Source: Trissonchulus latispiculum (Eukaryota > Nematoda > Enoplea > Enoplida > Ironidae). From it: a stretch of DNA of 64,000 nucleotides. Below, in pieces: positions 1 through 64,000 of the stretch. Position 1 is the first letter of the stretch. Each line of letters starts with the position of its first letter. Both the position numbers and the translations under genes were made by a program. The notes under the pieces are model-generated. The model made no database searches. It was not told where the DNA came from and saw only the letters and a list, made by a program, of their open reading frames with translations. The DNA lies in contig JASAND010004096.1 of assembly GCA_030248195.1 (NCBI GenBank), forward strand, positions 62,001 to 126,000. Reading direction: 5' to 3'.

Positions 1-166
1 GAAGTTATTTCCTTCTTTAGTTGAGTCGGAACGGAGCGCTGAAACCGACAGCACTTGCGGCAGGTTGTATGTTTGGCACACGAGGAAGTCTGCACTTCCT
101 TAAAGCCTAACTGCAATGATGTGCCATAATCTGCAGGTTTCAGGACTAGCATTTATTTTGTTTTAG

Positions 167-300
167 TCTTGATAACGCGTTTTGCGGTTAGCGCATGTTC
201 TAAGCTTATGGTTATAACAGCTTTGTTATATTGGCTGGTACCTATAAAACAACACGTGGATTGCACCGTGGACAATAGGATGAAATGTTTGCGAACTAAA
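167..300 (+). pseudogene. decayed copy of a C-type lectin exon (paralogue of the exon at 50996-51130)
   Basis: This segment aligns base by base with the CTLD exon at 50996-51130. It shares the ttttag acceptor, the 'FVILAGTY' codons, the AACACGTGGA block and the final GCGAACTAAA before a gt. The similarity runs a little into both flanking introns, from about 100 to 360. Read in the frame of the intact copy, it has several stop codons and one 1-nt deletion, so it is not coding. It is most simply a relic of a neighbouring kringle/CTLD-type DEG/ENaC paralogue that lay left of the window. None of the other exons of that gene were recognised in the first 6 kb. Confidence 0.7.
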
Positions 301-364
301 GTAACTATTTACTAAAATAAGCACTGAAATGAGCACTAAAATAGCACAATAAGCATAATGTTGT

Positions 365-685
<321 letters not shown>

Positions 686-1726
686 ACTGTCTATATGAGT
701 TTACTAGTCACAATTAATACACCAATACACATCAACAATTGTCATCAATATGTCATAATGTCATTGTTTCTTCAGGTTCTACTTTCTCACATCTTCTATT
801 TGACGTCCATCTCTTCATCAAGGATCAATTCTTCCACAATTTCAACAGGTTCTTCTTGGATTAGCTGCATCATATCTACATACAGAATTCTCCTCCATCC
901 GATACCAGGAATAGAAATGATGATCTTTTGCTTCGGGTATCTTCTGCATTTACGCTTATGATAGCGGCTTAGACTGATCAGTGACTGGAGAGCCTTATAC
1001 ATCTTGTATCTATGCAAATTAGTTCATACAATGACAGTAGATAGCGTTGATCAGCTATGAAAACCTGCCCAAACTTCATAATCTGTAAATCTTCGTGCCT
1101 GAAATTGTTTGGCACTTGTGTTGCTGTATATATTACCATTTGTACATCATGGGACGAGTTGAAGCGCCGACTAAAACCCTAATAAATAGTTGGTATCGTC
1201 GTGTTTTCCAATTTCCAGCCTAATCAGGAGTTAAGAAATCCTAGTTAAGAAAATGCCCACTTAGGGCACGAAATACGGGCGTTGCTCATACCAGTGCTTG
1301 AGTGAAACAATTGGGGACAGATGTAAAAAAATACCCATTTAACTAAACATCCTCCGCTTCGATGGTTCTATGGTGGTGAGAAATATCCTGCAAACAATGT
1401 ATACCAGAGTTGGCTTTCAGATCCTGGCACGCGCTGGCTTGAAAACTGAAATAGCATCTTAAAACTGACGTAATTGAGATCTGCAACAGAGTTCTGCAGT
1501 ATTTCATCACAACACTGAAATCCGGTAATAAAGGAGTAATAGTTTGCACGAAATTTAGCTTTGGTCACGCTGGGAATACATTCTGGGTTTGCGTAGGGCC
1601 TGTAACTTTGATCTGGGCCAACTCTGTAGGTCCAAACAATACCTATGTATATGTGTGTGTCCGAAACGTTTTGATAAAGCACCGATTAAGTTCAACGGCG
1701 AGATAATGACCCTTTTAGGGGCCTAC
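686..1726. other. no gene recognised
   Basis: Only short overlapping open frames on both strands, without recognisable motifs, convincing splice sites or repeats matching elsewhere in the window. Confidence 0.5.
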
Positions 1727-1995
1727 TTGTTAAAATTTGCTCCAAATCAGTAGCACCAAACCTAAATTTTTGAACCAAATTCCCACTATAAATGCCAAGA
1801 GCTCTTCCAGTCCAAACTATTTGACCACACACAGCAATCATCATCATCATCATCATCACTATCATCACCATCGACATTTAGTAACCTCGGTAAGCTTTAC
1901 AGGTTTAAACTTTAACTTTAAATTGAAACTTTTATCAACAGCTGCAGTTCAGTCTTTACCCATTACACTGAGGCTGGTGTCAAATAGGTCTACAT
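1727..1995. repeat. interspersed repeat with internal (CAT)n, copy 1
   Basis: About 270 bp that match 25285-25595 closely. Shared blocks include 'cctaaatttttgaac', the CACACACAGCAATCATC start of a CAT tract, 'ctcggtaagcttta' and 'gaggctggtgtcaaa'. This copy has about nine CAT-type units, whereas the other has about 26. It is a dispersed family carrying its own microsatellite seed. No terminal repeats or target duplication were resolved. Confidence 0.75.
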
Positions 1996-4900
1996 TTTGA
2001 TTGAATTGGTTAAAATCATTTTAATTAAAATGGCACAATTCGGTATAAGTTATCCGTTATAAAATATCCCTGTGATTATTCTACATACAGAATTGTACAG
2101 CTATGCAAATTGCTATATTTTTCAGAAGACGTCAATAAAGCGTCCACACTAAGATTAGAAGAAACCGTTTCCAGCCACTCCAGAAGCAGAAAAAGATCTG
2201 AGATCCAAAAACATCTATCGGTAAGTAAGAATGAATATTGTATATCATATACACATACACGACTAGTATTCAAAGCCATACCCAACTACTAGAATTATAT
2301 ATTTTCTTTATTGTTAACAATCGCATGAAAAATAGAATATGAGTACACGCATGACAAATCAAATTTGAGAAAATACCTCCACCAAATTTTCGACATTTTA
2401 TCATTCTCTGTACAATCCACACCAAAAGATTTAAAAATAGCTTTAAAGTTCCATAACCCTTACACCGCCACAACAAAAACGCAATAACATATAGACCACA
2501 CGCACTAGTATACAGCAAACGAATGCAATTATATTAAGTATTAACTGGAATTTAATATATTAAATATTAAGTTTTTACTGGACTTTCTTGTACCTTTCGT
2601 TCAGGCCTATTGTGGTTTTAAAAATATAACAAACGAATAGGTTTGTACTAATGATGCAAGCATGATAGGAGCAGACCCATATCTACCATTACCCTTTAAA
2701 AGTACTTGACTTTCCACAGGCTTTATGTCTGTTAAGTAATTTAATTATGTATGTTAATATTTAACATGTTATTATGTTCATTAATCTTTATCTTGCTTTT
2801 ATGTTCCTTTTTGGACTACTGAGCTATATCTAATTGATACAAGTTCACACTGCTTTCAAGCGCCATCAACTACAGAACAGTAGCATTGCTAATATTGTCA
2901 AGCATTACGAACACAAAGACTACCGACACGTCGGAATTATCACTGAAATTAAGGCAGTCACAAGATTTGAGAAAATAGGGGCTAAGTTGGACAGGTGTAG
3001 TTTATGGCACGGCTCTGCATGCATTCAACAAAACTTCCACTCACAACGCGTAGGCTGCTCCAAGTGTCCAAGTGTAGCATGCGTGCGACAAGCGCATAAG
3101 CGCCATACACAATGGCAACCATTGCGACGCTGCATTAGCTACTGAATGCAAGCGATGCCGTGGTGTAGAGTACTTATGCAAATGAAGCTTGTCAGAGAAC
3201 TTATGATGTCTGGCTTTGATGTTGCAGCATATGCTATCGCAATTTCTAAAATCAAATGGCAGTTAGATTGCCTTGACTTAGAGTCCTCTTTTTTGTTGTG
3301 CAGCTAAGCTGTCTATGTTGAAGCTGAGCCACCCACACTGCTGCGCTATGCAACTTACGTCCAGGCCTCACAGCTGCACTGTGGGGATATATAACCAATT
3401 TATCCGCGCGATGCTCGACAAACAAACAGCAAATTATGTTCTGTGTTGCGTAAAGCAGTTAACTTAGGAAAAAGGAGAGCTTTGTAACCACAGTTCGTTA
3501 ACCGTTCGAGTTAACCTTAACCATTGTGCGCTTACCGACTGAACGTTCAAGAGGAAGCTCATACCATTTTGAGTTTTGGTCCGACAGCGTCAATTTATGA
3601 AGAATTTTTATCTTTCATATATTAAAATATTTTCATCATACCTAATTCTATCTTCAGGCAAAAGACTAGCAAGGAGTTCCACGATTATGTTCTAGTTAAG
3701 CTCATAGAAGCATAGGTAATAGGCAATAGGTAATCGAAATAGAAACTCAAAGGAAATCTAGCGAGTTTGTGTCATTAGCACTAATGCATGTCAAATTATA
3801 TCGCTATCTAAAGGGTTTTACAAATGCATGGGTTTTATAACTGCCAACGTAATTAAGGATTATTATTTTTCACTCAAACTTTCATTAACACAGCAGTGAT
3901 ATACTTTTATGGCAAACCTTGGAGGCCTCGTGCAATGACGTTAGTGGTGTGGGACGCTTAGGTCATTTTGGTGTTAGATACAATGGTACGTTGCTTATGG
4001 TCTAAATATTCTAACAAACAGGTTCTTGATTACCTGTGTTATGTCTGTATGCTAGTAGGTGAGATAATATGCATAAGATAAGATACATGTTGCATAAGAT
4101 ACATGCTACATAAAAGTTGGCATGGCATGCAGCCGAACTAATACATCTCGACTGGAGCGCTCTGCAGAATAATCAGATTCACCGCTACTGCTATATATAC
4201 AACATTATAAATAGATAACATTATAAATATATAACATTATACACTTATAAACATGCTTCGCAAATCGCATCGGCTCATAAAGCTTACTTATATAGCAAAC
4301 AAACAGTAATGCATAAAAGCTTACTTTAAGTCATAAGCCAATTCATAGCAAGTACGATCACCCCTTTCTCACCCATCAGGAGAGTGTGGATTTGAAACAA
4401 AGAAAATACCTTAACGAGTTTAAAGATTCGAAAACTGAATTTTAAATTCAAAAATGAAAATTAAACAACTTATCAAACCATTAGACACAAGAGTCTTTGC
4501 TAAGTTCAAAAACTGTCCTTGGTTTCATGCTTCATCATTAATTCATTCTTATGGGCCCGTCACGTTAAACTCGCTCTGATGGGTAGCCTAATTTCTGGAC
4601 TATTTCAGTTTTCTGTTCGTATATTTTGCGACTAATGTTTTGTAGTCACAGACTTTCGGGACAATTCCAAAAGATCCGGATTCAAAACTACTTTCCGTAC
4701 TCCGGACAGATTGTGACTATCTGAGAAGTAGGCACAAAATGTCGGAAGTTATGACTTGTTCATTTGTTTCTAAGCCTTGTTAGGAAATAATTAAAAACTT
4801 TGAATTTCAGACATAATCTTAAATTAAATTTATATACTGTATCTAATTTTAAGATTCTTTTAAATTACTGATAAACCACTTCACAGTAGTAGCGTTCTCA

Positions 4901-5673
4901 AATTCGATTATTATTTCCTTTTCCTGGCGAACGACGTCGGACATTGTTGAAATTTACTAAAAACTCAAAAGAGAAATTAAACTTTAAATCTGTTTTAAAT
5001 ATTTTTGTGCTTTTTAGTAATCTGAGGGTCCGCAATGAATTTTGAAAAGTCTGAATTATACATTTAAGGTGATTATTTCTTTTGGGCATGTATTGTTGAT
5101 TGACATGCCATATCAAGACAAAATTTGATAAAACGTTCCTATCTTCAGCATTCTAAAACCCTCCACTCAATCCAGCTTCAAAAATTCAACGTCCTTCAAA
5201 AATTCAACGTCTCCGTTCAAGGCAGTTAGACATTTGACACATTAGACAGCAGCTGCATGGCTATCATTTTATTCGTACGAAAGATCTTGTTGTGCTCTAC
5301 ATTTTTGCTGCTTGAAGTAACTTTCTAGCTTTTCGCTATCGTGAGCTATTACCATTTTTTCGTATTTTGCTGTTTTAGACAAATCGTTTGCAAAACTCAA
5401 TAACCAATTCTTTGTTGAGCTATGCAAGCCTTTAGTTAAAATATTTTCTGAGGTGTATAGTCATCTTCCAACTGCTATCTCATTGGGTGCTATCATAAAA
5501 ATGTAGTTTTTGCATAAACAGGACCAAATTTCTTCCAACGATTCTGGAAGATTTAGTGTGCATGCTAGAGGGTTGCCTCTTGACAGATGTGTTTTACACA
5601 AAAATACACCGGGACCCTTTTTAGTTGCCCCATAGCTGCTTCCTGGCTAAATAATAGACGAAAGAAAGAAGGA
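1996..5673. other. long stretch without a recognised gene
   Basis: AT-rich sequence. The longest open frame is 103 codons at 2834-3145 (+), with several cysteines near its end but no family I recognise; I treat it as chance or an unknown exon. Short direct TATAACATTATAAATA repeats occur near 4190-4240. Confidence 0.4.
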
Positions 5674-5828
5674 TGTCACTACAGCACCTCCGACCCGAAA
5701 AATTCGGTCCTGAGGTGGGGATCGAACCCACAACCTTTGGCTTTCTAGGCCAACGCTCTACCGATTGAACCACCCAGGCACAATTGATCCAAGCTTAACT
5801 TTGAATTCGTTCCCACACTGTAGTCACA
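5674..5828 (-). repeat. tRNA-derived SINE-like element, copy 1
   Basis: The minus strand reads as a tRNA-like core: an A-box-like segment (TGGTTCAATCGGTAGAGC), an anticodon stem-loop TTGGC-CTAGAAA-GCCAA (anticodon AGA, serine type), a 5-nt variable loop, and a T arm GTGGG-TTCGATC-CCCAC. Real tRNA-Ser has a long variable arm, which is absent here. The core is bracketed by an inverted TGTCACTACAG / CTGTAGTCACA. Two other copies (37785-38260 and 62937-63095) share the flanks well outside the tRNA, so this is a repeat family and not a tRNA gene. Confidence 0.8.
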
Positions 5829-6493
5829 CGTTTTTGAATAGGCATATAGTATAAAACAGTTACTTGCCAATGTCTGGAAAAGTAAGCAGAACACAGACTG
5901 CGCATACATTTTAGCTACTTCTGCAATACGAAAAGCTATTTCATAACAACTAAAAAGGGTACCCAGGTATTTAATAGAGCAACGGACTGATGTAACCTAT
6001 GTCTCACGGAAACATTATTTAGTTCAGTCTACAAGAAAATTTAAAGGTTATACACTTTCCAAAATGCAGTAAAGACGTTTTGAAAATCAAAAGTTAGTTT
6101 CGTTGTATTCATTAACAAGAGCAAAAAAGATGGTTTCTTTACTACAAGTAATGAATGAGTAGTCATGGTTAAAAGTTGATGTCTGCAAAAGGAATCATCA
6201 ATTTAGATATATAATGCGCTTTCGGTTATACAATTACATTTATAAGTTATATAACACGTTTGAAAGTGATTCCGATTAACAGGTTGCAGTTCTTGAAAAT
6301 CGTTCTGATTGCTACTGGACCATGACATCCAAAGATAAATTTTCTCTATAAAAATGGTAGTCGCAGTAGGTCTCGTATTTAGGGGAATCAAGCAGTCCTT
6401 GGGCCTTATCGACCTTATTTGAGTAACACCTCAAAACTACAGCATGTACTATCACCATAAGAACTTTCAACATCGTATTGACAGTATTTTCAG
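5829..6493. other. upstream region of DEG/ENaC gene 1, no exon identified
   Basis: Sequence upstream of the TM1 exon at 6494. The 5' exon with the start codon should lie here or further left, but I could not identify it. Confidence 0.35.
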
Positions 6494-6750
6494 GTTAAAG
6501 AAACTTTAAATAAATGGAGACTACTCGTGGCTCACCGCACAACCTTACATTTCCTCGACTTAATCCTCACGGGTCATGGAAAGATGCTCTACGTAGCGGC
6601 GGGACTTTTTGGTATATGCGTTTCACTTGGTTTGTTGTCCAGCCACACTGCTTTCAGAACTTACATTAATGAAGACTTCAAAGTCCAAATCGTCACAAAG
6701 AGAGAAAGCTCATTAAAGATTCCGGACTTCATATTGTGCCCATATATGCG
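6494..6750 (+). CDS. DEG/ENaC gene 1, exon with TM1
   Basis: The acceptor ttttcag precedes VKETLNKWRLLVAHRTTLHF; there is no in-frame ATG, so an upstream exon must supply the start. Hydrophobic segment MLYVAAGLFGICVSLGLL is TM1. It is followed by the amphipathic stretch and IPDFILCPYM, which corresponds to the FPAVTICN motif of the family. The donor is CG|gtacac in phase 2, which fits the single-base start of the next exon. The in-frame reading continues past the donor for some 20 codons, which I take as intron. Confidence 0.8.
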
Positions 6751-9700
6751 GTACACAGTTTTATCTGTCAAAGCAAGACGTTTTGTGATCTTAGGATCAC
6801 TAGACTTAAGTCGAAGTTCGTAGTAATTAACTTGTGCTCGTTGGATGTGTTATTCTTGCACTCCTATGCCCGCTCACTAAGCAATTCAGCTTTGCTGTCC
6901 TAAGAGCAAGATGTTGGATTTTATGCCAAATCAATACATATTTCGAATCAATTATAGAAAACAATTTTATACAAGTCAGTGTATGATATTTCTGAAAATG
7001 TGCTTGTCACATTGCTGCATTTTCACAGCAGATCCCCATAGGATAACGTGGGGGGGAAGGGTGCAGACTCTCCCCAGACCGCCAAAAAACGGGTAGACCC
7101 CCTCAGCGAAAAGGAAAAACGGGCAGACCCTCTCATTCAAAAAGGAAAAAAGGGTAGACCCCACTGCAATTTTTGCCAAACATTGGTCATTTTTTAGCAG
7201 ATTTTAGACATGTTTTCAAAACATTTCTTAAAATTCGCTAAAAATATCCGTTTTTACTACTTTTTGGTCAAAAATGTTAAACATTCGCAATTTTTGCTGA
7301 TTTCGGTGCAGATCCTCTTAAAATTTTCGAATTTTTTAGGGGTACACAGGGTGGCGATGTCGGGGTAGACACCCCTAGAATCGGACCCCGTGTTAATGTA
7401 TGCATATCCCCAGACCCTTATTTAGCTGGCAGGTAAAATATGAAAAGAAGTTTCTCCCAACTCCATGCTGTGAAGATTTTCCAATATTTCAGTCAATTTC
7501 AGTTCCAAATGCCGTGAAAATTCATGCAACCACGTGCAAGCATTTGTGTACATTCACAAGCTTGCTAGCTAATTGCGTAATATAAAAGGAGCGCATGCAA
7601 AAATCCTTGCTCTCAATAACTTTTTTAACTTTAACTTTAGTTTAACTATCTAGTTTAGCTAAACTAAAGGGGCAAGCCCATCAGGGAACTACCATCTAGT
7701 AAGCTTCAATGAAGAGAGCCTGTTTACGAGTGTTTCTCCAGCACGAGCCCTTGACACACTGAAACGAAACTGGAGAACGACACCAGTCTCCCACAGAGAA
7801 CAGATCTGAGCATATGATGTCGAAATAGCTAAGACTAGTGGAGGTATTCAGACATCTGTGTATAGAAAGAAGACACACACAAACCGATACCTACACTACG
7901 AATCAAACCATCCGAGGTGTTTCAAAATTGGCATAATAAGATGCCTCCACAGCAGAGCAACAGCCGCTTGCCAGGAACCGCAGCTGAAAAGGAAGGAAGA
8001 GCGCATACTACAGAAAGCATTCCAAGAAAACGGCTAACCTTCTAAAGTAAAAAGTGAAGCAATGTCTGCTCGGATAACCAGACCAAGGCCAGAGGAGAAA
8101 ACAGAGTAACTAACAGTTGTCACTTACGCAGGCAGAAGCACCGACAAACTAAAGAGAATCTGCAACTCCTACGGTGTAAAGCTAGTGTTCAGCAGTCACG
8201 ACACATTGAGATCACGATTGTGCAAGCAAGGAACAAAAGGAACTGAAATTAAGGATTGTGTGTATGAAGTGCCTTGCAATGGCTGCGAAAAGGTTTATAT
8301 TGGCCAAACGAGCAGACCTCTGAGTCAGAGACTAAAGGAACACAAGAAAGCATGTGAGAAAGGTGAAAAATACAAAAGTGGAATAGCAGAACACTGCTCA
8401 AATGAACATGGACCAAACTGGATAGAATTTAAAGTACTGGCTGGCTAGAGAAAGAAACTTAAAGAGAGAATTTAAAGAAACAATAGAAATTTTTGAACCT
8501 ATTCATTTTGTTAATATTTAGCTAGTTATCCCTTTTGCTTCTGCCTGCTTTATCGGTGATAGTACCTCACACAGACACCTTAGTTACTAAGTTTTTACAC
8601 TGACACTTTCTACTTTCTACTTCAAATAAGCTTGTTTATTGGGTTACCGCTTTTATTACCAAAAAGGCAATCCTTTAATTTGTGTACGTCCGTTATTGCG
8701 TTTCCACTTTTTTCACAAAAAAGGGAACCCTTTAATTTGGGTATGTCCGCTATTATTATTTATTTGTTATTCTCCGTCAATCACTTGAACTCGGCTTTGG
8801 GTTGACGGATTTGGATAAAAGTTTTGCATGTGACTAGGGGTGGGGGTGAAGTTCTCCCGCACAACTGGGGGCTCTCCCCGATGCGACATGCGTAAAGTAC
8901 TCGATGATGCTGCAAATGATCAAAAATGAAAGTAACGAAAAGCAGCCCAATAAGAGTACCATTCGAAAGCACTCGTAGAATAGATAAAAAGTAATGAAAG
9001 GCCCGAAGCTTCCAAATGTACGTGGAGATAATGTGCATTATTCAGAGGAAAAATGCAGCGGCAACACGTTCATGCCTATTTGCTTGTTGGGTTGCCGTTT
9101 TTTACCAAAAAAGAATACCCTTTAATTTGGGTATGTCCGTTAGTTTATTTATTTTTTTATTTATTATTCTACAGATTCTTGAAACCCCCTCTATCTCGAG
9201 ACTGGTTCGACCGATTTGGCAGAAATTTTGCATGTGGGTAGGGGTTAAGTAAATTCGTTATTTCCGGAAAATTCACGGATTTGGAAAACTTTTCCCAATA
9301 TTCCCGAATATGGTACTCAAATGAAAGAGCTTGTCGAGCTGAACAACTTTCTTGCTTGCCGCATTTTACGGAAATGAGTGACATGAAAGTTTTAAGGAAA
9401 GTGAGGGCAATCCGATACTTCACTAACTCCGGGGTTGGCGAATCCAGGCATTTTTAAAAATGGTAAGGGGGCCAAAGGTAGCTTAAACCTTTTTGTCTCC
9501 GATTTCGCTCAAATGCTGGTCATAGGCTAATTAGACCACATTGATTTCGAAACTTAAGTTACCGTTACCGTTACCGTTACTACAAATTTCGAAGTTACCA
9601 GAGATATCAAGGATTTCGAGATATTCGAACCGGAAAATTTCGGATTTTGATAATTTTTTTCAAAAATGGTCGATATGGAAGAGAATGAGCTGAACAACTT

Positions 9701-12700
9701 TGCTTCTTGCGAATTCTCTGGAAATGAGTGTAGCACAAGTTATGGCCGAAATTGTGAAAACCCGGGAATTCCAGAAAAAACCGGAATTTGAAGCATTGTC
9801 CATTGAAAAGTGAGTACGGAAAAGTTGTAATAGCACCAAAGTCTGACAATGGTTCAAAATCCAATTTGGGCCAAGGACGAAGTTATAGGGCCATGGAGCA
9901 ATATCGTAGTATAATTTACTTACTTCGTTTATAACAGGATAAATGCAGCGGCAATCCGTTCCTGCAAATCAGCCTGTTATTTCCTTACTTCTTCTCCGGA
10001 TTTCTGTCCCCCCGAGATCTCGAGATTGGAAAGAGGTGGAAGAGTGGGTGATACGATACTTCATCTTGAAGGGCGTGACGTGGAGGTTTGCATGTATCAT
10101 TGGCAACCCGGTGCAACTAAGGTTAAAAATACTCGACGTTGAAAATGGTAAAAACTGAAAGTTGCCCAATTTGGCTCATATGAATGTTGTAAGATCTTGG
10201 ACTAGCTTCCTTTACTCCAAGAACTTTACTGACACAAGCAAGTAACAGGCTGAGTCACAATAACAATCGCGCTGTTTATATAGCGCTCAAGAGACGTTGA
10301 ATATGTAAATTAGCTGTAAACTGAGTTAACTGAATGAAGAACATAACCTCATTTGCATATTCTCTTAACAAAGTGCTCCAACCGTTGCTAGGGTTGGCCC
10401 ATTTTGCTGAAACTATGCATGTTGTTTGGGGGCGGTGTGAAGTGTTCCCAGATTCATAGGGAGTCGATGCGGACGCGATATGCGAAAGTACACGAAACGG
10501 TGATGCTGCAAATGGTGAAAATTGAAAGTAGCGAAAACTGTCCATGGTATTGTTTGAGGGCTCTCGTTGTGCAGAATAAAGTTGTAATAGGGCCAAACTA
10601 TCAAAATGTAAAGAAAATGAACTGCGGAGCCAAACATTTGTCAGCAATGGCAAAAACCTGTCAAAACGGGTCAAAATTGATGTCAAGTGTTTGAACGTTT
10701 ACCAAGGTTGGCCGATTTGGAACAATCGGTTGGGTTGTTTGAAGTATTCCCGAATACATTGGGGGTCGTTCCGGAAATTGGCTAAACTTTTGCACGTGGG
10801 CAGGTGTTGGGGTGAAGTATTCCGGTAAACGGCAAAAAAACGGAAACTCACGGAAACCGTCCAACATTGGTATTATTCGAAGGTTTTCATTGTACACATA
10901 AAATGTTGTAATTGCACCAACACGCGAAAACACAGCCAAATTGATATATGTCCTTCGATAATAGGAAAAATTACTTCATTGACCCGTTCATGTAAATAAC
11001 CTTGTTATTTATTATTTATCGCTCGCCGTACGTGTCCCCTCTCCAACCTTTGACTGGGTTTGTCGAATTGGCTAAAATCTTGCATGTGGGTAGGTAGTGG
11101 GGTGAAACGCTCCCTGAATCCGGGTGGGCATTCTCCGATGCGACATGCGGTAGGACTCGATACGGCGATGCTGCAAATGATCAAAGCTGAAAGTAACGGA
11201 AACCGCTCAATATGGATATCCTTTGAAGGTACTCTTTGCGTGGATAAAAGGTTGTAATGGGGACAAGCACAAAAATGTACGAAAAATGAGTTATGGGTCC
11301 TCAAAAAAGTAAAACATTGGTAAAACTGAGCAAATTGGGCCAAAATTGTTGTCACCTCCTCTAACTTTTGCTGGGGTTGACCGATTTGGCTGAAAATTGG
11401 CATGTGCATTTGGGGTGGGGGAAATGCTACCAGATACCTGGGGGCCCACTAAAATGCGGCATGTATAAAGTACTCAATACGGTGATGTTGGAAATGGTCA
11501 AAATTAAAACTTGTCCAATTGCGCTGATATGGGTATAATTAGAAAGCTATCGTTGTGTGTATAAAAAACTTGTAATAAAGCCTTAGCTCTCAAATATACC
11601 CAAATTGTCCTTCGATAAAAAGAAAATGACAGCGACAACCCTTTCGTGCAAATAAGGTTTAGAAGATGTTACAAAGGTCAACCTGTCTATTGGTCATTTT
11701 TTGGCACCGGACCTGGGTGAGGACCTGCTACATAGGTTAAGACTGGAGGATAAGGCGGGCTCAAATCACCCCCACCTCGGAAAAGATAAACAGCCCTACC
11801 GCAACAGCGCCGTCAGGAGCGAGGGAAAAGAAACATTGAGCAGAAAAAGCTGGAACAAATAAGTTCCGCATCAAAATTCCGAAAAATATCCCGCCTCGCT
11901 GGGCTTTTTCAATAAAATTTCTCAATCTTCCAAATCTAAATCTAAATTCCGAATTTTTTAAAAAATTGATGTTTCTGCAAATTCTTTAAAAATTGGGAAT
12001 ATATGACTATTTGCTATTTGCTTTAATTTGTGCTTAAGGGGGGGGGGGGGCTACTAAAATCGACTTGCCCCGACTTTGTCCGATTGGCCTACTTTTTGGC
12101 GAAGATATAGAGCATGGGTGTGGTCAAAAAAATATCGGGTACTGAGATCTTAGTTGCCTTCCAGCCACGTGCAGCTGTCGCGTTTATGTGCCCGACCCCC
12201 CATTTTTCGCAACTACCAACATAATTAATTAAAAATTTCTACTGACTGCTAGGCCCAAGCTTCAAAGCTGTCATTCGCCAATATGATTTGGCACATATGT
12301 CCCTATCTGCAGAAAAATACTAGATGTCTGTATCTTATCTGCATCTAAGGGAATTACTCTTCAAAGGTGAAGTTTCGGCAAAAATTTAAAAAATTTTGGC
12401 TAACGAAAGGAAAATTTTATTACTGGTGCGAGCTATAAGGCTGTAATTTGACATAGAAGGAGGCCCTATAGGGGTACTCATTTGTGCCAAATGGCAAGTG
12501 AAAGTGCCGAGTGAAAAAATTTTTATGTCAACTTTAATCTTCAAAAATTGCCGAAACCGCCATTTTCAGTCTGTCGGATCTTGTGTAGAGGCTTTCTGCA
12601 GCCATAGCAGTCGCAAACCTTCACTAATCGAGCTGAAATCTTTTGTGGGGGTGTTTTCGACCTCGCTGAGTTCAAATATCTCAAAAAAATTTAATTTGAA

Positions 12701-15653
12701 AAAATTTGATTTTTCGATTTCTGGGCTACCTTTCCCCAAAAAAGACGTTTTAGGTAATTTTTGAAGATTAAAGTTGACATAAAAATTTTTTCACGCGGCA
12801 GAATTTCTTGCCATTTGGCACAAATGAGTACTCCTATAGGGCCTCCTTCTATGCCAAATTACAGCCTTGTAGCTCGCACCAGTAATAAAATTTTCCTTTC
12901 GTTAGCCAAAATTTTTAAAATTTTTGCCAAAACTTCAACTTTGAAGAGTAATTCCTTTAGATGCAGATAAGATACAGACATCTAGTATTTTTCTGCAGGT
13001 AGGGACATATGTGCCAAATCATATTGGCGAATGACAGCTTTGAAGCTTGGGCCTAGCAGTCAGTAGAAATTTTTAATTAATTATGTTGGTAGTTGTGAAA
13101 AATGGGGGGTCGGGCACATAATCGCGACGGCTGCACATGGCTGGAAGGCAACTAAGATCTCAGCACCCGATATTTTTTTGACCACACTCATGCTCTATAT
13201 CCTCGCCAAAAAGTAGGCCAATCTGACAAAGTCGGGGCAAACCTTTAGTAGCCCCCCCCCCCCCTTAAGGTACAAGCACACTTCGAAAAATTGGTTCACG
13301 GTAAAAGCTCTCTCAGGGCCTGACCCTTTGTTAACGTATGGTGCCTGATCAAGACTGTTCCAACATCGCCTGTGTCGCTGCTCGCTCTTCAGTTTTGACA
13401 GTACCCCATACAAACTGGGTGCACTCTAAACGAAAATTTGGATTCGGATTTGGATTTGGATTGAAATAATTCGGACTGTTCTATGCTTTTTGTTTTCAGT
13501 ATGCACAAGTATTCGCAATGAAGCTTTGTCTCTAAAAGCGTTCGAAAGATAAAGCTCGTTTGGTGCTAGCTGTTGCCAACATATTTGTCATTGTTTCTTC
13601 CTTTAGATACAATGTCACTCGTTTAAACGACACTGTTAGAACTTGGCTAAACATGACTTCTTCGTCTGAATTGAAAACTATTGATAATCTGATTGGTGCA
13701 AATACACTAACATCCAGCCCGTTTGGATACATAGAAATTCGCAGCTACTTTCAACAAAACCTATTCCAAACATACGACGTTGGACTTAGAATGGACAGTT
13801 TGCTCCAACTTCAAAACAGATCTCTTCTGGATGTACTTTTCAGATCTCGGTTTGTTTGTGAGGACCTTGTGCAGTCATGCAGCTCAGACAGCCTACCACT
13901 CAAAACAAATGATTGTTGTGCTAACGCCAGCTTCTACTCCACACCTTTTGGTCTGTGTCCTGTGATTCGTGGTAGAAAGCAAAGATTTTTGGGATCTTCA
14001 GCAGGTAAGCATGTGACTACATGCACAGCTTTCAGGAATAACCTTTATATGCAGCAAAATTAGGGTTTCGACAGCAAGCGTATCTTATGTTGCTTGAATT
14101 GCATATGCCTAAAACCATCGCAGCCTCTAGTAAGCTGACTGTATTTATTCGGTGTCGTTACAAACGTAATTCACATTACATTATTTAAATCCAATTTCAT
14201 CCAGCAGCAGGTCCCTGCGAATCCCTGGCCATTCTTTTGGTTACTAACGATTTCTGATAGACTAGTTATAAGCTTTTTAGGATTTCACCTGCTTATGAAA
14301 CAACCGAACAATATGATACATCAGGCAATCTTGCCGCAGAACATTGGGTTTGTATTGTTTTTACTGAATGAAATGAATGACTTAGGATTTGGTACCCATG
14401 TTCTACACAACAGCTATAACTTGCTGACCATTAAGAATATAAAGCACAAGCGACTGAATACTAAGAAAAAACCATGTGGCAAGAACAATAGACTTGGATA
14501 TCAGGAATGCATAATGCAATGTGCCATGAAATCTTTGGCGGAACAAGCACCGACTAATAGCAATTGTACTGAATGCAATTTCCTCCTTTTAATAAACGCA
14601 ACTAGACAGGTAACATGCGACCACTACGTAGGCGACAGGAACATATGTCCCTCCGTTAGAGGTGGGTTATGCTATGCGCTACCCTACATTAATATGCGGC
14701 CTGGATTTATCGCCGAACGTTCACGACGATGCCATGGCGAGTGCCCACCCCGGTGTGATGACAACGAGCATTTAATTACTACATCATCCTCCAAGTAAGC
14801 TTGTTTCGATTTCATTAACGTCGGAAACTATTCAGCTTGATGTGGAATTTGATTGATCGTAACTTTGCTTCGTTTCTGGGAGAATTGGCCAAATTTAATT
14901 TTACCAACAAACATATGTCGGAGTGCCCACTCTGTAGATTGCAAGGTTTTTTAGAACGTTTACTGTATAAAATATTTTCTAGGAGATTTCGTTCGAAACT
15001 TTGTCTACATTCATGTTTATCCTTCTAATCTAATTCAATTAAGCAGTCGACTTTGGGACTTGTTAAAATGAAATATTGGTAGGAAATAAATAAAACGAAA
15101 TAAAAACGAAGAAAAACCATAAGGAACACATTTACACATCTTGGCCTTTCCTGTACGATTAGCAAAAGCAAAAGCTTTAGCGATTAGCTTTAGCGATTGC
15201 ACTCTGCGAATAACAACATTGCTTTGAACACAATTCTTGTTTTCTTTCAATGCTCTACAATTTGTAAATCAACAGATTTTCACTGGGAAAAAACAGCCAG
15301 ATTTCGAAGCAGTTATCAGCTCCAAATTGCCCCGCAAACATGCTAAAAACGGGGACAGCTGCTAGGGCTTTGTTTTAGAACAATTATACGTCAAAAGTCA
15401 GACTTCAACACTATGACCAAGCTAAAAACACGCTTTTTGGTGGTGGTAACAGCTACTATGCTCAAACAATGCTTTCAGACTTGTACTTAGCAGATTTCGT
15501 TGGCACGTGGAAGCTGGACGGCTTGCTTCAGTTTCTGATTTATCAGCCCTTCACCTTCAGTTTGAAAAGATGTCCACCGAGTTCTATGTTGAACACCTGC
15601 ATTATGATACTAATGGAATCTTGGCTGCCACTGGAAGCATTTTGTTCGTATGG
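6494..15653 (+). CDS. DEG/ENaC-family sodium channel subunit, gene 1 (four exons; both ends incomplete)
   Basis: Exons 6494-6750, 13607-14004, 14281-14794 and 15494-15653 join in phases 2, 1 and 2 without a stop, giving about 443 codons. Order: His-containing pre-TM1 segment (HRTTLHFLDLIL), TM1 (about residues 28-48), post-TM1 motif IPDFILCPYM, a glycosylation-rich extracellular loop, the family 'FGLCPVI' strand, a GF...VLF...GTH strand set, a thumb with about a dozen cysteines ending CHGECPPRC, and the pre-TM2 segment running to GILAATGSILFVW. The family forms trimeric amiloride-sensitive or ligand/acid-gated Na+ channels in the plasma membrane. The start codon and the rest of TM2, with the GxS filter, are not assigned. 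The canonical HG pair before TM1 reads HF. A second family member starts about 30 kb downstream on the same strand. Confidence 0.85.
7037..7402. mobile_element. hAT-like MITE, copy 1 (366 bp)
   Basis: Begins CATAGGATAACGTGGGG and ends with the near-inverse CCCCGTGTTAATGTATG. It is flanked by CAGATCCC (7029-7036) and CATATCCC (7403-7410), an 8-bp target duplication with one mismatch. The interior is rich in 'gggtagacccc' blocks and A/T runs, with no open frame. Closely related copies lie at 34727-35086 and 37836-38199. Confidence 0.75.
7403..7689. other. short unassigned spacer
   Basis: Nothing recognised. It ends with alternating TTTAACTTTA-type runs just before the retroelement remnant. Confidence 0.4.
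7690..8450 (+). mobile_element. Penelope-like retroelement remnant (RT fragments plus GIY-YIG endonuclease)
   Basis: Broken reading frames on the + strand, in order. First comes an RT fragment near 7690-7800 (ESLFTSV). Near 7855-7920 there is a SVYRKKTHTNRYLHYESNHP block typical of Penelope-like RT C-termini. Then come a CLHSRA...LKRKEE...NG linker and, near 8130-8180, the TDKLKRICNSYGVKLVF segment. The frame 8185-8448 follows, with a cysteine pair (VPCNGCEKVYIGQTSRPL), R and EH of a GIY-YIG nuclease. Several stops, frame changes and an internal deletion after the first RT motif show that it is dead and 5'-truncated. Confidence 0.8.
8185..8448 (+). pseudogene. GIY-YIG endonuclease domain of the Penelope-like remnant
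   Basis: The longest intact piece of the element, 87 codons. It has the CxxC-type pair before the VYIGQTSR motif, and KEHKKAC and EHCSNEHG downstream, as in the zinc-linked GIY-YIG domains of Penelope-like elements. The frame has no credible start codon of its own. It is part of the RT polyprotein, not a separate gene. Confidence 0.75.
8620..11645. repeat. diverged tandem satellite-like array, units of roughly 300-450 bp
   Basis: A recurring order of blocks appears at least six times: 'ttgcatgtgggtagg...ggggtgaag', 'ccgatgcgacatgcg...agtactcga', 'gatgctgcaaatg.tcaaa', 'gaaagtaacg.aaa' and 'gttgtaat.gggccaaa'. Starts are near 8790, 9215, 10060, 10390, 10690, 11060 and 11390. Copies differ by indels and many substitutions, which indicates an old array. 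Open frames in it are shadows of the repeat. Confidence 0.7.
11646..12033. other. unassigned spacer
   Basis: Mixed sequence with several poly-A/T and 'aaattc' runs; nothing recognised. Confidence 0.4.
12034..13268. mobile_element. TTAA-flanked foldback element (piggyBac-like MITE), 1.23 kb
   Basis: Two arms of about 520 bp (from 12038 inward, and to 13264) are near-perfect inverses of each other. They run from a G12 run next to TTAA (12034-12037) to a C13 run next to TTAA (13265-13268). Examples of mirrored blocks are 'gcccgaccccccattttt'/'aaaaatggggggtcgggc' and 'gcctccttctatg'. A TTAA target duplication is characteristic of piggyBac-type insertion, but no transposase is present, so the family assignment is tentative. 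Confidence 0.7.
13607..14004 (+). CDS. DEG/ENaC gene 1, finger/palm exon
   Basis: Excellent acceptor (gtttcttcctttag) and donor (gcag|gtaagc); starts with one base of a split codon and ends in phase 1. The extracellular sequence has at least five N-glycosylation sequons (NVT, NDT, NMT, NRS, NAS), a cluster of cysteines (VCEDLVQSC ... NDCCANASF), and TPFGLCPVIRG, which matches the family 'YGNCYTF' strand. The reading frame is open through 13560 upstream only because the intron end happens to be open. Confidence 0.88.
14281..14794 (+). CDS. DEG/ENaC gene 1, palm/thumb cysteine-rich exon
   Basis: Acceptor agctttttag; two bases complete a Gly codon with the preceding exon. It begins GFHLLMKQ..., continues through GFVLFLLNEMNDLGFGTHV (the family 'GLxVxIH...GFxVxPGT' strands) and KHKRL, and then has about a dozen cysteines (PCGK, GYQECIMQC, NCTECNF, ICPSV, GGLCY, RRCHGECPPRC), as expected for the disulfide-rich thumb. 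Donor AA|gtaagc is phase 2. Gene 2 has an intron where this exon is continuous, at the strand before the thumb. Confidence 0.88.
15494..15653 (+). CDS. DEG/ENaC gene 1, pre-TM2 exon
   Basis: Acceptor cttagcag; one base completes Lys with the previous exon; 53 codons; donor TGG|gtgagc in phase 0. It encodes FRWHVEAGRLASVSDLSAL, then LHLQFEKMSTEFY, which resembles the family 'LxIYFExMxYExI' strand, and ends GILAATGSILFVW, the start of TM2 just before the expected G-x-S selectivity filter. A copy with an 11-bp deletion occurs at 23219-23367. Confidence 0.82.
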
Positions 15654-15698
15654 GTGAGCAAGAAACGCTGATGCCCTCTTACTTTAATGTGTCACTTA

Positions 15699-16713
15699 TG
15701 GTGGTGGTATCCTTTTGTGCAGTTCTTTTGTGGTGATTTTTTTGAAACGCTATGACTTTCGCAATTTTGGGAGTTGCAAAGAGCTTAATACATCGTTTTA
15801 AAGCTTATTATCTGAACATGCACACGGGCTTACGGAACTGGCAAAATTAGCAGAAAATAGCAGAAATTTTCTGACATGCTGACATCCAACAGGATGAATA
15901 TAGAGACCAAACATTTTTGAACATAGATTTCTCAAAACTGATGAACCGGCCAAAAGTTCTTTTTGTGCCACTATATAAAGGACATATGGGCCGAGGCACG
16001 TTTCCTGGATTTGGCTCAGCAGATCTTAACTGTGGAGAAAATCGGCCACATCCGCGGTAACACGAAATTTCGCAACTTCGCATTGTGATTTTTTACTACT
16101 CGATATGTTTTAGCCCAAACCAAGAAAAACGTCCCTCCGCAGAAGTACGAATTTCAATTCTGCCAAAAATCGGCAGAATCAGCCGTAGTAGTTTTTGAAA
16201 AGTCGATGTTCGAAACAAAATAATCGCAGTTTTGCCAAAATGGGTTTTCGGTCAAATCTCTAGCGTAAAGCAATAAAGTCTGGCTAATAGGCATTCATAA
16301 AATGGACATTTAGAAGCTGCATCGATTGAGCATAAATAAGTCAACTTTGTCCTTAACATGTGGCGGCAATTTTGGGAAAACTGATTTCCTTGAAAATGGC
16401 CATTTTTTGACCCTAAAAACAGATTTTGACTTATACTTACTTAACCACTGGAGATAGCTCAAAGATTGTAAACGCAAAAGTGTTCATGTTTGTGTCCTCT
16501 TTCCAGCCATAACAACCAATCCCGTTACTTGTCTACCTATTAGAAGCCTAAGGCCAAAAAACCAAAACTTTCCTATCTTTTCGCCTAAAAATACGAGACT
16601 GGTCGCAGAATGTTAGAGAGCACGGAAATAGGTTATTTCGTAAGTTTTAGTCATTTGCGTAAAGGATTAAAGCCGTTTGAGTCAAAAATACCCGAAAGGA
16701 AACCAGCACCTTG
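15699..16713. mobile_element. 1-kb repeat with GGTGGTGGTATC/...ACCAGCACC ends, tandem copy 1
   Basis: Starts 'ggtggtggtatccttttgtgcag' and ends 'aaccagcacctt', so the termini are approximate inverses of a GGTGCTGGTATC motif. The interior matches the next copy throughout, including 'cgcaattttgggagttg', 'gatttctcaaaactg', 'ggccgag' and 'caagaaaaacgtccctcc'. No coding capacity. It lies immediately downstream of the pre-TM2 exon of gene 1. Confidence 0.65.
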
Positions 16714-17722
16714 AGGTGCTGGTATCTTGTGCAGTTCTTTTGTGGTGATTTTTCGAATCGCTGTAACTTTCGCAATTTTGGGAGTTGGAAAGCGTTTTAT
16801 ACATGGTTTTAAAGCTTATAATCTGTATACTAACATGAGCTTACGAAACTAGCAAAATTGGCAAGAAAACAGCAAACAATTTCCAACATACTGACGACTG
16901 ACAGACTGAATATAGACCAAAAATTTTTGAACATCGATTTCTCAAAACTGTGGAATCGGCCAAAATTCTTCTGGTGCCAAGATATGAAGGACATGTGGGC
17001 CGAGGGACATTTTTTTGGGATTTGGCTCAACAAGCCTCAATACTCCAGAAAATCCGGCAAACGTGTCATGACACGAAACTTCGCAACTTTCTATTCACTT
17101 TTCTCACAGCTATAGTTGTTTTAGCTCAAACCAAGAAAAATGTCCCTCCGCAATAGGGCGAATTTTCATTCAGCCAAAACTCACGCGAATCCATTGGGTA
17201 ATTTTTGAGAAATCAATGTTCAAAACAAAATAATCGCAATTTTACCAAAATGGTTTTCCGGCGAATTCTCTAGCTTAAAGCAACGAACTCCAGCGAATAG
17301 GTATTGATAAAATGCGCAATTGGACGATGTATCGATTGAGTATAAATAAGCCGAAATTGTCTGTAAGATTTGGCAGTAATTTTGAAAAAACTGATTTCTT
17401 CAAAAGTGGCCATATTTTAACCACAAAACTGATTTTTGGCTTATACTGCCTTAACCACTAAAGGTAGCTCAAAAGTTGTAAAAGCAAAAATGTTCATTTC
17501 GGTGTCCTCTTTCCTGCCATAACAACCAATCCGGTGTAGCGACCATGTACTGAGAGAATAAGGGCAAAAACCAAAACTTTCTTATCTTTACACCTAAAAA
17601 TCCGTGACTGGTCCCAGAATGTTAAAGAGCACGAAAATAATGCATTTAGAAAGTTTCATCCACTTTCATGAAGAATTGAAGCTTGTAGGGTCGAATTTAC
17701 ACAAAGCGATACCAGCACCTTA
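16714..17722. mobile_element. 1-kb repeat with GGTGCTGGTATC inverted termini, tandem copy 2
   Basis: Head-to-tail with the previous copy; the junction is an 'accagcaccttgaggtgctggt' palindrome. It ends 'gataccagcacctt', giving a clean terminal inverted repeat of about 12 bp. Partial relatives occur at 39665-40035 and at 42915-43518, the latter in opposite orientation. Confidence 0.7.
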
Positions 17723-17903
17723 AGTGACTGCCATAGGTAAGGCAAAAACTGAGGCTCAAGTTGGAAAAATTCGGTTAAACTAGGGTACTGTTACATAAGG
17801 CCAGGACAGTTTTCATTATCCAAAATATAAGCCCTTTTTCCAGTAACAATCATCAGTTAGCGATGTCGCAAGAACATTTCTCGCTACTGAGCTCTGTTTT
17901 CAG

Positions 17904-18119
17904 TTGGGCAAGAAACATTTTTTGCCATCGCAGGGTATTATTAATGTAGACTACGGTAGAACTTCGGTACAATTCTGTGATCTATTATCTTATCTGACTT
18001 CATGGTTGGCAACTCAGTTTATTTTACAGTTCATAATTTATCTTAGATTCGTACAATCAAATTCGTACAAGGAGACACAATTTGAAAGATTGATTGTAAA
18101 ATGCTGTGCTTTGTTATAG
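17904..18119 (+). CDS. possible further exon of gene 1 (hydrophobic ORF), uncertain
   Basis: After a strong acceptor (gctctgttttcag) an ORF continues in phase 0, the phase required by the previous donor. It runs 71 codons to a stop and includes a hydrophobic stretch (DLLSYLTSWLATQFILQFII). If spliced, the junction reads ...ILFVW|LGKKHF, so the canonical G-x-S filter would be missing. It may be a chance ORF, with the true TM2 exon lost or elsewhere. Confidence 0.25.
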   Translation: MGKKHFLPSQGIINVDYGRTSVQFCDLLSYLTSWLATQFILQFIIYLRFVQSNSYKETQFERLIVKCCALL

Positions 18120-18274
18120 ATTGGAGGATCCATGCACAGTCTTATACAGTTAGGAGGTCTGCTGTTAGAATTAATAGTGACGAAGCCAGAAAAATCTTAC
18201 TGAATCCAAAACTGTACTATTTATGCTACATCTTAATGCTGACTTTATATATTCGAAAATTTGCTATGTGGATC

Positions 18275-18830
18275 TTCCCATTATCCACCCCACAGCTCCG
18301 AAGAAGCACAATTTGACGGATTGAGTTGAAATTTGGTAGAGGTGTGTCTACGGACCTGCTGATTCCAAAAATGCAAAAATTTTAAAATTTTAGTTGGTAA
18401 AGTGGGATCAAGGGAATCAAAAAAATTTTTGTTCATGATTTTGGTGAAAACTTGCACACAGGGGTTTTCTGGCGCGTTGAGCACGAATCTGAAATCTACT
18501 TTTCGATTCAGCTTAACATAAGCTAAAGTTGTAAGCTTGGATGTAAGCTTATCCTGAGCTAACGAAAACTGAATCGAAAAACGGCTTTCGTATTCGTGCT
18601 CAGAGTCCAGAAAACCCTTGTATGCAAGTTTTCAGCAAACTCAAGGTCAAAAAATTGTTTGATCCCCTTACCAACTGAAATTTTAAAATTTGTAAACATT
18701 GTTCAAAATTTTAAAAATTTTTACATTTTTGAAATCAGCAGGTCTAAAAACTTACCCATACCAAATATCAACTTTATCCGTCAAATTGTGCTTCTTCAGT
18801 GCTTCCTCGGAGCTGGGGGGATAATGGGAA
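18275..18830. mobile_element. foldback element A (about 556 bp)
   Basis: Ends TTCCCATTATCC / GGATAATGGGAA. The arms mirror each other: 'agctccga...gaagcacaatttgacgg' against 'ccgtcaaattgtgcttcttc', and 'ttcgattcagctt' against 'aactgaatcgaaaa'. It shares its central portion (TTCGATTCA...GCTAA) with the foldback at 29587-30152. The interior is AT-rich with no ORF of note. Confidence 0.7.
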
Positions 18831-19228
18831 ATACACTGCTATTTATGCCCGTTGTCTGCCAGCATATCAAGAATAAAGTTTCGGGTGGATAACATACGTA
18901 TGTGCATCCATAAATGTAAGAAAATATAAACGTGTGCTGAACTTTGTGGGTTCGATTTATTTTAACATGTATTGATTTTTTGAGCAGCTAATTTCGACAC
19001 GGCATGCACTCCCGCATACTTGGTTGTTCTTCAGGCATGCACACCTTCCGTCTTTACACCAATTGCACCGCTGCGCCCCTTGACCACCCGTGTCTAGCTT
19101 CAGCCTCACATAGTACCAGATTGTTACCAGAATAGTATCAAGATTCACGTCGTCTTGCTGGACAACCTCCAGCTCGTATCAAAGGCGTTGCCGATCATTA
19201 ATAATCGGCAAAAGGGATGTGACTCCGA
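18831..19228. other. unassigned spacer
   Basis: Nothing recognised except a few cysteine codons on the minus strand near 19030-19090; a 63-codon minus-strand frame is not convincing. Confidence 0.35.
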
Positions 19229-19680
19229 ATGATCGGCAATTTTGAATATATATATATATGCCAGCAGCTTATATGCTATATGAGCACAGTTGCATGCGCT
19301 AACTGTACACGCTCAGCATACTCTATGAGCAAAAAGTGCTCACAGAGACGGTCGTATGTGCATTTTGCTCATATAGATCGTCCCTATGAGCAGTGTAGTG
19401 AACTTTACCTACTCTGTGAGCAAAAAATTGTTTTTGAAAATGCTAATTAGCTTAATTACATAAGCTGAGCTTATGCTTAATGGCTTAGGCTTAGACGTGT
19501 AAAAGCACGCTCTCGGTAAGCCTAACACGCTCTCGGTAAGCCTAGGCGCTGCCGCGGAGTACGCGTTATTTGACCGTGCTCACAAAGTAGGAAAGATATA
19601 TGCAATAACGCCAATGTGGGGACATTTGAGCACTAAACATGACATCGTGGGGACATGCGACTCCTTTGTGGGGACTTTGG

Positions 19681-19682
<2 letters not shown>

Positions 19683-19753
<71 letters not shown>
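19683..19753. repeat. (TA)n microsatellite
   Basis: Continuous TA dinucleotide tract of about 70 bp. Confidence 0.97.
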
Positions 19754-19757
<4 letters not shown>

Positions 19758-20135
19758 CATGCATACATATACCAGCAGCTTATATGTTATATGAGCACTG
19801 TTTCATACGCTAATTGTACACGCTCAGTATGCTCTATGAGCACAAAGTGCTCGCAGAGACGGTTGTATGTGCATTTTGCTCATAGAGATAGTTCATATGA
19901 GCAGTGCTCATAGAGAGCATGCTCACAGAGATGTGAAGTTTATCTACTCTGTGAGCAAAAATTTTTTTGAAAATGCAAATTAGCTTAATTAATTCAGCTG
20001 AGCTTATGCTTAAAAAATGGCTTAGGCTTAGACGTGTAAAAGCACGCTCTCGGTAAGCCTAACACGCTCTCGGTAAGCATTGGCGCTGCCGCGGAGGAAC
20101 GCGTTATTTGACGGTGCTCACAAGACAGGAAAGAT

Positions 20136-20276
<141 letters not shown>

Positions 20277-20490
20277 CAAGTCAACGTGGGGACCTTACAA
20301 ATTTTAATTTGCTTATAATTAAGAAATGGCTTAGGCTTAGACGTGTTAAAGCACGCTCTGTGCTTAGCCTGCGAGCTCTCTACAAAAAACAAAAAGCACG
20401 CTCTAAACTAAGCCTGCGAGCTTTCTAATTAATTAAATTAATTAGGTCTCCACGTTGACGTAAATACATAGTTACATACATATATATATA

Positions 20491-21294
20491 CAAGAAATAA
20501 AAATGCTCCTCTGGAGCATGAAAAAGTAATATGGGTGATGGTGAGGTTGCAAAATCAGGGTAGGACTAGTCTTTAAAATGCTTAATATGGGGCTAGATTA
20601 AAAAATAGAAGAGGACTAGGTTGTGAGCGAATTAATATGGGCACAGCTTCGCCGAACAACCCATATTCGCGGTTTGTAAATGTAAATTATTATGCATATC
20701 CACGATACATTTGGTTTAGTTCATAAATAACCTACGGCTACGGTATGTGCTCGAGCTTTATTCGAACTTTTAGTTTAGCAAACGTTTTCTTCGATAAGTG
20801 CTTCATACTAACCCGCGCATTTTACGTATCCATTTATACGGAAAATTTATATTCAAGAATAATTTAGGACTCTCCCACGATCTTCCATTTCCTCCGTACT
20901 TGGACCAATAGCTTTAGCATCATATCCTTAGACCTCTCCTAGTAGTAGAGCCTGCGGTAGTTCAACACAACAAAATGATGATAATTTGCGTATATATTAG
21001 TAGCAGCTAGTCTAACAGTACATGCAAACAGCTATATTCGATGAGTATTCAACTGCTTAAATCTTTTATTGACTGACATTGAAAGCTCTAAGCTAAGACG
21101 AAACGTGAAATCCCGCGAATATGGGTTGTTCGGCGAAGCTGTGCCCATATTAATTCGCTCACAACCTAGTCCTCTTCTATTTTTTAACTTAGCCCCATAT
21201 TAAGCATTTTAAAGACTAGTCCTCTCCTGATTTTTCAACCTCACCATCACCCATATTACTTTTTCATGCTCCAGAGGAGCATTCTTATTTCTTG
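20491..21294. mobile_element. foldback/MITE with 182-bp inverted repeats
   Basis: Arms 20491-20672 and 21113-21294 are inverted copies, starting CAAGAAATAAAAATGCTCC and ending with its inverse. The arms include the nested hairpin GCTCCTCTGGAGC and a 'cttcgccgaacaacccatattcgcgg' terminus at the inner side. The 440-bp centre has no ORF. The left end abuts a TA tract, so the target duplication cannot be read. Confidence 0.8.
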
Positions 21295-21344
21295 TTTTTG
21301 TGTCATTTTAAAGGATCCCTTTTTAGCAATGCGGTAATGGATAC

Positions 21345-22335
21345 AAGGAGCTTGAACAGTGCCATGCTAAACGAGCGTGGTCGATTTACAATATATGCCC
21401 CAACAAAACGCCGAAAAACGCTGTTTAAGGGGTTTGACCACTGGTCAATAGGCCCCATAGACCGTAGTGACCACAGGTCACTTCCCTCAATTTCGGCAAC
21501 ATGCCCATTGAAACGAGCGTAGTCGTCGATTTACTATATATGCCCCCGATCAAAAGGCCGAAAAACGCAGTTTTAGGCCGTTTAACCAGTGGTCAATAGG
21601 ATTCCTAGGCCGTAGTGACCAGTGGTCACTTCCGTCGGTTTCGGCAATATGCCCCTTGGAACGAGCGTAGTCGATTTACTATATATGCCCCCTACCAAAA
21701 CGCCGAAAAACGCAGTTTTGGGCCGTTTGACCAGTGGTCAATAGGCCATATAGGCTGAAGTGGCCAGTGGTCACTTCCGTCGGTTTCGGCGATATGCCCA
21801 CTGAAACGAGCGTAGTCGATTTACTATATATGCCCCCAACTTAAACGCCACACAACACTGTTCTAAGGGATTTTACCACTGGTCAATAGGCCCCATAGGC
21901 TGTAGTGACCAGTGGTCACTTCCGTCGGTTTCGGCGATATGCCCATTGAAACGAGCGTAGTCGATTTGCTATATATGCCCCCGACCAAACGCCGAAAAAA
22001 CGCAGTGAAAACGATGAGCATACTGCCGATACCGCCCGAAGTGACCACTGGTCAGCATGGCTCCCGTGGTTCCTCGCCCAGTTTCAAAGTTGGGAAAACT
22101 CCCTCTAAACAGCATTTTTTGGCGTTTTGGCCGGGGAAAAGTAAATCGACATATATAGTAAATCGACTACGCTCGTTTCAATGGGCATATCGCCGAAACC
22201 GACGGAAGTGACCACTGGTCAAACGGCCTAAAACTTTGAAACTGGGCGAGGAACCACGGGAGCCATGCTGACCAGTGGTCACTTCGGGCGGTATCGGCAG
22301 TATGCTCATCGTTTTCAGCGACCCCGATTTACTAT
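21345..22335. repeat. satellite array, about 146-bp units, partly inverted
   Basis: Anchors 'acgagcgt.gtcgattta.tatatatgcccc' at about 21371, 21512, 21661, 21806 and 21951 give a spacing of 141-149 bp. Each unit carries the palindrome GACCAGTGGTCA or a close variant. After about 22030 the same blocks reappear in inverted orientation (to about 22330), which gives the array a foldback end. Confidence 0.8.
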
Positions 22336-23218
22336 ACATGGGTACCACCCCAAGGCCGAAAAACGTCATTTTTAGTGACTTTTAGGCAATTTCTAGTAAA
22401 AGTGGGACTTAGAAACTTTTCGCCAAAACAGGCCAAAAAATGCAAAGTTTGGGCCCATCTCCTGAAAGCTCCAGAGCGAAATTAAAAAATCCCCCTCGTC
22501 AAAATCCCCCTCGAAAAATAGCGAAAGTCCGACTTTGGGGTCTTGGCACAGAGCCAAAATTGGCCAGGTGCCAAAATGACCAAAAAAGGTAGCATGGGGG
22601 GATCCTGTCTACCAAAATATAATAGTAGTATGGTGCCAAAATGCCCACATCGTTCCAACACTTAGCCGTAAAATGCATTTCCAATAAGCGTTATTCACCG
22701 AGAAAAAAACAAACGCACGGTAACTATCGCCTAGTGCAAAAATTCGAAGTTTCGAATTCGAACCAAAAGTATGGTGGTACTTGTAGTACTACTCGAGTTG
22801 TTTACGATGGTAACCGTTTTACCACCGCCTTTTCTAACGGTATACGCATATACTATGTCATGATGAGGTATGATTCAAGATTCTATGTAAAAATTTAAAA
22901 GTTAAAACTAGCTTTTTCAGTAAAATTTAGTAAATAGATATTTCCAAAACACTACATTTCTAAACATGTTGGCAATTACCACACCTGCACCTCACTTTCC
23001 CAGAGGGGTCCCTCACCCTTCGCCCCAGAATCCGGATTTTCCGGTTTTTTGGGCAAAAAGCGGAAAAATTTCCGGCGGCTCCTCACCCCCCCCCCCCCAG
23101 AACTTTTCCTCCTGCATGTCTGGAAATTACTACAAAAGCTTTTTATGAGATACAGCAGTTCGCAGTTTTTGGTGGTTTCCACGTACTGTTCGCATACTTT
23201 CAAACTACTACCAGACAG
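22336..23218. other. spacer between the satellite and the exon relic
   Basis: Contains 'ccaaaatg' and C-run repeats (C10 near 23089-23098). A frame at about 22770-22855 reads YGGTCSTTRVVYDG and faintly resembles the PYGxC thumb start of DEG/ENaC proteins. I do not call it an exon. Confidence 0.3.
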
Positions 23219-23367
23219 ATTCTTGTGGCGTGTAGACTTGGGCCGTCTCTCTTTTGTTACCGATTTGTCAGCTCTTCATCTTCAGTGTGAAAGCTTTCTA
23301 TATTGAACAACTGCACTATAATACCAATAGTATTTTGGCCGCGACAGGAAGCATTCTGTTTGTTTGG
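23219..23367 (+). pseudogene. copy of the DEG/ENaC pre-TM2 exon with an 11-bp deletion
   Basis: Aligns with 15494-15653. It has an acceptor (ccagacag), then R-F-L-W-R-V-D-L-G-R, the identical DLSALHLQ codons and, after the deletion, NSILAATGSILFVW followed by a gtatgc donor. The exon is 149 nt instead of 160, so the frame shifts and hits TGA shortly after the deletion. Flanking exons of a third gene were not found, so it is an exon relic or a duplicated, damaged alternative exon of gene 1. Confidence 0.8.
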
Positions 23368-23694
23368 GTATGCGAATTTGAATTCGAACTATACTATTCG
23401 AATACTTTCAATTCAATATTAATGTGATGATTTGGAGACATCAATTTGGAACGATTACTCAGTCACTTGGACATATCAAAAGCCATGTTTATATCAAATG
23501 TAGCTTAACATTTTCGCTTTCAATATTGAAAGTTTTAAGCATATTTAAACGTATATTAAAGGAAGTGCAATGTTTCAGTTGTTTTGCAGAATAAAAATAA
23601 ACTGTTTCGAGAGATATATCAGTCGATGTCTATATCAAGAATGACGAAAGTTTTAGTTAGTATGAAACTTCTTTATGTTCGAAGCAGTTTCTTT

Positions 23695-24130
23695 CATACA
23701 TTAACATAGGGTCGGGTCCTGGGGGGGCTTGTCCCCAAAAAATTTTGAGGGGGCTTGTACCTTGAACAAAAATTTTCGGGGGGGGGGCTTGTACCTCAAA
23801 AAAAATTTTTTTAAATTTTTCGAAAAATTAACGCCAATTTTATTAAAATTAGCAATTTTTTGTCAAAATTTGCAAAAAATCTTCAATTTTTGGAAAAAAA
23901 TTTAAAATTTTGCCCGATTTTCCCGAAAAACTAAACATTTTAGCTAAAAAATTCCGGCGAAACCGTAAATTTTTTGAAATTTTACTGTAAAAACTAATTT
24001 TTTCCGGCTGTTTTTCGTTACCCCTTGGCCATGTTTTCGTTACCCCTTGTCCCCGACGGCGATAGGGCTTGTACCTTGTCCGGGTTGGGGGGGGCTTGGA
24101 CCCCCCCAGCCCCCCCCGCGTTAACCTATG
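23695..24130. mobile_element. hAT-like MITE, copy 2 (436 bp)
   Basis: Flanked by a perfect 8-bp direct repeat GTTTCTTT (23687-23694 and 24131-24138). Ends are CATACATTAACATAGGG and ...GCGTTAACCTATG, which are approximate inverses. The interior has G- and C-runs plus 'cttgtacc' blocks. It is related to the 53130-53576 element in sequence and to the 7037, 34727 and 37836 copies in terminal motif. Confidence 0.8.
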
Positions 24131-24138
24131 GTTTCTTT

Positions 24139-25284
24139 ATGCACAACATGAACTATTTATACTAAATGCAGCTATCGGAGAAACAAGAAAAAGGTGCCAG
24201 GATGTCTCTGTTGAACACATCTGCTGAACACATTTAGCGCTGGAAAGAAGTCATTCACATGTTTTTGAAAATGGTATTTCTAAACAATACGGCCTATGGG
24301 ATATCAATAGCAAATAACCACAACTCGGATAATCTGCCTCTATTCTGCTTTCACAGTAACGCCTTCTTTCAGGCTTCGCTTACTGTAACTCGAGTAATAA
24401 TAGAAAATTTGAATTGAAAGTGTTTGACGCCAAATACGAACCTTGCTACTTTCATAAAAGAAAAATGCTGGAAAGTTGCTTCCAAAATTTGAGTCCCACA
24501 AGATCTTTCTAATGAACACAGGCGGGCCCGTGTTGCGCCTACCCAACTGTCCGAATTTTTCAAAATTTGCCAGAAAGTCGAGCTTCCGAAACGGAAACGG
24601 AAATCCGAATCACAAACGAATCTGGCTTAGCTAGTACAGCTTTAACATGTGTTTAAGAAGCAGCCTTAGTGAAATACTTTGTATTGCTGAACTAACACAT
24701 TTCCTAATTTCGCGGGTTCGCTTGTTTTCTATGTCCAGTTTCATGGAACAGGAATGCAAAAAAGGAATAAAATTGCTAGATGAACAAGACATGGTAATGA
24801 GTAGTATAAAAATGGCGGTTTGGCTCAATTGGTAATGATGGCGTTTCCTATCCTCAATGTGTTGTTGCTCATATTAATCCAACCAACTACGAAATTCAAC
24901 AAAGGTATATAAAAATTTTGTGGCATTTGATGAACTTCCAAAAGCTTACAATAATAAAATATTGATTGGTATTTTTAAAGTTGAAATGTATATTTTAGAT
25001 AAAGTATTAATAAAAGAACAGAATCATAACTAACCAGAAAATTGAAGACAGCACATGTTTGTTTAAATGAAATATAAAATGACTGAAAAAGACTTTAAAA
25101 TGATGGAAAATAAAAAATAGGCCAGTGCCCTAATTAAACAGCGAGTTAAAAAAAATTCATGCTTGTGTACATTAAACTTTAGGTAGAGGAGCGTGATAGA
25201 AAAACAGATCAATCCCTTTTGTCGCGAAATAATAAAAACAGTAAACTATGTTTTACATATACAGACAATTTTTCAACACACTTT
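24139..25284. other. no gene recognised
   Basis: Short overlapping frames on both strands near 24340-24840; no motif, splice pattern or repeat match that I can support. Confidence 0.4.
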
Positions 25285-25390
25285 GAAAATCTGCTCCAAA
25301 TGAAAAACACCTAACCTAAATTTTTGAACTAAATTTCCACTAAAAAATGCCAAGACCTCCTTTAGTCCCAACCATTTGACCACACACAGC

Positions 25391-25466
<76 letters not shown>

Positions 25467-25595
25467 GACAACAACAACGTCTAATAACCTCGGTAAGCTT
25501 TACACATTTAAACTTTAACTTTAAATTGAAACTTATATCAAGAGCTGCTGTTCAGTCTTGACTCTTGACACTGAGGCTGGTGTCAAACAGGTCAC
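25285..25595. repeat. interspersed repeat with internal (CAT)n, copy 2
   Basis: Second copy of the 1727-1995 family. It carries an expanded CAT tract at about 25391-25466, followed by the shared 'ctcggtaagctttaca' and 'gaggctggtgtcaaacaggtc' blocks. Confidence 0.78.
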
Positions 25596-25954
25596 CTCTG
25601 AGTAGTTCTTACGTTGTTTTATTCGGGAACGACAAATATGAAATCTTTTTTGAAGTAGCTACAGTACTAGCTTGAAGGCTATTAAAGCTGGCGAAAATGC
25701 GTTATTAGGGTGTGTGGTAGAGTTTTTGGGTGGCGATTGTTCGGGGATTTTGTCTTAGGTGCAAGTCGGAAGCAGGGCAAATCCCCCCTTTGAGCTCTTC
25801 GTAGCAATTGTGTCTCGCTTCTCGTATTTGTGCGCATCATATTATTCTGTCGTGTATTGACATAAAAGTTGTATTCGTTTGAGAGTAAATCAGGCTGGTG
25901 GTCATTTACTAGTGTCTCCAGGGAAGCGGTCGTGTAGGCCAAGCCTAGTCTTTA

Positions 25955-26670
25955 ACATATGTGCTCACTTTCTTATTATCCCTCTCGCTAATCTAGACTT
26001 AGGAATCACACTCTGAACTCATACCTGCAACCTCTTACTGAAGTCCAACGTAACAGTTTATTCAAAGAGATACATCAAGATGCTACAGTGCCTTTTCATG
26101 AGGAAGTGATACCCCAGCGTATACTTGGAGCAATCTACACATGTCGAACCCATAGAATTGCTTCACTGATTTCAATTTTAAACTTCTGAGTCACATCCTC
26201 TCCAGACATTAGACAAGACTCTGGGGAACTTCCTGTCAGCTAGATTCGAATAGGTACATTACTCAATAGATACTTGTCTTGAAAGAACGGATCCACATGA
26301 AGTGGTCCAGTCAAACAGCCAACTACCTGCTGTACCCAACGCTTCGCCAGTCAAGTATTACTCGCATATGCTGCTGCATTCACATCTTCCATTTCTGTAT
26401 CTTTATAATATAGGATTGAGCTTAGCTGGCTTCCTTTAGCATCACTGTCAAAATTTAACAGAGTCTCAAATGCTGCCTTCCATGGATGCGTTCTGGTACT
26501 TTGAGTGATCATTCGATTACAAACATGGACATCCACTTTGGAAAAACGTGCGTGTAGTAGCATATTGCCAGGTGCTACTTTACGTCATTAGCAAACAATT
26601 TCCGTTTGCTAGTACAATCTTGGCTGCAATATAAAGCCTCGTATCAGACAGATTTTTATAATGAGGAGAT
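25955..26670 (-). pseudogene. Polinton major-capsid-like gene (degraded)
   Basis: Minus-strand pieces in order: TRLYIAAKIVLANGN (near 26640), LYYKDTEMEDVNAAAY (near 26400), PLHVDPFFQDKYLL (near 26300) and KFKIEISEAILWVRHV (near 26170). The succession and spacing match a Polinton double-jelly-roll capsid gene. Frame changes and stops occur throughout; the end is not defined. Confidence 0.5.
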
Positions 26671-26689
26671 GGCTTCATGTCTAATCCTG

Positions 26690-26960
26690 CGACTACCTTG
26701 CTTTCATCTAGCTTCCAATGACTCCAGTGGATCCTCACCTCTTGCAATATTGACCCCAGTTCTCAGCGCTTCCTGACCGATTGCTTTAGCACCAGACAGA
26801 GAAGCAACGTTCTTGGTACCACGCCTCTAAATAAGATGCCAAACAGACCACCCAACCCGTTTCCTTGTTAAATTGATGGTCCCGAAAAGTATGCAAGATT
26901 ACCAGATGCCTGCCTGGTTTGCATAATAGTCATCCAGCATCTGTTGATCATGAGGATACA
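26690..26960 (-). pseudogene. small Gly-rich Polinton protein (degraded)
   Basis: Fragments NLAYFSGPSI, GNGLGGLF and, after a frame change, AKAIGQEALRTGVNIARG. These resemble the short glycine-rich protein encoded between capsid genes in Polintons. Broken by stops and a frame shift. Confidence 0.45.
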
Positions 26961-26999
26961 TTATGATGCAAACAGCTTTGGTCTAATATGGAGTTTCAA

Positions 27000-27633
27000 G
27001 ATTAAATGACTGCTGCTTATTAATTGAAACGGTAATCCACTTGATGTTCTGATTTGGATATGGACAACATCAACCAACTTGGCCATAGATAGCAGGGCTT
27101 TATATACTTTTCAGAAATAGTTACTCCAGGAGTATTGGTTGATGTTTTTACCACTTGAAACAACGATGCCATAGCATCTCCAACTCTCTGATGGTCAACC
27201 AAGTCAGAGTAAACAAATATACTACTTTGCACACTCCCAAAGTTAGGAGGAAAGTCAGCGTAGGTTGATTCAGAGTAGAAAGGGATATTATTAGATCAAG
27301 AATTGAAGCCAAGAATGTAGGATAGGGATATGTGACGAAAGTTCGTTGGATTGTTATATTTCTGTTATATAACGTTTCTTCTTCGGTACCCATTCAATGT
27401 GTTCACCCATTTCAGCGAACTGACTCAAGTTTGCCGCTTTGTTACCATGAAAATATATTGTGGCATCTGATGATTGGAAGGTTAGGAGTGAGTTGGATCA
27501 ACTCTACCAGAGCCGCTTTATACTGTCCATGTAAGATAAGAAGTTTAGCCAGTTTCACTCGAAAGTTTGACAAAGTATTATCAGGAAAATGATCCATTGA
27601 ACTGCTGAATGGTAGAAATAGATACATCACGCT
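27000..27633 (-). pseudogene. Polinton minor-capsid-like gene (degraded)
   Basis: Begins with a frame at 27630-27442 reading FPDNTLSNFRVKLA and YKAALVELIQ, a start typical of a Polinton virion protein. Continuation in other frames gives VYSDLVDHQRVGDAM near 27200-27160. Several stops and shifts intervene, so no product is expected. It starts immediately after the integrase end, which fits element gene order. The family name is by recall of motif style; a profile search would be decisive. Confidence 0.5.
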
Positions 27634-28230
27634 AAACTGACAACGTCGCCTTCCTTAAGATATGAATTAAACTTTGCTGGATATCCTTGCCACTTGACAA
27701 AGTATTCAATACCTTGGGTATCTTTCCTTGTTCGCAAACTCTTCCAAATGTCGTCAAAGTCTTTGTCAACTGGTTGAAGTTCTTGAGCAACAAACTTTCC
27801 TTTCATAGTTTCATCCATGGGATCCTTCAGGAGATAGCTATTTGGATGACCTGGTATAACCTCACTAATCGGAAATAATTCCTCAGTATAGTTTGGTAGA
27901 CAAACCTTTTAAGAGTGCCTTCACTTTACTCATTCTAACCAACTGTCCTTCATATAGCCTGTCTTCTCTTTTCACCTTCTTCTTGTACAAGTTGTTGTAT
28001 GTTCTTGCTTCGTTTGAGGCGTTCACGTCCCTTGGAGCCATCTTTATACATCTATGTCGACGCGAATTGTAAGTTTGCCGCACATCGGGCAAAACATCCA
28101 GCCATCGATAAGTGCTTTTTGCTGTAAAATATCTATACAGCAATTTCTTTAGGGTTCTGTTCAATCTTTCTTGTTGTTCGTTCTTTCAATCTCCTGAATA
28201 TGTTATAGGTAGACCAGTGTGTAATTGTGA
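27624..28230 (-). pseudogene. Polinton-type integrase, C-terminal part with chromodomain (degraded)
   Basis: Two open pieces. The first (28164-27883) has NRTLKKLLYRYF, WLDVLPDV and HRCIKMAPRDV, typical of the integrase catalytic-core end of this group. The second (27818-27627) has the chromodomain-like VKWQGYPAKFNS; the 'FNS' ending is characteristic of Polinton integrases rather than Ty3 chromoviruses. A frame break lies between them near 27880. The N-terminal zinc finger and most of the DDE core are missing or unrecognisable upstream. Confidence 0.7.
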
Positions 28231-28240
28231 CGATTCAAAT

Positions 28241-29586
28241 TTGCATCCATCTAAATCGTTTAGACTTGGGCACAAGACGTTCTAACCATTCGTCCTTTAG
28301 CTTATGTTTTACAAAATTGACAATCTTTGCACGCCTCATCAAAGGACCTCCTTTTAACTTGACACGCGTTCCTTCAACTTGGTACTCACCGATCAATTTA
28401 GGTTGATGACTTGTGTGGAATCGGTTTTCAGTAGTAGGTCGCCTTGCTGATTACTCTTTAGGTTCCAACCGTCGTTTACCAAGATACTTTGGTCTGGCCA
28501 ACCGCTCTGCAATTAAACGTTAATTAAACTCTGCATTTTTTAAAGTGCTGTTTTGCTGCTAGCTGCTTTTTCATGCCAACGTCTATGAATGGTCTTCTGA
28601 TTACCCGGTCGGATCCGGTGAGGCCCGGTCAAATTTTTGCTATACATATTTCTAATGTTTTTCCATTATTTCTTGACTGGAAAGTGCAATTTAAGCTTGC
28701 ACGAGTTGTCTAAGGTGTAATAAACAGCACTAACTATTGTTTGGCACTGTATTTTAAATGCCGGGCCTTCGCGGGGCCGACCGGGCGTACACCGGGCCGC
28801 CGGGTCTACCGGGCCTTGAAGCCCGGCCCGAGGCCCGGTCAGGTCGGTTCAGCAGGCTCGGGTCCGGGCCCGGCCCGGGAAATTTCTTAAAGACACAACT
28901 CACTCATAACATTTATTGAAGTGAAAATCAAATCAAATCAAATTATGCGAATTGAGAATCTAATCTTACACAGTTCATTACAGATATTTGATTCTTTGGC
29001 TTTAAATTGGCTTCCTTTAGTATATTACGCATATGTGCAACGGCTCGTCTTTGTACTACAGTGACCTTTACAAAAAACTTGACCTTACCTCTTTCTTTCT
29101 TTTTTTCTTTAATTTCTTTCCTTCTTTAAAGAACGAAAGATCGAAAAAGAGAAATGAAACAAACAATCTTTTTTCTACTAAAATTTGACATTGGCTGTAC
29201 TAAAATATATCTTAATGCCCACACTGGCAGCTCATTCCATAACATTAGCTGAATTTGACTGCGTCCACTGTGTAAACACTCTAAACTCCCATCCAAATTC
29301 ATTAAAATTTCCTGACTGCCCATTCTGACGGTCCTACATAAAATAAGCAAATTACAAAATAAAATGTTTGAACGCATTCGGTCATGCCACACTGATTGTT
29401 TTACACTGTTATCTAACATTAAACTACAAAATCCAAGTTTGCTCCTTGACCGACTGCAGTGGAAATATTTTCTAGTCGTCAATTTTCGCCTGGTTGACTT
29501 TTTGTACCCAGGCAAGCCTCGTGCATGGCTGCAACATTATTCAAAGCCAAATCCTTAAAGAATTCTTGAATCTTGTGCGCCTTCGC
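28241..29586. other. spacer with a GC-rich CCGGGC block
   Basis: About 28600-28880 contains many CCGGGC/GCCCGG words in an otherwise AT-rich region. A minus-strand reading near 28260-28340 (KDEWLERLVP) may be a further fragment of the upstream element but is not assigned. Minus-strand ORF 29515-29126 (129 codons) has no recognisable motif and no partner exons. Confidence 0.4.
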
Positions 29587-30152
29587 CACCAGCCCTAACT
29601 TTTGATTATTTCATAACTTTGAAAGTTTGTATGGATGCATATTGGAGGCTGATGAATTCAAAAATTTAAAACTATTAATATTTTCAGAAATTTTCAAAAA
29701 TTTTAAAATTTAAGTTTGGTAAGAGGGACCAAGTAGAACCAAAAAGTTTTTGATAAAAAAATTGCTAAAAACTTGCATTCAGGGGTTTTCAGGGGCGCTG
29801 AGCCCGAATCTGAAATTCTTTTTCGATTCAATTTTCGTTAGCTCAGTATAAGATTACATAATTACTTACTTAACTTGTTAAGCTTACAACATTAGCTTAT
29901 ACTGAGCTAACGAAAAGCTGAATCGAAAAATGAATTTGAGATTCGTGCGCAACGCCCCTGAAAACCTCTGTACGCAAGTTTCAGCAATTTTTTTATCAAA
30001 AATGTTTTGGTTCCCTTGCCAAACTAAAATTTGAAATTTTTAAAAATTTCAAGGTTTTGGAATTATTTAATTCATCAGCCTTCAATGCATAATTGAACCA
30101 TACATAATTTAAAAGTTATTGGTCAAAAAATAAAAAGTTAGGGCTGGCGTGG
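29587..30152. mobile_element. foldback element B (about 566 bp)
   Basis: Outer ends CCAGCCCTAACTTTT / AAAAGTTAGGGCTGG. Arms mirror through 'ttgcattcaggggttttc' and 'gaaaacctctgtacgcaag' to a central 'gttagctcagtataag...cttatactgagctaac' hairpin. It shares the central part with the foldback at 18275-18830. Confidence 0.75.
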
Positions 30153-30334
30153 GGGAAAGGGGTGACGAATTCTTTGTTTATTTTCAAAAATGTAATGGGA
30201 TTGGTATTTTGACTTTACGATCAAAAGCAGTCTTGTTAAACTTATAAATGAAACCTTTAGCCCCATCCAAGCTTTCTCGACCGAATATGTACAAAGGCAA
30301 CAGGAAATGCAACTGAACCAAATAGTACGTTACG

Positions 30335-30941
30335 AGTAGCTAAAAATGCCGGTTCTGGGCCAGGAATTTGCCCTCAGGACATTTTCGCAGTCTTTTTAGG
30401 CTCCTCATGTTATAACCGTTTCGGCCCCCGCCACAGGGCCTCAGCAGACGGCTAGGCAACCTTTACGGTTCTTTCTTTTTTCTTTTCTTTATTTTTTCAA
30501 CGCACAACACATATTACACACATCAAATACAAGACTAAAGCCATCAGATTTATTAGTTTGCCCAACAATGAAAAATTTCCCATACTGAAACAGTCTACTG
30601 GTACCACCTTTCATTTTCCAAATAATTCCACTGTAAATTTCCAGCTCTAAACACACATTACTGTAGACCTTTCCTAGGTTTTCGTACAGAGCTTAAAGGT
30701 CCACTTTATATCCAAGATGAAAAAAGCATCAAATTTATTAGTTAGCCCACAATAAAAACCTTCATATTATGCAATAGCCTAATTATACCACAATAAGCTT
30801 AATATGCATGATAGGCCTGATCATTCCACTATAAGTTTCAAACTCAACTGAGAATCAAACCACCACTTGAGTTAATCTAGTTTAAAAACAGCGCCTTACC
30901 CCACTCGGCCATCGCCCTTTAGTTACAATATGGCTAAAGCA
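30335..30941. repeat. left arm, outer part, of the large foldback
   Basis: Inverse of about 36985-37589. It includes a tRNA-like block (minus-strand sense, about 30845-30925) with A-box GGCCGAGTGG and a B-box-like GGTTTGATTCT. Confidence 0.8.
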
Positions 30942-32881
30942 TTTACGTCAAGAAAATGAAGTAAACGCTGGCCAGCAGGCGGATCCACGAAGGATAACAA
31001 GGCATTAATCATAAAGAAATAATGAAAAACGCCTGCCTGCAGTCACTAAGGCCGTAGCCTTAGTCCGAACAGGAGAGAGCCAATGGGCGCGGTGAGCGCT
31101 CTTACCCAGGGAGAACTATTCCCTGGAGCTCCTACCTGGTTGTCGGGGGGGGCAAGAAGGACAGGCCAGCTCGGCTCTATCTGTGCTGCAACATAGCCAG
31201 AGAAGGTTTTATCAAAACCTCTCTGACTGTGCTATGCACAGAAAGAGGACTGCAGTGGCCAGCGGATCTCCGTAGAGATACAAACAGCATTTACGTCAAG
31301 CAAATGAAGTAAACGCTGGCCAGCAGGCGGATCCACGAAGGATACAAGGCATTAATCATAAAGAAATAATGAAAAACGCCTGCCTGAAGTCACTAAGACC
31401 GTAGCCTTTGTCCGAACAGGAGAGAGCCAATGGGCGCGGTGAGCGCTCTTACCCAGGGAGAACTATTCCCTGGAGCTCCTGCCTGGTTGTCCAAGAAGGA
31501 CAGCCAGCTCGGCTCTATCTGTGCTGCAACATAGCCAGAGAAGTAAACGCTGGCCAGCCTGCTGGCCAGCGTTTACTTCATTTTCTTGACGTAAATGCTG
31601 TTTGTATCTCTACGGAGATCCGCTGGCCACTACAGTCCTCTTTCTGTGCATAGCACAGTCAGAGAGGTTTTGTAAAACCTTCTCTGGCTATGTTGCAGCA
31701 CAGATAGAGCCGAGCTGGCTGTCTTTCTTGGACAACCAGGCAGGAGCTCCAGGGAATAGTTCTCCCTGGGTAAGAGCGCTCACCGCACCCATTGGCTCTC
31801 TCCTGTTCGGACTAAGGCTACGGCCTTACTGACTGCAGGCAGGCGATTTTCATTATTTCTTTATGATTAATGCCTTGTATCCTTCGTGGATCCGCCTGCT
31901 GGCCAGCGTTTACTTCATTTTCTTGACGTAAATGCTGTTTGTATCTTTACGGAGATCCGCTGGCCACTGCAGTCCTCTTTCTGTGCATAGCACAGTCAGA
32001 GAGGTTTTGATAAAACCTTCTCTGGCTATGTTGCAGCACAGATAGAGCCGAGCTGGCTGTCCTTCTTGGACAACCAGGCAGGAGCTCCAGGGAATAGTTC
32101 TCACCAGGGTAAGAGCGCTCACCGCGCCCATTGGCTCTCTCCTGTTCGGACTAAGGCTACGGCCTTAGTCACTGCAGGCAGGCGTTTTTCATTATTTCTT
32201 TATGATTAATGCCTTGTATCCTTCGTGGATCCGCCTGCTGGCCAGCGTTTACTTCATTTTCTTGACGTAAATGCTTTTTGTATCTCTACGGAGATCCGCT
32301 GGCCACTGCAGTCCTCTTTCTGTGCATAGCACAGTCAGAGAGGTTTTGATAAAACCTTCTCTGGCTATGTTGCAGCACAGATAGAGCCGAGCTGGCTGTC
32401 CTTCTTGGACAACCAGGCAGGAGCTCCAGGGAATAGTTCTCACCAGGGTAAGAGCGCTCACCGCGCCCATTGGCTCTCTCCTGTTCGGACTAAGGCTACG
32501 GCCTTAGTCACTGCAGGCAGGCGTTTTTCATTATTTCTTTATGATTAATGCCTTGTATCCTTCGTGGATCCGCCTGCTGGCCAGCGTTTACTTCATTTTC
32601 TTGACGTAAATGCTTTTTGTATCTCTACGGAGATCCGCTGGCCACTGCAGTCCTCTTTCTGTGCATAGCACAGTCAGAGAGGTTTTGATAAAACCTTCTC
32701 TGGCTATGTTGCAGCACAGATAGAGCCGAGCTGGATGTCCTTCTTGGACAACCAGGCAGGAGCTCCAGGGAATAGTTCTCCCTGGGTAAGAGCGCTCACC
32801 GCGCCCATTGGCTCTCTCCTGTTCGGACTAAGGGTACGGACTTAGTGACAGCAGGCAGGCGTTTTTCATTATTTCTTTATG
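30942..32881. repeat. palindromic satellite array of 339-bp units inserted in the left arm
   Basis: Flanked by a 15-bp direct repeat AATATGGCTAAAGCA (30927-30941 and 32882-32896), which looks like a target duplication. Two units in one orientation (to about 31545) meet four in the opposite orientation at a symmetric 'gctggccagcctgctggccagc' centre near 31550-31572. Unit blocks include 'gagagagccaatgggcgcggtgagcgctcttaccc', 'tctgtgctgcaacatagccagag' and 'cagcggatctccgtagagata'. The 73-codon frames repeated every 339 bp are repeat shadows. Confidence 0.85.
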
Positions 32882-34100
32882 AATATGGCTAAAGCAGCTA
32901 TATATAAGCTTCCAGCTTAGCCTAACGCATAACTCTAGCTATCAGTTTATGTCAGTATGTGCTTCTCTTTAGCTGACGCTGGGATAACTGGTTTTGCATG
33001 GAATGGGTTATATTAGTCAACAACTTCAAGTCAAATGTGTACACAATACGTAAACACTTACATTCCACGTTCGTAAGGCTCATTCAGTGCTTACGTTAAT
33101 ACTTACAAAATGTTTACATTCTACGCGATGCTTGCTTTCCAGTTGACCAGCGCTGACTTTCCGGTTGGTCAGCGCTTTGGTCAGCGCACTGGTCAGCGCT
33201 TACTTTCACTTGGTAAGTATTTGATGAAATATTTAATGTGAAATATTTGACCAACCGGAAAGTCAGCGCTGGGGGGTATTTCATAAAGCAATTGTAGGCT
33301 ACAATTACAACAATTGTAGCTAATTCTGTTCCATAATACAAGTCACAATTAATGTGACTTAACAAATCCCTACAATCGATGGTTTCATAAAGTTACAACT
33401 GTAAAAGAATTGTATTACAATTGTACGCATCAAATCAACATAAATATGATTGTGATTGTCAAGCTAGAATTGTAATTTGTGCTCCACAATTGTAACCAAT
33501 TTATCCAGTTTCATAGAATAACGTTATTTTCACAATTGATGACGTCACCTGTAATTTGTACCTACAAGTCCTACATCGGTAGAAAGGACTGTTCCTTTTA
33601 TTGGGTTTAGAATTTATGTCATTAGTACTGTTACTTTCTCAATTAGTTGATCATTGTGACTTCACATCTTTAATAATCAGTTACTTTTATCTTATCTTAC
33701 ACTGGTTACATTACATTTATCTGACTTTTAATCATACTTTAGTTACAGCAATTTTGAAATCACCTAAGAGCATCTTCAGTAGCTATGACTAAGCCATCCT
33801 TAAGTTCTTTAGCCCTAAAGAAATAATGTCATCAAACAGCCAACTTTTTACTACACAATTACCCAATAAAAGAGTCACAAGGTCGACGAGTCACAATACT
33901 TTTTGAAAAGAAGTTTCTATGCTTTGAAAGTGAGAAAATATAGATATTGATTTAAAATTTTGCTAGAAAGTTTTCTACTTCAATCAATTTCAATATCAAT
34001 TTAAATGCACTTGTCCAAACAAAACGTTTTAAATTTCGTAACACTTAAAGTATAGAAACATCTTACAATAGAAAAATCTGTAGACTCAGCATATTTTACT

Positions 34101-34349
34101 TCAGTGGCGGTCCATGTTCATGACAGAAAAGCTGGTTCCAAATGTGTTAGCAAATGAAGGAATCGAGCCACCAGGAGCTGAAGCCACTCTAGGAGGAAAG
34201 GTTCCTTGCGGCTGATAGTGATCTTCAAATGGTCCGAAGTTAGCTCTATCCATATTGCGGCGTAGCTGCTCAATCTCCAGCTCCAGTTTAGCATTCTGCA
34301 GTTCCAAATTTCTAATTTGAAGACCCAACTTCTTGTCTTTCTTGGACAT
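34101..34349 (-). CDS. Harbinger companion protein, C-terminal exon (coiled coil)
   Basis: Preceded on the minus strand by an acceptor (cttaaatttag). Encodes KKLGLQIRNLELQNAKLELE, a heptad-like Leu/Glu coiled coil, then a Pro/Gly/Ser-rich tail to a stop. The Myb/SANT-like partner proteins of Harbinger transposases commonly end this way. Separated from its upstream part by a presumed intron that contains a MITE. Confidence 0.55.
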   Translation of the reverse strand: MSKKDKKLGLQIRNLELQNAKLELEIEQLRRNMDRANFGPFEDHYQPQGTFPPRVASAPGGSIPSFANTFGTSFSVMNMDRH

Positions 34350-34726
34350 GGTCGAACCTAAATTTAAGTTAATCTGCCTCAGCTAATTAACTTTATCGTA
34401 GAATTATAGCAGCATAGATTAATACGGCGTAGCTAGTGCATGGTATCAAGAGCAAGGGATGACGTGGGCTGATTTTACCAAACATAGCACATTTTTAGCA
34501 AGTTTTAGCGATTTTTCACATTTATCAAAAATTTTTAAAAATCCTCATCTTTTACTGTATAATTTTAGACAAAAAATGTAAAAATTTGCATTTTGCTGTA
34601 CGATCAAGAGTACATAATGATAAGAAAAAAACTCTCACACATCCCAAACACTGGTTTGACTTTGGCTCTGTTCCGTTCAGAGTTTGATTCCATTTTCAAG
34701 TTTAGAACGCACTAGCCAGTCACTAA

Positions 34727-35086
34727 CATAGGATAACGTGGGGGGGGGTGCAGACCCCCCCCCAGACCGACAAAAAACGGGTAGACCCCCTCAGCGAAAG
34801 GGAAAAAAGACCAGACCCGCTGGTCCAGAAAGGAAAAAAGGGTAGACCCCTCAGCGATTTTTACTAAAAATAGGTAATTTTTAACCAAATTTTAGTGATT
34901 TTTTCAAAAAATTTCTTACAAATCGCTAAAATTGTTATTTTTTACTAATTTTTGGTCAAAAACGTTAAAAATTAAATTTTGCTAACTTCAGGGGAGAAAA
35001 CCTTAAAATTTTGGAACTTTTCAGGGGTAGACCCCTCGCCAAGGTCGGGGTAGACCCCCCCAGAATCGTCCCCGTGTTAATGTATG
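34727..35086. mobile_element. hAT-like MITE, copy 3, inside the Harbinger
   Basis: Starts CATAGGATAACGTGGGG, ends CCCCGTGTTAATGTATG. Flanks GTCACTAA (34719-34726) and GTCACGAA (35087-35094) are an 8-bp duplication with one mismatch. Highly similar to 7037-7402 and 37836-38199. Its position between the two companion-gene exons means it probably landed in an intron. Confidence 0.8.
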
Positions 35087-35388
35087 GTCACGAATATGTC
35101 AACAACAGTTTTGGGTTTAGCTTCAGTGAGGGTCAGATCCACGTCCACCACGCGCTTTTTAGAACTAGTTGGCGTAGGCTTCAAGGCTGTTTTAGGTGGT
35201 TGAGAGATAACTGACGGGGAATCATTCTCCGAAGTATCCGGCTTTTCCCAGGTTTCTGACACGTTTAAACCCTCAACCACGGGAGATTCTTTCCCAAGAA
35301 TGTCCAAAACAGCTGAATTGATCTCATTTAGTATGAACTCTTTTCCTTCTCCGCTTCCAGTCTGACGTTTGTTGTCCACTTTTTCCTA
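35085..35388 (-). CDS. Harbinger companion (Myb/SANT-like) protein, middle exon
   Basis: The minus-strand acceptor (tttattttttag) is followed by a KRQTGSGEG...LDILGKESPVVEG segment, the stretch that usually follows the Myb/SANT DNA-binding domain in Harbinger second ORFs, then a Ser/Thr/Pro-rich linker. The DNA-binding exon itself was not found; it would have to lie antisense to, or beyond, the transposase gene. The frame runs into the inserted MITE end at 35086. Confidence 0.5.
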
Positions 35389-35396
35389 AAAAATAA

Positions 35397-36491
35397 ATGG
35401 TGTGTTTTAGCATGAGTTCCAGTAGTAGTGATGACGATGATTTAGAGGAAATTAACTATAGAGTACGTCGACCACGCGTATTCAAAGAACGTATTAATTT
35501 CAATTTGCCAACGGATGAGCTTTTTCGTGAACGATTCCGACTGTCCAAAGAAACTGTTCAAAATCTGCTTCAAATTATTGGTCCTCGTTTTGCCTTTGAT
35601 ACCAACAGAAACTGTGCCCTAAGCCCGACGGAACAGTTTTTGTTGGCCATGAGATTTTTAGCGGACGGGTCCTTCTACCATGTGCTTGGTGACGCTCATG
35701 GTATTTCTAAGGCAACGGTTTGTAGAGTGATCCGCCGGGTTGTTTGTTGTATTAATTATATGCTTTTTCGGAATACTGTAGACTTTCCGTCATCTGCGGA
35801 AGATATCCGCAAAACGGTGGGTCTATTCTATGAAATGGGAGGTATGCCGACAGTGATTGGCTGCATTGATGGCAGCCTGATTCCCATAAAGTGTCCGTCA
35901 GATCACGAGGAACAGTTTGTGGATCGCAAAGGTGCGCATTCACTGAATTGCATGTTTGTTTGCGGCCCAGATTTTAAATTTTATTACGTTAACGCGAAGT
36001 GGCCAGATAGTGTGAACGACGCCCGCGTCCTACGCACGTCACAGCTGTGCACCAAACGGGAGGAAGGATGGCGCCCTGTTGGAGTCCCAAACGCGGTCCA
36101 CCTGGGAGATTCCGGATACCCCTTAAAACGCTGGCTTATTACCCCAATTCGTGCCGACAATCGCTTATCTGTGGCTGAGGAGCGTTTTAACAGGGGGCAC
36201 AGAAAGACTCGGAAGACTATTGAGTGCGCTTTCGGAATAATGAAGCAAAGATTTGCCTGTTTAAACTTTTTACGGTTAAACCCGGAGTTTGCTGCAGAGG
36301 TTGTAAAATGTTGCGCGTGTCTTCATAATTTTGCCATGCAATATGAACCCAGCTGCTTTCCGATCCCCGGAGATTTGGTTGATATGAATTTGGAACAGGA
36401 AGCGGATACAGAAGAAGAAGAGTCGAACCCTTTAGCCGATCCTGGACATCAGCGCAGAGGCGAACTTGTTCAATGCTTCGCTTTGAACTAA
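35397..36491 (+). CDS. PIF/Harbinger transposase (HARBI1-like nuclease)
   Basis: An uninterrupted 364-codon frame, full length for the family (about 350-400). An N-terminal acidic Ser/Asp stretch is followed by a helix-turn-helix-type segment (HGISKATVCRVIRRV, about residues 101-115). The DDE_4 nuclease fold then has IGCIDGS (Asp158), PDSVNDARV (about 203-211), LGDSGYP (Asp238) and ECAFG (Glu277), the expected catalytic acidic residues. It needs the companion DNA-binding protein to act at the element ends. The start could be Met1 at 35397 or the Met at 35412; a TTTTAG just before the latter could be a splice acceptor. An intact frame suggests recent activity or domestication, but the partner gene looks incomplete. 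Confidence 0.9.
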   Translation: MVCFSMSSSSSDDDDLEEINYRVRRPRVFKERINFNLPTDELFRERFRLSKETVQNLLQIIGPRFAFDTNRNCALSPTEQFLLAMRFLADGSFYHVLGDAHGISKATVCRVIRRVVCCINYMLFRNTVDFPSSAEDIRKTVGLFYEMGGMPTVIGCIDGSLIPIKCPSDHEEQFVDRKGAHSLNCMFVCGPDFKFYYVNAKWPDSVNDARVLRTSQLCTKREEGWRPVGVPNAVHLGDSGYPLKRWLITPIRADNRLSVAEERFNRGHRKTRKTIECAFGIMKQRFACLNFLRLNPEFAAEVVKCCACLHNFAMQYEPSCFPIPGDLVDMNLEQEADTEEEESNPLADPGHQRRGELVQCFALN

Positions 36492-36732
36492 GCAAGCGCG
36501 ATAAAGTTTACATATAGTTTGAGATGGTCGTTTTGGAGAGTCTCGACCATTTAATACTGTTTAAAATAGAAATTACAATATTAATTTTAGTTTTCCAAAT
36601 TATGTGAGTTAAGTGAAAGTAACCTAATCGTAACGTCACCAAAATGACCATCTCAATATGCAGAATGTGCTTTGACTGCTACAGACAGACAACTACAGAC
36701 CTGTAGTTGTAATTATATGAAATAGGCCCCTG

Positions 36733-37589
36733 GTCAACTGGAAAGCAAGCATCGCGTAGAATGTAAGCATTTTGTAAGTATTAACGTAAGCACTGAGTAA
36801 GCCTTACGAACGTGGAATGTAAGTGTTTACGTATTGTGTAAACATTTGACTTGAAGTTGTTGACTAATATAACCCATTCCATGAAAAACCAGTTATCCCA
36901 GCGTCAGCTAAAGAGAAGCACATACTGACATAAACTGATAGCTAGAGTTATGCGTTAGGCGAAGCTGGAAGCTTATATATAGCTGCGTTATCTATATTGT
37001 AACTAAAGAGGGATGGCCGAGTGGGGAAAGGCGCTGTTTTTAAACTAGATTAACCCAAGTGGTGGTTTGATTCTCAGTTGAGTTTGAAACTTATAGTGGA
37101 ATGATCAGGCCTATCATGCATATTAAGCTTATTGTGGTATCGTTAGGCTATTGCATAATATGAAGGTTTTTAATGTGGGTTGACTAATAAACTTGATGCT
37201 TTTTTCATCTTGGATATGAAGTGGACCTGGAAGCTCTGTACGAACACTTAAGAAAGGTCTACACTAATGTGTGTTTAGAGCTGGAAATTTACAGTGGAAT
37301 TATTTGGAAAATGAAAGGTGGTAGCATTAGACTGTTTCACAATGAGAAATTTTTCATTGTTGGGTTAACTAATAAATCTGGTGGCTTTAGTCTTGTATCT
37401 GATGTATGTAATATGTGCTGTGCGTTGAAAAAATAAAGAAAAGAAAAAAGAAAAAACCGTAACGGTTGCCTAGCCTTCTGATGAGGCCCTGTGGCGGGGG
37501 CGAAACGGTTATAACATGAGGAGTCTAAAAAGACTGCGTAAATGTCCTGAGGGTAAATTCCTGGCCCAGAACCGGTATTTTTAGCTACT
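36733..37589. repeat. right arm of the large foldback
   Basis: Inverse of the left arm. Contains at about 37010-37085 a tRNA-like segment (ATGGCCGAGTGGGG, then TTTTTAAA, then GGTTTGATTCTC) resembling a tRNA-Leu/Ser-derived pol III promoter. Confidence 0.8.
37010..37085 (+). repeat. tRNA-Leu/Ser-like segment within the foldback arm
   Basis: An A-box-like GGCCGAGTGG and a B-box-like GGTTTGATTCT about 45 nt apart, with a possible TAA anticodon loop. The acceptor and anticodon stems do not close, so this is not a tRNA gene. A mirrored copy exists in the left arm (about 30845-30925). Confidence 0.5.
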
Positions 37590-37784
37590 GTTACGTTAGG
37601 AAACAGTAAGTTTTGGTCAGATTTTATCATAACAATAAAGACAATATTTTGTCAAAGTTTCACTGGGACTTTCTTGATTGCCAAAAGTGCACTAATCTGT
37701 CAGATTGGCAACATCTGTTTGGAATATGAAACGGAACTATAACTGGTTGTTAGGAAAGGAAAACAAACTTCTTGCAAACCTTTT

Positions 37785-38260
37785 CTGTGTAGTAGTTTCG
37801 GTAGAACGTTGGTCTAGATCGCCAAACGTTATGGGCATAGGATAACGAGGGGGGAATTGGCGTGTAGACCCCCAGAGCGACAAAAAACGGGTAGACCCCC
37901 CAGCGAAAAGCGAAAAAAGGGCAGACCCTCTCGTCCAGAAAGGAAAATAGGGTAGACCCCTCTGCGGTTTTTACTGAAAATTGTCAATTTTTTGGCAAAT
38001 TTTGGCGACTTTTTCAAAACATTTCTTAAAAATCGCTAACAATTGTCATTTTTATTAACTTTCGGTCAAATTTTTTAAAATTGTTTGCTAATTTAGGGGC
38101 AGACTCTCATTAACATTTTGGAATTTTTCAGGGGTAGATCCCTCGCCGAGGTCGGGGTAGACAACTCCCAAAATCGATCGGACCCCGTGTTAATGTATGG
38201 TTGTGGGTTCGATCCCCACTGCAGGCCCTAATTTTTCGGATCGCAGCTGCTGTAGTGACA
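37785..38260 (+). repeat. tRNA-derived SINE-like element, copy 3, split by a MITE
   Basis: The 5' part (GGTAGAACGTTGG...GCCAA, to 37835) and the 3' part (GTTCGATCCCCAC...GCTGCTGTAGTGACA, 38208-38260) together correspond to the element at 5674-5828. The hAT-like MITE 37836-38199 interrupts them just 5' of the T loop. The left boundary is approximate. Confidence 0.7.
37836..38199. mobile_element. hAT-like MITE, copy 4, inside a SINE
   Basis: Starts CATAGGATAACGAGG, ends CCCCGTGTTAATGTATG. Flanks GTTATGGG (37828-37835) and GTTGTGGG (38200-38207) form an 8-bp duplication with one mismatch. The host SINE confirms both boundaries. Confidence 0.82.
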
Positions 38261-39664
38261 TCCTCTTTCTTTCATTCCTTTGCAACAGCAGAAACATTTC
38301 AACATATCCTTGCAATTTCAACAACCAACCACAGACAGGAACACAACTACAACTTACAGATCAAGTCTAGCTACGATTCTTTCTCAGAATATTCAACCCA
38401 GTATGTCAAGTCATCCGACCTGCACACTTTTCATAAGCATTACTTTCCTGGTACTGCGTTATCCGCCGTTATCCCATAAGGTGCATTCATAGTCGTTGAC
38501 GCACGTCGACGAGCGTATATAAGCGTCTGCATACCTTGCTGAGCATGAATCCGCTACAATGTATCTCAAAACGGCTACAACAACATTCTCAAGATTGCTA
38601 AAACAGTATGTTACAATCTGAGGCGGTGACGCGCGTCGTCTAATATTGGGTCAATTTATCATTCATCTTCAAATCTTACAAGGAATTTGTCAAATCCTTT
38701 CAATTGAAAACAATTTTGACCTTTGAGAAATTACAGGAGTAGGAGTATTCACCCCTTTCTTTTGGGCTGGGAGTTCTTGCGGTAGACGTTCTAATCTCAT
38801 TTACGAAGGAGGTGCGTTTGGGGATATTTTTTATCTCGGTCGAACAATGGATCAAGTTGGCAGATTTCTCCTCTTTTTAATACAGCGCCCTCTGCCTGTG
38901 AACCACTGTCACATTGATACTCTTTTTTGACGATCATTGACTGACAAAAATCCATTACAAACAAAAAAATCTCAGCAGATGGGACGACGCGATTTTCATA
39001 ATTTCGATAGAATTTACTTGAGCCATTGCTTTTCGAACAGCTTGTACATACGTAGTCTGTACCTGGAACGCATCAAAGTGTGGTTGACTGTTTGAGCAAT
39101 CGACGCGCTCGCCGCCGATTCGTTTCCAATTTCGGTGGAACCGGCCTCGGTAGTACCAAAATGCTATTTCTGAAAGGCTTGCCAACTAGAGATCTGAAAA
39201 TTGATTCTCTGCATAATCACAGACAACTGCTGACAAGCTTGAGAACCAATATTCACTATGCGGATCGGTATTTCTCTTTCAATCAGCAAGACCTGTGGTT
39301 TTAATATTTTCCCGGATAGAATTTTTAGTCATCTTTATATTACGCTTCATACCAACCAGTTGATACTTTTATTGTTGTCACACTAGGCTGTAACTGGCTG
39401 TGGAAATTATATCAAACATATAACCAACTTCCGCTTCCACAAAATTAACTGAACTAGCATAAGCTTGGGCTTGCTGCATCCAGCAAACGCAAAATACTCC
39501 CACAGAACTGCTATAATGCAAATTGCATTCTTCACTGAACTGTAAGAAATGCTGAAAAAACTTATGGGGTTCAAACAACGAGTACAGACTCGTTGGTTCG
39601 TTTAAAGTGATAATTTTCTAAGATAATTCCTTGTTGCTAAGCACCTGCAGCTGGCACTAATAGC
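38261..39664. other. no gene firmly recognised
   Basis: Two minus-strand frames (39185-38955, and 39578-39378 with an AATAAA just after its stop) could be exons of an unknown gene, but there are no motifs and no consistent splice chain. C7-type runs occur near 40080. Confidence 0.3.
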
Positions 39665-40035
39665 TTCATGGTGGTGGTTTCCTTTTGTGTAAATTTAACC
39701 CTATAGGGTTCAATTCTTTGTGAAAGTGGATGAAGCTTTCCAGATATGTTATTTAGGTTCTCATTAGAATTCTGGGGCCAATCCCGCCTTTTAGGTGAAA
39801 AGATAAGAAATTTTTGATTTTCCCCATTATTCTCTCAATACACTGTCGATACACTGATTACAGATTACGGATTGGTTGTTGTGGCCATATTTACCCTTGA
39901 GCTATCTGTGGTGGTTAAGTCCGTATAAGCCAACAATGGGGGCCAAAACCGTTGTTGGCCGTTCTCAACGAAATGGGTTTTTTCAAAATTACTGAAATAT
40001 CTTATGGACAATTTTGGTCTGCCACTAGGCAAGTT
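39665..40035. repeat. partial copy of the 1-kb GGTGCTGGTATC repeat
   Basis: Starts 'atggtggtggtttccttttgtg' and continues as the inverted end portion of the 16714-17722 copy ('gtggatgaa.cttt', 'gaaaagataagaaa', 'attggttgtt'). Truncated. Confidence 0.55.
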
Positions 40036-40715
40036 CTATGTTATCAGAGCAAAAACTATGCTCTGTTCGCTAACGGTCCACCCCCCCCCTCCGCAAATTA
40101 GACCCATCACTTCAAAGAACTTTTCACGCTATGTTTGTGTTCTAAAGTTCGAAGCAGGCACTGAATTAAATTAGCTAACACTGCTTGTGTTTTTCAGTGT
40201 GAACTATTTTCTGATATTTCTCTCGATTTTCACTTAAATTTATCTAAAATGTAGCGCTATCTTTACGAACGGTAAATGTAAAATTGTACTCTCGTGCAGG
40301 AACCTCGGTTCCTTAGCTAAATTGTTCCGCCATTGAAATTGGGCGCAAATTCAGTCTTGTCGAATCTTTCTCACGGAGCAGTGGCGCATTTTTGGTTGGG
40401 GATCTCAATCCCTCCAAATTTTGGGTTCTTCTTCTCCTTTTTGGGGTTGAGGTAAATTTGTTTTGTATGTGTATAATTATGGAAATGTCTATTCTTTTGA
40501 ACTGTAAAGTTGTTCTTTCACTTTTGTCAACCGTATTTTTCGTGTAAAACCAATAAACTCACGGTACTTAATAGATTGCCGGCGCCTGCTGTAGTTGTTT
40601 AGGGAATAAGCGAGTTAGGGACGAGATTGACATGCGCACACTCACGAACCTAGTAATTCTTCTTTGAGTTTAAATTTATTTGTTTACTGGCAAACAATCT
40701 ATTCTTTACACCAGC
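40036..40715. other. unassigned spacer
   Basis: No gene seen. Blocks such as 'agacccatcacttcaaag' with a C-run recur near 45690-45740, indicating another dispersed repeat. Confidence 0.4.
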
Positions 40716-41922
40716 TTAAGGGGGGGGGGTCACTTTTTTGCCGACTTTTCGACCATCGCCGATTTTGCTCATTTTCACATATTTTGTACTCCCCATGGGT
40801 CCGCGAAACAGACAAGAGCGTTTTGCGAAATATTGCTTCTATCGTTCTGTACAGGCCCTCAAAGGTGACCTCGACATGTGTTAAACATAGGAAAATAAAA
40901 AAGTTAGGTTAAAAAGTTTGTGGCAGAAATTTTTTTGCTGTATAAGACTCTGAAACCTTTTCAGAACCATTAAGAACATATTGTAGAGTGCAGCTATCTC
41001 CTGTGAATCGATTCTGTTCAGTATTGGATTTTTGGCGAATTTTTAAAATCAGAATTTTGGAAAACCGGCCATTTTTGGACCATGAAAAACAGGACCTACG
41101 GTACTCTTTTGCTTGTCCTGAACGATTGGCAAAAGCTACAGAAACGGCCAATAGATAGCTGCACTCTACGCATAAAACCACGTCTTATGAAAGTACTCGC
41201 ATGTTTCTATCATCTATAGTAGGCTCAAAAAACTTGCCACAAAACAGCAAATTTTGCTAAAAATATCCATTTTTCATAATTTTCACATTCTTTTGATAAT
41301 TTCTCACTCATTATGTGGTAAAAAATCACCAAACTTGGCAGATCAATTAATATATCTATGTCTGTCACATAATGTGGCCAAAACAAATGAGTCAATATTG
41401 AGCATGTTGCTGTGGCGGCACCTTTGATCTTTATAGGTGAAAAATGTCAATTTTAAAATTTTTCCAAATATAGACAAAAAGGGTATCAATCGATAGCTAA
41501 TGGAACGAGGAGCAACTTTCCTCATACAACGATGGGTTTAAAATGTTGTCTGTGCAAGATGAAACGAGTTAAATTTATACTGGGCAGTCCTGCAAGGTTA
41601 GGTCAGTGCAGCACTCAAGCATGCATTATGAACGCCTGGATAGCTGGCCTTGAGCCACGTCTGCACTTAAATATTCCTTAGTAAAGGCTTTAATTTGGTG
41701 TATCGGTTAACCCTGTTTTCGGTCGCGTTTGGTCTCCACCTGACCTTGCTCATCACCGGAATTTTCAAGTTTTCCGGATTTGAACTTGAATAACTCTGTC
41801 ACAGTTTGATTTCGAACGCTAATATTCTGAGTTATTTTTGAGAACATATGGGGGCATATTATGTGTGAAAATGAGCGAAATCCGTGACTATCGATTTTTG
41901 ACCAAAGTGACCTCGCTCTTAA
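40716..41922. mobile_element. second TTAA-flanked foldback (piggyBac-like MITE), 1.2 kb
   Basis: TTAA at 40716-40719 and 41919-41922. The outer roughly 110 bp are imperfect inverses (GGTCACTTT, GACCATCG/CGATTTTTG, 'gctcattttcaca.at'). The left end has a G10 run as in the 12034 element. The interior has no transposase. Confidence 0.55.
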
Positions 41923-42123
41923 GCACGTAAACATAGAGCTACAGAGCGTCTTCTGTTTCGACTAGATACTAATTTGCGTTGGGTGGTCACTGTGGTCTGA
42001 TTTGCGTGGGGGGTGGGCTGTTAGCGAGCAGAGTATAGTTTTTACTCTGATAACAAAGAGGTTGCCAAGTGTCACTCTCTTATATTATGTACTCTTGTGT
42101 ATACTTACTCTATCGGTGCACAG

Positions 42124-42883
42124 TAGAGGCCTGCACGGGCCGAATTTTTGCGGCCCGGCCCGGCCCGGCCCGTGAAAAATCTTTCTCGGCCCGCTCGGCC
42201 CGGCCCGTCAACTGCTTCGGCCCGGCCCGGCCCAGCCCGTCAGATGCTTCGGCCCGGCACGGCTCGGCCCGTCAAAATTTTCGGCCCGCCCGGGCCACGA
42301 AATTTTTTCATTTGTCCCAAAATGCAAAATTACGTAAATAATTTTCTTAGTTTGGTTATTAAAAACAGAATCTCTGGTATTCAGTGCTTTATCTAGGAAA
42401 AGTGTGTTTTCTAAAAACGGATTTTTCGAGTTTTAATGGACTTTAAACGCAGTTTTAAGGGCAAAATAATTTTTGCGTTCTACAAATGAAAGAAAAAATA
42501 CTGCCTTATGTTGACACTTTGTATATAAAGACTGGAACGCTAGAAAAACAAAATTACTAAAAATAAAACTAAAATTACTTAGGCGAATTGAGGTTTTGAC
42601 ATTACTGATGTGACGATAAATACACGCATTATTCATGAAAATGAAATGCTAACGTTACTGCGGGAAATCAGTGTTAGTTTGAACGAAACATATTACGGAA
42701 ACACAAAACATTTTAAGCTAAAATATGAATTGATGGCGGCCCGGACTGTCGGCCCGCGGCCCGGCCCGGCCCGTGAGTTTCGGCCCGCGGCCCGGCCCGT
42801 GAACTTTGTTCGTCGGCCCGCCCGGCCCGGCCCGCGGGCCGGGCCGGGCCGGGCCGGGCCGCGGGCCGTAATGCAGGCCTCTA
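42124..42883. mobile_element. hAT-type MITE with GGCCC-rich arms (760 bp)
   Basis: Perfect 8-bp duplication GTGCACAG (42116-42123 and 42884-42891). Ends TAGAGGCCTGCA and TGCAGGCCTCTA are exact inverses, and TAGRG is a typical hAT terminus. Inside each end lie tandem CGGCCCGGCC arrays in opposite orientation; the middle is AT-rich. No transposase. Confidence 0.88.
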
Positions 42884-42914
42884 GTGCACAGTGTCATTGC
42901 ACATTTTATCAATG

Positions 42915-43518
42915 AGCATTTGCTGTAGTTCGCTACTTTTAGCTAGAAATTTGGCCGGAAAACTATTTTTGCAAAACTGCGATTATTTTCTTTCGAACCT
43001 CAATTTCTCAAAAACTACTGGATGGATTCACGTGATTTTTGGCAGTATGAAAATTCGCACTATTGCGAGAGGGCATTTTTCCTGGTTAGAGCTAAAACTA
43101 CTCCATTTGCGAGAAAACAGAATGGAATGTTGCGAAATTTCGTGTCACTGGACATTTGGCGAATTTTCTGGAGCATAAAGACCTGTTGGGCCAAATCCAA
43201 AAAATGTCCCTCGGTACACACGTCCTTCATATCGTAGCACAAAAGAACTGTTGGTCGATTCTACAGTTTTGAGAAATCGATGTTTAAAAATTTTTTGTCT
43301 ATATTAACCTTGGTTTTATCAGAAACGTCGTGCTAAGTTTTGCTAATTTTGCTATTTTCGTAAGTTCATGTGAATTGTACTGATTATACTGTACATGTGT
43401 ACTAATTGTAAACTTAAAACTAGGTATAAAGCTCTTTCCAACTCACAGAGTTGCGAAAGTTATAGCTTGTTAAACAAATCACCACAAAAGCACTGCACAA
43501 AAAGGATACCAGCACTTT
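42915..43518. repeat. partial inverted copy of the 1-kb GGTGCTGGTATC repeat
   Basis: On the minus strand it starts GTGCTGGTATCC near 43515 and matches the first roughly 600 bp of the 15699/16714 units, including 'gatttctcaaaactg' and 'gaaggacgtgtg.accgaggg'. Confidence 0.65.
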
Positions 43519-45148
43519 AAAACTGAGCAGGTTGTAATCAAGCATCACATTACCGTCTAAACAATTTGCTTCACGACAAAACCCGAAGCAAAATCCTTTA
43601 AGCCTTTGATTAAAGCCAGATAAAGGCCAAAGCATAACAATGGAATCCAGTTAAACGGTTTAATCACAACTGGCCATTTACTACGCCGGTGCTGTCTGAC
43701 CTGCGCTAGGGTCAATCTTGCCAATTCTAAAGGCTCGTTGCTAAAATTCTGCTGAAATTTTTAAAGTGTACTGTGATATAGAAGCCGTGGAGAATCAACT
43801 CAATTGTGAGTAGGTTTAGTACTTTGTGATTTACAATAGAGGTAGATTAAAATTTAAATTGATTTGTATTTATCGACTGTAATTCGCGCGATATAAGGAC
43901 GAAACCAACCAACCAAATCCAGCAAACCCTTCGTGAAATTTATGATTACCATCAAGTTGTGTAGTGTAGTGAAGTGTAGGACAAATTGAAGCTGGGCGTA
44001 TCGGAAAAAGATGAGATACATGCAAGATGAAAGCTTGAGATAATCTCTAATCTTGACATATCCACAAAGTTAAAACTAATCTGGAAATCCAGTTTTGCTT
44101 TTAAAACTTTTAAATATCGTCCTTTAAATTTTTAAATGTCATCCTGTTATAAAATCTGAAATCCCCAAAATGGGAAATGCAAAAATGCTGCTGGGAAATT
44201 CGTCGACTTTAATTAACAACATTTCTAGCCTTTGATTTAGTTGAAGACTTCTAGAACAGTCACACCTAGCATGATTATTGCTTTCAGGTAATTGAAAAGT
44301 ATTAGCCATTAGCGACATTAGCCGTAAGGGACACGAGGGAATCGACAGTGAATAAATTGTTCTGCAATAACCTTGGTAGCTTCTATGGCTCAAAAACTGG
44401 AGAAAAGCAAAGCAGACGCTATACACAACGATGATCAAACACATACCATCTGTAAGCGCAGGGCATCTGAAATTTTTTAAATGCTGTGAAAATAATAATG
44501 ACACTTTTGTTTTACCCGTTGTAAAATAACAAATAAAAAATAAAAAATCACAACAAAAGGTATGCTAAAAGAGCCTGGGATATATATAACATACTGACTG
44601 GCTCTTAGTAAGTGTCAAAGACAGTAGCATGAGGTGCGATTGGTTTTAAACATCGACCCTCCCCGATTTTCGTCATTCTCACATCATCCTGGCAAAAGCA
44701 AGAAATGCAGGTTCAAACTTCGAATTTTCGTGATTTCCTGACGGTCGGCAAACTAGAGCTTGGAGCAACAGTTTGGTCTCAAACTGTCACACAACGGTAC
44801 TAGGTCTTGGGAAAGTAACTGATAAAAATTCCAGCCCAACTGACCAGAAAACAGAGTTGGTTAGATGCTTGGTATTTGATGGGGCGTTCAGTGTAGGTCG
44901 GTTACACACGTTTTAGCATATTATAGTCTCAACCCGAGCTTGGGAATCCACTAATTTTCCACCATATTAATCCTCCCGATGGGGCTGACATGTGATGCAA
45001 AGATAAGCCAGACTAGTTGGGGCTTTGGAGTGAAAATTGGCACCAGAAGATGCATCGGAAAATTTTTGGCTTTTGGGGGAAAAGAAACTTGCTTTTGCAA
45101 TGCTAACACTTTTCATTTTCCATGACGTAGAGTTGTTTTTGCTTTTAG
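43519..45148. other. upstream region of DEG/ENaC gene 2, no exon identified
   Basis: The exon encoding the N-terminus of gene 2 should lie here or to the left, but I could not pick it out. A 121-codon minus frame (44504-44139) has no recognisable motif. Confidence 0.35.
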
Positions 45149-45295
45149 TTACATCCTATTAAGATTGTCGCTGCTAATTCTTGCCAGAGAAAACTTGGAT
45201 TGTTGTTACTGCTGCTGACAATCACAACTCTTCTACTGTATATATCATTTGCTGTTTCTGCATATCGCACATTCCCTGTCTCAGTTAAAACTCAG
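45149..45295 (+). CDS. gene 2 exon: TM1
   Basis: Acceptor ttgcttttag, phase 0, 49 codons; donor CAG|gttgac. Starts LHPIKIVAANSCQRK, the equivalent of the pre-TM1 'HG' region with Pro in place of Gly, then TM1 GLLLLLLTITTLLLYISFAV and FPVSVKTQ. Confidence 0.8.
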
Positions 45296-48200
45296 GTTGA
45301 CACTTGGTCGGTTTCTTAAATTATTTGTAATGTATACCGTAACAGGTTTACTGTGCACCTGCACTGCACGGAAAGCGATTCTGTATGGAACGCTCCAGGC
45401 GACAAAACTCTGAACTTACACAGATCAGGAAACATTGACTGTTAACCATGTTTAACTATTTCCGATCTAATGCGTCCAGTAATCACCTGCTAAGTAGTCT
45501 TAAATTTTATTACTCTGTGTAGATGAACTACACCAGTATGTTTCCTGCAACGACATTCTGCAGTTTGAACCCTTATTGGAAAGCGGCACTAATGGAGACT
45601 GACATTGGAAAGAAATTAGTAAAGAAATTAGTGTGACAAGCGTCAAGCTCTTAGTTATTAGGCTTGGGACATCATCTTTACGATAACACCTGACCCCCCC
45701 CCCCCCACAAATTTAACCCATCACTTCAAAGAAATTTTAAGGCTATATTTGTGTTCCAAAGCTCAAAAACACAACTAGTCAGTTGGTTCAATGTACGTCT
45801 GTTGCGAACTTCAGCACACAAACATAGCATGCACTCATGCATGTTCTTTGAACTGATGGGTCTAATTAATGGGGGGAGGGGGTCAGCTGTTATCGTGCGG
45901 ATGATGCCCCAAGCCTGATAACAAAGAGCTTGTCGCTTGTCACGCCCTTACTTATTATGACTCTTGATTGTGGGAAGGGCAGCCGTTATTATGCAGATGT
46001 TGTTTTTCCTTGATAACTGAGTGTGACGCATGTCACACTCTTAGTTATTGTGTACTCTTGGTTTAAGGTAATTATAGGTGTTAATTGGTGGAATATTAGT
46101 TCGACAACACGAAGCAGTCAAGGCTCTCTAAATTTCTAATCCTTGTTACTCAGTGTATAACCTTAATTATAGATACTCTTCTATCAGCAAATGAATACCC
46201 TGATTGATTTATCATCTTCCTCAGACCCTGTTGACAGTGTGTCTTCAAACAATCCAACAAGTTAGTTTGAGATTTTATTAATGTATTATTTTTAGCAACT
46301 TGTTTTCACTAAAACCAGCAATTATTTGAATGTAAAGACAAAGCGAAAGACATATGTACATACTGTAGAATGTGAATCAAAAACTTTAACTCAGTAATAC
46401 ACTGATTCCCTGGTCAGACCACAGTTGATCCAACCTTGAAGAAGCTTGCATTCAAACGAATATATCAAAGAATTATAGCGGTACCTAAGAAACAAAGATT
46501 TTTCTTATAAGAAAATGTAATTGCTATTGCAGAATTTTGTTTCCGAATTTTAAGATACCTGTGTTGATGCGGCACATAAATGTTGGAAATCAATGCCGGA
46601 ATGCTTTGAAATACCCACCATCGACAGGCAACGCACGTTTTGGGTGAATTGTGCGTAAATAATGCACCGGATGCAAGTACAACATGGAGCCCCTCCTTCT
46701 GTTCAAATCCGGATAAACGAGCTGCACCATGGTGTTTCACTAATACCACTTTTGATTACTGCATCTTACCGTGTGAAAGAATTGATCGCTATAAAGGTAC
46801 ACAGACATATCAAAACTCATGCAAAAGGTTATAATTTTTAAGGGAGTCCTGTTCTGTTTTATATTTCGAGGCAAAATACAACGACAATTTTACGTATCTT
46901 GGCTACTTGCTGCATCGATGACTGTGGCTGTTGTGAAACTTTCGCAAATGTAGTTCCCTGTTGTGGTTTTTTTAATTTTTCGTTATTTAATTTTAAGTTT
47001 TCATTATTTTCAATACAACTTTCGAGGGTGGTTGATTGGTTTGTTGGTCGCTTATTGTCTTACTATCTAAAGGAATGTAAATAAATGTAAGTAGTGTTAA
47101 TAACAATGTCTTTGTTATCGTATAACATAACTAGCAAGCAACCTAGCCTTAACCTGGCCGATAGCAAGAGTACATAATAGATAAGAGTGTGACAACTGGC
47201 AAGCTTTCTATTTATCTCCTTCGTGTGCATGCTCTGTTCGCTAACGGCGGGAGACCCCTCAAACATGTACCTAGTGATCCCCCCACAAATGTGTACCCAA
47301 TACGCGTTTCTGTAAAACGCACTCGTCGTATCTTTGCGTGTTAAAGCTCGAAAACACAACGCCTGCGTGCGTTCAATTTGTGTCTGCTTCGTGATTTAGA
47401 ATGTAAACATAGCGGTCAACTTTCTTTGAAGTGAGCATAACATGTGTGGGGTGTCAGCCGTTAGCGAACAGAGTATGTAGCTGCAGGTGATAACACAGCT
47501 ATCACACTCTTATATTGATAGTCAGGCCGACATAGTGATTACATAACATAATATAACATAACAACAAGCTGAAATGGGACCTGCAGAACAGTAGATTTGT
47601 CTAAGCTGAGCTAATTGTCCACTGACTATTTTGATTAACACCAGACTCATGGATTCAATGACTCACCATACCTCACCACCATACAGCATATTAGATACGA
47701 TGTTTCTAAGAATATTCGTTAGCATACCATAATTTCCTCGTACTGTTACAATCAGTCACTAAACATTATCGTATCCAAGAATATTCCTAGGATTCTAGCC
47801 ATTTCTAAGAATTTTCCTCAGCTTCGTTATAATCATTTACGTTTTCTATAGTGCCGTAGAATGCCCCTCACCTCATATCCCTGACCTATTATGACTGCCG
47901 ACAACATTAATTTTATTCTTTTACGCGTCGGTGAATTCCGAAGGCATTTTTAGTTTTTACTTGTGGGCGAAGATTTCAGATTGTCCGACTACATTTCTTA
48001 CTTGGCAGCGAATTCCTGAACAATTGGCACTTTCCGGAAATGTCAGCGATTCCAATTTGTCTAAAGAAATTCCAAAAGGCTGTAATTAAGCAAAACTGTT
48101 TATGTAAAATTTCTGATTTATTGATGAAAATTCCAAAAGTTTGCTGAAGAAGCTAAGTCTTAAGTTTATGGTTGTCTACTGACTTGATTTTAGTACTTGT

Positions 48201-51200
48201 AACCAATGTAACACGTAAGCACTGTAATAAAGCTGCAGAATAACTCTGCTTTCTGATCTGGGGGAATTCTGATTCTCCTAAGCCTAGGAGCGCTCCTAAG
48301 TTCAGTTTAGGCGCTCACTGGGAAGAATCTGGGCCGCGTTGCAAAAGATCCTCCTAAGCATAGGAGCGCTCCTAAGTTAGGCTTAGGTGGGCACATAGTA
48401 GAATTGTGTTTTAAAAGATTCTCCTACGCTCGGAGTGCTAGCCACCACGTCTAACGTTTCCCCGAAGTTGCTTAAGCTTAGGGAAGCTGAAGTTAGTTTG
48501 GCTAAGTGTTGCTTAAGTTCAGAAAAGCTGGAGCTGGTTTAGCTAGTCTTAAGTGAAACCTTAAGAGAAGCCTCCAAGGAGGTACTTAGGACAGTCTTTC
48601 GCTAACAGGGGATATAAGTAAAGACATCCAATAGATGCCCTTGCATCATTTTACTCTCGGGTTTCATCTAGACATTACTGATTCTGACTTTGTCTTGGCG
48701 AACAAGCTTTCTCTTTATTCTTAGCTTACTACGCTAAATACTACACATACAACATAACCACTGAAGTAAATGAGAATAATACAGCATAAATGCATCCTCT
48801 GAATATTGCATAAATGCTGGCCTGCGCAACTGAATTGTTTCGGATCCTCGCTGTCCATACGGATGGGAAAGGGGAGATCGAGCTTGCTATAAAATGGTTT
48901 ACGATATACAGTAAGCTTTTTTAAATTAAATGTAGCACTGTTACTCTTTATTTCGCTAAAGTTTGTTAGCTGAGCTGGCTTATGGAGGAAGCAATAGCAA
49001 CTAATACCAGCACGAGAGTATTCCCAGGTTAGGTGTATTCTCGTTTTCATATTGGTTAAATTATAATTGTAATTGTAAGAGGTCGTTTAGTTCTGCAGTA
49101 AGTAGTCTAAGATGCACGATATAAAACAATCTTGCTATATAATGTCTTCTAACATAGCTCAGTGTAATTTAACCATGCTACAACTGCAGAGATCTTTGCG
49201 CACTCGTGCTCTTCACCTGGAGTTTCACCTGTTGGCGTGCATGCATACTGGGCTCTGAGAGCACTGCTGGCAATGCTCAACCTACACTTATTAATAATCG
49301 TATATAAGCATTACTCGTAAAATTATTATATTATTTACTGGCTAATAAAATTTCTGTACCTGACAAATTTCAAACGCTACCTTCAGCTGAAGAGATTTAA
49401 ACAAATTAATGATAATTTACGATGCTCTGTACACACATCTTTCAAATACCGGATGTGCGGCGTGAAATATATATTGACATGCATATTGACTGCGAAATCT
49501 CGGTAAATAAATTTGTAACTGATTTTTCCAAAAGATTTGTGCTGAGCTTACTGACTTCCTAACAAAATAGAATTAGTGGGCACTTCAAGGAATAGATAGA
49601 ATAGACACGACGCCAAATCGTGAACACATCGGTCCACTTTCGATTTAAAAAATGCATGCCGTTGCCTGTCAGCAGTTGATGGAATCCGAACGTCTTGACG
49701 CAAAGATAATAACCGAACAAGACAAATTATGGATGCTTTCTCAACAACCTTCGATCAGCAAATCATACTAAAATAATTAAGTCATGCTCTATAACAAAAT
49801 TTCCAAATACGGAAGGTTAAAATTTCCCAAGGATAAGATCTTAGACAGGAGCATGGAGTTAATTTCATTTGTAAAATTTATTATTGTTATACGCATCGTT
49901 GAAATGTAGCAATGGTAAAATATAACAACACACTTTCTTGGTATTTGGTTTTTTAGTCAAAACAATCCACGATCTGGCGAGTACATGTGCCAATCCATGC
50001 ATCCAAGAGCACACCTTCCAGGATTTGTCGATTCACAACAACTTGACGACTTTGTGCAGAATTTTGTGTACGTTAAGAGGAATTTAATAGGTTGATTCGT
50101 ATATCTGTTGATCGAAACAAATACTCAGTTAAGTTGCTGTATATCTTGGGGAACTGTGTCATCTGGAGAACAACTGACAAAAGAAATCTACTCAGCTCTG
50201 AAGAACCAAGCAGCATGATAAACATGGATTAAGCTATTAGTGCGTTCTTGCAATGCGATATATTAAGCATTGATCATTCCGCAACATTAACAAACATAGA
50301 TCATCCATCTTAGTGAGTATAGTATATCTCAGTATAATTATACTAATGTTAAGCTAAAGTTTAAGGTTTATAATTCACAAGCTAGTTTTCAATAATAGTC
50401 TTTATGCGATATGCGTATTTAGGTTAGGGAGCAATTAACCACAAGCATTTCATCTTGAAGTAAAGTATAACCAAACAACATTATAACCTTACCTCTAATT
50501 ATACACTATTCTTGGTAGTGGTAGATACATAACAGTATCTGTACAACAATAAATTCAAGAAATTGCACAAGAAGGGTTAACCGTGCCACCGAATCAACCT
50601 GCAAATGGAAGAGCATGTATCTGTTGACTCAAAAATAAAGGTCCATTATCCTTGACGTTACTACAAGAAAAGTTGGCTTCAAACTGATTTTTAAGCGGGC
50701 AGGATTGCTTCTCTGCAGCGGACGTTGAACGTTGACACATATTGTAAGGTACATCTGTTAAAAGCCAACCAACACCAAAACGCAATCGGAAATTTATCAA
50801 TGTGGAAAACACAACACATTCTTTTCATTCATTTTGTTTTCTCTTATAATCTAAAAAGTAACCAAGCCCTGAAAATGGCATCATCTACGGTGAATGAGCG
50901 AATGCTGAAATGAGCATTATGTGCTTAGAGAACACTTAACTCTCACAGATGTGCCATTATAGATTATGATTTGCCGTTTTAACAACTATTTCTAGTTTTG
51001 ATAAAGCATTTTATGGTCAGCGCATGTTGCAAGCTCATGGTTACAATAGATTTGTCATATTGGCTGGGACTTACAAAAATAACACGTGGACTGTTCCGTG
51101 GACAAGAGGAGCATATACGTGCGAACTAAAGTAAGTATTTACGGAAGCTAACAATTTGGGTACTAAATTGGTGCAGTGATATAATGGTGGTATACTAAAA

Positions 51201-54200
51201 CATGTGATCTCTGAGCAATTTCAGATATTATCAGACATTGGTTGATTTCCACTCGAGCTAATGCTAAGTTAGGTGATAGTAGTCGTTGCATGTTCTCTTT
51301 ATTATTTATCATACTAAAACAAGCAGTTTGTACATCCCCCAAATCATTGCAGTATTAAATCCAACCTCATGGCGATCTACTATCAACCTATCTGCTTAGG
51401 TATGGAAGAGAGGGCATGACTGATAGCACATTCTGCGAAGACGATGATTGTTGCATCATGGTAAACCTGTATAGCATTGAACCGACTTTAACGTATCAAT
51501 CCTGTTCCCGGGGCAAAACCGCGATTTGTCAAATCCATGACTCTATTGAAGGAACTTGCAAAACGAAAGGTCATATGTCGTGATATCTTCTCAGATTTAT
51601 AGATTAGTAGGTACCAGTTGCATATCTAGGTATTACTTGTTTCCTTCTCAGTCAACCAGGTGGAAGAATGGCCGACCGCCATGATATACCAAACGGCTAA
51701 AATATCGATATTAACGAGTCAGCAGTCAACAAAGCAGAAATTGAAGACGCAGAAAATTGTTCCCTAAGTAGAGTGGGAGAAAACCTCTCACAGTAAAAGT
51801 CTTGATTTATATGCGCCAATGTTTTGTTCAGGAGGAAGCTTTTAAAATTATTTTATATAGGGGAGTAAATACTGGTATGTATATTTATTCTAATTAGTTG
51901 TCGCCGAAAGCCGGTTATATAATGCAATGTCTCAATGAATCATCTTCTGACTAAAAACCCGTTTTTATGTCGAATAGAGCCGGAATGCCTAAAGCAAGAT
52001 TTCTTGTGTCTGTGTATTGTTGAATTTTTCCTCCGAGGAAAATCATCTTCAACGCAGTGCTACGAAAATGCGTTTTGATAACCTGTGTTGTCTACTAATA
52101 AAGTGTACGTCTACTATTTATAAATCGCCAAAATTTCTGCCATTTCGCTGTCTTTGGTGGCCAGCAGTCTCTGAGACTGGCGAAGTTTTGCACATGTATA
52201 TAAGACATCGGAACAGCAAATGTACTTAAAAAACGACTAGAGATTGGATAACGGCAAAGGGACAAAAATGAGGGCGTTCTCAATTTATTACCCATTTTTC
52301 GAACACCAAGCTTCACAAATAAAACTGGTTTTTTCACGAATCCACTCACTCACATGTTATTCTTAACAATGCAAGAGTACATTTTCGCTGTTTCTACTAA
52401 TTCACCGGAGACTGTGTGTTTCTCAGACAATAACAACCGAAATTAAGTAAAAGCTGAACGATCAAGTTTCTGAATTTGTCAGATAATCAGTCCCCGGCCG
52501 TTTCAAACTTGACATTTTCTTTATCTAAATATTGCTAATAGCATCAGCCCGCTTCTATTCATTTTTATATGGCCCGATTATGCCCGATCGGCCCACCCAA
52601 CTTGTCAAAGTGCATGTTTGCACTGCGCCAGCTTTTCTCAAAAATATGCAGCCACCTGGACTACTGACAGTCCAAAACTGCGACAAACACCTTGTGACCC
52701 CTTAAGTGCTGGAACCTAATTTGCATATAGCATTGAAAGCAAAAAATCTTGTTTCGCTGTCTTTGTTTTAAAGATAGGAAGACAGGACATCTAAAAGGAA
52801 AATGACTTAATACATGTAAAAGATTCAATTTACCTACAGTAGCCGAAATTCTTATTCATATCTTGGCAGAGGCTAAGTTTCCAAGCTTTTCAACCCATCT
52901 AATAATTGATAAAGTGGTAGCGTCTTTGTTATTTACGTTCTTAACATTTTCATTTATACCAACGACTCGCGAAACTCGATAAAATGAGTATAATGTTAGC
53001 GAGAACTATATGATTTTGGCATCAAAATGTGAAAGGTGCCTAAATGTAAGACTACTTATGTTATCTAATATCAAACTTATCGTCTTCACAAGAAAATACA
53101 CTGTAGTTACAAGGAGATTGAGTGGATATCTTACATTAAGATAGGGTCGGATCCTGGGGGGGGCACAGCGGATATCATACATTAAGATAGGGTCCGGGGG
53201 GGGCTTGTACCAAGAAAATTCTAGGGGGCTTGTACCTAGAACCAAACGTTTTGAGTGGGGCATGTACCATAAGCACACATTAACGTTAATAGTATTATAA
53301 ATTCAAAATTTTTAAAGAAATGGAAGAAAACTTCCAATGCCAATTCTTAGAAAAAAAATTCAAAATTTTGATCGATTTTTTGGAAAACATAGCAAATTTT
53401 AGTAAACAATTTTTTGGAATTTTGCTGCGAAAACCTATTTTTTCCGGCCATTTCTGCTTATTTTCCGGCCATTTCTGCTTACCCCTTGCCCAATTTTTCC
53501 GTTCTCCTTGCCCTTGACGGCGATACGGCTTTTACCTTGTCCGGGTTGGGGCTTGGACGATGTGTGTTAACCTGTGGTGGATATCATCGAACGCACCTAG
53601 ATTCTACATTCCCCTTGAGGTGTAAAATAGCATATGACACTGCGTATGACTGCAAATGTCGAAAAACTTAACAGGTAAGAAACAATGTCGGTCCTAACTG
53701 GTCTGACCAATAAGGAAACTTTGTTCTTGGGTTGGGTATTTGGGTATTTGGATACGTTGGGTATTTTTGACTGCTAACAAAAGCTGTTTCAAACATCTGT
53801 TTTGAAGATAAACATATGAGAAGAGTATTGTTGAGAATAAGATAAATTAAGTGTTGCAACGTAATCTACGCCGTAACAATTTTAAGTTAACTATGGGGAT
53901 CTGGCGATCCTGAGGAAGAGTCAACTTGTAGTTTGTGGCTAGGTAGCTTGGATACTTAACAGACCATCTGCAGTCACTTATCCTGTAGATGCCTTTTTAG
54001 GTGAATACAGCTAAGCATTAAGCTTTTACAGTACTTTATTATAATCAAAGTCTTCTGTTGCAGGTAGTCATTGGTTCTATGACTTCAGTAAAGCTTTACC
54101 GTCCTTGTCTTCTCGAATGAAAGCATTGACAATAAGCGAAAGCTATGATCATATGCTTAAGGGATTACTACGATTATTTCAAGAAACAGCCTGGTCGACG

Positions 54201-57200
54201 TTCGAGGCTTATTTCGAGTCAGTGGTGAGTTTTTCGAATTCTGCTTTCTTCTGTAAAGGTATCTGCTTCCCGTGTAACGCTGCTTATTATACTGTGGAAT
54301 ATAAACTTGATTTTATTCAAAATTATACAAAACTGAGTGCTAACTAACAATCAAACAATCAAACTAAATTATACTCTCGTGTAGCGGCCAAGATTGCTAA
54401 ATATTTGCTCAAAGACAAACGTACAAATAGCAACAATTATTGGACACGAAAGCATGAGAACCCAACTTCGATAAGGACCTACCCATCCAAATTCGACTAC
54501 TCCCCAACCAAAACTTGGCACAGCTGCCCTAAACTCTTCGCAAACATTGCTTATATAGTTAAGAAACTTGTGCTGTAGCTAACCCAAGAAAGAAATTAGA
54601 TTGACAATTCACGAATGAATTCGAAATAAGCAATTTTGAATTTATCGAGTATTTACTAACTTAGAAGCGCTGTAGCGCCAGGTTTTGAAAACTGCTAAGC
54701 TGTTGCGCAGCCTAAAACTGTCGCCCAATAGATAATATGCCACAATTAATAAAACAGGGTTCAGTCTAATTTAACCAGCAAAACTCCTTTATTTCGCCTG
54801 CATATTGAATACATAGAAATGAAAGAATAATCCGAATATACGGTCGAATAATTCCAATATTCGTTCATCAAATTATTCGTTATCTATTCGCGAACAGCAG
54901 ACGACTATTTTAACATATTTGTATTGGAGAATGGCGAATTATATGCAAACAGGTCTACATTCGTGCCATTTTTAATAGTTATGCTGCCCGACTGAAACTG
55001 AAACAAGAAATCCTCACGTAACAGGTTTGAAACGGAATCTGAAACTGAAAAAATAAAGACCGCCTGAAACATCAATACTTGAAAGTTAGCTAGCTAAGCC
55101 ATCGGCCAGTCAGCTAGCTGCGCACAGGAGCTATGCATTTAGTGGTTACACAAAACATCAATAGCTTGAATATGTAGATTTTAGCAGAAATAATGGGAAT
55201 ATCTTCACAGTATGTAGTTTCACGAGTGCCACTAGTGCTACCATAATATTTTGTACTGTTTTCGTTATACAAGTGTCCTCTAGTTCTTTGGTGCCTCGAG
55301 TCGCACACTCAGAGCTTGTCACACGGTGAATACACCAAACGCCGTGCTACTATGCATGCGTGTACATCTGTTATGCACCAGTTTTAGAAATATCTGATAC
55401 AATACCAGAAGCGAGGGAGAGCGGCCGTACTTCGAGAATCTGTAATAAAATGGACTTTTGCCAGGAACACGATCAGACACATAATATCAGAGTTGGAAGA
55501 TGAACCTTTGGATACAGGATTTAGCGAGCATACTCTCAACCTGTTTATTAAGCAATGTCAAATCATGTCTTCTCAATGCGACCGGTAAATACGATACGTG
55601 GGTTGAGTCCATACGCTAGCCGTAAAAACCGGGGTGAACCCACTTTTGGGTTCACCCCTAAGATTTTCGCGTTAGCTAACCGCGTTGCTCAAGCCAGTGT
55701 TATCAAACATTTTGGGGTTGACTTATCTAAACCCACATTAATTTGGTTTTAACTCAAACGAGATTATCAACTCAACTCTGTTATTTCAACCCAGGTTTTC
55801 CATTTTGATTACACCGGGTCAACGTTTTCAACCCAATCTAGGTTTCAACCCAGGTTGAGATGCTTGATAACATCGGCCCCAGGAGCGTTGTGACTCGGAA
55901 AAATGGTGGGTCAGTGGCTCGGGTCGGGTCGCGGGCAGGGCCGGCGTTTTACACATTAGATGGCAATTCTTTAACAAATTTCGATGGAGCGTGAAGTCTG
56001 CATACCAACATTCTTCCACGGATTACAGCGGCAAATTGCTTAATTGACATAATTGACGCAAGAATTCAACTGTAATGCTACTCATGTGGGCTGAATGTCG
56101 AAATAAGGTGCTAACTAATTGAGTATAATGTTTAGCTACGTCTATGAAGAGATGTAGACACTTTTCCATATTAGTTGATGAATGTTGAAGTTGCAAAACG
56201 GAATAAAACATTATTCACTTAATGACGTACAAGTAGGCAAAGTATACATGGTACAGATATAAATGTAAAAGGGGTTTCCTTCGCAGAAAAGGATGCAATG
56301 CATTTCCTTCGTTTAACTTACGATTCCAGTACATATCCAAATAAAGCCTTTATCCAAGAATTAAGCCAGAGGAGGTGGGTAACGCTGACCAGCGATCGTT
56401 AGCTGTTAGCGAAACATGGATGTATAATGAGAAATATGCAAAAAAATTGAAATCAATTACAAAGCAGATCGAGCCGGTTTTAGCGACGGCTGCTGTTCGG
56501 AAAACAGGAGATTGGGCCTGGGCCGGCCTCGCTTTTCTCGCCGCCCTATAGACCACATCGGCCGTTGGCCGACCCTGCAATCAAAAATGTCTTTTCAGCC
56601 TTAAACTTTCATTTTTTCAACAGCTGTACTCTTTACAACGTAGTCATCAGTGTATAAGGTTTGACGAAATAGTTCTGACAGGCCAATGTGGACTGAGCGA
56701 TTGCAAAATATATGTGATTCTGCGTCTGTAAGGATCGACCTCTATGTCGCCCCAAAAAATCAACCTTGCTTGGTTTTTTCTATTCTCCAATGTGTAAAAA
56801 TAGTAGTCAGAGATGCTGACGTAATTCCAAGCTCTGGCAATAGTTCCTCTGTTGAGTATGAGTCAAAGAAATTGACTCCATTGGTGCTGGTTTGGCCTCT
56901 TTGAATAGAAAATAAGAAAATATTTCTGTAGCATGTGTTAGTTTATTATCCGCCTAAATATTAGCCTCCAAATTTTGCAGTGCTCATGTGGATACATTAG
57001 ACACATTGACGTGCTAAGTTTGAAAGAATTTTGTCAAGGTTTCCGGATTCTGACCTCTTTTATGAACCAAATGCAGACTCTGTCTTGGGCAGCCAGCTTC
57101 GTTGTTTTTGCCTACATCGATGCAGATTCGGGGGGAGGGTAAACATGGTATTCACAATATCTGTCTAGGATAGCGCCAACTTGGTGCAAAAAAACCAGCT

Positions 57201-60200
57201 TTCACTGTTACAAGGAATCTGTATACATTTCAGCATAAAGTGGTATATACAGCTTCAGGGGTTTTGGTAGCTGCCTTTGCAATCATTCAGAAAATGGCTA
57301 GAATTAGGAAATCCGAAGACTGCAGCAACGAGATGAGTAAATGTGCTAACAGCACTTAACTAAAAGCGTCCTAGCTTCGAGTTTTATTGCAAAATCCGCC
57401 ATATCCTAGTTTTGTCGATTCAGACACACAGCTTAGAAAGTGATCGGGTATATCTATTAAATGACAACAGATACGCTAAAATTTTGTGGCGGAATTCCAC
57501 CTCAAATATCAACATTCGGGAAACGCCAAATCCGAAAACTTTCATTTTTATCATGATTTTACCAACCCCTCCCCGGTTTCAGCGATCACAAATTCATAAC
57601 AAATGAAGTTTCTCGAATTTGGCTACACTTTCCCTAGATGTTGATATTAGATTTAAAATTACGCACACAAACATTTAGCGGCGTGTCCATTGCTTTTCGG
57701 TAAATATTTCCGATCCAATGCGTCCAAGCTATGCGTCTATACCGACTTAACCAGGATATGTTGGATTTTGAAATACAATTCGAACATAGCACATTTATAA
57801 ACTAACTGGTGTTAGGGCATTACTTGGATTTTGATTATTTTGAATACCATGTTTGCTTTTTCCCCGAATCTGCACCGATGCATGCAAAAAGTACGAAACG
57901 TGCTGTCCTGTATTAGATACATACATGACGTCAGAATCTGCTAGCTTTGACAAAATTCCATCAAACTCAGCACGTCAATGTGTCTAATATATCCACATGA
58001 GCACTGCAAAATTTGGAAGTCAATATTTAGGCGGATAATAAACTAACACATGCTACAGAAATATTTACTCATCTTCTATTCGGAGAGACCAAACCAGCAC
58101 CAATGGGGTCAACTTCTTTGACTCATATCTCGAGCTAGGAACCACTGTCTGGTTTGGGATTTGCGTTATCGTGCCTCCGTGACTTCTATGTTTACATGTG
58201 TGAATGTGGGGAAACCTAGAGCAATCTAAACCTAAAGCAACCTAAAGGATATGATAGTAAAACTACACTGGGAAACTAATAAACGTGGATTCGGATGGTG
58301 TAGTGGTTAATACACGTTGCCGTTATAACACGAGGTCAATTTTTGTAGATAAAGTTATTGAAATGTGATTGATATTTGATAGAGTACAATTATAAAGTTA
58401 TAATATAACACGGGTTGACATGACACCCAAATTAATTTCAACACTTAGGTAACACTTCTGCAAACATAGTATTCTCATTCCTTCCTTTTCAACTCACACG
58501 CAAGTGAAAAGCAAGCTTATTATTAAGTGATGGTTTGAATTTCTATTTTCAACAACAGAAACAGTAATAACGGGTGAAGCAAAAATACTGAATGTGGCGT
58601 TTGAGAGGTTCCCAGTAGTTTAGCTAAGCTGAACTGCTTCAGAATAAAACTTGAAATCGCTTCAATATTACCAGCACCGCTGGGCATGATTTATGATATA
58701 ATGTACGTTTTGTGATATTAGATGAAAACGGCATTGCTTAAAGTAGCAATACTATCATTTTTACAAGGGACTCTGTGTTCAGTTAAGTTGTCAACTATTT
58801 TTGATCAAAAATTTAATGAGTGCATTTTTGGAATGTTGCTTTAATAATAGAAAAGACATGTCATACTTCATGGATCCAAATTATGGAAACTGCGTAACTA
58901 TTTACAGCAAATCAGCTCACGTGTTGCCTGGAGGAATAAGCGGTATGTTATTAACATGTTTCAAGCTAAAAGTAGGAAGCTGTATTATAGCATTTGTTTC
59001 TCATACAGACAGCAATGATTGTTACCCCTATGACATCTAGTCCAAATATTGTAAATTTTATGCAAATTTTAGCAAACATTTATTTGCAATAAAAATGTTT
59101 GTCAAAACTACTCCCGAAAAATAATCACTTGCTGTACTTTGCTGAAACAAGTAAATTTGCCAATTTTTGCTCATTTGGGGTAGATCCCTATAATCTGACC
59201 CAGATCTCCCAGAATCTAAACACAGCGCTAATGTGAATAATCCATGTCTATGCATATTTGCTACAGTGTTTGTCTTAAGGCTTGCTGGTGAAACTAAGCA
59301 CTCCAGATGACATCAGCTTATTCGGAGGGGCTTTCAAAAGCAGCATGGCTGCTGTTATTCACCATGAAAAGAGAAGACCATTTCCACTGCTGGAGGGATA
59401 CGCCATTCCAAAGGGCTACGCCACAAACCTTCAAACTTCTTTGGTATGCCGCACATGCTACATTTGGACGTATCATATGCACATAATAAATCACCTAAAA
59501 TAGTAAACTTCGTCGAATAGGCAAAGCAATTTCCAATTTAAGCAGACAATGAATACATAGCTTCATTTCAGCTATACAGTTTCACTTCTTTTCACTTTTA
59601 CGCTTTGAGCTTTGGACAAACAAAGCTCAACTTTTAGAGAGAGCCAATTGTTTCCTTCCACTAGAACGCTCCTGAATAGTTTCCCTAACGTGGATGTCCT
59701 CCGCATAACAAACTCATTCTCCGGCGTATAGTAGAAGCTACATATGTGCGACGTGCGTCACCTTTTTTGTGCAATTTTGACATTTGGATTTTGTCGATTT
59801 TTAGCCCTATGAAATCTTTACTGAGTGAAACTAACATAGTCAAAAGACATCATATTATTTTTAGAGCCTTATTTGTTATGCAACAGTCTGTAGAATTTTT
59901 TAAATATTAAAAATAAACGTTGACGCAGGGCTGCGTCCGCAGGACGGTGTTCACAGGACTATCGTAATGTGGGTAATAGCGGCCCCGCTATCACCCCTTT
60001 TCCAAGCCCCTTTCAATCTTTAGCGTTCGTAGTTTTCCCCCAAAACTCCCCCAAATTTCCCTTAAATTTTATGTTGACATAATTATTGGGAAGCCCGACG
60101 ATTTAGTATTGTTTTGTGCATAAAAATGCCCTTTAAATAATGTGCAGTCCTAATTTTATGCTCATATTTCAAAAATCGTACAAAACCTTTATATTTCCTA

Positions 60201-63200
60201 TTTGCAAGCGTAAATTTAACATTGTAATTATGTTGGCTTAACAAAGATAGACCCTCCCATTATCAACGCATAACAATCCTCTCCTTTCGCCACTAGTTAG
60301 TCAGTTGGGAATTTTTCATCGGTAGCGTACGAGCATTCCATCTGTCGGGGGCCCCTCTCGTGAACTTTCTTTGTGCTTGTAAGTTTCTCTTTATTATTTC
60401 TTTTTCAAAATTCTACTACTCCTACCTTTTCTAATTTCGCCCTTAACTTTTACTAATTCACCTTTTCACTTTCACTAAAATTCGTAACACACCCCACCCC
60501 CTTTTCCCTCCCTTCTCACGGGGTTGGTGCCGTCCCTCTGGGTCTATTTTTGTTAGCCGACACCCCCTCCCCGTATCTGGTAACCTTGCTCCCTGCCTCG
60601 AATTTACTGGTTTCCCCCTCCTATTTATTTATTAGTCCCCCTGTAATTTTGTGTTATTGTTTTGTCGGATAGCCCGATAATTTTGTTGTCCCCCTCTAGG
60701 TAGCCCAGACGGGAATTTTCTGTCATATTTTCCCCTGTTTTCGACTTTTAACTTGCTCAGTTGTCCTTTACCTTATTTAACCTATTTTTGTTAACTGTAT
60801 TCCCAGAATTGATCTCATAACTAGGTAGGTAGAGCTCTGGGAATAGCCCTGAGTTTGGTTATAATTGAGCTTAGTTTTTCAGTTTCGTATCTTCCCTAAA
60901 CTCCGTCTAGCGCCCCGTTGGCGTCCCCCAAAATTATCTGTTCCCACTTGGCAAGGCAGCGTCGGTGGATTGAGAGCCGCCTGGACTACAAGATCTCCAC
61001 CCGCAGTCGACGGTTAGCGCCCATTGCGCCAGTCCTAGGTAGTGACGTATGAGCTCTGCGGATTAATTCCCGGCTCACCCATAACATTGTGGCTTTAAGG
61101 ACTGTGTTCTAATCTGCATCACTCGGGTCCAAAAGTGCGTCACGTAGAGTCTTAAAGCGCGTCACCTGTAATTTTTTACTAAAAACAGTGCATACATTAG
61201 AAAATTCACGTCGAAAATCTAAATCACCCTTTGTAATTCAGTCTTAGCAAGTCTAAACAACAACAACAACAACAGCAACAACCTTATTCAGCTGTTCAGA
61301 TGTCTCCAACCGAAATGCCTCCAAGATTTTCATATTTCCGAATTGCAGTGAAAGATTTTAAGATTTTAAATCACCACAACCCCACATTTCTTTACAACTT
61401 GTTAGAATTTTAGTTTTACAGATTCTAAAATTCATAGTTTCCAGTAGAACACAAAGAAATATCAAGCTTTTGTCTTTTCATTAGTATTTTAGCCTTATCG
61501 AGAAACACAGTGACGCAATTTAGGGGTCCGACATAAATTCTGAAATAAAATCTAATAGATATAAAAGCCTTGTCATCTAAATAATCGTTTGATCATAATA
61601 TAGAGCACAAGTTGTGGATTAAAACAATAGCTTAAACAACAAAATGCTCCATCACAGCACTTTTTGTCAAAAAGCTAAAACTGGAACATGAGTGAAAATT
61701 CTTGAACATGCACTGTAATGCTTACCTATCATACTTGGCAGATCAAAAGTCTCGCTTTGGTCATGTGACAGCTACAATTTTTATATCGTGGCATAGAGCT
61801 CGTCTCGAAGAATAAAGGCCGGCTCACGGGCTGTCGCTTGTCCCGTGTCGCGTAGGATTTGTAGTACGTCGAATGTCGCTTGTCGCAGTGACTGATGTGT
61901 TCACAGGCTGATGTCCTGTCGCAAGAAATTTCAGTGCAACCCTTGCCAAAGCCAACATTTTATAGGCTAGAGGCATGCGACACGCGACAAAAGTTAAAAG
62001 ATTTTTAACTCCTTACGACACGCGACAATTTGTCGCACGACACTTTTGTCGCAACAAGCTATGAAGTCAAAGCCAAATTTTAGCTAAAACCAATTTTTAT
62101 AGAATAATTTTTAACATACTTTGAACTGAATTCAACAATGCAATGTTTTCGTGGCTGTGGAGTATAGTGCGCCCGCAGTGAATTCCAAAATACATTTTAA
62201 TTCACTAAAAACAAAAACCTTTGGTGTCGTTCTTAACCATTTATACTAACTTTATTAACATTTATACTTAACCGTTTGTCGTTTCGTGATATAAAAAGAT
62301 CTGTTTCGCTTTTTTGTGCCAGTTTGTGAACTGGTTTGAATTAACCGAGTAAACCAACCCAAAAAGTAGTATATTTTAAAGTCTGTTAATTTATTAGTTG
62401 GTAAACTGATGTGGAGATTAGAAAAGGGGGGTTTCTATATTAAATGATGTTAACTTGACAAACAGTCAATGCGGTCGATCTATTATTCTTGTGAACATGA
62501 CAAATGTACCGTCGCTTATACTTCAAGATTACAGTAGGTACTTACTTGAATTTGCGGGGTAGAGTCGTTCATGCTAAATACCACGTTATTCTTCAAAGTG
62601 TTGTCAAATGGGGTTTTGTCAGTAAGCCTGTGCCTTTCTTCTACCTTTCTGTTGTTCGGAATTTTGATTGATCGTTTTCGTCAAATTCTGAACTTGATAC
62701 TTTCTTCAATTGCTGTTCAAATAAAAGAAAAGTAATCGGGTATGTTCAGTCTATGGTTTAGGTAATCAGGACTCAAGTCAAGGTGACACTTTAGTGACTT
62801 TAGTAACAAGGACTTTAGGACTCGTAGTCAGCCATAGACACGTCTAGCATTTCTGTAAATCTGTACTAATCTCAGTCAGATGTTGCTTAAACGTAGTCAG
62901 GCTCTACACTAATGAAAGAAAAAACTAAACTAAGACTGTCACTACAGCACCTCAGACCCGCAAAATGCTGGCCTGATGTGTAGATCGAACAATACAACCT
63001 TTGGCAAACTAGGCCGACGCTCTACCGATTGAGCAACCCAGGCACTTAATCGAACCAAGCTCAAGTTTGAATTCGTTCCCAAAATGTAGTGACATTTTAA
63101 AAGAGGGCCCAACCAAGTAAGCATCGAACGTTCAGAGTTTTGAAAATCTTAATAAAGCAAATGCTAATGTAATAAAATAAGTTTAGAAAGCGGAATACAG

Positions 63201-63285
63201 GAAAGGTCATCCGTATGGTACTTGTACAAATGATTTTGAAGATGAAACTGATACCCTTTATGGAAAATTGGTCTATAACCTGAAC
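45149..63285 (+). CDS. DEG/ENaC-family channel with inserted kringle and C-type lectin domains, gene 2 (partial, possibly damaged)
   Basis: Exon chain: 45149-45295 (TM1), 45523-45618 (post-TM1), 46173-46260 (tentative), 46555-46796 (kringle), about 48785-48910, 49957-50067, 50996-51130 and 51400-51569 (CTLD), 51652-51717 (tentative), 54064-54224, 58783-58942, 59280-59443 and 63187-63285 (extracellular palm to thumb start). The thumb, TM2 and C-terminus lie beyond 64000. Most junctions are phase-compatible; those into the kringle exon and from it to the CTLD are not resolved. The channel exons match gene 1 in order and motif. A kringle and a lectin fold in the extracellular loop would suggest ligand or matrix binding; this is inference. 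A 1-nt shift near 46636 and a TGA at 48831 break the frame within the inserted domains only. Confidence 0.65.
45523..45618 (+). CDS. gene 2 exon: post-TM1 FPAVTICN-type motif
   Basis: Acceptor gtgtag, phase 0, 32 codons; donor TTA|gtaaag. Encodes MNYTSMFPATTFCSLNPYWK, the hallmark DEG/ENaC strand following TM1. Confidence 0.82.
46173..46260 (+). CDS. gene 2, tentative short exon
   Basis: Acceptor aattatag; frame ILFYQQMNTLIDLSSSSDPV; possible donor A|gttagt (phase 1). If used, it can join directly to the palm exon at 54064. No family motif, so the call rests on splice signals and phase. Confidence 0.4.
46555..46796 (+). CDS. gene 2 kringle exon, with apparent frameshift
   Basis: The second part reads GELC...FCSNPDKRAAPWCFTN...FDYCILPC, the C2-C6 pattern of a kringle (NPD, PWC, and C-x-x-x-C spacing). 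The first kringle cysteine (GNQCRNALKYPPSTGNARFG) lies just upstream but one frame off; the two frames meet at the run 'cgttttggg' near 46636. So either 1 nt is inserted, the assembly is wrong, or the exon really starts after an acceptor at 46628 and lacks C1. Donor AAAG|gtacac is phase 1. Confidence 0.72.
46797..48784 (+). other. intron between kringle and CTLD, no further exon recognised
   Basis: Contains imperfect inverted and direct repeats. Related 'gtgacgcatgtcacactcttatt' and 'ctgttcgctaacggc' blocks occur at about 42010, 45900 and 47230-47510. At 48280-48560 there are repeated CCTAAG..TAGGAGCGCTCCTAAG palindromes. Confidence 0.4.
48785..48910 (+). CDS. gene 2 CTLD exon 1, with in-frame TGA
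   Basis: The end of this exon reads CPYGWERGDRACYKMVYDI, the classic start of a C-type lectin-like domain, with a gtaagc donor in phase 2 that fits the next exon. Upstream in the same frame is a TGA at 48831-48833 and no usable acceptor lies between, so the exon is either mutated or its 5' part is misread. The 5' boundary (after 'atacag') is tentative. Confidence 0.65.
49957..50067 (+). CDS. gene 2 CTLD exon 2
   Basis: Acceptor gttttttag; phases 2 to 2; donor GT|gtacgt. Encodes YMCQSMHP and AHLPGFVDSQQLDDFVQNF, the 'C...AHLxxxxSxxExxFVxN' helix region of a CTLD. Confidence 0.8.
50996..51130 (+). CDS. gene 2 CTLD exon 3
   Basis: Acceptor actatttctag, donor AA|gtaagt, phases 2 to 2, no stop. 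Encodes NRFVILAGTYKNNTWTVPWT, the CTLD 'WIGL...W.W' strand region with Val replacing the usual Trp. A decayed duplicate lies at 167-300. Confidence 0.8.
51400..51569 (+). CDS. gene 2 CTLD exon 4
   Basis: Acceptor atctgcttag; one base completes Lys; ends in phase 1 before gtcata. Encodes STFCEDDDCCIMVNLYS and SCSRGKTAICQI, matching the terminal CTLD disulfide pattern (C...C.....ICE). The usual WND calcium-site triplet is not evident, so carbohydrate binding is uncertain. Confidence 0.8.
51652..51717 (+). CDS. gene 2, tentative linker exon
   Basis: Very strong acceptor (cttgtttccttctcag), phase 1 in; frame VNQVEEWPTAMIYQTAKISI. A weak donor (A|gtcagc) would give phase 1 out and join the exon at 54064. 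Without that donor the frame runs to a stop near 51770, and the CTLD chain would end here as a separate protein. Confidence 0.4.
51718..53129 (+). other. intronic stretch, no exon recognised
   Basis: A 70-codon frame at 52017-52229 and others nearby lack motifs or matching phases. Confidence 0.35.
53130..53576. mobile_element. hAT-like MITE, copy 5, with duplicated left end
   Basis: Flanked by GTGGATAT (53122-53129 and 53577-53584). Starts CTTACATTAAGATAGGGTC and ends TTAACCTGTG. The left terminal block recurs internally at about 53168-53200 ('atatcatacattaagatagggtcc'), so the element has a partial self-insertion or duplication. Sequence-related to 23695-24130. Confidence 0.7.
54064..54224 (+). 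CDS. gene 2 extracellular exon (finger/palm)
   Basis: Acceptor tctgttgcag, donor GTG|gtgagt, phase 1 in and 0 out, 53 codons open. Encodes HWFYDFSKALPSLSSRM...YDHMLKGLLRLFQETAW. It occupies the place of the helical finger in gene 1 (MDSLLQLQNRSLLDVLF). Assigned by position and phase; the motif is weak. Confidence 0.6.
54225..56839 (+). other. intronic stretch with a small TIR element
   Basis: About 55690-55880 is bracketed by GCCAGTGTTATCAA and TTGATAACATCGGC with several 'caaccc(a)gg' repeats inside, which resembles a roughly 190-bp MITE; no target duplication was resolved. GTTCACCCC/GGGGTGAAC hairpin at about 55630-55660. No exon seen. Confidence 0.4.
56840..58143. mobile_element. foldback element inside a gene 2 intron (1.3 kb)
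   Basis: Arms about 56840-57139 and 57859-58143 are inverted copies, with mirrored blocks 'gactcatat/atatgagtc', 'caaaccagcaccaatgg', 'ttaggcggataataaac', 'cacattgacgtgct' and 'ccgaatctgca.cgatg'. The 720-bp centre has no ORF. No target duplication was established. Confidence 0.7.
58292..58338 (+). repeat. tRNA-like 5' half
   Basis: GGATGGTGTAGTGGTTAATA followed by ACGTTGCCGTTATAACACGAGGTC resembles the D-arm to anticodon part of a tRNA of the GTGTAGTGG type. The T arm is missing, so it is a tRNA-derived fragment at best. Confidence 0.35.
58783..58942 (+). CDS. gene 2 extracellular exon with the YGNC strand
   Basis: Acceptor ctctgtgttcag in phase 0, donor G|gtatgt in phase 1. Encodes FLECCFNNRKDMSYFMDPNY then GNCVTIYS and LPGGISG: the family 'CxFNxxxC..F...YGNCYTFNS...GPxxGL' pattern. 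One of the clearest DEG/ENaC exons here. Confidence 0.88.
59280..59443 (+). CDS. gene 2 extracellular exon, palm strands
   Basis: Acceptor gtttgtcttaag; two bases complete Gly; donor TTG|gtatgc in phase 0. Encodes LLVKLSTPDD, MAAVIHHEKRRPFPLLEGYA and IPKGYATNLQTSL, equivalent to the family 'GLxLxL...VxIHxxxxxPxPxxxGxxVPPGTxT' run. It matches the start of the gene 1 exon 14281-14794. Confidence 0.88.
59444..59929 (+). other. intronic stretch, nothing recognised
   Basis: AT-rich; no exon or repeat identified. Confidence 0.4.
59930..61170. other. pyrimidine-rich 1.2-kb island
   Basis: Strongly C/T-rich on the + strand, with many CCCC and CCTCC runs and a tail with 'cagcgtcggtggattgagagccgcc'. 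The composition differs sharply from both flanks, suggesting an inserted element such as an untranslated end or LTR of a retroelement. I found no long terminal repeats, ORF or target duplication. Confidence 0.4.
61171..62936. other. intronic stretch with TGTCGC/GCGACA repeats
   Basis: About 61820-62060 is dense in TGTCGC and its inverse GCGACA (for example 'gacacgcgacaa'), probably a degraded MITE with inverted termini. The rest has no recognised feature. Confidence 0.4.
62937..63095 (-). repeat. tRNA-derived SINE-like element, copy 2
   Basis: Same layout as 5674-5828: TGTCACTACAG end, minus-strand tRNA-like core with TCAATCGGTAGAGC, then 'ttgaattcgttccca' and ATGTAGTGACA. More diverged in the T arm than copy 1. 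It lies about 90 bp upstream of a gene 2 exon. Confidence 0.8.
63187..63285 (+). CDS. gene 2 exon: start of the thumb (PYGxC)
   Basis: Acceptor ataagtttag, phase 0, 33 codons; donor AAC|gtaagt. Encodes KAEYRKGHPYGTCTNDFEDE then TLYGKLVYNLN, the family 'K.....L..PYG.CT......LY....' segment at the entry to the cysteine-rich thumb. The remaining exons lie beyond the window. Confidence 0.85.
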
Positions 63286-64000
63286 GTAAGTTGCAAAATG
63301 CTTAGATGTTTTATGGCAATGAATAGTGTAGACGTAGAGATTTAGATTAAGTAGAATAAACTCATAACAAACGAAATAATTTAAACTCTAAAAGATTGCA
63401 TAGGCTCCACTGAGTGTGTGCATGTCAGATCCTATCGTCTAATTATCTTAACCGACAACGAATCCAAATAGCCAAAAACTAAATAGTGATGCTAGTTTAC
63501 TGCTATTCGTTTCATTGCTATTCAAGTGACAATTAGCTAAATCCAGTCTTGGACTGTACACAAGAGTGCAACATTAGTTTGAACATTCACGAATTTAGCA
63601 CTACTTTTAATAATTTTGAAATAGAAATGTCAAAAATGGTTGAAATGATTCTAGAATAAGTACTACCAAGAGTGTATTGAATATATGTGAGAACAAGACT
63701 ATGCAGCGAGGCGCTTTTCTTGTTATTGCGAAGCTGTGCTCCTATGAGGATTTTAATTTTTAAAAATAATTCGCATATGCGTTTTTGCAAGCGCATATTT
63801 TTTGTAAAATACGATTCATTTCATCTTGAAATTTGAGACAGTTCCTTATGCTGCCTCACAAGAGAAAGGACTTCCGACCAAAGACCTCTTGATTTAAAAA
63901 TTATATCACACTTCTGCTGTTAAAGTTTGTTGCAATTTGAGGTCTGCTATATCTCTTGCTATCAGCGTCAACTAAATGCCGTTTGCAATTGTTCCGACCC
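63286..64000 (+). other. intronic end of window, no exon recognised
   Basis: No splice-bounded cysteine-rich exon found before the end; gene 2 continues outside. Confidence 0.4.

Follow-up and report, generated by a model that had tools for sequence, protein, structure and literature searches.

A DEG/ENaC channel gene with additional exons in its second intron

Within the window, by which we mean the whole stretch of 64,000 nucleotides of Trissonchulus latispiculum DNA analyzed here, a DEG/ENaC channel gene is represented by six intact plus-strand exons at 45149-63285 that run from the first transmembrane segment (TM1) to the start of the thumb (Table 1). When joined, these exons encode 276 amino acids that match the Pfam ASC profile (E 9.9e-20, 71.4 bits against a cut-off of 23.6) as well as ENaC and FaNaC chains in the PDB, and the channel gene proposed in a preliminary description of this DNA is real. 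As in known DEG/ENaC channels (ENaC, ASIC, and FaNaC), the ASC match extends over TM1, the post-TM1 stretch, finger, palm, and thumb start, and YGNC, VIHH, and PYGTC occupy the corresponding positions. The post-TM1 motif (FPxxTxC) and the palm and thumb cysteines (YGNC and PYGTC) are present. DEG/ENaC channels are expected to carry an HG gating motif before TM1; exon 1 as read has HP instead, and its true start is uncertain, since an upstream exon was not identified. The locus also differs from known family members in that its second intron may hold foreign exons and in that TM2 was not seen: no part of the gene beyond exon 6, including TM2 with the GxS selectivity filter, was found before the end of the window. 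Whole-frame Pfam scans in which stops are read as X are insensitive, and one such scan missed the real ASC exons. DEG/ENaC channels work as cation-conducting trimers, and from this family knowledge the encoded protein would be expected to do the same. The intron between channel exons 3 and 4 contains an inverted pair of about 300 bases (56854-57159 and 57836-58131, 83% identical).

Between channel exons 2 and 3 lie one kringle-like exon and four exons resembling a C-type lectin domain (CTLD). As the preliminary description had noted, channel, kringle-like, and CTLD-like exons share one strand, here the plus strand. The insert sits between the post-TM1 and finger exons with compatible phases.

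Table 1. Positions of the exons and associated features in the window.
Feature	Positions	Strand	Sequence or motif	Splice phases and remarks
Channel exon 1	45149..45295	+	TM1 (LHPIKIVAANSCQRKLGLLLLLLTITTLLLYISFAVSAYRTFPVSVKTQ)	donor phase 0
Channel exon 2	45523..45618	+	post-TM1 motif FPATTFCSLNP	donor 45618 weak, phase 0; alternatives 45630, 45632
Foldback repeat	45633..45943	+		self-inverted, 74% identity; starts 15 bases past 45618
Kringle C-terminal-half exon	46628..46796	+	ATHVLGELCVNNAPDASTTWSPSFCSNPDKRAAPWCFTNTTFDYCILPCERIDRYK	acceptor phase 0, donor phase 1
In-frame TGA upstream of CTLD exon A	48831..48833	+		7 bases before the CGG site
CTLD exon A	48844..48910	+	DPRCPYGWERGDRACYKMVYDI	start 48844 inferred; donor phase 2
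CTLD exon B	49957..50067	+	QNNPRSGEYMCQSMHPRAHLPGFVDSQQLDDFVQNF	both ends phase 2
CTLD exon D	50996..51130	+	FDKAFYGQRMLQAHGYNRFVILAGTYKNNTWTVPWTRGAYTCEL	both ends phase 2
CTLD exon E	51400..51569	+	YGREGMTDSTFCEDDDCCIMVNLYSIEPTLTYQSCSRGKTAICQIHDSIEGTCKTK	acceptor phase 2, donor phase 1
Channel exon 3	54064..54224	+	finger (SHWFYDFSKALPSL...)	acceptor phase 1, donor phase 0
Channel exon 4	58783..58942	+	...ECCFNNRKDMSYFMDPNYGNC...; YGNC	acceptor phase 0, donor phase 1
Channel exon 5	59280..59443	+	palm (GLLVKLSTPDD...AAVIHHEKRRPFPLLEGYAIPKGYATNLQTSL); VIHH...IPKG	acceptor phase 1, donor phase 0
Channel exon 6	63187..63285	+	thumb start (HPYGTCTNDFEDETD...); HPYGTC	both ends phase 0
Dead copy of CTLD exon D	162..301	+		80% identical over 153 bases including flanks; 3 stops, 1-base deletion
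Dead copy of CTLD exon A	4327..4398	-		75.5% identical over 94 bases including flanks

The insert holds half of a kringle and a CTLD-like unit

The kringle signature of the first inserted exon (SFCSNPDKRAAPWCFTNTTFDYCILPC) is beyond chance, with a Pfam Kringle match at E 1e-5 for the exon alone and 7e-4 in a frame scan. The match is confined to profile positions 44-76 of 79, and its 26.2 bits lie below the curated cut-off of 34.3. A small profile built from five human kringles likewise picks out this C-terminal half (positions 40-76, E 6e-7). Single-kringle PDB chains match the exon down to E 4.3e-4, and plasminogen and HGF are among the matches; the plasminogen value (E 3.7e-15) is a sum over five kringles, none of which falls singly below 0.04. 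With the kringles of these two proteins the exon shares the C-terminal half (FCSNPD...PWCFT...YC...C), and it differs from them in that no N-terminal half was found: nothing else scored above 3.6 bits with the small profile among 225 ORF segments of at least 12 amino acids on the plus strand at 44-52 kb. The three-disulfide domain is thus incomplete, and a full kringle of about 80 residues and six cysteines was not found. Of the kringle claimed in the preliminary description, the C-terminal half holds and the N-terminal half does not. We also tried a frame-1 stretch (46533-46645), which requires a frame shift, as the missing half, and the Pfam score fell from 26.2 to 21.2 bits. Were the half-kringle exon spliced in, the channel would gain 56 residues, five of them cysteines, after the post-TM1 strand and before the finger.

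The four CTLD exons (A, B, D, and E) are joined by three inner junctions that are all in phase 2. This part of the preliminary description stands, but exon A lacks an acceptor and the family match is weak. The best PDB chain for the assembled CTLD is of the snaclec type (E 7e-4, residues 4-61 only), one of the ten PDB matches listed lies below E 0.001, and neither Lectin_C nor any other Pfam family matches the assembled string. Compared with its nearest solved relatives, the snake-venom snaclec chains, the unit has the same CPYGW...CY start and the same spacing over the first 60 residues; it differs in giving no Lectin_C match and in a first exon without a splice acceptor. It also differs in that EPN, QPD, and WND are absent from the joined CTLD (161 aa), so that sugar binding is not indicated. 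Many CTLDs lack these three motifs, and their absence speaks to sugar binding and not to CTLD membership. The sugar-gated channel suggested earlier is accordingly not borne out, and nothing in the sequence hints at a sugar or matrix ligand as the gating stimulus. If exon E is left unspliced, its frame runs to a TGA at 51581-51583, 17 residues past its AIC cysteine, and not to a stop near 51770 as first described. AATAAA hexamers, which are common in AT-rich DNA, occur at 52097 and 52318.

CTLD exon A lacks a splice acceptor

The expected acceptor site of exon A (48841-48843) reads CGG instead of ending in AG, and no AG occurs between the upstream in-frame TGA and CPYGW. The nearest AG before CPYGW gives an exon start at 48785, from which the CTLD frame runs into this TGA and to which the kringle exon joins out of frame. 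If exon A is skipped, neither the kringle exon nor the exon 2 donor at 45618 continues in frame; by phase arithmetic alone, exon B could still be joined to the weak donor at 45632. Taken together, the missing acceptor and the broken frame after skipping mean that the CTLD is not joinable in frame to the kringle exon as the sequence stands. A channel protein containing both a kringle and a CTLD, the central claim of the preliminary description, is not established by this sequence: the CTLD has no in-frame route from the kringle exon, and the first half of the kringle is missing. All 11 exons form one open frame of 493 amino acids only if exon A is taken from 48844, and no single spliceable open frame unites channel, kringle, and CTLD.

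A sister copy of exon A on the minus strand has CAA at the site where the main exon has CGG. This pair suggests, from two sequences, that a CAG acceptor may have been lost. In such an ancestor the CAG would serve as an acceptor in phase 1, in agreement with the donor phase of the kringle exon.

Dead copies suggest that the insert was once coding

Copies of exons A and D occur near the start of the window. In the exon A copy the conserved tryptophan codon is TGA. The exon D copy lies at the window edge, with its left side outside view. No channel match was found beside the copies by tblastn (positions 1-6480) below E 0.14, and the match at that value adjoins a (TTG)n repeat. No stop occurs in 217 codons of the main kringle and CTLD exons, whereas the copies carry four in 65 codons, together with a frame shift, and the main unit thus looks constrained until recently. 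This comparison is one-sided, since openness was itself the basis on which the main exons were delimited. Between main exons and copies, 22 of 67 third codon positions are changed, against 24 of 140 first and second positions (one-sided Fisher test, p 0.01, with some doubt about the 3' end of the exon A alignment). This third-position excess indicates that main exons and copies were coding for much of their history. In global alignment, the flanks of exon D match at 60 of 113 and at 38 of 64 columns, values near the level of gapped alignment of unrelated DNA, compared with about 80% inside the exon.

Several further candidates were set aside. A kringle-like tblastn match at 3080-3166 (E 0.018; protein score 50, shuffles at most 40) has DNA similarity not above that of shuffles. 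Kringle-exon DNA matches at 5034-5082 (minus strand) and at 33239-33439 (plus strand) look like chance or repeat, the first of them less surely because it would precede the exon A copy in the right order. An exon-E-like stretch at 1863-1819 (minus strand) has approximately the expected spacing from the exon A copy; it is weak (score 47, shuffles at most 39) and is not counted. A long, uninterrupted (TTG)n microsatellite at 365-685 follows shortly after the exon D copy.

Phases and splice sites around the insert

Both boundary junctions of the insert agree in phase, for which we estimate a chance of about 1 in 9. When exon 2 (donor 45618, phase 0) is joined to the strongest exon 3 acceptor (54064, phase 1), the reading frame is lost; a join through the half-kringle exon alone keeps it, and exon E also fits exon 3. 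The kringle acceptor (46628) is among the best 1.2% of the 1042 AGs in the region, and the acceptor of exon 3 (54064) is among the best 0.9%. A direct in-frame join of exons 2 and 3 would use either the acceptor at 54051 (top 55% of the 1042 AGs) or the pair 45632/54068 (donor in the top 28% of 1058 GTs, acceptor in the top 20% of AGs). These scores use consensus weights and are rough, and some accepted sites also score poorly (channel exon 6 acceptor, top 88%; CTLD exon D acceptor, top 47%). All exon 2 donors are weak, and the intron is crowded with repeats, including a foldback immediately downstream whose relatives lie at 40.0-42.1 kb and 47.2-47.5 kb. With weak donors and this foldback so close, the original donor may have been altered, which makes the phase argument fragile. 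When exon 2 is joined straight to exon 3, 251 channel residues match 267 positions of the ASC profile (22-288), and thus no large piece of the channel is missing between these exons.

Interpretation of the insert

We favor, with a probability of roughly 0.55, an ordinary DEG/ENaC gene whose second intron holds a recently broken, 5'-truncated kringle-CTLD fragment on the same strand. In its present form the lectin part is not spliceable as a unit into the channel and is most likely a decaying gene fragment. The fragment would derive from a separate kringle-CTLD gene family, its arrival or inactivation would be recent, and the mature channel mRNA would skip it through the acceptor at 54051, the pair 45632/54068, or a small exon that we did not find. 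Such a remnant explains why half of the kringle is missing, why exon A has no acceptor, and why there are dead copies, and it agrees with the ASC coverage obtained without the insert and with the repeat-crowded intron. Against it stand the out-of-frame join of exons 2 and 3 at their strongest sites, the in-frame kringle bridge, the stop-free insert exons, and the third-position excess.

The phase agreement and the preservation of the exons are instead accounted for by a fusion, in which the channel encoded, or still encodes, kringle-like and CTLD modules inserted after the post-TM1 strand and before the finger; we regard this as a possible yet clearly less probable explanation. Its case is built on the 493-residue frame with matching boundary phases (exon A taken from 48844), the half-kringle exon bridging exons 2 and 3 in frame with high-ranking acceptors (46628 and 54064), stop-free insert exons, and the failure to find an upstream kringle half that would make the insert its own gene. 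Failure of the exon A acceptor might recently have cost the channel its CTLD, so that the mRNA retains at most the half-kringle exon. Alternatively, the CGG might reflect an error in the sequence, belong to a null allele, or act as one of the rare acceptors that lack AG. This reading is opposed by the acceptorless exon A with its upstream in-frame TGA, by a kringle that is only half there, and by two CTLD exon copies lacking channel matches alongside (one at the window edge, its left side unseen). Protein searches also returned no protein of such architecture, although they missed even plain DEG/ENaC relatives. It is possible, though rather unlikely, that the channel mRNA carries at least the half-kringle exon in frame, with the CTLD as well in an unmutated allele or close relative, as an adhesion-type insert in a DEG/ENaC channel. 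It is improbable that the insert is a functioning kringle-CTLD gene in its own right, nested within the intron and ending at the exon E TGA: a stop 17 residues past the AIC cysteine is a natural end for a CTLD protein, the AATAAA hexamers lie downstream, and the exons are well preserved, but the first kringle half was not found at 44-52 kb, exon A has no acceptor, and inspection by eye from channel exon 2 to 46628 showed no signal-peptide exon. That the exons are neither kringle nor CTLD and resemble them by chance is very improbable and largely refuted by the scores. The lack of a Lectin_C match, a single listed PDB match below E 0.001 for the CTLD, and a kringle score under the Pfam cut-off would fit chance, but the Pfam Kringle E-value of 1e-5, the kringle chains in the PDB (single-kringle chains to 4.3e-4; plasminogen as a five-kringle sum), and the snaclec-type match at 7e-4 speak against it, and both the sister copies and the excess of third-position changes suggest that these exons once coded for protein. 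Our weights are judgements and not computed values, and a small share, slightly below that of a nested gene, is kept for other explanations.

If the insert is a remnant, the locus is a caution that agreement of strand and phase alone can give a truncated fragment inside an intron the look of a part of the host gene; alternatively, it could be a case caught soon after the loss of a module. If it is fused, DEG/ENaC loops can take up whole adhesion modules, suggesting a channel tethered to the matrix or to a partner protein. No protein combining kringle, CTLD, and ASC was found in protein, viral-contig, or genome-contig searches (two of the collections are viral or prokaryotic by description), and this says little because the protein set did not yield a match for the plain channel string either. 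Literature titles pairing ENaC, ASIC, or amiloride-sensitive sodium channel with kringle yielded no such channel within the library and terms searched, nor did titles pairing ENaC with C-type lectin domain among the matches listed.

Other features of the window

The window looks like animal DNA, with introns, a PIF/Harbinger-type transposase, and many repeats. A putative second, divergent DEG/ENaC-like gene was seen by eye on the plus strand (6482-6823, 13536-14063, and 14139-14798), with TM1 and LKIPDFILCPYMRYT and, later, a YQECIMQC...CTECNF cysteine pattern; it gave no Pfam ASC match, joined or per ORF, and its last part no PDB match. An intact plus-strand transposase ORF of 364 amino acids (35397-36491; Pfam DDE_Tnp_4, E 1.3e-33) is flanked by inverted repeats that are 96.7% identical (32882-33150 and 36730-36998), which we take to be a PIF/Harbinger element. 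A tRNA-Ser-like sequence on the minus strand (5706-5779) lies inside a stretch (5674-5828) that matches 62937-63094 with 83.5% identity, possibly a tRNA-derived SINE. Finally, a GIY-YIG fragment at 8110-8448 (plus strand, Pfam E 2.4e-5) and a chromodomain fragment at 27627-27908 (minus strand, E 5.6e-5, just under the curated cut-off) are likely retroelement remains.
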